DNA from: Pomacea canaliculata
Taxonomy: Eukaryota; Mollusca; Gastropoda; Architaenioglossa; Ampullariidae
Assembly (NCBI RefSeq): GCF_003073045.1
Contig: NC_037602.1
Coordinates: 496,001-560,000, forward strand
Direction of reading: 5' to 3'
Length of the DNA stretch: 64,000 nucleotides
The translations under genes were made by a program, and so were the position numbers. Each line of letters opens with the position of its first letter. Position 1 is the first letter of the stretch. The notes beneath the pieces were generated by a model. It did no database searches. It was not told the DNA's origin and was given only the letters and a program-made list of their open reading frames with translations. Below, piece after piece: positions 1-64,000 of this stretch.

Positions 1-93
1 CTTTTCCTGGCGTTTGACCGAGGCTGCCCTTCGTTCTTATAAACTCATGAGATTGTCACCTCACACCCCAGTTGCTGGACTGCAACTCATCTG
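1..93 (+). CDS. Possible 3' part of an exon entering from the left edge
   Basis: One plus-strand frame is open from base 2 to a strong splice-donor-like site (CTG|GTAAGT, GT at 94-95). If unspliced, the same frame reaches a stop at 94-96. No family is recognisable in about 30 residues, so this may be the end of a neighbouring gene or chance. Confidence 0.2.
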
Positions 94-94
94 G

Positions 95-2589
95 TAAGTG
101 ACCCACGCTGTAGTTACTTCCCCATACCCACGTGACCATCACATCAATGTCCTGGAGGTAAGACCTTGAAACTGTAATACGGGAATGTGTTCGTGATCAC
201 CATAAATACATCTTTTGTCTACAAGCTATAGACAGGGTCCGAACATGGTGGAACACTACAGCCACAACAATGACTGTAAACTCACTCTTTTGCTTTTCCT
301 CCCGACATGCATTATTGATTACTTCTCTCAATCGCCACAGAACGTTTGGATTCTGTTGCTGATGGCATTTCCTTGTTTTAAACGTTTTTGTATTGTCCTA
401 TTACATACAATAACAGATCAATGGTGTATTTATACAATTTTGATGTTATTGGAAACGGTCTGCTGGATTAGCGCCATTTGGCATATGGCAGCGTGTACTG
501 GTGTAGGATGAAAAATTATGTGAATGGCAGTGTGTACAGATGTGTGTGAGAGTGAATGGCAATATGTAGCATGGTGTGAATTTCAGTGTACTGGTGTGAA
601 GTGAAGGGTGTACTTGTGTGTGTGAATTAGTGTGTACTGGTGTGAATGACAGTATTGGTGTGTGAATGTTAGTGTGTATTGTGTGAATGGCAGTGTGTAC
701 CGGTGTGTCTGTGTGAAAGGCCTATGTGTGAATGACACTGTGTACAGGTGTAGTCAACATGTCGATGTTTCATGTTTGCCTGGGTGTTGAACAGTGTGCA
801 TGTTTCACGTGTCACTAAAAACTATGATTGCCCCTGGCGTCGGTAGTCTGTGAACAGAGTACAATCATTTCCCTAGTTTTGCACAGGTATCCATCCGCCA
901 GGTTACTTCGAACAGCGTCCAGTTTTGATCTAATAACAATGGTGGCTGACCTGCATGTCACATGGTTAATTTATGTTGAAAAAGTAGCTTTCTCTACATA
1001 CAATAAGCAACAAGTGTCATCATACTGAATAGCAACTTCTGTACTGGACAGTCAAATTTATTCAGGGTTGAGCTGAATCAGCTTGGGTCAAATTAGTTAA
1101 TGGCCGAATCGACAATCTTTGTAGAAAGCAGCTATTTTGCTGTAACTATTTAAAGTTTAATTCACTAAATGTTAAGGGTGTATTGATCCACACAAAAGAG
1201 AATGAAATAGCACAAATTGGGCTAGACAATGATAGAGAAAGCCCATTAGTCTGTTCTGTGTTAAATGGAGGAGCAAGTGCTTTCCTAGTCTTCACATGAC
1301 CTCCAAGTGTTTAGTCCACTCCTCCTCACTCTCAAGGGAAGTCACTTCCATTTGCCGCAAGACTATGGTGAGCTCCCCTTTGTCGTTCACTTGTTTACAC
1401 ACAGCAACAGAGAGTCAAGGATCAAACCTGAATCAAGCCAAGAGTTAGCACAGGAGAACCAAATTCAAGAAACTTCAAATGAAGTTAACACTTAAACTGA
1501 CCATTTTCTTTTTCTTGTTACTTAAAATGATGATACTGCCTCTGTAACTTCTCATATTAGTCAGTTGTAACAAATTCATTAATTTATTATAACATTAACA
1601 TTTTGACAAACATAATAAAGGTAATATAATTTCACGGTACAGTATGTTCCTCTTTATGACAATGTACACTCACTTGTAGCACTCACCCATACTTCACACC
1701 CTCAAAAATCTTACAAATAAAACTCTTTATTGATGGAAAAAGTACAGAAGCTGTAAAAATACAAAGTTATCAGAATTAATTAATGGTCAGATGTATCTCA
1801 ATAAGTGTGAATTAAAATATTTTAAAAGTAAATACACCTCAAAGTTACAGGTACACTGGTTAGAAGCGTGAAGTGTTTAGTAACAAATGTCAATCCATCA
1901 CAAACACGCAAAATCCTAAAGATCCTAAAACTAGCTCACACTCAAAACATGTTTCTAATTCCTGTCAAAAATCATAAAGCAGTTAGTGCTGCTCAGGTTT
2001 ATAGAGTTCAATCCCTGAAGATGTTACAAAAACTGAAAGACTTTGTTCCAACTCTTCAGCTCATGGCTTTAAGCTATTACATTCCTGTCATACCATGAAG
2101 AAAAGATACATTCCACCAACATGTATGACATTATTGCTATATAAGCCCTCAAAGCCCTGAACCAAGCTAATACATTATCATTTCCCCAATAAAGGACACA
2201 ACATTGCCTCATTTAGAGTTATTCCAAACTGGGTATGTTAGTACTAACAACTTTTATAATGTGTAATATGAGCATTTTTTAACAAAAACTGTTACCTGAA
2301 TAGTGCCAGAACAGACTAAAGAAATCAGTTTCAATACAAAAACTCATCAATTTAAAGATCAAGAGGTATGCATAGACTATAATGGTGTGCTTACTGAATA
2401 TATTTATCTATTTATCTAGGACTGAATATATTTATCTATTTACTTTCTTGTACATGGAAACTTGAGAAATGTACTAAACTGATTGCAAAATAAATCCTCT
2501 TCTCGATAAGTAACTAAGAATTGAGTTTCAGGTTAAATGCATTTTCCCTAAATGTTGGCAGCTATTCCAAAACAAAAATCCTTTCATGT
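95..2589. other. AT-rich intergenic spacer
   Basis: No supported gene is seen. The only structure is a degenerate GTGTG-rich tandem stretch at about 530-780. The short open frames here lack recognisable domains and sit in AT-rich DNA. The right part is the 3' flank of the glutaredoxin gene. Confidence 0.5.
530..780. repeat. Degenerate GT-rich tandem repeat
   Basis: Loosely repeated units of about 20-25 bases around the words GTGTGTACTGGTGTGAATG are visible, with many substitutions and length changes. No coding or RNA signal is seen. Confidence 0.6.
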
Positions 2590-2595
2590 TTTATT
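2590..2595 (-). terminator. Candidate polyadenylation signal of the glutaredoxin gene
   Basis: AATAAA on the minus strand, about 390 bases past the stop codon at 2984. Other candidates further downstream (for example near 1727) cannot be excluded. Confidence 0.35.
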
Positions 2596-2983
2596 TACTA
2601 ACTGCACCCTAACCTTGGAGATGCATGAATTTGTTGCATAAAATTAAAATATGGCATCAACATTGGTGTAAACATCATTGTATATATCATAATAACTCAT
2701 TAAACATTTACACAATGTCATTTTAATATAAATGTTCTCCATCAGCTGCTGTCAAGTTCCAGGGTTACTTTCCACTATAAAATGATTCTTCTTAAGCACA
2801 TCACTATTAAATAGTATACTACTAATTATAAAAGGATTTCTTTCTTACTAAAAGGATAAATTTCTCGGTTGATGTTTGGTGCATTTGTTTGAGATTGTTT
2901 TTAAATGGCAGATATTGTTAAAAGACTGTTGCTGGGTGTGAATGATGGAGAGAGGATGCCGCAAGCCAACACTCCCTTGCAAC

Positions 2984-5396
2984 TCACAGCAGCTTTTTCA
3001 CCAATTCTCCAGCCTTGTCTGCAGCAACCACATCATCCCCACCGCCAATACATTTTCCATTAATGAAGACCCGTGGAACCTGAAATACATCAAAGAAAGC
3101 TAGATTATTCATTAAGGATAATCACTAACCTTTTCAGGTACATCCACACCAGGAATGAAGTTAAATTCCAGGGTTAAATGGTCAAAATGTCTAAGTGACA
3201 CTAGCAAGGCATGTTTGTGTCTGTCAACATTGTGATCCTTATTTGATAAGTCATTAGATTCGGGAGAATTACCAGACTGGAAGACTGCCGAGGTAATAGC
3301 TTTATTTAAGAAAGGATTGAATTCTGATCTTGGAAATTATAGACCAGTCAGTTCAACTTGTATTTTGTGTAACGATAGTTAGAGATGCTATTGCTAAATA
3401 TTTTGTAGAATATAGAATGTACATGTGCTCCACGAGGAGTAGCAAGGAATAAACTACTAAGAATGTACATGAAATGTCAACATGGATTTAGGGATAAAAG
3501 ATCTTGTGTGGCAGTTATTAGAATTCATGGAGAATATAACCTCAATACTGGATGAGGGCGAGGATGTCAATATTTTATATCTTGATTTTAAATGGGGATT
3601 TGATTTTATCATGTATGAAAGATTTCTGTCATGTATAAAAGATTACTAGACAAATTAGCAGCGCAAGAAGTGGGTAAAAAAATTGCTTAGATGGATAAGA
3701 AACATTTTAACAGGTAGGACATGACATGTCAGGGTAGGATCTGTAAAATCAGGTAAAGCTAAAGTGGAATTACTCAAGGAAGTATTCTAGGACCACTATT
3801 GTTCATGGCATTTTTTAACGTTTACCTAATGCATTGTCTAGTGCTTGTAAGCTCTTTGCCAACACCACCAAAATATATAACATTAACAATCACAGTGATA
3901 TTGACAAAATGCAGGAATGGTGTCAAAAATGAAAATTACAATTTAACATATCAAAATGTGGAGTTATGCATGTAGGTAAAAATAATCCAAGATTTATATA
4001 TAAAATAAAAATAGAGGATGAGTATCAGGGCACAAAGATATGTGATGTGGAGAAAGACTTGGGAGTGGACTCTGTACATTGTCTTTTGACTCGTATATTC
4101 AAAGAGTGATACGCAAAGCGAATCAGTGGTTAGTGTTATTAAAAAGAATGGATCTGGATTGGGAGATATTTTAAAGACTGTATAAAGCACTTGTGTGTCC
4201 ACATTTTGGAATATGCTAATCTAATTTGTCTCCCTTCTTAAAAAGACAATACAGTGTAGGGTCATGTAGTTAACAATCCAGTAATGTGCGAATTTGCTTA
4301 AGCCGCACAAAATGCTTGGATCCCAATTTTTTTACACTGTGGATCATATGGAGCTGGACATGGCCTCTCAAACACTCGAGACAGGTGCTGACAGCTATCA
4401 TTTTGGCATTTCGAATGTCCATGATTGACATGCTATGCACTATTGAGGATTAAATATTTAAATGCTGGATTATAACTTCAAAGAGGTATTTATAGAAGAT
4501 TAGTGTTTTACTTGTCAATAAACAATAAAATAACTATATATTTAAGCCAGAGACCACCTAAACCATGTGGACCCCAATCACCGTGGCTTAATGGCCCTAC
4601 ACTGTATTAATCGAAAGTGTTCAGAGAAATGCTAAAAAATTGTTAGATAAATGTGTGGACGTTGTATGCTAAATTAAGACTCCACTCTGAGGAATTGAGG
4701 GGGACATTATTCACATGTTATAAATTATTTCATGGTTATGTTGACATTGATATAAATGTATTTTTCTCCCCACAACAAAAATCGTTATAAATTGTGAAGG
4801 AAAAGTCTCTATTAAAAGTTGTAACACTAACAAACTTAAATTCTATTTTTCACTAAGAGTTGCAACCAGTTTGAACTCGCTTCCAACTAATATATTAAAT
4901 ATGCACCAAATTTAAATAGCTTTAAGACCTCTCTAGGAGACACTTAAACATTCATAGATCTGTTTTATTGTTTCATAGACATTAATGAGGGTACATGGTG
5001 ACTAGGCTGTCAGAAGCCACTCCCTACTACTATAACCAGGTGAATGTGGCACACAGTACTTACTGATCTTGCACCTGTTACTGTCTGCAGGTAGTTCTGG
5101 ATAGCGTCGCAGTCTGGGTTATTTTCAATTTCCATCACCTCATAATCATCAGAGGATAGTTTCCCCTCCTCTATCAGTCTTAAAAACACGTGTTTTGCCT
5201 TGGTGCAAAAAGGACAGTAGGACTTAGAGAAGATGATGACTTTCTTGTCAGCGATTTTGCTGTCAACGAGGGTTTTCACGTGTGCCATCGTCGTGTTTCT
5301 GTTCAATACGAAGCACGTACGAACTTTCAAACCTGTCGGCCAGTCGCGACAACTACGAACTAGCGATTGTGTTAATGTTAATAATGATCTACGCAT
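2984..5396 (-). CDS. GLRX: Dithiol glutaredoxin (two exons)
   Basis: Glutaredoxins use glutathione to reduce protein disulfides and glutathionylated proteins. Exons are 5396-5064 and 3079-2984, phase 0, with donor TCA|GTAAGT and acceptor TTTCAG. The fold landmarks are all visible: active site SYCPFCTK, the cis-proline motif SVPRVFI at the start of exon 2, and the GGGDD glutathione-binding turn. Starting at the ATG at 5288 (MAHVKTL) gives 106 residues, the usual cytosolic length. An in-frame upstream ATG at 5396 adds 36 residues rich in Arg, Leu and Ser with no acidic residue before position 18, which resembles a mitochondrial presequence, so both forms may be made. The active site is CPFC rather than the CPYC of classical Grx1 or the CSYC of vertebrate Grx2, so the exact subfamily is open. 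The gene is divergent from SERINC and its intron is filled by a LINE. Confidence 0.93.
3237..4990 (+). mobile_element. 5'-truncated CR1/L2-like LINE in the glutaredoxin intron
   Basis: Translation of the plus strand, with frame changes, gives reverse-transcriptase words typical of this LINE group: GELPDWKTAEVIALFKKG then NYRPVS, later GFRDKRSC, and LILYLDF-like text near 3575. After the inserted MITE it resumes with the C-terminal region (VQRNAKKLLDK, KLFHGYVDID, then a RFQL.. NSFKTSL end). The endonuclease part is missing. Many stops and frameshifts show it is an inactive copy. It lies antisense to the host gene. Its 5' limit is set by the first recognisable RT residues and its 3' limit is approximate. 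Confidence 0.8.
4252..4604. mobile_element. 353 bp Tc1/mariner- or pogo-type MITE nested in the LINE
   Basis: The ends are inverted: the left end begins CAGTGTAGGGTCATGTAG and the right end reads the complement CAGTGTAGGGCCATTAAG. Both ends are flanked by TA (4250-4251 and 4605-4606), the target duplication of the Tc1/mariner/pogo superfamily. The LINE coding text continues directly on both sides, so the insertion is younger than the LINE. There is no transposase frame inside. Confidence 0.85.
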
Positions 5397-5899
5397 GCAA
5401 TTTACTTCCAGCAGTTAAAAATCTGTTTTAAATGAATTGCAAGTCACCGTGCAGAAGACTGTGTTAAACGTCACGGAAAGTAGTGCTCCGACTTCGATGA
5501 CGTATGACTCATGTTCACGTGAAGCCGAGAGCACAACAAAACATTTAATTGAAAAAGCAAACTGTTATTTCGTATATAGGTTTGTTATTTGTTAAAAGAA
5601 GTTAGCTCTTATCACGGGCCTCTGTAATGCGCAAAGGTATAGGTTTGGCTGGTGTGGGTCGTGGAGGGCGCCCAGTGTACTTCCCCCATCAGGCGCGCCA
5701 TGCGTCACACACAAACATCAGCTGTGTCCATTGGCGGGCATCAACTTCCACTTGTTGCTAACGCCGCAAGCAGTCTCACTGCTGACCGCCACTAACTATT
5801 GACTCGCAGACTACATGACATGACTAATAAATTTCGATTTTAATTTGTGTAGTTGGATCCTCCTGCCGACTGGCTTTTGAAGGTGCAGGGTGTTTGAAA
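5397..5899. promoter_or_regulatory. Divergent promoter region of glutaredoxin and SERINC
   Basis: The two start codons face away from each other across about 500 bases. A compact block holds a CRE-like TGACGTA (5498-5504), an AP-1-like TGACTCAT (5505-5512) and an E-box CACGTG (5516-5521), with a further ACGTCACG near 5468. Local GC content is higher than in the surrounding spacers. Transcription starts cannot be placed from sequence alone. Confidence 0.5.
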
Positions 5900-8800
5900 A
5901 TGGGTTGTTGCACTTCCCAGGTTTGTGACCTACTTTGTGTCCTAGTCTTTCCTTCCGAGCTAGTTTTGGCAGAAGTAAACAGTAGGAAACTGGAGAGAAC
6001 GGTGCAGTTAGAAAGCGGTGGGTTATCTATTTTGTCTAATGAGACCCAGTTATACACCTAATAATCAGTCGACAGTAATAACTAATTAGCAAAGTTACAC
6101 AGTCACTATAAACATCCTTTGGACCGTTCTTCTGTTAGGTCCTGCTCACAGAAAATGGATTGGTATGCACCAAATACACTCACTAACAAGAGTAGTTACC
6201 TTCTTTTTCTATTGGAGTGGTTGTTTGCCAAGATTAAAGACAGTAAAATAATCCCTTACCCGCTTGTAACAATTTGCTGGGAAAAAATCAGCAATATGAT
6301 TAGTTGTATTCTAACAAAAAATAGTTATGTTCAAACCTAATTAGGTAGTTTACGTAGAGAAGGAAAATGAACATACAAGTGTAATACACTTTTCTTTGAA
6401 AGAATTTGATGAAGAGCTTACATTTTGATATATACATGCACACATAAAAAGGGGTCCTATCTTTTACTACCTATACATTTAGTAGGCTTACATACATCTA
6501 AAAGAGAGAGCTTGAATGTCTAGGTCGAATAAGGTTTAGACTATCTTTTGCTTTTTCACTTGACTGTCTTTTGTGATACATATCCATTTAGCAGGATGGG
6601 CAGAAAATTCATAAGGCTCATAAGTAAAACTTCATTGGAAGGGGAAAGTGAGGCATTCCTATAGTTTTAAAAGTTCTTTTCAGGAAATTATTTGAAAGTA
6701 TCTTTGTTATATTGTGTGTCTGCACATGTCTATGTGTTATGTCCAGCTGTCCTGTTGCTATGGTGTACAGCTGGTCTGTTTCTTGTATCTAGCTGGCTTG
6801 TTGCTGCGGTCCAGCATCATGTGGCCTGTGCTGCAGCTGTCTTCCAGAGATCCGCGAGTCCACAGGAACCCGTGTGATGTACACAGTCTTCCTGTCTCTT
6901 GGCTTCATTATCCAGTGCCTCATGCTAGTGCCTCAGGTCCACCAACTGATCAGTGATAATGTAAGTGGTCAGACTTGAATTTTACAATGTGTGTATGCAG
7001 ACACAATACTGCTGTAAAGGAAGAAAACTAAATGGGCGAGCAGAGGGAGAAAGTGAGATTATGCATGTCCTGCTCATTTCGTGCTCATGCATTTCTTTCC
7101 ACATATCCTGCCCTTATGCTTTTTTTAATTTTTGCATTGTAAAATTGTTAAATAAGATGAATAGTTTAAATAATATAGTAAATAATAAATAATGTTTAAA
7201 AAATGAATGTATCAGGAGATGATGGGTAATACATCATGGTTATTGTGGTTATTATGGTTGTCCTAGATAATGGGTTTCAACACCACCTGTCTTGCCCTGT
7301 CAGCTGGTGAAAACTGCAGTCTTTTGATTGGCTACCAAGCTGTCTACCGCATGTCATTTGGCATTGTTGCTTTTTTCTTTATCATGATGCTTTTAACACC
7401 GTGTGTTCCATCTTCCAATCACTGGCGGGCATCCATACAAAATGGGTAAGTTGTTGTTTTCTCATTCATGTATTAACCAATCTATCATTTTCCGTGTTCA
7501 TGTGCATGTCTCTTAGTCCATCTTCACATATTTACTTGCCCTGTAAGCTGTAAATTTTGTATATTTTGTCTCTGATTCATCGGTATTTCTGTCTACCCTC
7601 TATTTGTCATCATATTTTATGCCTCTGTATTCTGTCATAATTTTATGTCATATGTTACTGTGAAATAATATATATCATTGTCATTCATGCAAGGCTGTTA
7701 TTTTTGGCACTTTCACATTCATGTTGCTCTTTGTTTTAAAAGTGTCAAGCATATGTTTTTTCATTATTTGAACATTAATTTTTTTGTATGTGTGGGTGCA
7801 TGCATGGGTGCCCACATCTACATGATGCTAGCTACTGGTTTTTCAAACTTCTGGTGCTGTGTGGACTGTGTGCTGCAGCTTTCTTCATTCCAATGCAGCT
7901 GAGCATCTGTAAGTATCTTGCTATCCCTAACTTTCATAGTCTGTAAGAACCTTGCTATCCCTAACTTTCATGGTTTGTAATAATCTTGCTACCACTAATT
8001 TTCATAGTCTGTAAGTGTCAAGGTTTTACCTAAATGCCTGTCTTTCATGCAAGAGAAAGTTTACTAACTGTGGCTGTGTCTTTCATGTTTTTATTTTTTT
8101 TGTTGGTAGAATGACTTTTTTTTTTATTGTGACTACATTTATGTCAAACATCTTGCTAGCGTTTGGCATTGACATAAATAAATATTATTATTATTGTGAT
8201 TATCTTTTGTCACTGTTAACATTTTTTCACATTTTTCTACTGAGTATCTAAGGTCTTCTTAGGATGTGCTTATTGAGGTTCTTTCTGACGGAAATGCTAA
8301 GTACACTTAGTTAAAAGGAAAGGGTTAAAAGATGTTGGAATGAAACCAGCTTGAAGTAAAAGACGATAACATGTAGGGGCTGTGTGTATGTGTTTTTGTT
8401 TATATATGCATGTGTGTGTGTTTATATGTGCATGTGTGTGTGTTTATATGTGCATGTGTGTACATGTGTTTGTGTGTGTTGTCAGACTGGATGTACATGG
8501 GAATGGCCGGTGGAGTGCTGTTTCTATTATTACAGCTGCTGCTGCTTGTTGACTTCACACATGCCTGGAATGCCACTTGGTTGGTTTTTGCATGTTTATT
8601 CTTTCTAAATGGCCAGTGATGAATCATAGCCAAATTGAACTAAACAGCACTCATATCTACAGTTTTAGTTTGCATGATAAACTTACTTTAAAGCCCAAAT
8701 CTTATAGGATGATAAATCTCCATGAAGCGGACAACAAATCCATACCAGCAAAACAAAGATGTTTGGAGAAGGATAAGACATCTAAGATTAGCCATCAGTA

Positions 8801-11800
8801 TTTATGTTCATCTTGTTTCAAATGGTAGCCATTGTTTATTTTTCTGTTACAGGATATGCTAGTAGTTCTACTGGGGTAATAGTTGGACATTTTGATTCTA
8901 GACATGCATGCCAGTGGCCAACCTGTTTTTTTTTTGTTTTTTTTAATTTCTGCTGTTTATAATTTTTGACTGTTTGGTTTCGACATGAATTAACACTTGG
9001 CCTTTGAAGAGAAGATCTAAACACACAATAGCATTGTGCTATATTTTCTTAATAATTTGTTTATGTATTGTTACTGATTTATCATTATTATCGCTATCAT
9101 CATTTATCCCATTATCGATACCAGCTGTGCACCAGTTCTGGAAGGATGTTTGGGGGATGGGGGGAGATTTGCTATTATGTACATGTTGAATGATGTGATT
9201 AAGTTACTAATAGTCCATAGTGCAGGAAACATATTGAAAGATACTGTGTGGGGGGGAGAGGGGTGTAAGCACTTGGGTGATGTATGCATGCCCGCATGTG
9301 CTACTTTGGGTCAAATTTAATAATAACTGTGCAAAGATAACTTGGAATCGGCAACCTGCTAAACCTATGTTAAAAGAGAGAGTGTATGTGTAGCACTTTG
9401 AAATGACCTCATGTTTGTGTTGACTAAAAATGGAGCCTTTGTGTGACTTTCATTTTGTTGATTGTTTTTATTTTTAAATGTTTGCTTCAGGGTAGGACGT
9501 CGGTATGGTAAACGCAACACATTTGGCTGCATTGGTAAGTGATTTATAACCACATTGGACTGGTAGTTGTTAATCTGTCTTTTTTGAATAGATGAATTTG
9601 TCTTGATGAGATGTTAACACTTGGATTATGATGTGTGTACTGTTAAGGTGTGATGTACAAAGTAACCTGTACACCAGTAGGCATATTAATTTGACTCCTA
9701 ATGACTTGTGATAAATTCAAATGGAATAACAATATTTACAATAATTAAAATCCAAATAAAGGATATGAAAAATGAAGGATATTGCTGTGATCTATTTAAT
9801 TTTGATCAACCAAGAACACATTTCTGTGCTCAGAGCAAAAATGGCCTAGAATTTACATTCCTGCAGACACGTATCATAACTAGCCAGGTAAAGTTTCCTA
9901 CACTAGTACATACCTACAGATCCTAAGGTAGGCACAATAGCACAAATACTAGCGCACACAATGCTAGTAGTAGCACACAGTCCTGTAGGTGTGTTATGTC
10001 TCTGTTATTTACAACTGATTTTGTTTTTAACATTGAGTTTAGGTGGTTGTACCTGTTTTAGAAACAAGTGGTGTGAGTTTTACAATAGTTGCTGAAGGCA
10101 CTGTGACTAAGTTTGAGTTAATTTGGTCATGAGACAGAGTTAAAATGAAAATGACTATTTCAGCGACAGGGGCGTGCGCCATTATTTTTACATCGTCGCA
10201 ATCCTGGGCATGGCTCTCCTTGTCTACTACTATGCTGTGGCTGACTGTACCACCAACCGCATCTTCCTGGGCATTAACGCTGGCCTATGCATCCTCCTGT
10301 CTCTTCTGACTATTCTTCCATGTATCCAGAAGCGTAAGTAATACAACTATTATGGATTTGTGAAAGTAATAGAAACTCTTTTATGGATTTGTGTAGATGT
10401 ACGTAGCTGTTCCTAGATCACTTAAGTGGATTTTGATGGGTAAGATGTAAATGTGAGAGCAACATGTTAACCATTTTTGTCAGGTATGAAGCGGTGTTTT
10501 GGCAAGGTGATATTATGTGATAAGTATGTGTCAAGTCACTGAGCCTGAAGTAAATAATTATCTAAATGTGTATGTGTTTGATGTGTGGACATTTATACAG
10601 ACTGGATACATTGTTGGTGAAAAAGTTAAATTGTTGTAATGGTATCTTTTGGTTCTGTATTTTTGTTCATTTTATTTTCATCTCCTTACCATTTTTCTGT
10701 TTCCTTCAACTTTCATCATTCTTTTTTTTATTCACAGTCCATTTTACTCTCACCTGTTTTAATTGTCTGTTACTTGCTTATCCACGTATCCACTTAAATG
10801 TCATTGCCTCAACCACAGATCCATCTACATGTCTTATTCATTGGTCAACATGTTTATCCATCGTCAGTAAAAATGTTCAAGTTATTTATTTTCCCAAATC
10901 TTTTGCATTAAAAATAATCTGTTCCTCGAGCATTACTCCTTACGCCAATCAACAGAATTCTGGTCCCTTTTCTAACCCTTTCTTTAACTTTTTCGTATGT
11001 TGATTAGTTGTTAATAGTTGTGATTAATAGTCTGTTGACTAGTTCACCTGCTCGTCTTTTTCTGCAGATTTATGATACTCTTCCTCCTTATTGTTTGTTT
11101 CCATATCCCTCTTTGCATATTCTGTTTTTCATTTAGTGTCTGCTATTTTTATTATTTCTCCTTCCGTCCATGGTATTCTGTCCAAGTCTCCTCCTTGTCT
11201 CAAGTCCTGAGCGGTCCGGTGGCGCAACGGTTAGCGCCTGTCACTAATACAGTGAAGGCTGGCTGCTCAGAGTTCATTTCTCGTCTCGGGCATGCTGTTC
11301 TTTCTCTGCACGTGGCATCTGTTTACAGGGCTGGCTGCCTTGCGTAATATAGCCTCAGTTGCTGGCATGGCGTAAAACACCAATCTTTTCTCAAGTCCTG
11401 AGCATGCTAGCTAGGAGTTCCTTCCTGAACATGATCATCGCCTATATAAATCACGTTTTTTTATGATTATTATTATTAATCTGTAATGCTTTGTAAACAA
11501 AATAGGCAAAATTTTGGATAAATTTTGTAGAATTACTTGTAAATAAAGGGGATCAATGGAACTGAAAAGGATTCTTATAGAATTTTTAGCTTTGCCTTGC
11601 TCTCTACTGTTCTTTTCCAAGTCTGGTTTGGCCACCCAACTCTCCTCATCCCCTGAGGATTCCAGTCAAGTGCCTGCCTGGCAATAGTGTCAGCTGGTTT
11701 GCATGGGGTGTGTCCTTTCCAACCCCATTTGCGCTTTTTGATGTCTTGGTTAGTAGCATTCTGGTTGGTTCTTTTTCACAGGCTGCTGTTGGAGATCTTT

Positions 11801-14800
11801 CAGGCCATCTTATTGCCAGAATATGGCGTAGGCATCGGTTGGTAAAGGTCTGGAGCTTGTTGTAGATGGTGTTTGTCACTCTCCAGGTTTCAGAACCATA
11901 CAGTAGGACTGCCTTCACATTGGTGTTGAAAATGCAGATCTTACTGTGGAAGGATAATGCTCCGGAGCTCCAGATGGGCCGTATGCTGTTGAACGCATGC
12001 CTGGCCTTGTTGATCATGGCTTTTGATGTCAATTTACGCTCCACCATCGTTAACAATGCTTCCCAGATACACGAAGCGATCTGTTGTCTCTAGAATATCT
12101 TAACATTGTCCAATCCCAGATTAAACAATTATATTGGTAAAGTACTAGCATAATTTTATTAACCCAACTGACCTTGTAATTATTATGCATATTTAACAAC
12201 ATGTAGATTTTGGGGGGCATTTGATTGGGGAGGGGATAGGGGGTGAGCCAATGTGACAATTTACAACCATTATGCAATGCTTCTTAAGTATAAAATTAAA
12301 TTGTTAACTGTTATTTATATAAAGCGAGGTGCAGATCCACAAACTGTAGGAAACATCCACTTTGCTATAAAAACGAGTTCAACCTCAATGAAAGAGAGCT
12401 AGGCATTTTCTTTGGAGTAAATGTTTTTGAATATAAGTACATATTCTAGAATTTTCCTACCCTGTGTTTAATAACAAAGTTTTTATTACTATTCAGCATA
12501 CCAGACCTAAGAGTCTGTGATACCTCTTTATGTGCAAACATAAACTCAAAACTTATGTACATGTATCTAAGCTAAGCATTTGGCATTTTTTTTTCATAAC
12601 CTGTTAGTTTGTCTGATTATAACAGAATCTAGCATTTGTCACTGAGTGCTTGCACCTCAGCTGTAGAAAAATGTCTGAAGTAACTTTGATTTCTGCTGGT
12701 TACAGGAAATCCTAATGCTGGGCTCCTGCAGGCCTCAGTCATTACTATGTATGTTGTTTACCTCACATGGTCAGCACTCACTAGTGAACCTCCTGAAGAA
12801 AGTATGTATATGTCTTGCATTCACTGAAGGTGGTTGGGGTAGTCTATGCATGTATGTGTCTGTGATTTTTATGTACATTCATTCACATTCTCAGTCTTTG
12901 TTGATAGACTAAGTTTTGTAGATTTAACAAACCTACGTCTAATTTCTATATCTATGAAAAGCTGGTTGAAAAAAGTTTTCTGTTTAATTGCCCTTTCAAA
13001 AGTGCTTTTTATTGCAGTTGAAAATATCATCGACACTCTGAAAGCACTAGCAGGTTCACAACAGGGGCATACTGTCGTGGCGGCAACAGCTGCGACTGTT
13101 CCACTGGTGGCGCCTTCGATGCCACTTGTTGCCAACGGAAACAATCAGTTAAAGATACATAATGTGTCCTACAAATGCCGGCCAGACCCAGGTTTTCCTG
13201 AAGGAGACAGGATTGCTGCCTATGCCGGAGTGTGCATCACCTTTATCATGGCTGTGTATGCTAGGTGAGAGCAATAGTTCAGTGTTGCAGAATGTTGATG
13301 TCAGGCAGGTAGAACCAGCAGTTCTTAGAAGACAGTGATGCTAATTAAGGTGAAAGCTGTAAGTTAAGGAGAAAACTGTAATTACGGTGAGAGCCAGTTA
13401 ACGTGAGTGCAAGCTGACAGGCTCCACTTACAGTGGGTGAAAGTGATAGTGGACAAAAAGGCTATTAAAAAGGTGAGTTGGCACAGCTTGAACATTTTAG
13501 CAGGATTGTAAAGAGGCAAATTTGAGAGGTCACGTGTTTGTCATTATGATATTGACATGGGTAGCATCCACATTGATCACATGATCACATTAGCTTGGTA
13601 TTTCCTCTTACAACAGTACATCAACGAAGTCTTGTTCTATTGCAATATAGTTCTATTTACTGGCTTCAGATTAAGTTAGTTTAGTTTATAGGAGCGTAGA
13701 AAGAAAATTTCTACTTGGATAACATTGTTGACTATTTCATCAGCATGTTATTAAAGATGCTAATGATGTTGTGATATACTGTTATTAAAGCTAAACATGA
13801 TAGTATTTTTTCATTGCCAGTCTCAGGACATCAAACCAAGCACACAAACTTGGACTTCGAAAGAAGGTATGTCATCAAGATCATAATTACTGTTTGCATA
13901 ATGATAATGTAATGAAGAGAAGCTTCAAGTGACCAGTTTTAGAGATAATGTTGTATGCACCTTTTCATTTGTAATGTGCAGTCATTCACATGTTTTCAAG
14001 TGACTAGTTTTGTATACACACCTTGCTGTGTTTTCAAATAACAAGTTTTAGAAATAATGGTATATACTTCTCAGTTTTGACTTGCACTCAAGCACATATG
14101 CATGTCTGCACATTAAATTTCTTTGGCTCACCTTTAGACTAGAGGAATATGCTTTAAGTTGCAGTTAATATTATACATGAGCACATTGTACAGGGCTATA
14201 CAAACTTCCATAAAGAAAAATGTCTGTGGTAATGTGGTAACCTTTTATTTGATCTAACAAGTTATTGAATTTTATACATATAATTATAAATAGGTAACTT
14301 GAGGCCCATTCTTACCAGTTTGGTGTGTCATGAGTTGTTTGGTTCCTTGTCTTACAGGACAGCTGGGCATGTTGCTGTTGTGTGATTAAGAAACGTAAGT
14401 ATCTCAGTGTCTTGTGTAAAGTGGAGGCATTGATTAGTGTACAACAGGGGTGTTGATTAGTTTACAGTGGGGGTGTTGATTGGTGTAGAGTGAAGTGTTT
14501 ATTGGTGTTCATTGGGGTGTGTTGTTCAGTGTACTGTGGTGGGTGATGATTAGTGTATAGTGGTGTGTTCAGTGTACAGTGAGGTGTGCTGCTGCATGCA
14601 CAGTGGGATATTTTGTTCAGTGTACAATGGGGTATGTTTTTCAGTGTACAGTGGGGATGCTGATTGGTTTAAAGTGCAGTGTGTTTGTCAGTGTGCAGTG
14701 GGGTGCTTGGATCAGGGTAATTGGATGTAGCCAGTGTAGACATGTTTTTGTTAATAACTTTAGTGGAGTGTGTTGCACAGTTCAGTGGAATGTAGATCAA

Positions 14801-16222
14801 CAGAAGAGTTTGGTCAGGTCAGCAGATCAGTCAGGCATTTTGCTCAGCTATAGGGGTCAAGTAGATCTAAGTGAGGTCAAGTAACTTCTGTAATATGCTA
14901 GTTGTTCCTGTCTTATTAATGTAATTCAAGCAACAGGCTGTTTGTATCTTGTGAAATTTTCAGTTTATTTCAAGACATGCATGTCCAGTGTATCAAGAGA
15001 GATTACCTTGTCTTTGATAAATCTGTCAGAGGGGACCATAAGGAGTTCTAATATTTATCTTTTACAACTGCAGGAGACAATCCATCACTGCTTGGAGGCC
15101 AAAGGGTCATTTACAATGAGGCTGAAGGTGTCAAATATCCCTACGCCTTCTTTCACTTTGTATTTTGCTTGGCAGCTTTCTATATCATGATGCAGCTGAC
15201 CAACTGGTACAGGTAGTTTCTTTGTACAAAAATGGAAGATTACAATGTGGCTTGTGAACATGCATTAAGAGGGTGCTGTACATCAAATAAAACGTATTGC
15301 TATACCTGGGCTTCCAATCAAAGGTCACATTTTCAATTCTTCCTCAAGCCAGTGGGTATTAACTCTGCAGTCTTGGTTGCCTGATTTATCAAGCTTTCTT
15401 GCATTCTTCATGGCAGTAAATCACTTACAGTTTACATCTGTTACAGCCATTAGATCTGGGAACCTTTACCATTTAAAACAAATAATTTTGTCTGAAAAAT
15501 CTGCCATGATTCACTAGGAATATTGATTTGGTTTATCTTTCAGCATATCTTTGGTTTTATTCAACAGGCCTGCTGAATCAGATCTCAATAATTTTGGGCT
15601 AAACTGGGCAGCTGTTTGGGTGAAGATGGCATCATCTTGGGTTTGTGTTGTCATTTACCTCTGGACTCTTGTTTTTCCTCGTTTGTGTTTTGGTCGAAAT
15701 TTGACCTTCATTCAAAATCCACAACCTGAGGAGATGAGGATGAACACTCTGGATGACGAGCAAGAGAACACAATAGATGGTATCAGGACAGAACCTGGAC
15801 ATGTTTACCGGTCATCATCATCTCACCAGTTGCGATCACCTGCAGATATCCACCAATCTCATGAGTCTCTTGGTGGAAAAGCAAAGGCTGGAGGACAACG
15901 AACACCAGTCCCCAGACCACGATTACACTCATCTCAAGAGTCTCTCGGTGCAAAAGGGAAATCCTCAGCTCAATCACGGTCAAGATCACCTGCTCCAAAG
16001 CCAAGACCACGCTCAGGTGATATCCATCTCTCTCAGGAATCACTGTCTGGGAAGAGAAAGTCATCAGATCATGCACGATCGCGATCACCTGCTCCCAAGC
16101 CACGGTCGAAATCAAATGATGTCCACCAATCTCAAGAATCACTCTCTGGGAAAGGAAAACCATCAGTACAACCACGCTCAAAGTCCCCTGCTGTGAGGCC
16201 AAGGACAGTATTCAAAGAGTGA
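5900..16222 (+). CDS. SERINC: Serine incorporator (SERINC/TMS family) with a repeat-bearing C-terminal tail
   Basis: SERINCs are multipass membrane proteins with lipid-scrambling activity, first described as serine incorporators. Exons: 5900-5920, 6793-6960, 7267-7445, 7832-7908, 8486-8579, 9491-9502, 10164-10333, 12706-12801, 13018-13264, 13821-13866, 14358-14394, 15074-15212, 15568-16222. Phases agree throughout and give 646 residues. Family hallmarks: N-terminal MGCCTSQ joined to [69 protein letters not shown], and [13 protein letters not shown] near residue 450. Transmembrane segments are evident at about 35-53 and 92-110 and in most later exons; N68 and N79 are glycosylation sequons. The tiny first exon was placed by family match, good Kozak context and phase. 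The 12 nt exon is inferred. Ordinary SERINCs end soon after the last membrane segment (~420-470 residues); here residues 476-646 form an extra polar tail with four repeats. Most similar in feel to SERINC5, but paralogy is not settled. Confidence 0.93.
7903..8013 (+). repeat. ~36 bp tandem repeat starting at a splice donor
   Basis: Three diverged units read CTGTAAG-TATCTTGCTA-CCCTAACTTTCAT-GT in outline. The first unit contains the real donor of SERINC exon 4 (GT at 7909), and the following units carry donor-like GTAAG or GTAAT at the same place. Confidence 0.75.
11213..11388 (+). mobile_element. tRNA-derived SINE with perfect target-site duplication
   Basis: The 176 bp element opens with GGTCCGGTGGCGCAACGG, containing a pol III A-box-like TGGCGCAACGG, and ends GGCGTAAAACACCAATC. 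It is flanked by an exact 15 bp direct repeat, TCTCAAGTCCTGAGC, at 11198-11212 and 11389-11403. Close copies lie at 30380-30555 (minus), 37029-37205 (plus) and a fragment at 36434-36535 (minus). It sits in a SERINC intron. Confidence 0.88.
11570..12100 (-). mobile_element. LINE 3' fragment (RTE-like, RNase H-less type)
   Basis: The minus-strand text includes [45 protein letters not shown] and, after frame changes, a NPQG..R.GWP..TWKRT-like end. This is the region after the reverse-transcriptase core in many APE-type LINEs. The 5' part is missing and the frame is broken, so it is a dead 5'-truncated copy inside a SERINC intron. Confidence 0.75.
14430..14790 (+). repeat. Degenerate GTGTACAGTGGGGTG repeat
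   Basis: Irregular copies of a ~25-30 base unit (GATTAGTGTACAGTGGGGTGTT in outline, variable) fill the SERINC intron after the exon ending at 14394. They create long open frames with Cys and Val bias that have no domain support. Confidence 0.65.
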
Positions 16223-17853
16223 CAGGACACTTTCAAATGAAAACGAAGTTTAATATAAACAATATGAATGGTAGCTTGATTTTGAATGACTCTTTTTATT
16301 CCACAAGCAAAGATTTGGAGAATCTGTGATGTATATGAACAAAACCAAATATGTGTCTTTAAATGACCTGTAGCACCTTTTCTGTTCATCATCTTCTATT
16401 TGAACAAAATTTTTATGACAGTTTTGGTACATTTTCATGGAAATTGGAAGGTAAGTTCACTGGCTGAAGTCATCAACTCTAGCATTCTTAAAGTAGGATA
16501 AGCTCAGCTGACAAGTGTTGTTATTGTCCATTTCGGGATTAAACTCACTTTACCTGGTTGATTGAATAATTGGATTATTTTGAAAAGAACTGTTCATAAT
16601 CTGTTGCTATCTTACAAGGCATGTATCATGTGTTATAGATGTAATTTAGTATAGCTAATCAAACACTTTATTAAAACTGGGGCATTGACACTTTTATTTT
16701 ATCCTAGTAACATGTGCTTATTTTTGCTTGCACTAAAATCACTTTGCCATTCCCAGTGACCATTAAGGCTTGAGGTATTGGCATTCCAGTTCTCTATTAA
16801 ATCCAAAATATTGTGAATCCTTCAGGGCATAATGTCTGTTAGATTGTGTATTATAATTCAGAGACTCTAGCGTGGCATAAGTCTGTAATATTGTTGAGTT
16901 CTATAGCATACTTCATACACTCCTGCTATACCTCTGTGACTTCAGAAATTCAGATATTTACAGCAGACTTTCTGGGTGACTGGCAGTTGGCAGTGGTGAG
17001 TGAACTTTATGCTGCTCAAAGCTGAAGGAGGATATTGAAAACTTATCTTGTGTTGTGCACTTGCTTGTCTTTTGACTAAATTTGCTTCACTTGCTCTGCA
17101 GGTATTTGGGGTCAAAAGCTTCTCAGCAGAAAAGGCCAAGTGCATTTTGCAGTTAATACATCAAGTTCCTAAAAGCGGACAAGAAAGATTAATTAAGAAA
17201 AATTAAGGGGTATGATTGTGATTGCAATAGTGGAAAGGACCTAGATGACTGTTGATCCTATCAGGTGAGCACATAACATCGTTGACAGTCAATTTCAGTA
17301 ATATAGTGTAATGGGGATTAAAGTGTAATATCATTGTCACAAACTTCATGCGGGGGAAAAAGAATCCATCAATGTCAGTGACAAAATGGTAAAACCTAGG
17401 ACTTGATTTGCAGATCAGTCTATGGGGTTGCTTACAATTGAGATAATGATTGCCAAGTGCAGGAAGAATGCCTGATTTAAAAAAAAAAAAACTGTAGATC
17501 ATGTAGAGTTACTGAGGATTTTGTGGAATTTTTCAAAAGCTTCAATAATACAGTAAGAATTACTATATACATGAATGTCTAAATGTTTTGTCATCCTTGG
17601 TACACAATGCATTGCAAGATTATTGCATCATGTTCATTCAAATACAGTCATAGATTTTTTTTTTCAAAGTTGATTTCGTGCTCTAATGGACTTTCAACAT
17701 ATGAAATTACATTGTCAGTGTTGGGTGTAAAGATGGCAAGCCGATTTGACTACAAAGGATGGTATACTTTTTTATATGTTGTAAGGATGCATAGTAGCTG
17801 CAGTGACAGAATATCAGATGCATTTACTCAGGGCAGAAAAGTGAAATGCATGG

Positions 17854-17859
17854 AATAAA
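17854..17859 (+). terminator. Candidate SERINC polyadenylation signal
   Basis: AATAAA about 1.6 kb after the stop. Weaker ATTAAA words occur earlier (around 16533, 16671 and 16796), so a shorter 3' UTR is also possible. Confidence 0.35.
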
Positions 17860-18802
17860 GAGCAGAGTTATGTGGAACAGTAAAGTTGTTTGTGAAGCTT
17901 GCATGTCAATATGAGCGACATGGATTAATTGGTAAAACTACATTAACAGAAAGTGCTTAAATATTTGAACCAGTGAAACTTGCTAAGAATTAACAGCAGG
18001 TACAGTGTTGTAGCATGAACAAGTATTTTATTCCAAGTGCAAAATGTGTTTCCATTGATTAATATAATCAGATCTTTGTGTTTAAGAATGGTCTGCTAAG
18101 AACCTTTTAAACTTGCAGAAATTTCCTTGTAAAATTATGGTTGCATATAATTCTGATATTATTTAACTGACCTTTTCATTTACAAATGGTGGCAATTTTT
18201 TAATGTTTTATTAGATCTGTGACTACTGAGTTTGATAACTGATTTTGTTTCATGTTCTTGATAAAGACTAGACTTCTGAGCTGGTTATTTTATCAACATC
18301 TCTTTTCCAAAAGTTACTGTCCAGAAGAGCAGTAGTCACTGTTGCCTACAGGCGTGACCAAACACTAGTTAAAGTTAAGAATGCTCACAAGACATTATTT
18401 GTAGAGTATTTTATTAAACATGGGTATTGTGGAGCTAAAAAAAACAGTACATGAAAGTATATGAATATTTTGAGGCCCATATTCCTTTATTTTTGACTTT
18501 CCTTCTTGTGCTATGTTAAAATGCTGTTAACACTCAGCACCCCATGTACTTACTGCGTAATTCTGAACTCTGCTCCATCATGAGATAATCGGCAAAAATA
18601 GCATGATGACTATTGTCAGTATTGGAGTCAGGATGTTCAGTGGCTTTTAATGGAGAAAGTATTTAAATACTGCAATCAGCAGCTAAGAGGTTTGCTGTTG
18701 TTGGGAAAAGTGAATGGTGTAGGTATTGATGTGGCTGGCGTTAACTCTTCTTGAAGCTACACTGTAGTTCTAGCATATAAAACATATGTTCATGGAATAG
18801 GG

Positions 18803-18996
18803 CAGAGATTCTCAACCCTTTTCGCGCCTGTATCCCTAAAGGGTGAAGTTATGTCCACGGGTACCCTTCCTGCATAAGTTTGCACATAAAAGTACTTATA
18901 TTCATAATGGCATGTGCTTATTTATGTTGCTGCATACCCCTGCATAACCCTCACCATACACCTAGGGGTACGCGTACCACCAGTTGAGAACCGCTG
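18803..18996. mobile_element. 194 bp non-autonomous hAT element
   Basis: Ends are inverted: CAGAGATTCTCAACC on the left and the complement CAGCGGTTCTCAACT on the right, the classic CAG-GTTCTCAA hAT terminus. The flanks are an 8 bp target duplication with one mismatch, GAATAGGG (18795-18802) and GAATAGGA (18997-19004). No transposase frame is present. Confidence 0.9.
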
Positions 18997-21172
18997 GAAT
19001 AGGAGATTGATGTTGGAAGGGGAAGCATCAGATATGACTGGGATTTCGATAATGCTATTCCACATTTACAAAAGTGAGTCAATATTTATCACCAATGCAA
19101 TTGTATTTGTGTTTCTGTTGACAGCACTGTCAGCCCTGGATTTGCAACATTATTGGAGGGTGTTCAATAATAAACAGTGTTCTTTACAGTTAAATGTTTA
19201 TTGAAAAAGACTTATGAGCTGGTTATTTTATCAGCATCTCTCTGCTCAAAGATATAGTCCACAAGAGCATTGTTTTCAGTAGTGGTGAAAGTACTAGTTA
19301 AAGTTAAGGGTGTTCACATTCACAAAAGACTGAATTGCAGAGGATTGTTGACTCAATTCTCATATTTTGAAGAAAGAAAATGCAAGACACAAGCTGTTTT
19401 ACTTTCATTTGTCTACAAAAGATAATTATTTGACTAAAGTGGTAATTATTTGTATATAGTCATCTGAGTTATTTTTTTATACAAAATATATTTTTCATCG
19501 GCTGCGTGTAAAATATCCATGCAATTTTTTAACCATTAATTTTTTTATATTATTATTATTGAATGTATGTGCCAGTGTTTTTTATGGGTATCACCAAACT
19601 TTCCATCTTCAGCTGTCTAACTCCACATTAACAATATTATAACAGAATACAAAAATGTTAATTATTCAAATTAGATTGAAAATTAAATTTGCCATAAAAT
19701 GCATGGAAACTTCCACAGGCCCAAAATACCTTATATTCATTGACAAAATAGATGGTAAAATTCAAACAGTGTTGCTGTACATGTCTGTAAACGTTGGATG
19801 TAGGTGCAACACACAAACAGGTTTTTAAAGACCTTTTATAAAAATTCATTACAGGCTATTTATTATATCGGTCCTATACTCCACTGGGGATGAATAATAA
19901 TAAGAATTTATTACTTTTATGTGCCTTTTCATATTCTTACACTGGTACCATGTGCACTAGTGATGATAAAATCAGAGTTGGGATTGTGTTTTTTTTGTGT
20001 GTGTGTGTGCAGTGAATGCCATTTGATGACAATGTGCAGATAAAGGCTTAAGTTTATTGTGCATAAACTTGTGGATTGTGGAATGTAATGAAATATAAAA
20101 ATCAGTTTTGGACAATTTGGTGAACGTACATGTAATCCTCTAGCCATACAAGTGGAAGTCATCAACTGCATATGCCATGAACATGCACCATCTTCACACA
20201 AATATATGTCAGTCTACCCATCTGGGCACACACAGGTCAGTCTACATATAATTTTGGTAATTTTTGGAAAAAATTTATTCCGTAATTATAGCATGCAGAT
20301 ACCCATGAATTATTTGTGCATTTCATCTTTGCTACAGAACAGTTGTACACAGATTAGTGGCCATGTCAGCCTGCTGCTCTTACATTGGTGCCTCCAGCCT
20401 ATTCTAGAATATTCCCATATAGTCAGCTGTCTAAAACGTCTTATGAATCATTTCTATGGTTTTCCATTCCTATCAGCTGAAAGAAGATGTGTAGGACATT
20501 TGTGATTCAAGCACATCAAGTGGGACTCCATTATTTCCAGGAAGGAATCACCGATGTTCACTGAAGGGATGGAGAAAAAAATGGTTCCTGTCCCAGTATT
20601 CTTCTTGCTAGATGCTAGACTATGTCATTTTTCACTGTTAGAGCTGTCACCACAACATGGGTCAACATGTTTCTGCCCATCAGCAGAGCAGTAGGGTGTG
20701 CACACTGAATTTTCTCCCTGCCATTACAATCTCTATCATTGAAGACGATTAATGTCTAGCACATATTTATGGCTGGATGCCATTTACACACTAAGCAGCA
20801 GCGTTTAAGGTGCAACACAGGTAACAAATGTAACAGGTAAATATATTTATATGGAAAAATATATGAATTAATATCAAGCAAAATCTGTCAAAACATTAAG
20901 CATACAATAATTCGTATGTTATAGCAACAATATCAGCAATGCACATTACGTCAGAGCCATTGTCCAGTTAATGTTACATAGACCCTACAAAAATAGTTTT
21001 GAAATACCAGACTATTGGCCATGACGAGAGACCGGGCGCCCTCACGGGCTACAATAACCTTTGCCAGTGTGTTGCACTCAACTCTTCCCCGACTGCCTTT
21101 CTTGGTTCCGTCTGTCCTGGCTTGTTCGGCAAATCTTGGAAGTCGTTTGGCCATAGCTGCAGCTGTTCTCAA

Positions 21173-21178
21173 CTTTAT
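21173..21178 (-). terminator. Candidate polyadenylation signal for the F5/8 C gene ending at 21483
   Basis: AATAAA on the minus strand about 305 bases past the stop codon. No other equally close candidate was noticed. Confidence 0.4.
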
Positions 21179-21482
21179 TTTCCCATAGGAAAATTCTCTC
21201 GACCATTTTTACTTGCCACAGTCTTTGTACATCTCCGTGTGTGCAGGTAGAATTTAACATCGGATGAGGATTTTTCTCAAGAAACGTCGAAGAGGTAGAC
21301 CTGAGTGCCAAAGGCTGTTTCTCGCCTGCCTTCACCAGAACACATAATTGTTTTATGGAGTCTCAGAAGCTTCCCAGAAATCAGAATTCGACTTCGATAA
21401 ACGCATGATCCCTATGAAAAATGATTGATGTCGGTTGGAACTCCTCTGACATGACGTCCCGAGCGAGAAAACTGTCATGGTG

Positions 21483-24400
21483 TCATGGCTCGCAGCCCAA
21501 CACTTCGATGAACATCACCGGATCTGTGCCGCTCCACCTCTGTGGTATGACCTGTAGCTCGTCAGCAACAACAGGTGAAGGGAGCATCAAGATCAAGGCC
21601 TTGCCTTTCTTTGCAGCTGTGTTGAACATCTAGCGGGCAATGACAACAGCAGTAGAGGTCGGTGAGCAACTCGTACACCACATGAGACGTCAGCACGTTG
21701 ACAGTCACTAACAGGCACGTCAGAACATCCACAGGACTACATGCAGCCATCAGCTTCACGGGACTACTGGCGTTATCACGCTCATTGGACTATATATAGG
21801 CGTCAGCACGTTCACAGGGCTACATACAGGCGTCAGCATATTCACACGATTACATACAGACGTCATCACATTTACATGACTACATACAGGCGTCAGCATA
21901 TTCACACGATTGTATATAGCGTCAGCACGTTCACATGACTACATACAGGCGTCATCACGTTTAAATGACTATATACAGACGTCAGCATATTCACACGATT
22001 GTAAATACAGTCAACACATTCACAGGACTACATACAGACGTAGCACGTTTACACGACTACATACAGACGTCATCACGTTCACATGACTACATACAGACGT
22101 AGCACGTTTACACGACTACCTAAAATCGTATCATCAAAGACTAGTGATAGTCAAGTCTGTTAGAAGTTTACGCTGTCTTTGGCTCACGTCACTGAGCAGT
22201 CTTCACGTTCTTTTCACTTCCAATATGTCCTACCGTTCCTCCTCTCCCCTCTCCCCCACTGTTCTTGTGGCCCCTCCTGGAAATATCCATTCTCTCCCCC
22301 TTGCATCCTCGTAACTAGAAGGTACCACGACATGTTTTCAACATTTTAAATTTCATCAGAAGATATGTTTACTCATTAGGCACCATCCTGTGGTGTACTG
22401 TTCAACAGAATGTCTTCTGTCTGGAAGCTGTTCACCGCTGCCCATACACTGTGATTCTAGAGTCCAAAGTGCCCCATCCCCACCATCAGTGGTTACCGAC
22501 TAATGGGTCTGCTAAGAACACACATGGTCGTTGACTGTGACGTATCTCGCAATGGAAACAGTGCAAGAGGTTTGAGAAAGAGCACTGTTAAAAGATGGAT
22601 GATAGACAAAAGAGAGGAGTCGAGGCGGCGAGCTCAGACCTTGATGTTGCCAGAATGTGTGACGACTTGGGTCCAGTAGGGAGTGGACGTTCTGTCTCTG
22701 TGCTTGAGGGTGAACACCGTCACGCCATCTTCCCCTGTCTTCTCCATGACGGGGGCCTTGACCATCAGCCCCGTCACCTTCATGGGATGAGACATGCCGA
22801 TGATGGCGTAGCCGTTCAGGTTCTCAAAATCCTTCGAACTGCCAAGGTTGGTGAAAAGCAGGCGCTTCGGTTCGCCGAGGCTGTTGAGACATTCAGGCGG
22901 CACTGCCAGCACAACCACCACACACCTGACACTAATACATGTTGCACACTTGACACACATATTGCACACTAGACACACATATTGCACTAGACACACAACA
23001 AACTGCATACTAGACACACACACATATTGCACTAGACACAAACAAACTGCATACTAGACACACACACATATTGCACACTAGACACACATACATATTGCAC
23101 TAGACACACACATATTGCACACTAGACACACTTGACACTAGCATACATGCGTCAAGCACAGCCACAAGAATTTGCCAGTACCAGTCAGCACACGACACAC
23201 TAGAGAGTAGCAAACACAGCACAGACACAACACACTTGACAGTAACACAAGCAGCTCAAAGTGACACACTTAAAGTAACACAGCGAGGACATCCCTGACA
23301 GCTGTAGAGCCAACGACACACCTGACACAACACAGCCATGACACTAAACAGTCGTACACAGTACAGCACGACCACGACACAACAGTGACACATGCTACGG
23401 CCCACGCACACATCAGGTAAGACTAATATTACTGTGACACGTCTGGCTGTGACATGACAGAGTGTTTACCTGACGTGTGGGGGCTGAAATGGACGTCCAC
23501 TGCTATTTTCTCTTCATGCTTGCCCTCGTCCTCCACCGAATGTGGCTGAATCTCAACCTCCATCATGTCCATCTGCTTGCTGACGTCTGGTGAGTGGTGG
23601 ACAGGACACACAGTAGTCACGCTGTCATCAGAGCCTGACACTAGTGTGTATCCTGTGCAGCTCACGTCCCTACTTATGTATCTGGGCATCTCACCACTTG
23701 TCCCCAGGCTCTCACAAAACCTATGCCTCTACCTCCCCACTTAGTGTGTCTGTGCCTGTAACCCCCCCACACACACACACACAGTGCATGTCTCTAACCC
23801 CACTAGTGTGTCTATGCCTCTCACCCTGCTAGTGTGTCTATGCCTCTAGCCCCTACTAGTGTGTCTATGCCTCTCACCCCGCTAGTGTGTCTATGCCTCT
23901 CACCCTGCTAGTGTGTCTATGCCTCTCACCCCACTAGTATGTCTATGCCTCTCACCCCACTAGTATGTCTATGCCTCTCACCCCGCTAGTGTGTCTATGC
24001 CTCTCACCCCACTAGTGTGTCTATGCCTCTCACCCCACTAGTGTGTCTATGCCTCTCACCCCGCTACTGTGTCTATGCCTCTCTACCCACTAGTGTGTCT
24101 ATGCCTCTCACCCCACTAGTGTGTCTATGCCTCTCACCCCGCTACTGTGTCTATGCCTCTACCCACTAGTGTGTCTATGCCTCTCACCCCGCTAATGTGC
24201 CTACTTATCAGGAAGCAAGGTCTCCTCATGGCATCAGTTACGAGTGTATAAGAAGTCTGGTTAGGAAGACAGACGACCTAAAGGCCTGCATACTGCGCAG
24301 AGAAACGGATTTCTACAAAAAAAAGTGCGAGTCCATATTTTAAAGTGATCTTTCTACCAATGCAAAGCTTCATTAAAGGAACTCAACTGTTTGTTTGCAT

Positions 24401-26903
24401 GGACACAACACAATGACCTCTGGCCTTGAGTCCTGCTACACCGCGCTAAGATCACCTTTAGAGCATCCCTAGGTCAGGCCGACTCTCGGAGGGACAGAGG
24501 AACTACAGACCTGCTCCCCGCACTTCTGCACCACTTGGTGTGGGGAGAGGTTGACACTTAATTTTTCAGTTTGACATTTTTTATTACATAAGTTGATACT
24601 CTTTTCTAAGCCACTTAAGTTTTCAATTTGTGATTCGTTAGCTTGTCTTGTCACTTCTGTTCTCACTTTGTTGCACCACTTGCCGTTGGGGTGGGAGGTC
24701 ACAAAGACAAAACACTAGATATTCCACTCAAACGAACCCTCATGCCGGATAGGTCGAGGCCCGGATAAACAACGACCGCGCACACTGCCAGCAGGCTACG
24801 GGGTGGGTACAGCCACAAATGTCCTTTGACACAAACATAAAGCTGAGAGAAGACAGGTCATCAAAGACAGCAATGGCCGCCTTCTCACAGAAAGCACCGA
24901 TGGACTGAATATTGGAAGGACCTGTACAGCTTCCAGCTAAAGACAGACGCTAACATCCTTCAGAACAACAAAGGCTGTAACTTCTCTGTGCCAAAAAGTC
25001 TGGGAACGTGAAGAACTACTCAAAGAATAAGCGTAATCGCTAGGTCTACTCCTTGCCAAAACAAAAGAAATAGCAAGCTGCCAGAACTGTAGAACAGTGC
25101 GGCTAATTATCCACCCAAGCAAATGCTGAAAGTAATACAGAACCGCATGCCCACCACCCTGAGTAACTGCTGGCTTCACAACAGGTAAAAGAACAGGTTC
25201 ACACAGGCTTCACAACAGTTCACAACAGTTGAGCAAATCTTCAACTACTGTATCCAGATAGAGAAACATCTTCAGCAGCAGCGGGACCTCTATCATCACT
25301 TCACAGACTTTAAAAAGGCTTTCGACAGACTGATACCAGTCAAGAACAAAATGACTGAGAGTTGCCCTTCTCCCCCATGTCGGATCTGCTACATCTAATT
25401 ACAGTGAAATTCCAACATTTGATAAATACGAAATCCCACTCAGCAATCGACATCAAACTTTTCTCTTCATATTAAGTTGCGAAACTGTGGCCCAGGGACA
25501 TCCACATTAGACAGGTTTATAAGTTTAGTCATACTTGTCCCCACAACCACATCTGCTGTGACCTTTCTCCTCCCTCTTCTTATTTACTCGTATCTGCAAT
25601 CACTCTTCTCTTTAACCTCACTCTTCTCACTCGTATCTCGAGGCATCCCCTGAAGCCACGTGCAGGCACAGCTATGCTCTTGGTGAGACTATTGGGGGTC
25701 TAAAAGGATGCGACATTAAGATGGATGTAATACGCCGGACCCTACCTGGTAGCAAGTAGCACGCCAGGATGTCTATAGACAGGTAAGGCTTGTGAACCCA
25801 TTCGTCAGGAAAGATTCCGATGGCATCAGCTTCTAAAGCTTTGGGCAGGTGAAAGACCACTGGATTTTTAGCGTCCTCCTTGGACTGAGCGCCAGTCTGA
25901 AATACCTGTTTACACGCACGAACGCACATGTATATTAATGTACCTTATAAGCTGCTTTATAAATCAGTTATAAGTGGATAATATGGTGGATAATATAGCT
26001 TCAACGCGAATTCAGAACTATGTATTTATGTGCTGAGTGGATTCGTAAGGAGAAAGAGTATTGAGCAGACTCATGATCGCGAGGACTATGACGGTGTTCG
26101 TGTTGGAATGTTCGCTGTCTGTTAGCTTTCCGTGCACATTCCGAAGCACGCACACAGCCTGAACGAGGCATTCAAACAATTTTATAAATGTGAATGATAC
26201 ATGAAGTAATTGTGCAGATGTGAGAAAGCCACCCCTGGTCCGTGCTGATAGCTGTCCGAGTCCATCTAATCAGAGAGTTCCACCCTCAGCTTGTAGGGTT
26301 AACCCTCTAGCACCCTCCACTAACGTCTCGTCAGGCTCAAATCTATTGGCTTATGTCATGGGAAGCTATTTGCCTACTTGCACAGTGGGGACAACAAGGG
26401 AACCCGAAGAAACACTGCAGCTGCCAGTAGCCCTGTGAACAGGTGCCACGTCCTAAGGACGTGATTGCCCCGTGACAGGATCTGTGCCTTGCACTTTCGG
26501 TTCTCTTACGAGCCAGCGTTTAACCACACGTGGTATAGATAACAGCTCACCCGAGGTGTTCCCGACATGTCGGCGTAGTAGTCCCACTCGCCGCCGTTGT
26601 TCTTGTAGAGCAGCGAGAAGCGGGTGACGGCACCCCACTCGCTTTCCCCTTCCGGCCCCCGCACGTTGCTGACGCCCGCGACCTTCAGCCCCATCACGAC
26701 GGACCGGTGGTGGAACGTGATCTCCAGCAGGCGATGGCTGTGGTGGTTGGGGGTGTCGGTGGGGAACAGGTATGGGACGTAACCAATGTCATACACAGCG
26801 CGCCACGCCTGGGCCGGGTTGCCGAGCGCAGAGAAGGTGTCAACGGGTGTGGTCTCCGCCGAGTATCGCCACTCCTCCGGCTGCCGACAGGACTGATGCT
26901 GCG
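21483..26903 (-). CDS. Two tandem F5/8-type C domains, 3' end of a secreted-protein gene
   Basis: F5/8 C (discoidin-like) domains are extracellular beta-sandwich modules that bind lipids, glycans or proteins. Exons in order of transcription: 26903-26551, 25905-25746, 23586-23470, 22902-22640, 21629-21483; all phases agree. Domain 1 shows VVMGLKVAGVSN, TRFSLLYKNNGGEWDYY, then FHLPKALEADAIGIFPDEW and a closing ILACYL. A charged linker (exon 23586-23470) follows. Domain 2 shows YAIIGMSHPMKVTGLMVKAP, FTLKHR, then PVVADELQVIPQRWSGTDP and the canonical end EVLGCEP with the stop. The donor at 22640 is AAG|GTCTGA, weak but in phase. The first exon needs one base from an upstream exon, so the start lies further right: either an unseen exon, or the gene that starts at 38030 (its exons end in the required phase). 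About 345 residues are visible. Confidence 0.85.
21770..22115. repeat. ~30 bp minisatellite
   Basis: About eleven imperfect units on the pattern CGTCAGCACGTTCACATGAC / TACATACAGG lie in the last intron of the F5/8 C gene (between exons 22902-22640 and 21629-21483). Units vary at several positions. Confidence 0.85.
22915..23140. repeat. CA-rich tandem repeat
   Basis: Units around ACTAGACACACACATATTGC of variable length follow the exon that starts at 22902; looser CACA-rich sequence continues to about 23410. No other function is visible. Confidence 0.7.
23780..24205. repeat. 26 bp minisatellite, about 16 units
   Basis: The unit is CTAGTGTGTCTATGCCTCTC followed by ACCCCG, with few substitutions (CTAC for CTAG, CTG for CCG). 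It lies in the intron upstream of the linker exon 23586-23470. High unit identity implies recent expansion or homogenisation. Confidence 0.92.
24840..25370 (+). mobile_element. RTE-like LINE fragment
   Basis: Frame-broken plus-strand text resembles the linker and first RT blocks of RTE-like elements: a D.NG.LLTE.TDGLN start, then HLQQQRDLYHHFTDFKKAFD near 25265-25330. Several stops interrupt it. It lies in an intron of the F5/8 C gene, antisense to it. Confidence 0.65.
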
Positions 26904-27779
26904 CTAGGCACCAAGCAAGAGGAGACCATTGCTGAGTCTCCACATGCTCGTCAGCGTGGCATGTCAGTGTAACAAAGTGTTTTGCAGGCAATGACTAGGT
27001 TCGTTGTGTTAATGTACAGAAACATTCCAAGCTCCATCTGTCTCAGGCACACTTGAAGCCAAGACGCTCCACTCTCAATACCTTGCTGCTACCAACACGG
27101 AACGTCCTTTTCCATGCCTGAACTAGTTTTAGAATGTTGAAATATATTCTAACATGTTCTAAATCAACATCTGGTACAAATTCGAATACATTCCCACCAA
27201 GAAACACATGACATAACGTAAACCAAAGCTGTTGCCAGTAAAAAGCTCGTGTAGTTGGAGCTACAGGCTACCTTAGGAGCACGTTTAACGCTCTTTACAG
27301 GAAACACACCCACCAAGCTACTTTCCATGAGCCAAGTGAGTCAGACGAGAGACATCTGCATCACCAACCGCAAGTACGAGGAAGACGGTAAGTGACCTCT
27401 TGTGGGGTTGCAATGAGTAACACATTCACGTCATCACAGTTCTCTGCTGGCCAAGGGAAATGGTCCCACCGCCTTCTGGACTTCATTGAGAAGACCTACA
27501 CCAAGGGAGGAAACCCTGACAAAAACAGTATCAACACGACATATCAACACGAAGGCGTTTAATTTCCCCGATGAAGATACCTGCACCACTCCTCTGAAAT
27601 TGTGGGCGAAAGCTTTCCCCCACAAGCACCCGCCAGAGATTAGTAGTACCGCGGCCAGAAGTTCAAAAGGAAAAGGGTTAGGAAGTAAACCCAGGAAATT
27701 CGATGTGTTAACAAGTCAGAAGCTCCCCACCATCAACAGCTCACCCCAACAACTCTCCCAAGCAGCTCGAGTAGGTGAC

Positions 27780-28235
27780 CAATGGACAGGTGGGATGTTG
27801 GGTGCTCAGCCAGAGGTACGGTGGTTCAGTTTCGGGAGACAATTACAGACTATGGTCATAAGTTGTGGTACAGCGACGACGACCTCAAACACGGACATCA
27901 CGTGAGATTCCTCGTGATGCAAAGAGGTGGTGAGAGCGGTGCTCAGCTGCTCACTCGTCTCATGCTAGCTGTCGCTGCCAGGCACCACAATGTGACTGAC
28001 CATCATACAGCCAGGCCACCCAATATGAATACACAAAGACCACACACTATGACCTTTATACAAGTGTACGCCCCCACTTCTAGCCATCACACAAAAGTGA
28101 AAATCTACGAACAGCTAGAACGACCCATACAGAACATCTCCGCCATGTTCAGGGATTTAAAGGCACAGACGCTCATCATGATCACAGACACTTATCAGCA
28201 ATGGCCTGGTATGGTTTTGTGCTTCGACCTAGGTA
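27780..28235 (+). mobile_element. RTE-like LINE endonuclease fragment
   Basis: The open frame reads VRFLVMQRGG, then TMTFIQVYAPTSSHHTKVKI and FRDLKAQTLIMITD, which matches the AP-endonuclease (APE) domain of RTE-type LINEs (FxxIQVYAPT and the later LIVxGD block). The catalytic GD is changed to TD and the element stops soon after, so it is inactive. Sequence at 28730-29110 may be part of the same or a related element but cannot be assigned. Confidence 0.7.
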
Positions 28236-28249
28236 AGACAAGGGTCTGA

Positions 28250-29310
28250 GGCTTTTACAGGATGCTCAAAGCCACAAGTTAACTGTCACTAATACCCTTC
28301 CCCCTCACAAAAGTCTGGTAACCTCACTTTCTCCAGACGATTCTATTCCCAATCTAACTGACTTCATCTTTTCAATTAAGCATCAGTAGGGCACAGACGA
28401 GGTCATATCCGGATATCAATAGCGATCCTAATCTCGTCTCAACAAGTCTAAGGCTGAAGCTAAAGGAAGATACGCAGACTGTAATGGAGAAATCAGAATT
28501 AAGACAGGATAGAAGTTGCTTGATTTTGGAAAGAAATAGCAAGTAGAATAGCAAGAAATAGACTGGGCGGGAATTGTCTGGCTCACTGATGTGGAAGGTA
28601 GGCTGTTTTAATAGCGGTTTCACTAAGGCTGCTTTGAAGGTAGTGTAGAAAATATGTTTTCTATGTTGTCTTTAATGTATTTAGTGTGTGTACTTATTAA
28701 TGTTGGGGTAGGTTGATTAGAAGGGACAATAGGTAATGTACGGGCAGCACATCAGTCCGGCTGACGCGCCACCCGTCTGGCTGTCCACTCAGCAACCGGT
28801 GGCCAGTCGGGGGCTAACAACAACATCGACGTAAGCGGCCGAGATTCAACTATGGCCAGGGGAGACAACTGGGTAACAGCCCGACCCCCTTCATTGTCCA
28901 GCTGAAGGCCGGGTACCACCTGAGGCGACCAACGCCCCTTACACGTGCTTTCAGAGCCTTTCTACATGTCCAAGGCCACCGGGACAAAGATAGTCCCACC
29001 GGAAGAGAGAAAGGTACAGACGTAGAAAACTCACTTTTCCGGGCGGCTGGCTAGCGACTGGCCACGACAGAGAGTCCGTCTTGTAACAGACGTAAAAAGG
29101 GTCCAAGGGACTTGGAGTTGTATTATCATCTGTGGCGAGTGTGTGAACTTGAGAATTAGTAGTGAGCTGTCTCTTTATGAAACTTAAACGTCATTGGACT
29201 TTGTGAACTCTTACTCTGTGGACTTTGGTGAGCGTGTACTCTGTGGAATACGAAGGGACACCAGAGAGATAAGTGTCGTAATTCATTTACTAACCGGATG
29301 TATGATATGT
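28250..29310. other. Intergenic or intronic spacer without a supported gene
   Basis: No family is recognisable. A GC-richer block at 28735-29110 looks like the 5' region of a dead repeat, but I could not match it to another copy in this window. Confidence 0.35.
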
Positions 29311-29319
29311 ATATATTTA

Positions 29320-30285
29320 TTCATGTATTGCTAAAATTATATTCTTTAATTATTATCACGAGCTGCAGTGAATTTGTTGTAATTAGGTGTGTGGGCGAAT
29401 GTATGAACGAAATAGCCACTGCGCGGCAGGGCCTACATTGCAGTCCATTACAGGTAGTTGGGAAGATGCCAGAGGACAAGCTATTATTTACTATTTCTGT
29501 GACGGCAGGGAGTAGGATGTCGAGACAGTCTAGCAGTAATGGGTTGGGAAGTGGGTCCAGTGCACAACTTGTGGGTTTTGACTGGAGTATGATGGTCCCA
29601 ATCTCACTCTCCAAGATTGGCTGAAAGGAAGCAAAGGAGCACTTTGGCTTTGCCAGATCGTCGACGTGGTTAGTAAGAGCTGAATGATGCACAAGCAGTT
29701 GGTTAAGTTTGGCCCGGATGTCAAGGATCTTGTGGACAAACTCATTCAGTAAATCAGGTGCAATGACTGAGCAGCTGAGGTCTGTCCGTGCGGCCCAACA
29801 GGTGCTTCCATGTCCTAAACAGGCTCCTACTCGACGAACAAGAACTGATGTGAGCATGAAGGAATGCAGTTTTGACCGAATGAACAAGGTGGATGGCAGC
29901 ATTTAGCATCTGTTTATGGGCAGTCAACCCGGACCTACTCCACAACCTCTCAGCTCGTCAACGTTTTGCCTTAGGTCTCCGCAGCTCAACACGAATGATG
30001 GGTTGATGGAGATTGTTTGCTGGGAGTGTTGCAGTGGTCAAGCAGATCAACAAATTCTGACAGAAACAGGTTCTCACTCTGTTTGTGATGTTGGGTGGCG
30101 GTCTATATAAGGACATAAGATGAACTTCTCTGTCTGACAATGAAAGTCTTGCATTCGCAAATTCAATTAACGAATGTACCCAAGGGAGATCAGCGCTAAA
30201 CGTAAGGTGACTCACGAGAGATGTTTTAAACATCACAATATGGCTGAACGCTTTCTGGCACAGAACATGATCACGTGGACACACT
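29320..30285 (-). mobile_element. CR1/L2-like LINE, endonuclease end through early RT
   Basis: Reading the minus strand, the endonuclease end (LYRPPPNITNR, later TLPANNLHQPIIRVELRRPK) leads into a linker and then the start of the RT domain (FQPILESEIGTIILQSKPTS, CALDPLPN, then IVNNSLSSGIFPTT). Text ends before the RT catalytic block. Frames are broken in places. This resembles CR1/L2/Rex1 elements, unlike the RTE-like copies nearby. Confidence 0.8.
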
Positions 30286-30379
30286 CTATACTCAGACAGA
30301 GACTGTCCTGTCCACGTCCGAAACTATCCGTGGGCTCAAGATCGGCCTCGAGGGTGCGCCTATGGTACTGCCAGGGGGG

Positions 30380-30555
30380 AATTGGTGTTTTACGCCGTGT
30401 CCAGCAACTGAAGGCTATATTACGGCAAGCAGCCAGCCTTGTAAACAGATGCCACGTGCAGAGAAAGAACAGCATGCCCGAGACGAGAAATGAACTCTGG
30501 GCAGCCAACCTTCACTGTATTGGTGACAGGCGCTAACCGTTGCGCCACCGGGCCG
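30380..30555 (-). mobile_element. SINE copy 2 (same family as 11213-11388)
   Basis: On the minus strand it begins CGGCCCGGTGGCGCAACGG and runs to GGCGTAAAACACC, with roughly 90% identity by eye to the first copy. No clear target duplication was found. It lies directly beside the CR1-like LINE. Confidence 0.82.
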
Positions 30556-30614
30556 TTTAATTAGGGGAGGGGATGGACGGATGATGAGTGATGACGATTA
30601 TGTGCTTATTAGGA

Positions 30615-30620
30615 TTTATT
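30615..30620 (-). terminator. Candidate polyadenylation signal for the transcript ending at 30868
   Basis: AATAAA on the minus strand about 250 bases after the stop at 30868. It supports exon 31040-30868 being a genuine terminal exon. Confidence 0.45.
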
Positions 30621-30867
30621 TCAACACTATCAACACATTAAGATATGTAAAAGGCTGTTCCGTGTTGATAACATACAAGTGTGCAGGAATTGGATATTTC
30701 GAGTGAGGCTATCCCACTATTCCCTCAAGTCGTTCATGACGTAGTTCACTGTGCAAAACAACATCTTCCTCCATTACAAACACAAATCCATTCTTAGTCT
30801 GTTTTAAAGCTTAGAACACTAACTAGAATAGAGTTGTAAGGAAGACAGAGAGGAAGAGGATGACAAC

Positions 30868-33800
30868 TCAGATGCTGTAGACAGTGGTGGTGTACTGACA
30901 ATGTTTTGTCTCCAAAAGCACGACTTCCTCTTCATCATCGTCTTCTTGTTCTATGGCCTTCGCAGCTTCTATGGCTAATTCTGAGTTCAAGCCTTTCAGC
31001 CTTGGTGTATGTTCGGCGATTATTTCGACTTCCACTTTCTCTGAACATAAGGAAAGTGTAACAAAAGTGTAAACACTTCAAAGACTTGTCGTAGATTTAA
31101 CCAAAAAGAAAAGTGTGTAAACAAAACTTAACATTAGATCAGGTGTTATCATTTGTTGCGAAAGTGGTTTATAAAGTATGAGCGTTCAGAGGTGTGTAGA
31201 GAACAAATGGCGGAGAGATGGAGGGAGGTGAGAGATAGACTGACAGCTGACAGGAAGTAACCCCAACCCTGCATACGACACCATTCATGGTATTTTCGGA
31301 GGTGATCATCACCCGAACGTCTGAATAAGAATAGCAGCGAGTGGCGTTATAAAGAAGCCAGGTACCCAGCCAGCCACCCAGCCAGCCAGTCAGACGTTTT
31401 TGAACTTACTCGTTTTTTTTCTCGGGAGAAGCAGGTAATCTTCAGGAAATTCAGATGATTCGATGAGCGCATCCTCTATGACTTTTTCTTTGATGTCTGA
31501 CTTCAGGTTCTTGATGTCTTTCTTCAGTTTCTTGGCGTCCATTACAATCACCTCTGATCGTGAAGGTAAACAGTCGTCAGAGAGGTTTCGTTAGCCACCA
31601 AAAAAGACCACCAATGTGATAGTGTGTGACACAAGTTGTAGTCAGTACTGAGACAGGTGTATGTGTGACACACAAGATGTACTCAGTACTCAGACAGGTG
31701 TATGTGTGACACACAAGTTGTAGCCAGTAATCCACAAGGTGTATGTGTGACACACAAGTTGTAGTCAGTACTCAGACAGGTGTATGTGTGACACACAAGT
31801 TGTAGTCAGTACTCAGACAGGTGTATGTGTGACACACAAGTTGTAGTCAGTACTCAGACAGGTGTATGTGTGACACACAAGTTGTAGTCAGTACTCAGAC
31901 AGGTGTATGTGTGACACACAAGTTGTATCCAGTACTCAGACAGGTGTATGTGTGACACACAAGTTGTAGTCAGTACTCAGACAGGTGTATGTGTGACACA
32001 CAAGTTGTAGTCAGTACTCAGACAGGTGTATGTGTGACACACAAGTTGTAGTCAGTACTCACACAGGTGTATGTGTGACACACAAGTTGTAGTCAGTACT
32101 CAGACAGGTGTATGTGTGACACACAAGTTGTAGTCAGTACTCAGACAGGTGTATGTGTGACACACAAGTTGTAGTCAGTACTCAGACAGGTGTATGTGTG
32201 ACACACAAGTTGTAGCCAGTACTCAGACAGGTGTATGTGTGACACAAGTTGTAGTCAGTAATCCACAAGGTGCTCCTAACTGAGACAGGAGGTATCAGTG
32301 ACACAGGTGGCAAAGGATGCAGGTGTTAGCGAGTGAACTAAAAAGCGTTAGTGACAGTGTTAGTGAGTGAGGCAGGTGGTATCGACAGTGGTTACAGGTA
32401 ACTCAACCATTTAACAATGTCACCAAGGCTGTTTGACTATGTCCCTGAGTTAATTTGTGCACGTAAACCGTAAAGTAAGGGAAGATTTCACAATACCTAG
32501 ACAAAGGTGAGTTACATTATTTGAGTCGTCGCCCAAGACGCGGCTTCATACCAAAGACACAAGGTCCAGTAATGTTCTGAGAGAAGCTGTCTCAGGAATG
32601 GCAAACACTGTACTCATAGGATTGAAAATGGTGTAGGGCTCGTCTGGCTTGACAGGGAAGGGACACACATACAGGTAGACAGACGGGTGATGGGACGGAC
32701 AGACATCAAATACTGACGAGGAGAGTTGTCTTCTCTTCAAAGACAAGAAACTCTTACCAGGATCTTCCGCCCCTACATTTTGGCCGGTCAGGTCTGACTG
32801 CAGCACCAACAGATCTTTGTTCACTTTCTTTGTTTCTTCTTCGATGACTTTTTCTGATCATATGAAGGTAATCTCACTGATTTTCAAGTATAGTCATGGT
32901 AATACAAATTGCAGTTGATCAAGTTTTAGTAAGTATCCACGTGATCGGAACCAGACTAGACATAGCTAGTGACGACAGCTACTAATTCTACTGACAGACG
33001 TTGCTAGACTAACAGACACACGATGACTACTAACACACACACACACACAATCTTGTCTGTCACTATCATTCTACACAGTCACACAAGACTATTGTACATG
33101 ACAGTGTGGGGGTAGGGCAGGGGGAGTGGGTGTGTGTATGTGTGTGTGAGTGTGTGTACACCTGTGTCTAACTCTCTCGTCCTACCACACAGGTGGACTG
33201 GTGCTCTGAGTGCTGGCTTACGCTCTATGTTGGAGACATCGAGGGCATCGCGAAGGATCATCTTAGCCATGGAGAGGGAGCAGATGACGAGCCTGACCTC
33301 AAGGAAGGGCACACCTGACCAGGTGAGCGGCGTAAAGCGTATTGACCTGATCTCCACAGGCTTCAACAGGTTGACCACCGACGGAATATCCGCGAAGGAT
33401 AGGTCACCATGGGGTTTAAACTCCTGCGCAGTGTACAAGAGGCCCCAACAGCTTCTAAGACTAGTTTCTGTTAAAAGCTCCAGACATACACACCCAAACC
33501 ACGACACAAAGCTTTCATCTACAACAATTGACACACTACCTGACCCCACTTCCATGTGCACAGGAGCTCACCACAAAACACGAGCACAGGGTGTGATCCC
33601 AACATGTTCACAGAACGACAACTTCTACTAAGACAGTTTTACAGCCACGTCATCAGCAAGTCACAACTAACCCTAACTCCGTCAGTAGCAAAAACTACTA
33701 CACAACTATTATACATTTGACTGTTAACAACTGTCTCACAACTATTACACAGCTGTTACACAACTAGCGAACAATTATTACACAGACATTAGACAAGTGT

Positions 33801-36800
33801 GACATAACTAGGGTCAAATGTCAAATGGCTGACCCCGTCCCTAGTCAACGGGTCTTCCAGCTGCTGCATCTTCCCCGTCTCGGTGATGTAGGTGACCACG
33901 TAGGTGCTCACGAAGCCAGGCTCTTGTTTGTAGAAGCCGTGTCTGAAGCCTGCTCGCCCACGTGTCGTCCAGCCCACCACCAGCACGGGCAGAGCGAAGT
34001 CGAACTCCAAGAACGAAGTTTTGCCGATCGACTCCGGCAACCTGTCCTTAAAGGACAGCGAGTCGAACTCCATGCTGCGAACCACTTCGCGTGTATCTGT
34101 GCATGGTTTCTCTGCACACACACACACGAATCCGCCTGTCAGCCATAGAGAGCTGCTATAGTCCCTCCACAATAGTATAGTCTGTCCTCTACACTGAGCA
34201 TACGAGGGACATTCAGCACGCAGTACCCACGACACACGAGCAGCACACACACACACACACTGCACGATGCACACACACACACACTATCATCCCATACTAC
34301 ACACCACTATTTATACACATTGCACGCACGCACGTGTGCACCCAGTCAAGCACCCACCTTTCGGTAAACCTGGAAGTCCAAGTTTGGGCGCTGGTCGTAG
34401 ACGAACCCTGTGTAAGCACAAGACAGTGAGTGGTGTTCACTGCTCTACCTTCAAACATATGAACGTGACTCGAGTAAAGAGCTGAGTAGACATGCACGTG
34501 CATCGTGGGTCTACGTGGTAAGTGTCGGGCAAGTCTACACCAAGGGTTACAGGGTCTCTAGAGGTAGGTCTACACTGAATGTACAGAGGACATCGGCACC
34601 CATTAGGAGCTTGGGTCCCACCTTGTGACGGACACTGCGACAGGTGGACACTGGAAGTCCCCCATTCTCTCGCCTCGCCCCTGACTGGACCTTGGTGACA
34701 TTTATGTTCTGGAAGATGTGAGTATGAATAACCCAGCAGCAGCAGTTTTACCAGTATGAGATGCTGTATTATACTGCCAAGGTCTGGTAAGACAGTCGCG
34801 TGAGCTGTGCTCGCCAGGACTTTCCTAGCGGACACCGTCTGCCGCACGTGCGACATAACGAAGACGACGAGTGCGAGTTTGAAAGGTTCTGTAAGGAAGC
34901 CAGGTATAGACAAATATTAACTTTTTGTGCTTTAATGGCAACTGGTTTTGTGCAACTGCATTTCCTTCTGGATGAAAAAAATTGTAAACTTTTCCTTACT
35001 TTCCAGACTTAATAATTTATACTCTATGTACAGTTTGTCTGAAAACTGAATCGGGAACCAATGCCGGGACATCGAGGATGGAATGACACTAGATGACAGC
35101 AAAAAAGCTCCCAACTTCTAAAGACCCTCACTAAGAGAGATCAGCTTTCATTCATCAGAGACAACCCCAAGTCTGTACATAGTCTGAATGGAGGAAAGTC
35201 GCCACAAGGAGTGTTCAAAGAATGGACGCAGTCACTAATCATACCCTCCCCAGAACAGTGAACTACAGAAGCTTAAGCCTTATCAGCCAACAGGCAGTCA
35301 TGCTGAACCTACAGAAGAACCACCGCCAAGGAGTTGCTAGTATAGAAACAGCGTGAGCAGATCTTCAACTGTCGCATTCTCATAGTAAAACATCTTCAGC
35401 ATCAGCGGGACCTCTACCATAACTTTGTTGACTTTAAAAAGATATTTGACATAGTCTGGCACGAGAGGTATGACATGTGATGAGAAAATTCAACATGGAA
35501 GAAGGCCTCGTTGAAGTCACCGGAGCTGTACAACAGGTCAGTAAGTACAGTAGAGCTGAACAACCAAATAGGAGCTTATAGCCACAGTAGGCGTACGTCG
35601 AGGATGTACTTTATCACCAGGGATGTTTAATATCTTCTTAGAGAGCACCATGCCGAAGCTCTCCACGACCATCATACTTGCATTTCAGTTGGAGGAAGAC
35701 CGATGTGCAACCTACGCTTTGCAGACTACAAAGACCTGTTAGCAGGCACTAACAAAGAACTGCAAGACCTCACCAACAGACTGACAGACAGTTCAAATGC
35801 ATGTGGAGTGGAGACCAGCACTGAAAAGAGCAAAGTCATGATCCCTGGCAGCGGCAAAGCAGAGAGCTCTATGACCGGGGTCATACAGGCTCCAAGAGGT
35901 CAGCAGCTTCCAGTCCTTGGTAGCCACCCTTTCGTAGGACGGCAGCTCCACGCCAGATATCCTCATCAGGATCGCGAGAGCAACAACAGCGATGGCTAAG
36001 CTGGATAGGATCTGGTATATCCATAAGGTAAGGTTTATTACCAAATACAAGCTGTACACATCCCTGGTAGTACCGCTCCTGCTCTAGGACGTGAGACGTG
36101 CACTCTGCTCGCCGAGACGGACAGGAGAATCCTGGCTGAGGAGGCCACAGTCGTGGAACACCATGCAGGAACCTCTACTCTCAACAGTCAAATGACGTAA
36201 GCTGGTCTTTTTTTTGGCCGCGTGACCCGTCACGATACCCTGCTGAGGACTACCCTGGAGGGTAGTGGACGCCGCGGTGGTCAGAGGAAGAACTGACTAA
36301 CGAAGGTCAAAGACTGGACTGGTCATGGTGTACAGGACCTGCTGACTGTCGCTCACAGTAGACAAGATGGCGGGCCTGTCAACTGCCAGTCTGTCCACGT
36401 CATTCCCCCATCCGCAAGTGGTGTCAAGGGACGACTGACCTACCCTGTAAGCAGATGCTACATGTAAAGAAAAACAGCGTGTCCGAGACGAGAACTGAAC
36501 ACAGGGCAGATAACCACTCTTTCGGTGGGTGGGAGGTGAGAAATAACACAGTTCACTGGTAAGATTAAAGTAGACCGGACATGTAGCGGCAGGTCTTTTT
36601 TGTGTTTAGTATTGAGAAAGGACATGTGTATGTGATACAGTCTGACCAGACGAGGTGCATGCCTGTCACGTGACATCGACAAAGTCTTTAGCAAAACATC
36701 CATGAAGCCTGTTTCCCTACTGACACACTTCTTTGCCGTCTGTTACATCCCTCCAACCCGGGTAGATAAGGTACCCTCAGGCTTGGTGAACAGCACAGTT

Positions 36801-38030
36801 GTCTTGCTGTTTGCTCACTAAAGAGTTCACAGGGTGAGTGTTCCTATTATTTCCCATATAAAGAGTAAAGTGGGCGAGTTCTCCTGTCAGTGGCTCGAGA
36901 GAGAGGCTTGGACCCAGCGGCCTGTACGTTTGGAAGTAGAGAGCACTAACCTGTAGACTAACCTGTAGATTACTACACTAATCACTGGTCGACGACACAT
37001 TTGCTGTCTCCCTGACTCCCCTTCATAGGGCGGTCCTGTGGCACGACGGTCAGCGCCTGTCACTAATACAGTGGAGGCTGGCTGTCCTGGGTTCAGCTTT
37101 CGTCTGGGGCACACTGTTTTTTCTCTGCATGTGGCATCTGTTTACATGGCTGCCTGCCTTGCCGTGGTACAGTCTTAGTTACTGGTTCGGAGTAAAACAC
37201 TAATCGCCCCCCCCCCATCTTACTCATCATACTCACCCATCCCTCCCCACCTTCCATTGAGATTGGCCCCCACGTAAACACGTCTGTCTGTGAGTTGTCT
37301 CGCTTAGACCACCGGCCTACAGCGGCGGGGACAGCAAGTGATGGAGGCAGTGATGAGGCTCGTGCGAGGAGGAGACTTGCTGAGAGAGGTTCTCCTTCAC
37401 AGGACTTTATAACAGGGCGGGGCCGCGTGTTACTGGGGTGAGGGCGGGGAACTACCAGGCAGAGATGAAGTCATCAGCACTACACAAATGCACGCACTGT
37501 CTCTCTACTATTTAGCAAAATAAACCAAAAAACTGCAGCGACAACAACAACAACAACAAGAAACAAAACAGCAAGTGGCAGGCAGAAGAATTGCATGTAT
37601 GCATTAAATCACACATAAGCACAATCACAAGCCCATAGTATTGGCCGCACACACCAGCGCACAGATCAACATTAGCATGAACTTAGTTATGATGCCCCCC
37701 CCCCCCCACACACACACAGAGAAGGAGAGCAGCACAAAGAGAGGAACAAATACAACAGGAGTAAAGATCAGGTGTCAACAGGCCACGTGTTCGTGGCATA
37801 AACAAACTTTGTTGGTAAGTTGAAGTGGCAGCCAATGTGCATACTACACGTGTGAGTGGACGATACGAACAAGAAGCACGTGATCAGTGAGGCAGAGTTG
37901 AGTAGGACCAACACATCTGAGGACATTCACACACTGGAAGATGGAAGTCAGAGACTGACCCTTCAAGATGTCCGCGACAAACACCCGAAGAAAGAAGGAG
38001 GACTGCGACGAGCAGGCAAGCTCGAGCCAT
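30868..38030 (-). CDS. Secreted protein with one F5/8-type C domain and a charged C-terminal tail
   Basis: Exons: 38030-37960, 34407-34358, 34096-33834, 33423-33222, 32853-32758, 31553-31410, 31040-30868; phases agree throughout, giving 332 residues. The start MARACLLVAVLLLSSGVCRG is a clear signal peptide. Residues about 42-175 form an F5/8 C domain: FLEFDFALPVLVVGWTTRGR, then FVSTYVVTYI, a phase-0 intron, and PVEIRSIRFTPLTWSGVPFL, ending VRLVICS. The last three exons encode a Lys/Glu-rich, probably coiled or extended tail (VIEEETKKV, KKLKKDIKNLKSDIKEKV, EQEDDDEEEVV) and a stop. The function is unknown; extracellular binding is inferred from the domain. The donor of exon 1 (GG|GTCAGT) is the least certain. 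The last exon may be an alternative end, since the exon before it can also join, in phase, to the F5/8 exons at 26903-21483. Confidence 0.82.
31620..32272. repeat. 41 bp minisatellite, about 16 units
   Basis: The unit is GTAGTCAGTACTCAGACAGG plus TGTATGTGTGACACACAAGTT, almost invariant across the central copies. It lies in the intron between exons 32853-32758 and 31553-31410 of the F5/8 C gene. The near-identity indicates recent expansion. Confidence 0.95.
35120..36450 (+). mobile_element. RTE-like LINE, RT through 3' end
   Basis: Broken plus-strand frames show the RT order: a PISLIS-like block near 35270, a TLLTLKRYLT block (DFKKAFD equivalent) near 35425, VGVRRGCTLSPGMFNIFLES near 35590, FADYKDLL near 35715, then AKLDRIWYIHKVRF.TKYKLY and a LL.CETCTL-like block near 36060, with a late RRGGQRKN..TKVKDWTGHG tail. 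It is inactive. It lies in the long first or second intron of the F5/8 C gene, opposite in strand. Confidence 0.82.
36434..36535 (-). mobile_element. SINE fragment (same family)
   Basis: The minus strand carries the middle part of the SINE (ACTGAAC.., CGTCTCGGACACGCTG, TTTCTTTACATGTAGCATCTG) but lacks both ends. It abuts the 3' end of the RTE-like LINE. Confidence 0.65.
37029..37205 (+). mobile_element. SINE copy 3
   Basis: It begins GGCGGTCCTGTGGCACGACGG and ends GGAGTAAAACACTAATC, followed by a C-run. It is more diverged than copies 1 and 2 (about 80-85% by eye). No target duplication was recognised. Confidence 0.8.
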
Positions 38031-38195
38031 CGCGCGGCCGTCTGATCCACCCGGCTCCACAGCCAGTGGCGTCGTCTGGTGGTCATCCACCACCGCGCAT
38101 CCCCTCCCTGCCTCGCCTCCCAGTGTCCTGCGGCGCACAGGCTTCCCTGGTGCTGGACCTCCTCACCCCACAGTCTCCGTGTGCACTGGCACTGC

Positions 38196-38340
38196 CCGCC
38201 ACGCTGTGGCAGTCACAAGTGAGGTTGGCATCGCTGTAAGCATCAGTGTCAGTGTCAGTGTCAGTGATACTCCCCGCCACACAATGGCAGTCACAAGTGA
38301 GCTTGGCATCGCTCTAACCATCAGTGTCAGTGTGCAGTCA
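38196..38340. repeat. Two-copy ~77 bp tandem duplication with GTCAGT runs
   Basis: The segment CCCGCCACGCTGTGGCAGTC to ATCAGTGTCAGTG is present twice in a row with few changes, just upstream of the start codon at 38030 on the minus strand. It may lie in the promoter of that gene. Confidence 0.7.
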
Positions 38341-38789
38341 CATCGCTAGCTACAGGCCGCTCATTGGCATTGTCATGTCCGCTGGTGTCGGCTGCTGTCC
38401 GCCATTCATTCCATCATTTGTGACGACATTCAATCTTTGACGTCATAGCGGCAGACATTGGGCGCACGCGCAGTCACACGTACACTCACGCGCCCAAAAT
38501 GGCGAAGAAGGAGAGGACAAGGAGGAGATAGCATACAGCACAGCAGTCGTGTCGGCGGCGTGTGTGTGTGGCAGCAAGTTCACGACTTGAACACGTTTGT
38601 CGGCAGCTCAGAATGTTTGTTGACAGAAAGTTTGTTGACAGAAAGTTTGTTGACAGAATGTTTGTTGACAGAAAGCTGTTCGCTGTGGCGTGGCGATCAG
38701 CTCCATGTTGGCACTCACGTCAGGGAAGCTGCATTGAAGTACACAGACGAGGCTCGCATGCACGCGCACGCTGAAGCACGTACCCACAC

Positions 38790-38920
38790 ACTCTGACACA
38801 CACTCACACACACTCTTTCTCTCACACACACACACACTCTCACACACACTCACACACACACACTCTGACACACACTCACACACACTCTTTCTCTCACACA
38901 CTCTCACACACACACACAAG
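38790..38920. repeat. CA/CT microsatellite
   Basis: Runs of CACACA and CTCTCACACA fill the interval. The encoded-looking Cys/Val frames on the other strand are an artefact of this composition. Confidence 0.85.
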
Positions 38921-41371
38921 GCTCTGGGCCAGGAGCGACCATGAAGCCTGTGCTGTTCACTGCTCCGCCTGAGGTTGATTTATCCGCCTGCGCACGAAAA
39001 CCTCGGAGATGACTGGAAACTGTGATCGAAGATGAAGTGACAGACGCAGGAAAACTGCTCCTCCTCCGTGTTTGGTGACCCGCGCACCGCGCACTTGGCT
39101 CCAGGAGGTTGCCTGCCTCCGCTATGATGCTCCACGGACCACACACACATTGCTACAGGCCGGTGCACGTACATCTGTACAACACTACCACACACACACA
39201 GTCACACCCAGCCATCCGCTCACCTACACGCACGCTCTCTCTCTCTCAGGAATGTCTATGTACACTGAAAGTAAACCCACACCGACACACGCCCACCCCG
39301 GGGGCCAGGCAATGTAATCAAAGACGATGGCTTGCGGCCCACAGCTCCCACACCTGTCTGCGCTTTAATTAATTTGCCGGCCAGAAGCTCCTCCAGTGTA
39401 GGAGGCGATGACATGCACGAGCTCTTGCTGAACACCTGGTAAATCAGCCCCACCCCTCCTTCACTCCATCCACCCTCTCTCAGTACCAGCACTCAGCACG
39501 GGTGTCAGAACTACAGATGGGCGTGTTCTCTACACGGACTGACGCCCTTCACTATGGCAGCTGTATTATAGTGTGACACATAGTATTATTATGACAGTAG
39601 TATTATAGTGTGACACCTAGTATTATGACAGTAGTATTATAGTGTGACACCTAGTATTACGGCAGCTGTGACACCTAGTATTATTATGACAGTAGTATTA
39701 TTTAGTGTGAGACTATATAAGTGTCATGTTATGTCAGCAGTACTACTTAGTGTGAGACCTACTAGTATTATGACAGCTGTACTACTTAGTACTACCTACT
39801 AATATAATGACACTAGTAGTATTTAGTGTGAGACCTAGTGTCATGTCATGTCAGACCTCATTGAGTAGCGAAGGAGGGGCTGCGGGCTGTCATGTGACGT
39901 GTACTTGAATCCCCCCGTTTCCCCAGTCAGAGAGCGTGTTGCTATGGTGCTAAGTGATGCTGGGAAGGTGAGATCACACATCAACAGTTGGGGCTCGCTA
40001 AGTAGTCCACTAAATGTATTTACAAAACTACTCATGCTTATCCTCGCGTAGCCTGACAGTTTCACTGACAACAGACACTCCATCACATGGGAGGGTTAGT
40101 GTGAGAGAGTGTCCGAGTAGACAATAGACTGGAATGTTACACATACCGTAATGTACAGGTACTATGTGTGTTCAGGTTGACATTCGTGTTGTGTGTTTGC
40201 AACTTGACACAATCAGCTGCTGTGACAATGTGACAATGTATCAGCTGCTACATCACGCCATCAGCACTGCACGATCTCTTTGTATTTTGTTTGTTTTTAT
40301 TTCTCAGTTTTCCGGTTAATAACAAAGCCGTTAAAACAATACAAGTTGGGAATTGTAGGCATTGCCGTCATTTTGCAATATTTGAAAAGAGCTTCACTTG
40401 TACCTTCAGTGAGTGCTCAGGGCAAACAGGAAGTTTGGTGTGAACTGTACTCACCACTCCCCATCTTGTCACAGGACAAGGAGACACAAGCTGTTACCCT
40501 GTCAGTAGGAGCTCTCAATGTCCTGTAAGACCGTAGACTGCTTCATCCTGTCAACGACCAAAGATTCAACGAGTAGCCATTCACATCTCTGTGCTGGGGA
40601 GAAACAAAGAACAACTTAATCAACAAAACCTGTTTAATATTGATGCCAGCAGCTTATAGCAGCCGCGAGTCCAACTATCTGATGATGACCAAGCCAGATG
40701 ATGTTTCTTGGCCAGCTGCATCCAGCTGCGTACAGCACGAGGCGGTCCTTTGAGCCAGGTGGTTCTCGTGTTGCGGGCACCACTTCAATTTATCACAGTC
40801 ACACAAGAAAGCAGATATCACAATTGGCGGCGTGCATGTTGTGCATGGTGTGCACGTGTCCGTACTATCCACCCTCTTCTTTCCATCCACGTGGAGGACT
40901 GGCCGATGCCCTCATCTTGTCCGTGCTGATGACGTGGGACACAGACTACTCAAGGTGCAGGGAGCTCAAGCTTTTCAAGCAGTGGAGGATCCTGTTCATC
41001 AGAACTGTCAGCACTTATCAAAGTGGAAAGCTTCCATACGACAGTTCCACGCGGTGATGCACGGCAGGAGAGAAAGTGTTGCTGGGACAAAGCACAACCT
41101 GTCCACTAGAGGCTTTTACTGTCAGCAACTGTCAGCAAGTGCCATCATTTCAAGCCACTTTCAGTGCCAGTAGATGACTTTTTGTGGGAAATGATGAGGC
41201 TTGCTAAGCAATGACAGTTTGTGTGCGTCATCACTGTTGTCACAGTTGAGGAAATCGCTGTAGCCTCTAGGTGTCAGCGGGTCACGCCTAACTAACCTGT
41301 GACATCACGGAGAGCTACAACTGATGACACTCCTCAAGTCTCATTGCTTGAGATACGCAGTAAGCACTCAC
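38921..41371. other. Spacer with no firm exon
   Basis: No recognised domain. A TA-rich irregular repeat lies at 39570-39845 (TAGTATTATGACAGTAGTATT words). A possible terminal exon at 41004-40950 (minus) is in phase with the IGFBP gene exon ending at 41372, but has no family support. Confidence 0.35.
39570..39845. repeat. Irregular TAGTATTATGACAG / GTGTGACACC repeat
   Basis: Alternating short modules (AGTATTATTATGACAGT and TAGTGTGACACC) recur in varying order and length. No coding or structural signal beyond that. Confidence 0.75.
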
Positions 41372-44300
41372 CTGCAATTTTTTTCTTCCTTTTTTTCATC
41401 TTGAAATAATCTGAGCATCCAGTGATTCATCTCGATGTCACATGACGTCAGGGCATCCTCCACCGCCATGACACAGAGGGATGAGGTCAAGGATACAGCA
41501 GCAGCCAGACAGCCAGACAGCCAGCCAGTCCCCCTCCTTCTCACACCTGTCAGTGGGAACGCAGACATTCTCAGCCTGGACACTCCGGCACCTCGCAGAC
41601 TAAACGCTGACCAGCGGCCACCTGAAATACGGAAGGCTGACGTCATCAACACTGACCTGCCGCTACCTGTGCTTATCACTTATGACTGCTGCAGGGTTAC
41701 TTCCGGTATGAGCGAGAGCAAACTGTCGCTTTCATATGACCACCTGATGTTGTGACCACCTGCTGACATCTTGTTATCACTAACACGTCCAGACTAGGTA
41801 GGGTCAAGGACAAACATCCACATGTATACATAGCACGTACCTCCGTGTCAAGGCTACAGAGGTGAGTGCCTGTAGCTTCTCACAATCCCACAACCCTCTC
41901 CCCGTCTACGTCTTAACAGAAAACCTCTTCCCATCCTCACGATCACCACTACCACCAAAACCAAAACAAACAAACAAAAAGGGAGACTTTGTCCACACAC
42001 ACACACAGAGTACAAACACACGCCACAGGGTTCACGTGCAATGGCCCTCACCTTCACTTTCACCTTGACCTGTCGACATCCTTGTCTTCTGACAGCATGA
42101 CCTCGTTTCCTGGCCACGCAGCGTCCGAACTGCTTCAGACACTGGAAGTCGTGGCCAGAGCAGCGGACACACTCATCCTCCACAGCGCATGCGCGACAGG
42201 AAGTATGCTGGCAGGCTCCCTGACAGGGTCGCGGTGGGTCAGCGACGGAGCTGAGAAACAACAGCGACAGGTGTTAAGACTTCACTGCATTACCGAGTTT
42301 GTTGTTTGTTTACAAGCAGCAGCAACTGCAAATGTAAATGTTTACGTACGGAAGCTGTAGGACATGCAGCAAGCTCTCGCCTCCGCAATAGTCCCTCACC
42401 CTCGCCCTCGCCCTCTGCCAGGTTTCTGTCAAAATGCACTTGTTTCACTTTCGGCCTTTAAACGAATGTTTAAGATAAAACAGCTTTCAGACTGTAAGAC
42501 AAACGTTTCTGCTCCTACAAAGAGATTTCTGTGCTAATTACAATTGAAGACGGGACTGCTGGCTCGACTTCAGCAATGACTGGCGGAGACGGCGACAAGA
42601 TGTTGCAGCAGACAAGTCTGGCAGAGTCCAAGTCTAATGGCGAGTGCACACTGGCAGAAGGCTTGTGACAGCAGACACAATGTGTACAGGACCTCAGAAC
42701 TGCGGATGGCACAAGCCTCAACTACTAATCACTAATATTTCACTAAAAATTCAATAGAGGGTTCAAAGCCTTAAGTGATCACCCGAGTCTACTGTGCATA
42801 GCTGGCTATACTCTGACCTTTTAGCCTTTTGTGATCATTAGTTCCCGATGTGCACTGCTTCTTATGTCGCCGTGGTGTGCACGCCAGACACTGGCCGCTA
42901 CATACCTATCCACCCGTACCCGTTCTGATGTTTATGACTGTGTGCTACTGTTATTTTCATTCTTCCAATGTTGGCTTCTGTTTGTCTTGTCACCTTGATG
43001 ACGTCAAAGAATTTGTTGTCTGAGGCTGTCAGTGGCTCGTAGCGCCCTCTGTTCCATGGCAAAAGACAAACGTCAACATAAACAAGTCAACAAATCCCTT
43101 TAACTGAAGCCATCGCGACTACTACTAACAGTCACTCAGGTAAAAACATTGGATGTTAATTACTGTAGCAGCTCTGAATACTTCATCATCCGGGACATGC
43201 AGGGAACATGGTGTGGGAACCTGATCCACAGCAGGGAACATGGTGTGGGAACCTGATCCACAGCAGGGAACATGTGGGTCCCATCGGACACTCGGCGAAC
43301 AGCATCCCAGCCCTCCAGCCCACTGGAGCACCTGGTGCCCACCTGAGCCCACCAGACCACCCAGTGGGCATGGCAAGGTCTGCGTCTGCGTCACGTGACT
43401 GTCTTTAATGCTACACTGGTGCAAGAAGAATGCTCTGGAACAAAGGCTTTCTGCTTTTTAAGATGAAATACGACCAAGATAACAAGGTGAGGCCACAGTG
43501 GAAGAGAGTGAAGGGAAGAAGGAAAAAAGACAAATAAGCTCCGGAAGAAAGGAAAAAAGCACGAGACATGATGAATGACCAGTCGGAACCTAAGAAAGTT
43601 GTGAGGTGATGAAGGCTGACAGGGCCTGGCGTCCTGCAGCAACACAAATATGTTTCCCCCAGCCTCCCGCACGTGCACCACGCGCAACATTCCCCACCGT
43701 TGGCAACAGGTGGCAAGGCACGTGCGGCACGCGACGCCAGTGACGTGGGAAGATGGCGGCCCGCATGCAGGGGAGGCAACAGGCGGGCTCAGCGGGTGCC
43801 CAGCTTCAAAGGCGCCGCTGGAGAGTCGTGCAGGGGTTGGTGCCAGACGCTGAGAGAAGACAAGAGCGAGGCGCGTGTCTCACCCACTAAACCAAACCTT
43901 GCAGACGGGTAGAGAAGGCCCCGGGTGACCGGTCTAGGGGGCGCACCTGTTCCATTCAGGATGCGACTCGCTTGATCACACTCTAGCATTGTCGACTTCA
44001 AATACAGAGCCAGGACTGACGTCACACCTTCTGGTGTGCAGCAAGCAGCACCGGATGTTTACCTGCTCGAGACAAGGGGAGAGAAGGCCCCGGCGCACAC
44101 AACAGAAGATGACAACATCAGCGACTTACCGACCTCCATGCACACTAACCGACACACTAACCAACACACTAACCGACACACTAACCGACACACATCACAC
44201 CAACTTGTGATTGCATTACTTGTTCTCTACTAATGCCATCTACTGAGGAGACCGTCAGGAAGCCAGCGGTAGTTAACTGCCCCTTAGTCTGCTCCATTCA

Positions 44301-47300
44301 CATCTCAGTCCCTTCAGAATAGCCTTAGAATCGCCCGTAGCCCTCCATTCACTTACAATGTCATGGTAATCCTTAATTCACATTCACAGTCTTTCACGTC
44401 TGCTCTAGCTCATCATTCACACGTTCAGTATCACATCAGTTGTAGCTAGAGTTGGCTCCCCTAACACTGATCATCTGAAACACTAAACATCTGTGAGAGC
44501 TGTTACACTTTCACTTCTGAAGGTGTTACAACAAGAGAAGACTAGGTGTGTACTTTACTGTTACCCAGTGGATAACTTAAACAGAGGACAAGGTGTGTGC
44601 ATTGCGTGTTAGCTGAATAGTTGAGCTTGAAGACAATGGTGATGTTCACACACACACACATGTATATATATCTATGCGCGCGTGCTCGTGCGCGCCATAC
44701 ACAAACTGAACATTGGTGTCAGTCGAAAGTGTCGGACTGACATTGTCACAGAGTGGAAATAGTGTCAGTGCTAGTGTTACGAAGCCCGAGCATTCCGCTG
44801 GCTAATGGCTGACACAAAGCACAGCCTGGGTGGCACATTGTGAGTAGCTGAGGGTGAACCTGGGTGAACTGGGTGTCGTCAACTAGTGTCACCTCACCCT
44901 AAACAGATCAAACGACGTTTGCCGGCTCGTTAAAGTAAAATGATTTCTCGGCTTTGGTTCGCTTGGCCTCCGATGAGCCTGGTGCCAACTTCTGCAATGT
45001 TGTTGTCTGCGGACACAGTGGCTGGCGCTTGGTGTCGACTCTCGTGTCGTCACGATCCAGTGAGTAGGAGGAGAGGGTGTGTAGAGGACATAATGCACAG
45101 CATGTGCCAACAGGAGGAGGACGGACTGCCTACCTCCTAGCACCGATCCCCCTTCCTCTCCCCACCCTGGTGGGGCTGACGACGTGGGGCGAGAAGGCGA
45201 AGACACCGCCAGATGGCGCACGACCACCGCTGAGTGTGTGGAGGCGTGGGCGAGTGTCAAACAGTCCCAGACTCTCGTCCTCCCCCAACCCTCCTACCCT
45301 GTTTGTTGTTACTGGCTTCGTCACGCTAGTCTTCGCCAGCCTCTGCAGTCCCCAGACCTGCTGGAACCTGCTGTGAAACTCCCGGAGTAGAGGCTACTTC
45401 TTGGCGCCAGATCCGCCTACAGGTCCACCTGTGCACTGGCGTAAGGACCGGTGGTGGGTCTGGCAGAGAAGTCACCTGATCCGGCTTTCCCTTGTGTCTT
45501 TTATGAAAAGTTTACATCTGGTGTCGACTTTGCTCGTCAGTTCTCGATGTGTTATTAGCAAATAATCAAGCCCTTCAAACAGTGCAGACCCCGCAAGCAA
45601 AAATAACAGCAAGGTAGGCTATCCCAGGGATAGGAAAGCGAAGCTATTGTCGGTCAGGTCAAGTTGCCCCTGGATTGATGCCAGCGCTTCTTACAGGACG
45701 ACATACTTGTGCCGGTCACAACAAAGCACTAGACCTATGCAATAGACAGACCTACAGTACAGTCGGTAGACACCAGACAGTTCCAACAACTTCCTAGACA
45801 CGAGATACAACATCCGTGGGGCTGCTTCCTGTGTCAAATGTTCAATTTATAAGGAACTTGATTGACGTACATCAAATGTCTGCAACCGACAAACTGACCC
45901 CGTGTACTACGTCATCACGACAAACTGACCCCATGTACTACGTCATCTCATGACAAACTGACCCCGTGTACTACGTCATCTCATGACAAACTGACCCCGT
46001 GTACTACGTCATCCCATGACAAACTGACCCCGTGTACTACGTCATCTCACGACAAACTGACCCCGTGTACTACGTCATCCCATGACAAACTGACCCCGTG
46101 TACTACGTCATCCCATGACAAACTGACCCCGTGTACTACGTCATCTCACTGACAAACTGACCCCGTGTACTAAGTCATCTCACGACAAACTGACCCCGTG
46201 TACTACGTCATCTCATGACAAACTAATCTCGTCTGCTGTCTGCTGTCATGACAAACTGGTCTCTTTACTATTCGACAACACCGTGTCTACAGGTGCCACT
46301 GCAAAGTCTGACAACAAGCACGTGACGTGCCTGGGTCCACAGAAGCTCGGCAGGTGACGAGCAATGAGAACAGCGTCCATTTGCCGAAGCTGCGCACTGA
46401 GCACTCGTCATCCTGCCTGCCTTGACCACGTGACTGACGGTGTCTCTAAGGACAGTTACAGGGACCCCGGGACACTACCTGGCTACTCTAGGCGGTGATT
46501 TCAGCTCAGGCTGACTGATGTGCCGCATATCCTGTCTCCACGAGTAGACACGCAATGTGCCGTCAGCTGCTGTAACGACAGTTTCGATTGGACTGTTGAC
46601 ATTAGCACCTACAGGAAGTGTCGTCAATCACGCTGCCTGTCACTGTCACGTGCTCGAGAGCAGACGTAACCGCCATGGAAGTGCGGCGTAAGTGGAGGAG
46701 GATGGTGGCCAGGGCCGCCTCTTGTGGCTGATCGATCACGAGGCTCGCATTTTATTTCTCCCTCAATTCCCTGCACCCGACACTTTCTCAGCGCCATGCT
46801 ACAGCCCCGAGGTCCTCAGCCTGTCGTCCACTGGGGGCTGCTGTCAGAGGTCACCACGGTCAGTGTCTGTGCACCAACATGTCATCAGTGAGGAACACGC
46901 TGCAAGAGCCGCTGGCGTTGGGTTCGCTTCCGTATCGCTCTCCGCGTAGCGATTTCTTGCTCTTATGCTTACTTTATGCTTACTCGTACGCCGACTCGCA
47001 AAGCCATGGCAATGCAGCAGTTGCTGAGCTCCTTGAGTGGGATGATAACATTATTGAGAAAAAGCTAACTTTGTTTGTTTTGGGGTTGGTTTTGTTGTTG
47101 GTGTTGGTTTTGTTTGTTTGTTTTTTTTGTTTGTTTTTTTTTTTTTGTTTTTTTTAGGGGGTCAGGGTCATCGCCCGTCTGGTCAGCGCATTACAACCTA
47201 CACCCTCCCCCATAGGTCCCGTTAGGCGTCACTCAAACATTCCACACATAACATTATGTACACATTTTTGCTGTCAGATTCAGTGATCATCCAAACATCG

Positions 47301-50300
47301 ACTTTCCTCTAACGATATACACGATGTTGAGTCTGTGCTGATGCGTGGCATGGACAAGGGGCAGGTCCTCCCGACAAGTGATGAAAGAGGTGAGACGTAG
47401 GTGTGTATGATCAAAACACAACTGTTAATGTATGCACGGACAAGATGCCTCCTCAGGTGCAGCTAGTATATTTAAACAACAGGCAGGCAAAGTGTCTGGT
47501 GATCACAGTAGCAGACGACCACAGGATGGCGGGCAGTGGCTTCTGTCATCTGCAAATAAACCGCCCGCCTCAGCTATTCAGCAAACACATTGTCTGTCGC
47601 CATCGTGGAAAAAGTCACGTGATGCTTCACTTTGGGGGAATTAATATTGAAGTTCTTTGTCGGATTTTGGAGAGTTGTGGCGCTGACATCGACACGTGTC
47701 ATTAATTTCTAGCAAACAGACCAACCCACCAAAAACAGCGAACTGCTATGTCACCACCAGCAAGTGCGGCAAGACCTCAACACCAGTACATGCGAGGACA
47801 GAAATAGGAGGACAAACACCTCAACGCATGAAAACCTCACGACAGGTAAGAAGTTAAGGTGTTCAGTAAGTCAAGTGACAGGTTGGGACAAGGTGATGAA
47901 GCTTTTTAAGAAATCAGCGACAGAGAAATAAGATTCCTTGAGTGTGCTCACAGCTACCGACTGGCCATAGCCACTACCCTCCACCCCTTCAAGGGATCGA
48001 CGACGACATCTTGGCCTGCTTAGTAACTTGGAGAAAACAGTTTTCTTAGTCTTTTTTCTTTTCCTCCTTTTCCATTTGATATTTGTGCCGTCTGCCTAGG
48101 TAACTGCTGCCCTAGGACTAGTAAACTATAGTTATCTCTCCCTATTTGGTCTGTAAGTTCTCAAAATTTACAAAACATTGTAAAATTAATTTACTACTTG
48201 TGGACTGCTGGAAAGCATTTAACATTGCGTTGTCACCGGAAATACTAAACTGGTAAAAATGTCAAACCTCGAGGACGATGGGAAGAGGGTGAAAGATTGA
48301 TTATAAAATTCCAGCCAGACAGACGAACAGATAGAATGAAGTAAATCAAAGTGTGTAAACAGAGTGGCCTGTGGAGGTGCACGGCCATCAGCAAGGCCAC
48401 TTCCCAGGAAAGACAACTCTTAGCGGCCATACTACAGACCCATCAGCCTCATCAGCCAATCAAAGTGATGCTCACATTCATCTTCAACCGCCGTAAAACC
48501 ACCTTTGGGGAACATGTGGCAGAAAACAATCTTCTTTACACAAAGCTGGTCCAGTTGAAGGTCTTCCAATGTGACCAGCACCGCCAGGCAGCACGATGTC
48601 TTACATCACCACACAATACATCTCTAGCAACGGCAAATAACAGTCAACAACAACAGGTACGTGTCAACATTTGATAACAATAACACAGCAACAGGTCTGT
48701 GTCAACATGTAATACCAATAAACCACCTACATTGTAATACTAATCACCATTACGCCAGCGGTCAGGGTCAAAGTTCATATTTCCAACAGTCAATAGTCGA
48801 TCAGTGTGTTGTTTGTTAGTAAGAAAAGGAATACACGTCACAGAAATTTATGAGAATATACAACAGAAAAAGCAACAGACTATATACAACAGAATACACG
48901 TGTTGACCAACGAACACATGACAAGACACGTGTTGACCAAAGTTGTGTGACGTCAGTGTGGTACTCAAAGCATTTTAAAGAAGCATGTTCATAAGATCTG
49001 ACTTCATACCAGGAGGTCATTAGCAGCAGCTGTGGGAGGACCCAAGGGCTAGAGCCACACAAATCAACAACAAGAATCAACAATACCATGACACCCCCAT
49101 ACCCGCCACACCAGACAGCCCCTCAGACAAGCACACTCCCGAGTGTCCTCCACTTTCATTCTCAGTCGCACGGCGTGAGCAAGGGACGGGGGCCTCCACG
49201 TGCTGGTCATGGCTGCAGCTCCACACAATGGGCAGCTGGACGGAAGCTGTGAAGATGTCTGCCCGTTACACAGAGTCTTAGAGTCGCTCTGAGTAACCAG
49301 TAACAACGTGTATACAACACGATTCACATTCTTCTCGTCCTTGGCTGATAATAAATAAACATAACAACAAAACATGGCAGTACAACCACGGACGTGTGTA
49401 GGTGGACTGCTGTCTGTCTGCCGAGACCAACGCTGAGCCTCTTGCGATCTGCTGTTAGTCTCGGCGAGCCGTAACAACGAATGGGACTAAACCGGAAGCT
49501 TTCTTGTCTCATGCCTCGTTTTAGCAGTTAACTGGAAACAATCGTGTGCCATCAGTCCAGGGATGTTAGTTGGTGGGTGGATGGCTGACTGTACGCCGAG
49601 ACACTCCGCCTCTTGCCAACTCCTCCGCTGCTAGTCTCGGCGAGCAGCTGACAGCCTGACTTCTGCTTCAAACAAATCTTGGCTCTCAATGATTGAAACT
49701 TTTGTGTGAGCGACCTGTAGCACGAGTGAGAGCCGCTCCACACTCCTCTTCCTCCTTCCACATACCTGCCCCCGGGAGCGAAACAAATAAACAAACAAAC
49801 CTACAGCGAAACATTTGACACTTGCACAGTGACATCCTTCCACTCAGCAGTAATGACCCCCTCCTGATTGTTTGTTTACTGTTGTTGCTCTCACAGACTC
49901 TCCGGTCATCGCCGTTGTCGTCGTTTGCTAGACCGGAAGTGTTCTCTCGATAGCCTCGTTCTAGGAGTTAATTGAAAAATATCGTCTGCGAGCCATCCAG
50001 AGCATACAGATTTATGGTAAACACAAACATGGCAACAAGGGAAACAAGATTTGGTTACAGACAACAGGGTCTTCGCTCCCTCCTCGTGTAGCTGTGGTCT
50101 GTGTTGTAGAAAGTGGAGGGAGCCTGGCTGACAGCGAGCTGACGTCCATTGTCACATCACACGATGACAAGAGGAGAACATGTCTAACAGAAGACAAGAT
50201 AATACTAGGACTCGGCTAAACGTGTTGCTACATGATTCTTCTCTCACTCCTTTCATTGACAGAAGGCAGGAGAGCGACATTCACTGTGTGGGTGACGTGG

Positions 50301-53300
50301 CAAGAGTCTGCTGGAGGCCCACACGTTCTGTCACTGACCTAAAGGTGTCACTGTGTCAGCAACAGGCAGACAGGTGTTATTGTACAGTTAAAATCAACCT
50401 TCAATGTCAACAACCTTTATTTTGCTGACGGAATATGGCGAAGTCTAAAGATTGATGCTTCATAGAATGAAGAAGGCGAAGTGATGCTGGTAGACGATGA
50501 CCTGCAGGTGTTGTCACAAGGTCGTCTTCACGAAGTCAGTACACAGGTAAGTCAGTGTGGCATTCAGTGTTGCTGTGACACGTCATCTTACTGTCACACA
50601 TTCAGAAGTGAGCGATATTCTAATGATTACATTGCCTCCACCCCACAGTGACAGACGTACAAGAGTGACATAGTGTATTCTCAGGTAACACACACCTTGC
50701 CTCTACCTGACACAATGCCGCCTCACCTTGCAGAGCAGATGGCACGCGGGTGGCGGGTGCAGTACTGGAGGGTGCACTTGGGGCGACAGGGTCGTCGGAG
50801 GGCAGCATCAGACTGCTGACTGGTGATCTCCCCTTCTGCAAGAGACCGGAAGTGTGACATCACTCTCAGTGTTACCTGTGTTACGCACTCCACAGTGCAA
50901 CCCTTCACGCAAACACACACAGGACGAAGGCGTGGGTGAGGAGTCAGGTGTCACTGTCGTATTCTGTAGTCAGGGTGACAGGGTTAGACTACTTACTTCC
51001 CTGCACGCTTCCCTGCACCGCTTGGGGTGGGCGGGGTTTCTCACTCCACTGACCCGACGATATCACGTGATTGCACGTGCTGCTGCACGAGGTAGAGAAA
51101 GAGGTGGGGCAGCGGGGAGCTAGGGGTGGGGGGCGGCACGTCCATCATTTGCATGACGTCGATGAGCACGCGCGATGGCGGGGAAAATGGAGGTTTAGTC
51201 AACATACGACGTGATGCTCGTGACATGCAACCAATTCTCCCAGAAGGACTTACGTCATGGTGACGTCACCAATGGCGGCGGCCCTCGGTCTAACAAAGCT
51301 AGTGTTTACAAGCCGTCAGTTGCAGCGGAGACCTCGGACGCTGGGCGCACACACTTTCTGGTTCGATACCCGTGATGGTGCAGCGTGCTTTCCCCTGGCT
51401 GACCCCTAGTCGCTTGGGAAATGAAAGGCAGAGGGGTAGAGGGGGCGCCGCTCCCCAGAACAGTTAACCCTTACCTCGTCCCAAGAAAAGTGCGATCTCG
51501 CTTCCCGACGACCAAAAGGTCATGAGGACTGACCTGACCTGATTATGATACTTTCGATGTGAGTGCAAGTGAAACTGTCAGAGTTCCCTTAAATAAGGTC
51601 TTGGTTCTCACGTCTGGCGCTGGTCGTCGTGTGGACACTAGAGTGCAACTGATTGTACATCCCTGCTGAGTGTTTACCTGACCTACGACCTTTTAGCAAC
51701 AAGTTGTGTGGACTTCACTTGTGTCTGTGGTCATGAAAACACACGAGGGTTAAAGCTCTTCTGAACGGGCAACTATAAACAAACATGTTTGGCCAGGTCT
51801 GGCAAAGTGTTTCCATGACGGACATACAAAGTGTTCACACGACGGCTTTACATGATGGCTACACAAAACCTTTGCCACACTTGGTCGAACATTCATCCAA
51901 GTGTGTCCAGTTGAGATCTTGGGGGTTTGGGGGGAACTGACGACAGCGATAGTCAGACTGTGATAGTCAGATAGTGAGACAAAGTCTGGGCCTGGTCTAC
52001 ATGCATTGTGGTGGCTACTCTGTGTGGGTGGGTGTGTGTAAGCGCTGTGTGTGTGTGAGAAACAGCTGTGGGTGGGTGTGACAGCTGTGTGTGTGTAAGC
52101 GTTGTCTGTGTGTGCGTGACACAGCTGTGGGTGGGTGTGAAAGCGTTATGCGTCTGTGTGTGTAAGCGTGAGTTTGCGAGTAAGAGTGTGTGAGAGGGAT
52201 TTGTGTGTAAGAATGTGAATGTGATAGAGAGTTTCTGAGTGAGAAAAAAAGAGCTTGATTGTGAGAGAATACGCGTCTGTGTGTGGAGTGAATGTGCTCA
52301 TGTGTGTTCATGCGTATGTGGATGGAGAGAGTGTGTTTATGTATGTGTGGAGTGTGTGTGGAGACAGTGTGTGTGTAGAGAGGAGAGAGGGGGGAGGAGT
52401 GGGGCACGTGATGTTGAGTCCCACCCGTCCAACACGTCGCACCATGTTCACTCTCGACATCTCACGGCCCTGAGAGCATGCGCAGTCAGCTGTGTCTGCA
52501 CGTGGGTGCACGGTGGGTGCACGAGCACACGAGGCCGTGCGTGGCGCACCCGGCTGAACCCCACACCCGGCAGTTTGCAGCTCAGTTTTCCTCCCACCGG
52601 AAAAGCTAGATGCGAGGGAATCGGTGGGGGGAGGGGGAGGGAAGCGTGGGAGTGGGAGTTAATCGAAAGGAATGTGTGAGCGGAGCACAGAATGCAGACT
52701 CACCGATAAATGCATCAGTCGGCACGTGGAGGCTGCTGAAAGCCAGGCTGGCGATACGCAGGTCATCGGCTCGCTGATTGGCAGGCCAGGAAGCCAGCAC
52801 CTGTCAGGGTGAGGGTACCTACCCGCACAACGACCTGGCGACAGTTACTGGACGCATTGAGAGGTTAGAACAGTGGGTTCAGTGAGGACATCACCAAGTG
52901 TGACGTGTCACGTGGTGTCACGCATCTTGTGTCACAGATGACCCCCACTGCCCCCTCCTCCAGCCCGCCCTCGCTCCTCCCTCATCTCCAACCTCAAAGT
53001 CTTACAAATACTAAACTGCACGCGCGGATGATCCATCGGAATATTAAAATGCCCTTGATGCTTTTTTTTTTTGTGTCAAAGTTGCAGGTGACTTAGTTTG
53101 CGGGTCACAGTGCAACATCCTAGCAGAGTATCGAGGTTGGTCTCCCTCCCATCTGAGTTATCTGGGGAGGTAAATGGAGGAGACAGATGGCTCCACGTCC
53201 ACATCCTCAGCCGTGGCATGGCGAGCCACACAGTTCATTGTCCTTTGGGCTCCTTGCCTCTGCTAAATTATACTCACTGTCCTTCTGTCTTTTGTGAAAT

Positions 53301-54851
53301 TCTAGTGAACTGCCGAATTTACACCGAACCCCTTCCTCTTTCTCATCAAACAGACTGGTACAATAAAAAAAAATATGGTTCAGCGAAAAATACTTCAGAA
53401 GGTTGGAGAACAGCAAGACTACATGGTCTTGTGGCCACTTTCATCCCAGATAAATGGTTTCGGAGGAAGCCCACCACGCAAACAGCTGATTTTATACAGG
53501 ACGACAGCTTTTATCGAGAGCTCTTCACTTTTTCCAAATGATAGTGCAGTTCTTTCAAATGTTTCAGGGCTTCTGCTTACGCAAAAGATTGCGTACAGTA
53601 CGCATTAAAAGTTCGGAGGACCCCTTCAATTTTCGTCAATGGGGTCCCATTCAAATTTGGGCGAAGAACAGGGACCCCTTAAAAATCTGAAGAAGGGGTC
53701 CCTGGGACCCCAAAGAATTTAGCCTTAGCAGAAGCCCTGTGTTTGCCTTTTCCCGAGTATAGTACACTACTTGGGGCTGTAGTTGGCCTTCACTACAGTA
53801 GAGAGAAGTCGTTTGGCTCTGTCTTTAGAACTTACAGTAGAATGCATGTGATGCTCTGGTCTGTACTGAACTGTACATTACCAAGTTACAGTAATTATAT
53901 GTTACAGAACACAACATAACTAGGTGTGAATTAGTTGTACATGACAGACAGGATATATAAAGGTTGTAGCTGAAAGTTCTACTTCGTGAAAACTTGTCCA
54001 AACTTGCTTCCTACTTGCTTCATTACATACATAACTCTAAACCATAACTCTTACATACAAGTGTTACTCTCACAGCTCACACATTCATATACTCCAGCCA
54101 CATGTACATATCATTGTAGTCATAAGTAATGCTGCAGGCAGCTTGTGCTTAATACTACAGCCATAGTGTAGTGAAAACTGTGTTGACACTCAGTACTACC
54201 GATACATTGCACTGTCTACTATCCTGTGTCTGTATTATGTCTACTGTGTCTATCCTGTGTCTATCCTGTCTGTACTGTGTCCACTGTGTCTATCCTGTCT
54301 GTACTATGTCTACTGTGTCTATCCTGTCTGTACTATGTCTACACCATACCAAATGTTACAGCCATCCTACACTTCACATGAATGCCAACCTGTTCTCAAT
54401 ATGACACGAATACATTTTGGTCAAGAAGTGTCTGGCACGACAGTCGTCATTGTTGTGTTCAAAGAGACACAGGAAGATGGAGTTGAAGCAACTCACCTTT
54501 AGTACAGATGCCGGGCTCCTCCCTCTGTAGCGGGAATCTCGGCAAAGGTGGTCCAGTGGAAGGTGCAGGTGGTAGACAGGTGAGTCCTCGGTCACACTTG
54601 CCCAGGTAAGCCAGGTCGCCGCCACACGTTTGACCGGCCGTACGAGCGCACACTGGACAACACCCACACACTCCCGTTGTGACCCCACCCTCACACCTCA
54701 GGTCGGCGGGGTTCCAGGTGGTGCAGTGAATCTGGTGACAGGGAGGGCAGATCAGACCCATGTCATCTCTGTGCCTGTCGCGTGCACTCTCCACCTCACG
54801 AGGTCCACGCGCCGCTAGCGCCAGAAGCATCACAACTCTCAAGGATGCCAT
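41372..54851 (-). CDS. Secreted IGFBP-domain protein with a second Cys-rich module (5' part, 3' end uncertain)
   Basis: Exons: 54851-54497, 50835-50727, 42250-42052 and, less certainly, 41457-41372; phases agree. The start MASLRVVMLLALAARG is a signal peptide. Residues 35-116 hold an IGFBP N-terminal domain with all 12 cysteines: CPPCHQIHC, CEGG, the hallmark CGCCPVC, and a PGIC close. IGFBP domains bind insulin-like peptides; related single-domain proteins (for example perlustrin) occur in mollusc shell. The next two exons encode a Cys module: CRPKCTLQYCTRHPRAIC followed by PCQGACQHTSCRACAVEDEC and FQCLKQFGRC. The fourth exon (CDIEMNHWMLRLFQDEKKE) faintly resembles the start of a SPARC-type calcium-binding region, a guess only. 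No firm stop was found: a short exon at 41004-40950 would end it, or it could splice in phase to exon 34407-34358 of the F5/8 C gene. Introns carry minisatellites and a LINE scrap. Confidence 0.75.
43200..43290. repeat. 32 bp tandem repeat, about 2.5 units
   Basis: The unit AGGGAACATGGTGTGGGAAC plus CTGATCCACAGC starts at 43201, 43233 and 43265. It lies in or near the intron between exons 50835-50727 and 42250-42052. Confidence 0.85.
43291..45870. other. GC-richer intron sequence, no supported feature
   Basis: Within the long intron of the IGFBP-domain gene. Apart from a short CTAACCGACACA repeat (44137-44193) and a CA/TA microsatellite near 44650-44690, nothing is recognised. Open frames here are GC-driven and lack domains. 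Confidence 0.4.
45880..46240. repeat. 33 bp minisatellite carrying TACGTCA in each unit
   Basis: About ten units of GACAAACTGACCCCGTGTAC plus TACGTCATCTCAT. Nine units keep TACGTCAT intact; one reads TAAGTCAT. TACGTCA is a variant of the CREB/ATF site. It lies in an intron of the IGFBP-domain gene. Confidence 0.93.
46241..48399. other. Intron sequence without recognised feature
   Basis: A T/G homopolymer-rich stretch is present at 47065-47158. No domain, RNA gene or clear transposon end was seen. Confidence 0.4.
48400..48510 (+). mobile_element. Small RTE-like LINE scrap
   Basis: The text around 48430-48490 translates in part to RPISLISQPIKVMLTFIFNR, the RT block 2 of RTE-like elements. Flanking sequence is not recognisable, so only a short remnant survives. 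Confidence 0.55.
49420..49641. repeat. Two copies of a GCCGAGAC/GTCTCGGC inverted-repeat hairpin
   Basis: Perfect 8 bp stems GCCGAGAC ... GTCTCGGC occur at 49420-49427/49458-49465 and 49595-49602/49634-49641, with loops of 30 and 31 bases that share CTCTTGC and CTGCT-TTAGT/CTAGT. The sequence after each hairpin is also partly repeated (about 49487-49562 against 49930-50008). Confidence 0.7.
51300..51550 (+). mobile_element. Possible second SINE family member
   Basis: A pol III B-box-like GGTTCGATACCC lies at about 51359-51370, preceded by a degenerate A-box region, and followed by a tail ending in ACCTGACCTGA. No second copy or target duplication was found in the window, so the call rests on the B box and general SINE shape. 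Confidence 0.35.
52020..52380. repeat. GT-rich low-complexity repeat
   Basis: Runs of GTGTGTG with GTGAGAG and AAGCGTG spacers. The 130-146 residue open frames on both strands are composition artefacts. Confidence 0.8.
53565..53739. mobile_element. 175 bp palindromic-end MITE
   Basis: Ends are inverted: CAGGGCTTCTGCTTA on the left and the complement CAGGGCTTCTGCTAA on the right. The flanks share TGTTT (53560-53564 and 53740-53744), suggesting a 5 bp target duplication. The interior has several GGGGTCCC/GGGACCCC words in both orientations. The superfamily is unclear; a hAT relative is likely from the CAGGG end. Confidence 0.75.
54230..54345 (+). repeat. CTGTGTCTATCCTGTCTGTA tandem repeat
   Basis: Several 17-20 base units with the words ACTGTGTCTATC and CTGTCTGTACTATGTC. 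Located in the first intron of the IGFBP-domain gene. Confidence 0.8.
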
Positions 54852-57547
54852 GTTGACGGCTATCTGACGGCTATCTGACTATCTGACGCGCTGATCACCA
54901 CACACGACCTGCTAGCAACATCAGACTGACGAACACAACCATCCCACCAGTCTCTTGTCACAGACGGAGCAGCACAAATCGCGCGGCGCCCACACAAACA
55001 AACACAGTCACAGCTGCGGATATACGGCTACCAGCATCTTGAGAGATAACCGATGTTATTAAACTTGTTGTTCACACACCATACTTCCTGTCATAGATAC
55101 AATAACTGTCAGTGTAATCAAACCTGCTATGTACAAATAACAGCCAGTCGGGATCACGTCTGCTACATATATTGACGACAACGTGTAGTAATCAAACCTG
55201 CAGTGAAGTGAGATAGCCAGCGGTAATGGTAGTCACACCTGTGGTATAATGACGACAGCAAGTGGTAATGGTAATCACACTGCTGTATAATGACCACAGC
55301 AAGTGGTAATGGTAATCAGTGCTGCCAGCGGTAATGAAAGGTGCTGGTGTTCAAACGAATTACTGCTCCTTGACGACAACCAATGATATTTGCATTTTCT
55401 TCACCTCGACAGCAACGCTGTGGTATTAAAAGTTGCATCCAACTGGTAGACAAAAAAACAAATTAAAACTTTGGCCACACACAGCGACGACCAATGAAAA
55501 CAGTGGCAGGCTCGTCACGTGACCGTTTCAGCAGCTACTCGCGCCGTCTCGTGTGTTGCGCGTTGTTTGGATTGCGCGCTGCTGCTACTCACAGGCCAGT
55601 GCCAGCAGTCCAGGTCGGCTCCATGCAAGATTTCAGAGTCAGTACTTGGAAATTCTTGTCATATCTGAAAGGCCGTGAGCGTGGCGGCCATGCGACCAGC
55701 ACATGATGGTGGTTGCCCTCAGAGAGTCTGACCCCAGTGATACTCTGAGTGGAGCGATGATAGTCAGTGCAGGTAGCTCCCCCTGCTTTTGGCCAACAAA
55801 CTCTCTTGTCTTGTCCCCATCATGTGGTCGTAAACCTCTCGCCCTCAAGCTGTGGTTAAGCTCTGATCTCTGGCAAGGAAACTGCCTGCCTCTGGGGTCC
55901 ACAGTGGTTTACCAGGCTGCTGCAGTCCGCGACAGACTGACGGAGTGTCTGCAGCAGGAGACAGGTGACGGCGCCTGGCTACTCGGCATCAACTGCGTTT
56001 GTCAGGTGAGCCGGCATCCTTTTACTTCTCCCTCCTCCTCCAGATGTCGGCACCAGCCATGACACTGCCCACGGTGGACTATAATTACTCAGCCTCCCAC
56101 GGCGCGTGGGGAGCGCGGAGGATAGGGATCACGAAGATCCACACTGATTACTTTCTTGATTACACCGGAAGTTGCTCAGGTTTTAACTCAAAAGATTGTC
56201 GGCAGAATAGCAGGTACAAACATTTCGCAGGAATTTGCGAGAGGAGCTAGGGAGGAGAAACAATGGCGCACGGTGGGCGGATAATTGGGACACCTTGCGA
56301 GCGGCACTCTGGAGCGATGAATCATCCTTCCCCGAGTCATTGATAACAGGCCGACGTCCAACAACAATGGCTAAACACCAGCAGAGTGGGGGCAGGCCAG
56401 GCGCCGACTACGCCGCGTGAATCGTTTTCACCGTCGGCGCGTGCTCCTCCCCACACCCCGGGTCGTTCGTCTTTCCGATAGGCTCACAACTTTACGAGGC
56501 TTGTACGAGTACCTGTCATCAATGAACACCTGAGGCGTCTTGCAGGCAGGAGAGGGACAGGAGGGGTGTGCTGCAAAGTTGAGGCTGTTGCTGTATGGCA
56601 TTTTGCGAAAGACGAGGTTTCTGTTGTTTAAAGTCATTCTGACTGAGGTGAGTAAGAACATCCACAACATGACAAAAGTTGTAAAATGTACGGTGTGAAT
56701 AACAACATATTTATAAAGACGCCGACGGTTACAAATACTCGAGGAATTTGTGCCAGGCGTCTGAAACATGTGTAGCTGTGCACACACACACACAACATTT
56801 ACAGGTTCTAAATAATAACATCATCACTAGAAAACACTTTTACACAGAACATGTTGGCAGTCAGTTGTCTACAGGCGGTGACCTGTCTATAGGCAGTCAG
56901 TTGTCTACAGGCGGTGACCAGTTGTCTAGGCGATGACCTGTCTACACTGCCGAGGAGCACAAGCCTGCGTCTCCTGCAGGTAAATGAAGGGAGATTCCCA
57001 GTCGCCATCCCCAGTCAACTTCACACCCACTCTGCTCTACTTTCTGCTTTGAAGTGGATCGCAGCATCTACGAGCCTCGGAGCATTTCCGTAGCATACGA
57101 ACCACATTGGAAACATCTCGGCAATGTACAACTCGACTGGAAACATCTCCGTAACATACAGTCTAGTCAGTGTGTAATAACACAATAACATGCTATTCGT
57201 TCGTGTCATTACTCTCTTTACTGGAGTGACACTTAATAATAAAGTTGATTTCTACAACGCTTGACACCATCAAAGGCAGGCTCAAAGTGCTGTACCAAAC
57301 TGTACAGACACAATAATAACAAACGCTGATCTCAAAAACAAGATTATTGTGTGTCCAGGTAAACATCGCCATCAGTACACGTGGCGTCTGCAGCCTGGCC
57401 ATTGCACGAAATCTCCGTGTGTCCACAAAGTTCTGATTTACAAATAGTTGAGAGTTAGTAGATGTTGCTTATGGCACTGTCAGTCTTTGGTGGAGTGGCT
57501 TCACTTCGCAGACAGAAATAAGTTTCCATGATGGCAACATGTTAGAC
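54852..57547. other. 5' flank of the IGFBP-domain gene; no supported gene
   Basis: Small repeats lie at 55205-55330 (AGCAAGTGGTAATGGTAATC words) and 56865-56945 (CAGTTGTCTACAGGCGGTGA words). A minus-strand open frame at 56793-56428 follows an acceptor-like CTCACCTCAG and ends in an Arg-rich stretch, but I recognise no family. Promoter elements for the start at 54851 could not be pinned down. Confidence 0.35.
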
Positions 57548-57733
57548 CAGAGGTTCTTAACCTTGTTTGAGGTAGCGAACCCACAAGTTTCATATGCACA
57601 TTCACCGAATCCTTCTTTAGTGTCATCACGAATTGCAGTGTGTCTTGACCTCCGTGGCGGAGGCTCAGCCGAACCCCTGAGACCGACTCACCGAACCCTT
57701 AGGGTTCGATCGAACCCCGGTTAAGAACCACTG
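57548..57733. mobile_element. 186 bp non-autonomous hAT element
   Basis: Inverted ends CAGAGGTTCTTAACC and its partner CAGTGGTTCTTAACC, flanked by an 8 bp duplication with one mismatch, TGTTAGAC (57540-57547) and TGTTAGAG (57734-57741). The internal sequence differs from the hAT element at 18803, so it is a separate family. Confidence 0.9.
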
Positions 57734-57774
57734 TGTTAGAGCATCACTAACGGTCACAAACTAGTTCAGAGAGA

Positions 57775-57965
57775 TTGTGTCTGTGTACAGTGTGAGTCTA
57801 TGTACGGTGTCAGTCTATGTACAGTGTTAGTCTATGTACGGTGTCAGTCTATGTACAATGTTAGTCTAAGTACAATGTTAGTCTGTGTACAATGTCAGTC
57901 TATGTACAATGTCAGTCTATGTACAGTGTTAGTCTAAGTACAGTGTTAGTCTGTGTACAATGTCA
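57775..57965. repeat. 18 bp minisatellite, about 11 units
   Basis: The unit is TCAGTCTATGTACAGTGT, with TTAG for TCAG, AAG for ATG and ACAATG for ACAGTG variants. Confidence 0.92.
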
Positions 57966-59896
57966 GACCTGCGTGTACTGTGCACCAGGCTTGCTGTGAC
58001 AACTCACCATCACAACTTTAGCCAACAATTGTACAAAAGGACTCAGTGTGGCGATGACACTGCTGATGTACACATCTCTACTGTCAGTCATGACAATGTG
58101 GCGCTGACGCGGCAGTACAAATAAAATAAGTAAAAGAAGAAGAAAAGCTGCGCACACACAAAATTAAATCCAGGAATTTATGAAATTGTGTTATAGATAC
58201 ACAGATCAACATTGCACACAAGACTTCACTCAGATTAACAGGGAAAGACGAAAAACGGAGAGATAATCCACTGTAGTCAGTTAGGCAAGGGACATCACTC
58301 TCAACTTTTATTCTGACTGCTTTTTCATTCATTCCTGCTTTTACACATTCTGTGCTGACATGACACTCTTGAGGCATTATGATCTTTCCTGACAGTTTCC
58401 TTATGTTGAGCTGATGTTAGTCTCAGCCTCCACACCAGTCGCACAACACAAATGGTGGTGGAGGCCGCAGTGGGGGACATGACGAGGACAACTCGGGGTG
58501 AAACCCTCCGCCACGTGTGTCAAGAGCGGGGGTTGACAAGATGGCGAGACTGCTTGTTTTTTTTCTGTTGTACTCATTGCTGACGTTTGTTTTTTTCCAG
58601 TACATCTTCTCAGACATCATGATCCTCTTCTCTTCCATTAAACTTGTTTTCCCCCGACATTGTTACCCTCCTCCCAATATTCATTTGACTTGTACTGTCT
58701 TCTTTCCTCGCATCAGGCTTGGTTCTCGCTCCCCCCGACATTCCACTTGTTGATGTTGATAGATGCGAGTGAGGCTGCCGACAGGTGCAGCTGTGGCTGA
58801 GGTCACGTGTTCGAGGTTTGGCTGCAGTGTGTGGGGTGGATGCCTGCACGTGGACTCGCGATTTACTGTCGTCTGCTCGTCTTCACGCCTCGTCGTCACG
58901 TGGCTGGCGTGACGAGGCCGACCGCGCGTGCACCTGCAAGTGCCTACACGCCTCGAGTGCGCGCCCTTTAACGCCAGGTTATCCCGCCTACAGCCCTCCA
59001 GGAGGCGCTGGCGATAATGTTCGTGACGTCAGACCCGCCTGCGCCGCCTCCTCAGTCTGTCCTGGAAGAGTGCTTCGAGTTACGGCCCCTGCTCGCCGTC
59101 CGCGCCTTCTGATGGCTCACAACACTGGGGAGGGCAGGGCTCCGTGTGGGGGACACAGCTTGAGGCCATGTCGGACAGCAGACCTGCTGCTCTGGTCACA
59201 AAGCAAAGATGTTGTAGCCATGTTACCTGATGGTTTTCTGACAGGTAAGAGCTAAATCTTATCTGATGTCTTCTTGCAGGTGAAACCAATAGCTACTTTT
59301 ATGACGTTTTTGTTTTCTAGCAGGTGGGAGTAAAATCTACCTTCTAGTCACGTCATATGTTTTATGGCGTTCTTTAACCAGGTAACATGAGGTCAGGTGA
59401 ATACGCTGCTAATATGATGTCAGGTGAGGAGGTTGCTAACATGTCAGGTGAGCGGGCTGGTGACACCGACAGTAGTGACAGAGACAACAGTTGAAGAGCA
59501 GGAAACAGTCAACCTGGCATTTCTCTATACAACAGTCGAGGTTAGAGACCACAAAATGTATCATTTCTTTCGGCAATTCATAACTGAACACAGTAAAGTA
59601 AAGTAAGAAACTACTGTATTCCGTGCCTAATCCTACCTCACATGTGCTCTGTGCATTTTACCTGCCTGTTCTACTCATACAGATGGCAACCACAGTAGAG
59701 ACACATTGTGATCTGCTAATGTGAACTGGACACCCACTGCACACTGCTGGACACTTATTGTAGACAAACTGTACAGTGCACACCATACCATGCAAAACTA
59801 ATATCATATATATTGCAGTATGTCATTTATCCTGCACAATAAACATTTATACAGCAAAATACCTCCTTTACAACCAATTGCTATGAATGTTTCAAT
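57966..59896. other. Spacer between the hAT element and CDK7
   Basis: A GC-rich block at 58785-59255 holds a 156-codon plus-strand open frame ending at a donor-like site, but it has no recognisable domain or upstream exon. The rest is AT-rich 3' flank of CDK7. Confidence 0.35.
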
Positions 59897-59902
59897 TTTA
59901 TT
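59897..59902 (-). terminator. Candidate CDK7 polyadenylation signal
   Basis: AATAAA on the minus strand about 615 bases past the CDK7 stop. Confidence 0.4.
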
Positions 59903-60516
59903 TCAATTGGGTAGTTTGCTTACACATTGTTCAACATGAACTAAAGCCACAAAGGCAGATGAAATTTGTCAAAACGCATGCAACCGTAAATGTCTGTTTC
60001 CTTACAACAGAAACTGAGCCTGTCTGCAAAGACAGTTTATATACTTGTCCTCTGCTATAATAGGAGCAAGCAATCAACGACTTGTTATCATCACTAACAA
60101 CAAATTACTCTCACAGCTACACCTCCACAACATATCACAGAGTGTTTCAAGGTCTATGACATTTTAAGTCTTTCTAAGCACACAAACACAATCCTTCTGA
60201 ACACACATGAACACATACATGCATACATTCATTCTGAGTGCCTCCACAGCAGAGATCAGAACCAAAATACAATTATTCTTATTAAGTTTACAACATACAT
60301 TTCGCTCTTCACACAGACTCACGAATCCTGCCAGACGTCAGCTTCCCAAAGAAAGAATGTGGTTGACTTCAATCGCATGCATTACACTTGTCTCTAGGAA
60401 GAATCGTGTAGATGCAGACAAGAACATGCATGTCTCCACGTGCTGACACCCGTGATGGCACACAGTTCTGTCCCTGAGATTTATGAGAGACCATCAGTCA
60501 CTAACTGCCTGAATCG

Positions 60517-63925
<3,409 letters not shown>

Positions 63926-64000
63926 CTGGGCAATTCAAGTAAATACAAACATTTATCAACTGTACCTTCCACCCCTCTGTCCCTAATCTGTTAATGGAAA

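Follow-up and report, generated by a model that had tools for sequence, protein, structure and literature searches.

The last exon of a SERINC gene of Pomacea canaliculata extends the encoded membrane protein by 173 residues beyond its last helix, and four related repeat units in this extension carry six matches to the motif Px[PAV]xPR, five of which do not overlap. Judged from sequence, the best reading of the extension, to which we give about an even chance of being right, is that of a cytosolic tail with an array of docking sites through which CIN85/CD2AP adaptors would bind multivalently. The gene lies in the window, by which the whole stretch of 64,000 nucleotides analysed here (G000:C13:496001-560000) is meant, and coordinates refer to this window unless another contig is named. 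Genome searches covered 440,159,624 bases in 24 contigs.

The SERINC gene model (5900-16222, plus strand) comprises 13 exons with GT/AG junctions and a single open frame encoding 646 aa. Exons 1-5 (5900-5920, 6793-6960, 7267-7445, 7832-7908, and 8486-8579) and exons 7-12 (10164-10333, 12706-12801, 13018-13264, 13821-13866, 14358-14394, and 15074-15212) are separated by a provisional exon 6 of 12 nt (9491-9502), which was positioned from the reading frame and the alignment with the family and has no bearing on the tail. The remaining part of the TM9-10 loop, TM10, and the tail come from the last exon (15568-16222), which ends with a TGA stop codon. The predicted protein matches the Pfam Serinc profile (PF03348) over positions 1-431 of 434, with a score of 413 bits against a cut-off of 24 and an E-value of 1.5e-123. 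Human SERINC3 and fly TMS1d each align with it in two stretches, leaving residues ~275-340 unaligned. On the basis of profile and alignment, the tailed gene is a genuine SERINC. To our knowledge, a short C-terminus is usual in SERINC proteins, and no definition of the family demands one.

Several other features were observed in the window. An open frame on the minus strand (5010-5414) with a glutaredoxin match (PF00462) is arranged head-to-head with the SERINC start (5900, plus strand) at a distance of ~0.5-0.6 kb, an arrangement in which both could be driven by one bidirectional promoter. Within a SERINC intron, a DUF6451 fragment (PF20049, E 1.8e-18) occupies positions 11646-12089 of the minus strand; it is presumably of the type found in non-LTR retrotransposon remnants. 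By eye, the string GITQGSILGPLLF in an ORF at 3763-3975 (plus strand) resembles a fragment of a reverse transcriptase, and the region 11205-11400 contains a tRNA-like box sequence, ggtggcgcaacggttagcgcc ... agttcatttctcg, possibly belonging to a tRNA-derived SINE. An Rfam search over the window at gathering scores gave no match. An open frame on the minus strand at 54459-54878 contains an IGFBP domain (PF00219, E 3.3e-8) and possibly encodes a secreted protein with a single IGFBP domain. Minisatellites are located at 23788-24203 (unit of 26 bp, 16 copies, 90% match), 31622-32260 (41 bp, 15.6 copies, 95% match), and 45888-46224 (33 bp, 10.2 copies, 94% match).

The C-terminal tail corresponds to residues 474-646 (15701-16219, plus strand), which bears out the extension of about 171 residues after the last membrane segment proposed in an earlier note on this DNA. 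Its 173 residues include 31 Ser, 18 Pro, 18 Arg, and 13 Lys, and a Pfam scan of 168 tail residues alone matched no family. The four repeat units, all on the plus strand, follow each other directly: unit 1 of 25 aa (15851-15925), unit 2 of 33 aa (15926-16024), unit 3 of 33 aa (16025-16123), and unit 4 of 32 aa (16124-16219), which reaches the protein end. Each of the four contains ESL followed by KxK; SQESL is found only in units 2-4, unit 1 having SHESL, and eight of the first 12 columns are invariant in residue among units 2-4. The ESL cores are located exactly where the same note had placed them, at residues 528, 553, 586, and 619. The intervals between them are 25, 33, and 33 residues, and therefore the exact 33-residue register, which had been recognised for the last two units, is shared by three. 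The DNA identity among units 2-4 is ~66% over 96 nt, so the duplications are not recent. A recent slippage array was rejected on account of this divergence and because Tandem Repeats Finder, at a score of 30, did not call the array. We infer that the tail is probably disordered.

The PxxxPR motif has been described as a ligand of CIN85 (PMC2833206, PMC3805583), whose single SH3 domains are reported to prefer Px[PAV]xPR (PMC12730246), and a Cbl-b peptide, PARPPKPRPRR, has been co-crystallised with the SH3A domain of CIN85 (PMC7927047; PDB 2BZ8). Scanning of the snail tail for Px[PAV]xPR located, on the plus strand, PVPRPR at residues 542-547 (15905-15922), PAPKPR at 570-575 (15989-16006), the overlapping PKPRPR at 572-577 (15995-16012), PAPKPR again at 603-608 (16088-16105), PSVQPR in unit 4 at 627-632 (16160-16177), and PAVRPR at 636-641 (16187-16204). 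The six residues of PKPRPR are those of the Cbl-b core in PDB 2BZ8. The motifs starting at 542, 570, 603, and 636 had been predicted at precisely these positions, while PKPRPR and PSVQPR had been overlooked. The tail is indeed rich in motifs of the CIN85/CD2AP type, but the pattern Px(P/A)xPR originally proposed for them is too narrow, PAVRPR and PSVQPR having Val at the third position and fitting only the wider Px[PAV]xPR.

The count of six compares with a mean of 0.034 and a maximum of 2 in 20,000 composition shuffles. A six-frame translation of the window contains 347 ORFs of at least 60 aa, among which the tail ORF has six motifs, three others have one each, and the rest have none. In a set of 1115 ORFs of at least 60 aa from other loci, which are overlapping and non-random and from which L006-L009 and L013 were excluded as lying on the SERINC gene, nine have one motif and none has two. 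Part of the excess is one motif multiplied by tandem duplication, and therefore the count overstates the independent evidence; the latter consists of the retention of the motif in otherwise diverged units and the extra PSVQPR in unit 4. The SH3-ligand scan returned no PxxP in the tail versus a shuffle mean of 1.7, a zero that also occurred in 15% of shuffles, and thus the tail is without a class I or II SH3 core. Neither canonical SH3 ligands nor AP-2 signals were detected in the tail, and no match was obtained there to 14-3-3 modes 1 and 2 or to the amphiphysin-type PxRPxR. YxxPhi, the acidic dileucine [DE]xxxL[LI], NPxY, the clathrin box, NPF, DPF/W, PPxY, and PTAP were likewise absent from the tail, so any endocytic link would depend on SH3 adaptors alone.

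Comparison of units 2-4 in the coding frame revealed 57 identities in 93 residue comparisons, while the five other frames gave 29-41 in 90. In a neutral simulation that took the majority consensus as its starting sequence, matched the observed substitution numbers, and allowed no stop codons (5000 runs kept of 107,917), the mean number of identities was 41.9 with an s.d. of 4.4, and 57 was reached in 0.08% of the 5000 runs. The NG86 dN/dS values between the units were 0.24/2.23, 0.31/1.04, and 0.36/0.85, with dN below dS in all three comparisons. The codon-position count of 14:13:25 points in the same direction and is not significant (p=0.077). Sixteen of 31 columns are invariant in residue, 11 of them with synonymous codon differences, and the motif retains its Arg via AGA, CGG, and AGG codons. 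Taken together, the frame identity, the neutral simulation, the excess of dS over dN, and the codon-position count indicate that the repeats probably encode protein and are conserved at that level.

Pfam Serinc matches in the genome numbered 14, and all of them fall on two genes, the tailed gene and a gene on contig C4. The latter is represented by seven profile matches over most of PF03348, with positions 113-132 and 275-342 uncovered, and its reading frame closes with GRDFN-stop immediately behind the last helix. The tail was not found at any other place when the genome was searched at protein and DNA level, matches outside the SERINC locus having E >3, and on these grounds an origin of the tail from a mobile element or a multi-gene family was rejected. 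A weak match on contig C9 was obtained twice (E 3.5 and 8.1), and the portion read consists of a Ser/Arg stretch that lacks the repeat unit and whose frame is interrupted by stops. Since the tail is unmatched elsewhere and the C4 gene stops after the last helix, the extension is confined to one of the two SERINC genes found. The earlier note stated that known SERINCs end shortly after the last helix; here, the tail is absent from the C4 SERINC and is left unaligned by the two solved SERINCs matched. Searches for homologues of the last exon in viral_contigs and genome_contigs, both collections without molluscs, gave 6 and 37 pattern matches, none of which was confirmed. Among the literature matches listed, no title or abstract opening mentions an extended or SH3-binding SERINC.

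Searches of the genome with two SH3 profiles yielded at least 55 and at least 66 matches, and 58 rows, comprising the first set and some neighbours, were examined. On contig C6 (~24697462-24702000), two SH3 domains are located ~4 kb apart, with a third, split by an intron, between them. The best solved relatives of SH3A are CIN85 (2bz8) and CD2AP chains, and those of SH3B are CD2AP (3u23) and CIN85. For SH3C, GRB2 chains (E 1.5e-21) ranked ahead of CIN85 SH3C (1.3e-19), which may be explained by the presence of two SH3 domains per GRB2 chain, with their scores adding. The C6 SH3A domain is identical to human CIN85 SH3A at 32 of 53 residues and keeps all eight tested ligand contacts, which were chosen from residues named in PMC7927047 and concern SH3A only. 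Proline-rich frames are found downstream, as is, ~13 kb on, a coiled-coil-looking exon, which is at most a candidate exon of the gene and whose frame had no Pfam match above the cut-off. We read the C6 gene as the CIN85/CD2AP relative of the snail, with three SH3 domains.

A candidate Cbl gene is located on contig C7, where the single Cbl_N match in the genome is followed by a Cbl_N2 match. An open frame located ~23 kb downstream of Cbl_N and equally oriented (L074:9729-9998; G000:C7, plus strand) carries PVAPPR before a UBA domain, and another open frame, between Cbl_N and the UBA frame, carries PSPHPR. The frame with the UBA domain probably represents the exon that encodes the C-terminus of snail Cbl. 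If these frames are Cbl exons, the snail would retain the adaptor-ligand pair of mammals.

The C-terminal tail of SERINC3 has been described as intracellular (PMC12846431), and therefore the snail tail should face the cytosol. The last exon would extend SERINC into a probably disordered, basic cytosolic tail, in which a docking motif recognised by CIN85/CD2AP SH3 domains would recur in four related units, three of them in 33-residue register. Each chain would present five non-overlapping motifs to adaptors with three SH3 domains each, which in mammals are further trimerised via a coiled coil, so that individually weak contacts would add up. The tail might thus gather SERINC into adaptor-rich patches or vesicles, setting its amount at the surface, and by analogy it would connect SERINC with the functions that CIN85/CD2AP have in endocytosis and in relation to actin. 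In B cells, six SLP65 motifs and three CIN85 SH3 domains, trimerised through a coiled coil, have been described to form condensates with vesicles; the single-motif constants given for SLP65 and CIN85-PRM1 peptides range from 6 µM to ~4 mM, and for some pairs no heat was measured (PMC10923291). It is from such analogies that we infer binding in the snail, multivalency, and clustering or endocytosis. The weak and widely differing affinities of single motifs count against the docking array, as does the origin of the motif copies by duplication. As for the coupling to endocytic adaptors suggested in the earlier note, it gains from a probably coding, repeated tail with CIN85/CD2AP-type motifs and from an adaptor gene with kept SH3A contacts, while the tail itself offers no endocytic sorting motif to accompany them.

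The same array of SH3 ligands could instead be read mainly by beta-PIX (ARHGEF7 family) or another SH3 protein, in which case SERINC would be connected with Rac/Cdc42 and the control of actin instead of with endocytic adaptors. A beta-PIX-type SH3 domain with ARHGEF7/6 as its best solved relatives is encoded at C14:3603254, and a complex of the beta-PIX SH3 domain with a Cbl-b peptide has been described, as for CIN85 (PMC3805583). The profile matches given above also amount to dozens of SH3 domains in the genome. However, with one SH3 domain per chain, beta-PIX would be expected to profit less from repeated motifs than a three-SH3 adaptor, and we regard this alternative as rather unlikely. The basic character of the tail might point to another function, namely that of a phosphorylation-controlled segment (RS-like, with RSRSP and RxxS) binding acidic lipids or kinases, with PxxxPR as a by-product of a unit built of Ser, Arg, and Pro. 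The net charge of the 136-residue repeat region is ~+19, ten Rxx[ST] sites are present, and RxxS is enriched in the tail (8 vs 3.2 in shuffles, fraction 0.006). Nevertheless, neither S[RK] nor SP exceeds its frequency in shuffles, and the motif preserves both its P and its R, the latter through three different codons, so that we place this explanation, too, on the unlikely side.

The conservation of ESL and KxK in every unit, together with the invariant columns at the start of units 2-4, would also be expected if the ESL-GK-K half of the unit were functional and the proline part were a spacer. Yet the tail has no Pfam match, and the PxxxPR half is likewise kept in all four units; such a division of roles appears very improbable. 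Finally, one other forward and one reverse frame are open across ~420 nt of the tail, as could be the case in a neutral or lineage-restricted extension without function, or in an untranslated one. This has a slim chance of being correct in view of the frame-specific identity, the outcome of the neutral simulation, and the absence of AATAAA and ATTAAA inside the last exon, the first such signal being at 16538.

The docking array for CIN85/CD2AP thus remains the reading that we prefer. Human SERINCs have been reported to flip lipids (PMC10359404), and SERINC3 and SERINC5 are described as lipid-flipping antiviral factors whose surface level is lowered by HIV Nef through AP-2 (PMC12846431, PMC10359404). 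Going further, one could hypothesise, although we consider it doubtful, that one SERINC of the snail is a membrane-anchored client of CIN85/CD2AP condensates, that is, a lipid-flipping protein in which multivalent SH3 binding, together with phosphorylation of the Ser/Arg stretches next to each motif, switches clustering and thus the local asymmetry of the membrane or the amount at the surface, the tailless paralogue being free of such control. With a tailed and a tailless SERINC in one genome, the snail would provide a natural test of the effect of adaptor coupling on SERINC. Moreover, the tail could illustrate how internal duplication builds up an SH3 docking array at the terminus of a membrane protein.

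The membrane core of the snail protein is common to the SERINC family, including human SERINC3 and fly TMS1d (PF03348). The difference lies in the 173 residues past the last helix: the alignment reaches snail residue 479 for SERINC3 and 473 for TMS1d, and 17 and 50 residues of these chains, respectively, tags included, are left beyond its end. The C4 SERINC of Pomacea belongs to the same family but has no tail. The CIN85 ligand of Cbl/Cbl-b (PDB 2BZ8) represents the same motif class, with an identical PKPRPR core; however, Cbl-b is a ubiquitin ligase with its site in a soluble protein, whereas in the snail an array is found on a multipass membrane protein. The proposed arrangement also resembles that of SLP65/BLNK, in which several PxxxPR-type motifs in a disordered region face three SH3 domains (PMC10923291). 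SLP65 is described there as a vesicle-associated cytosolic adaptor with six motifs that differ in sequence, whereas the snail SERINC spans the membrane and carries its motifs in similar repeat units.
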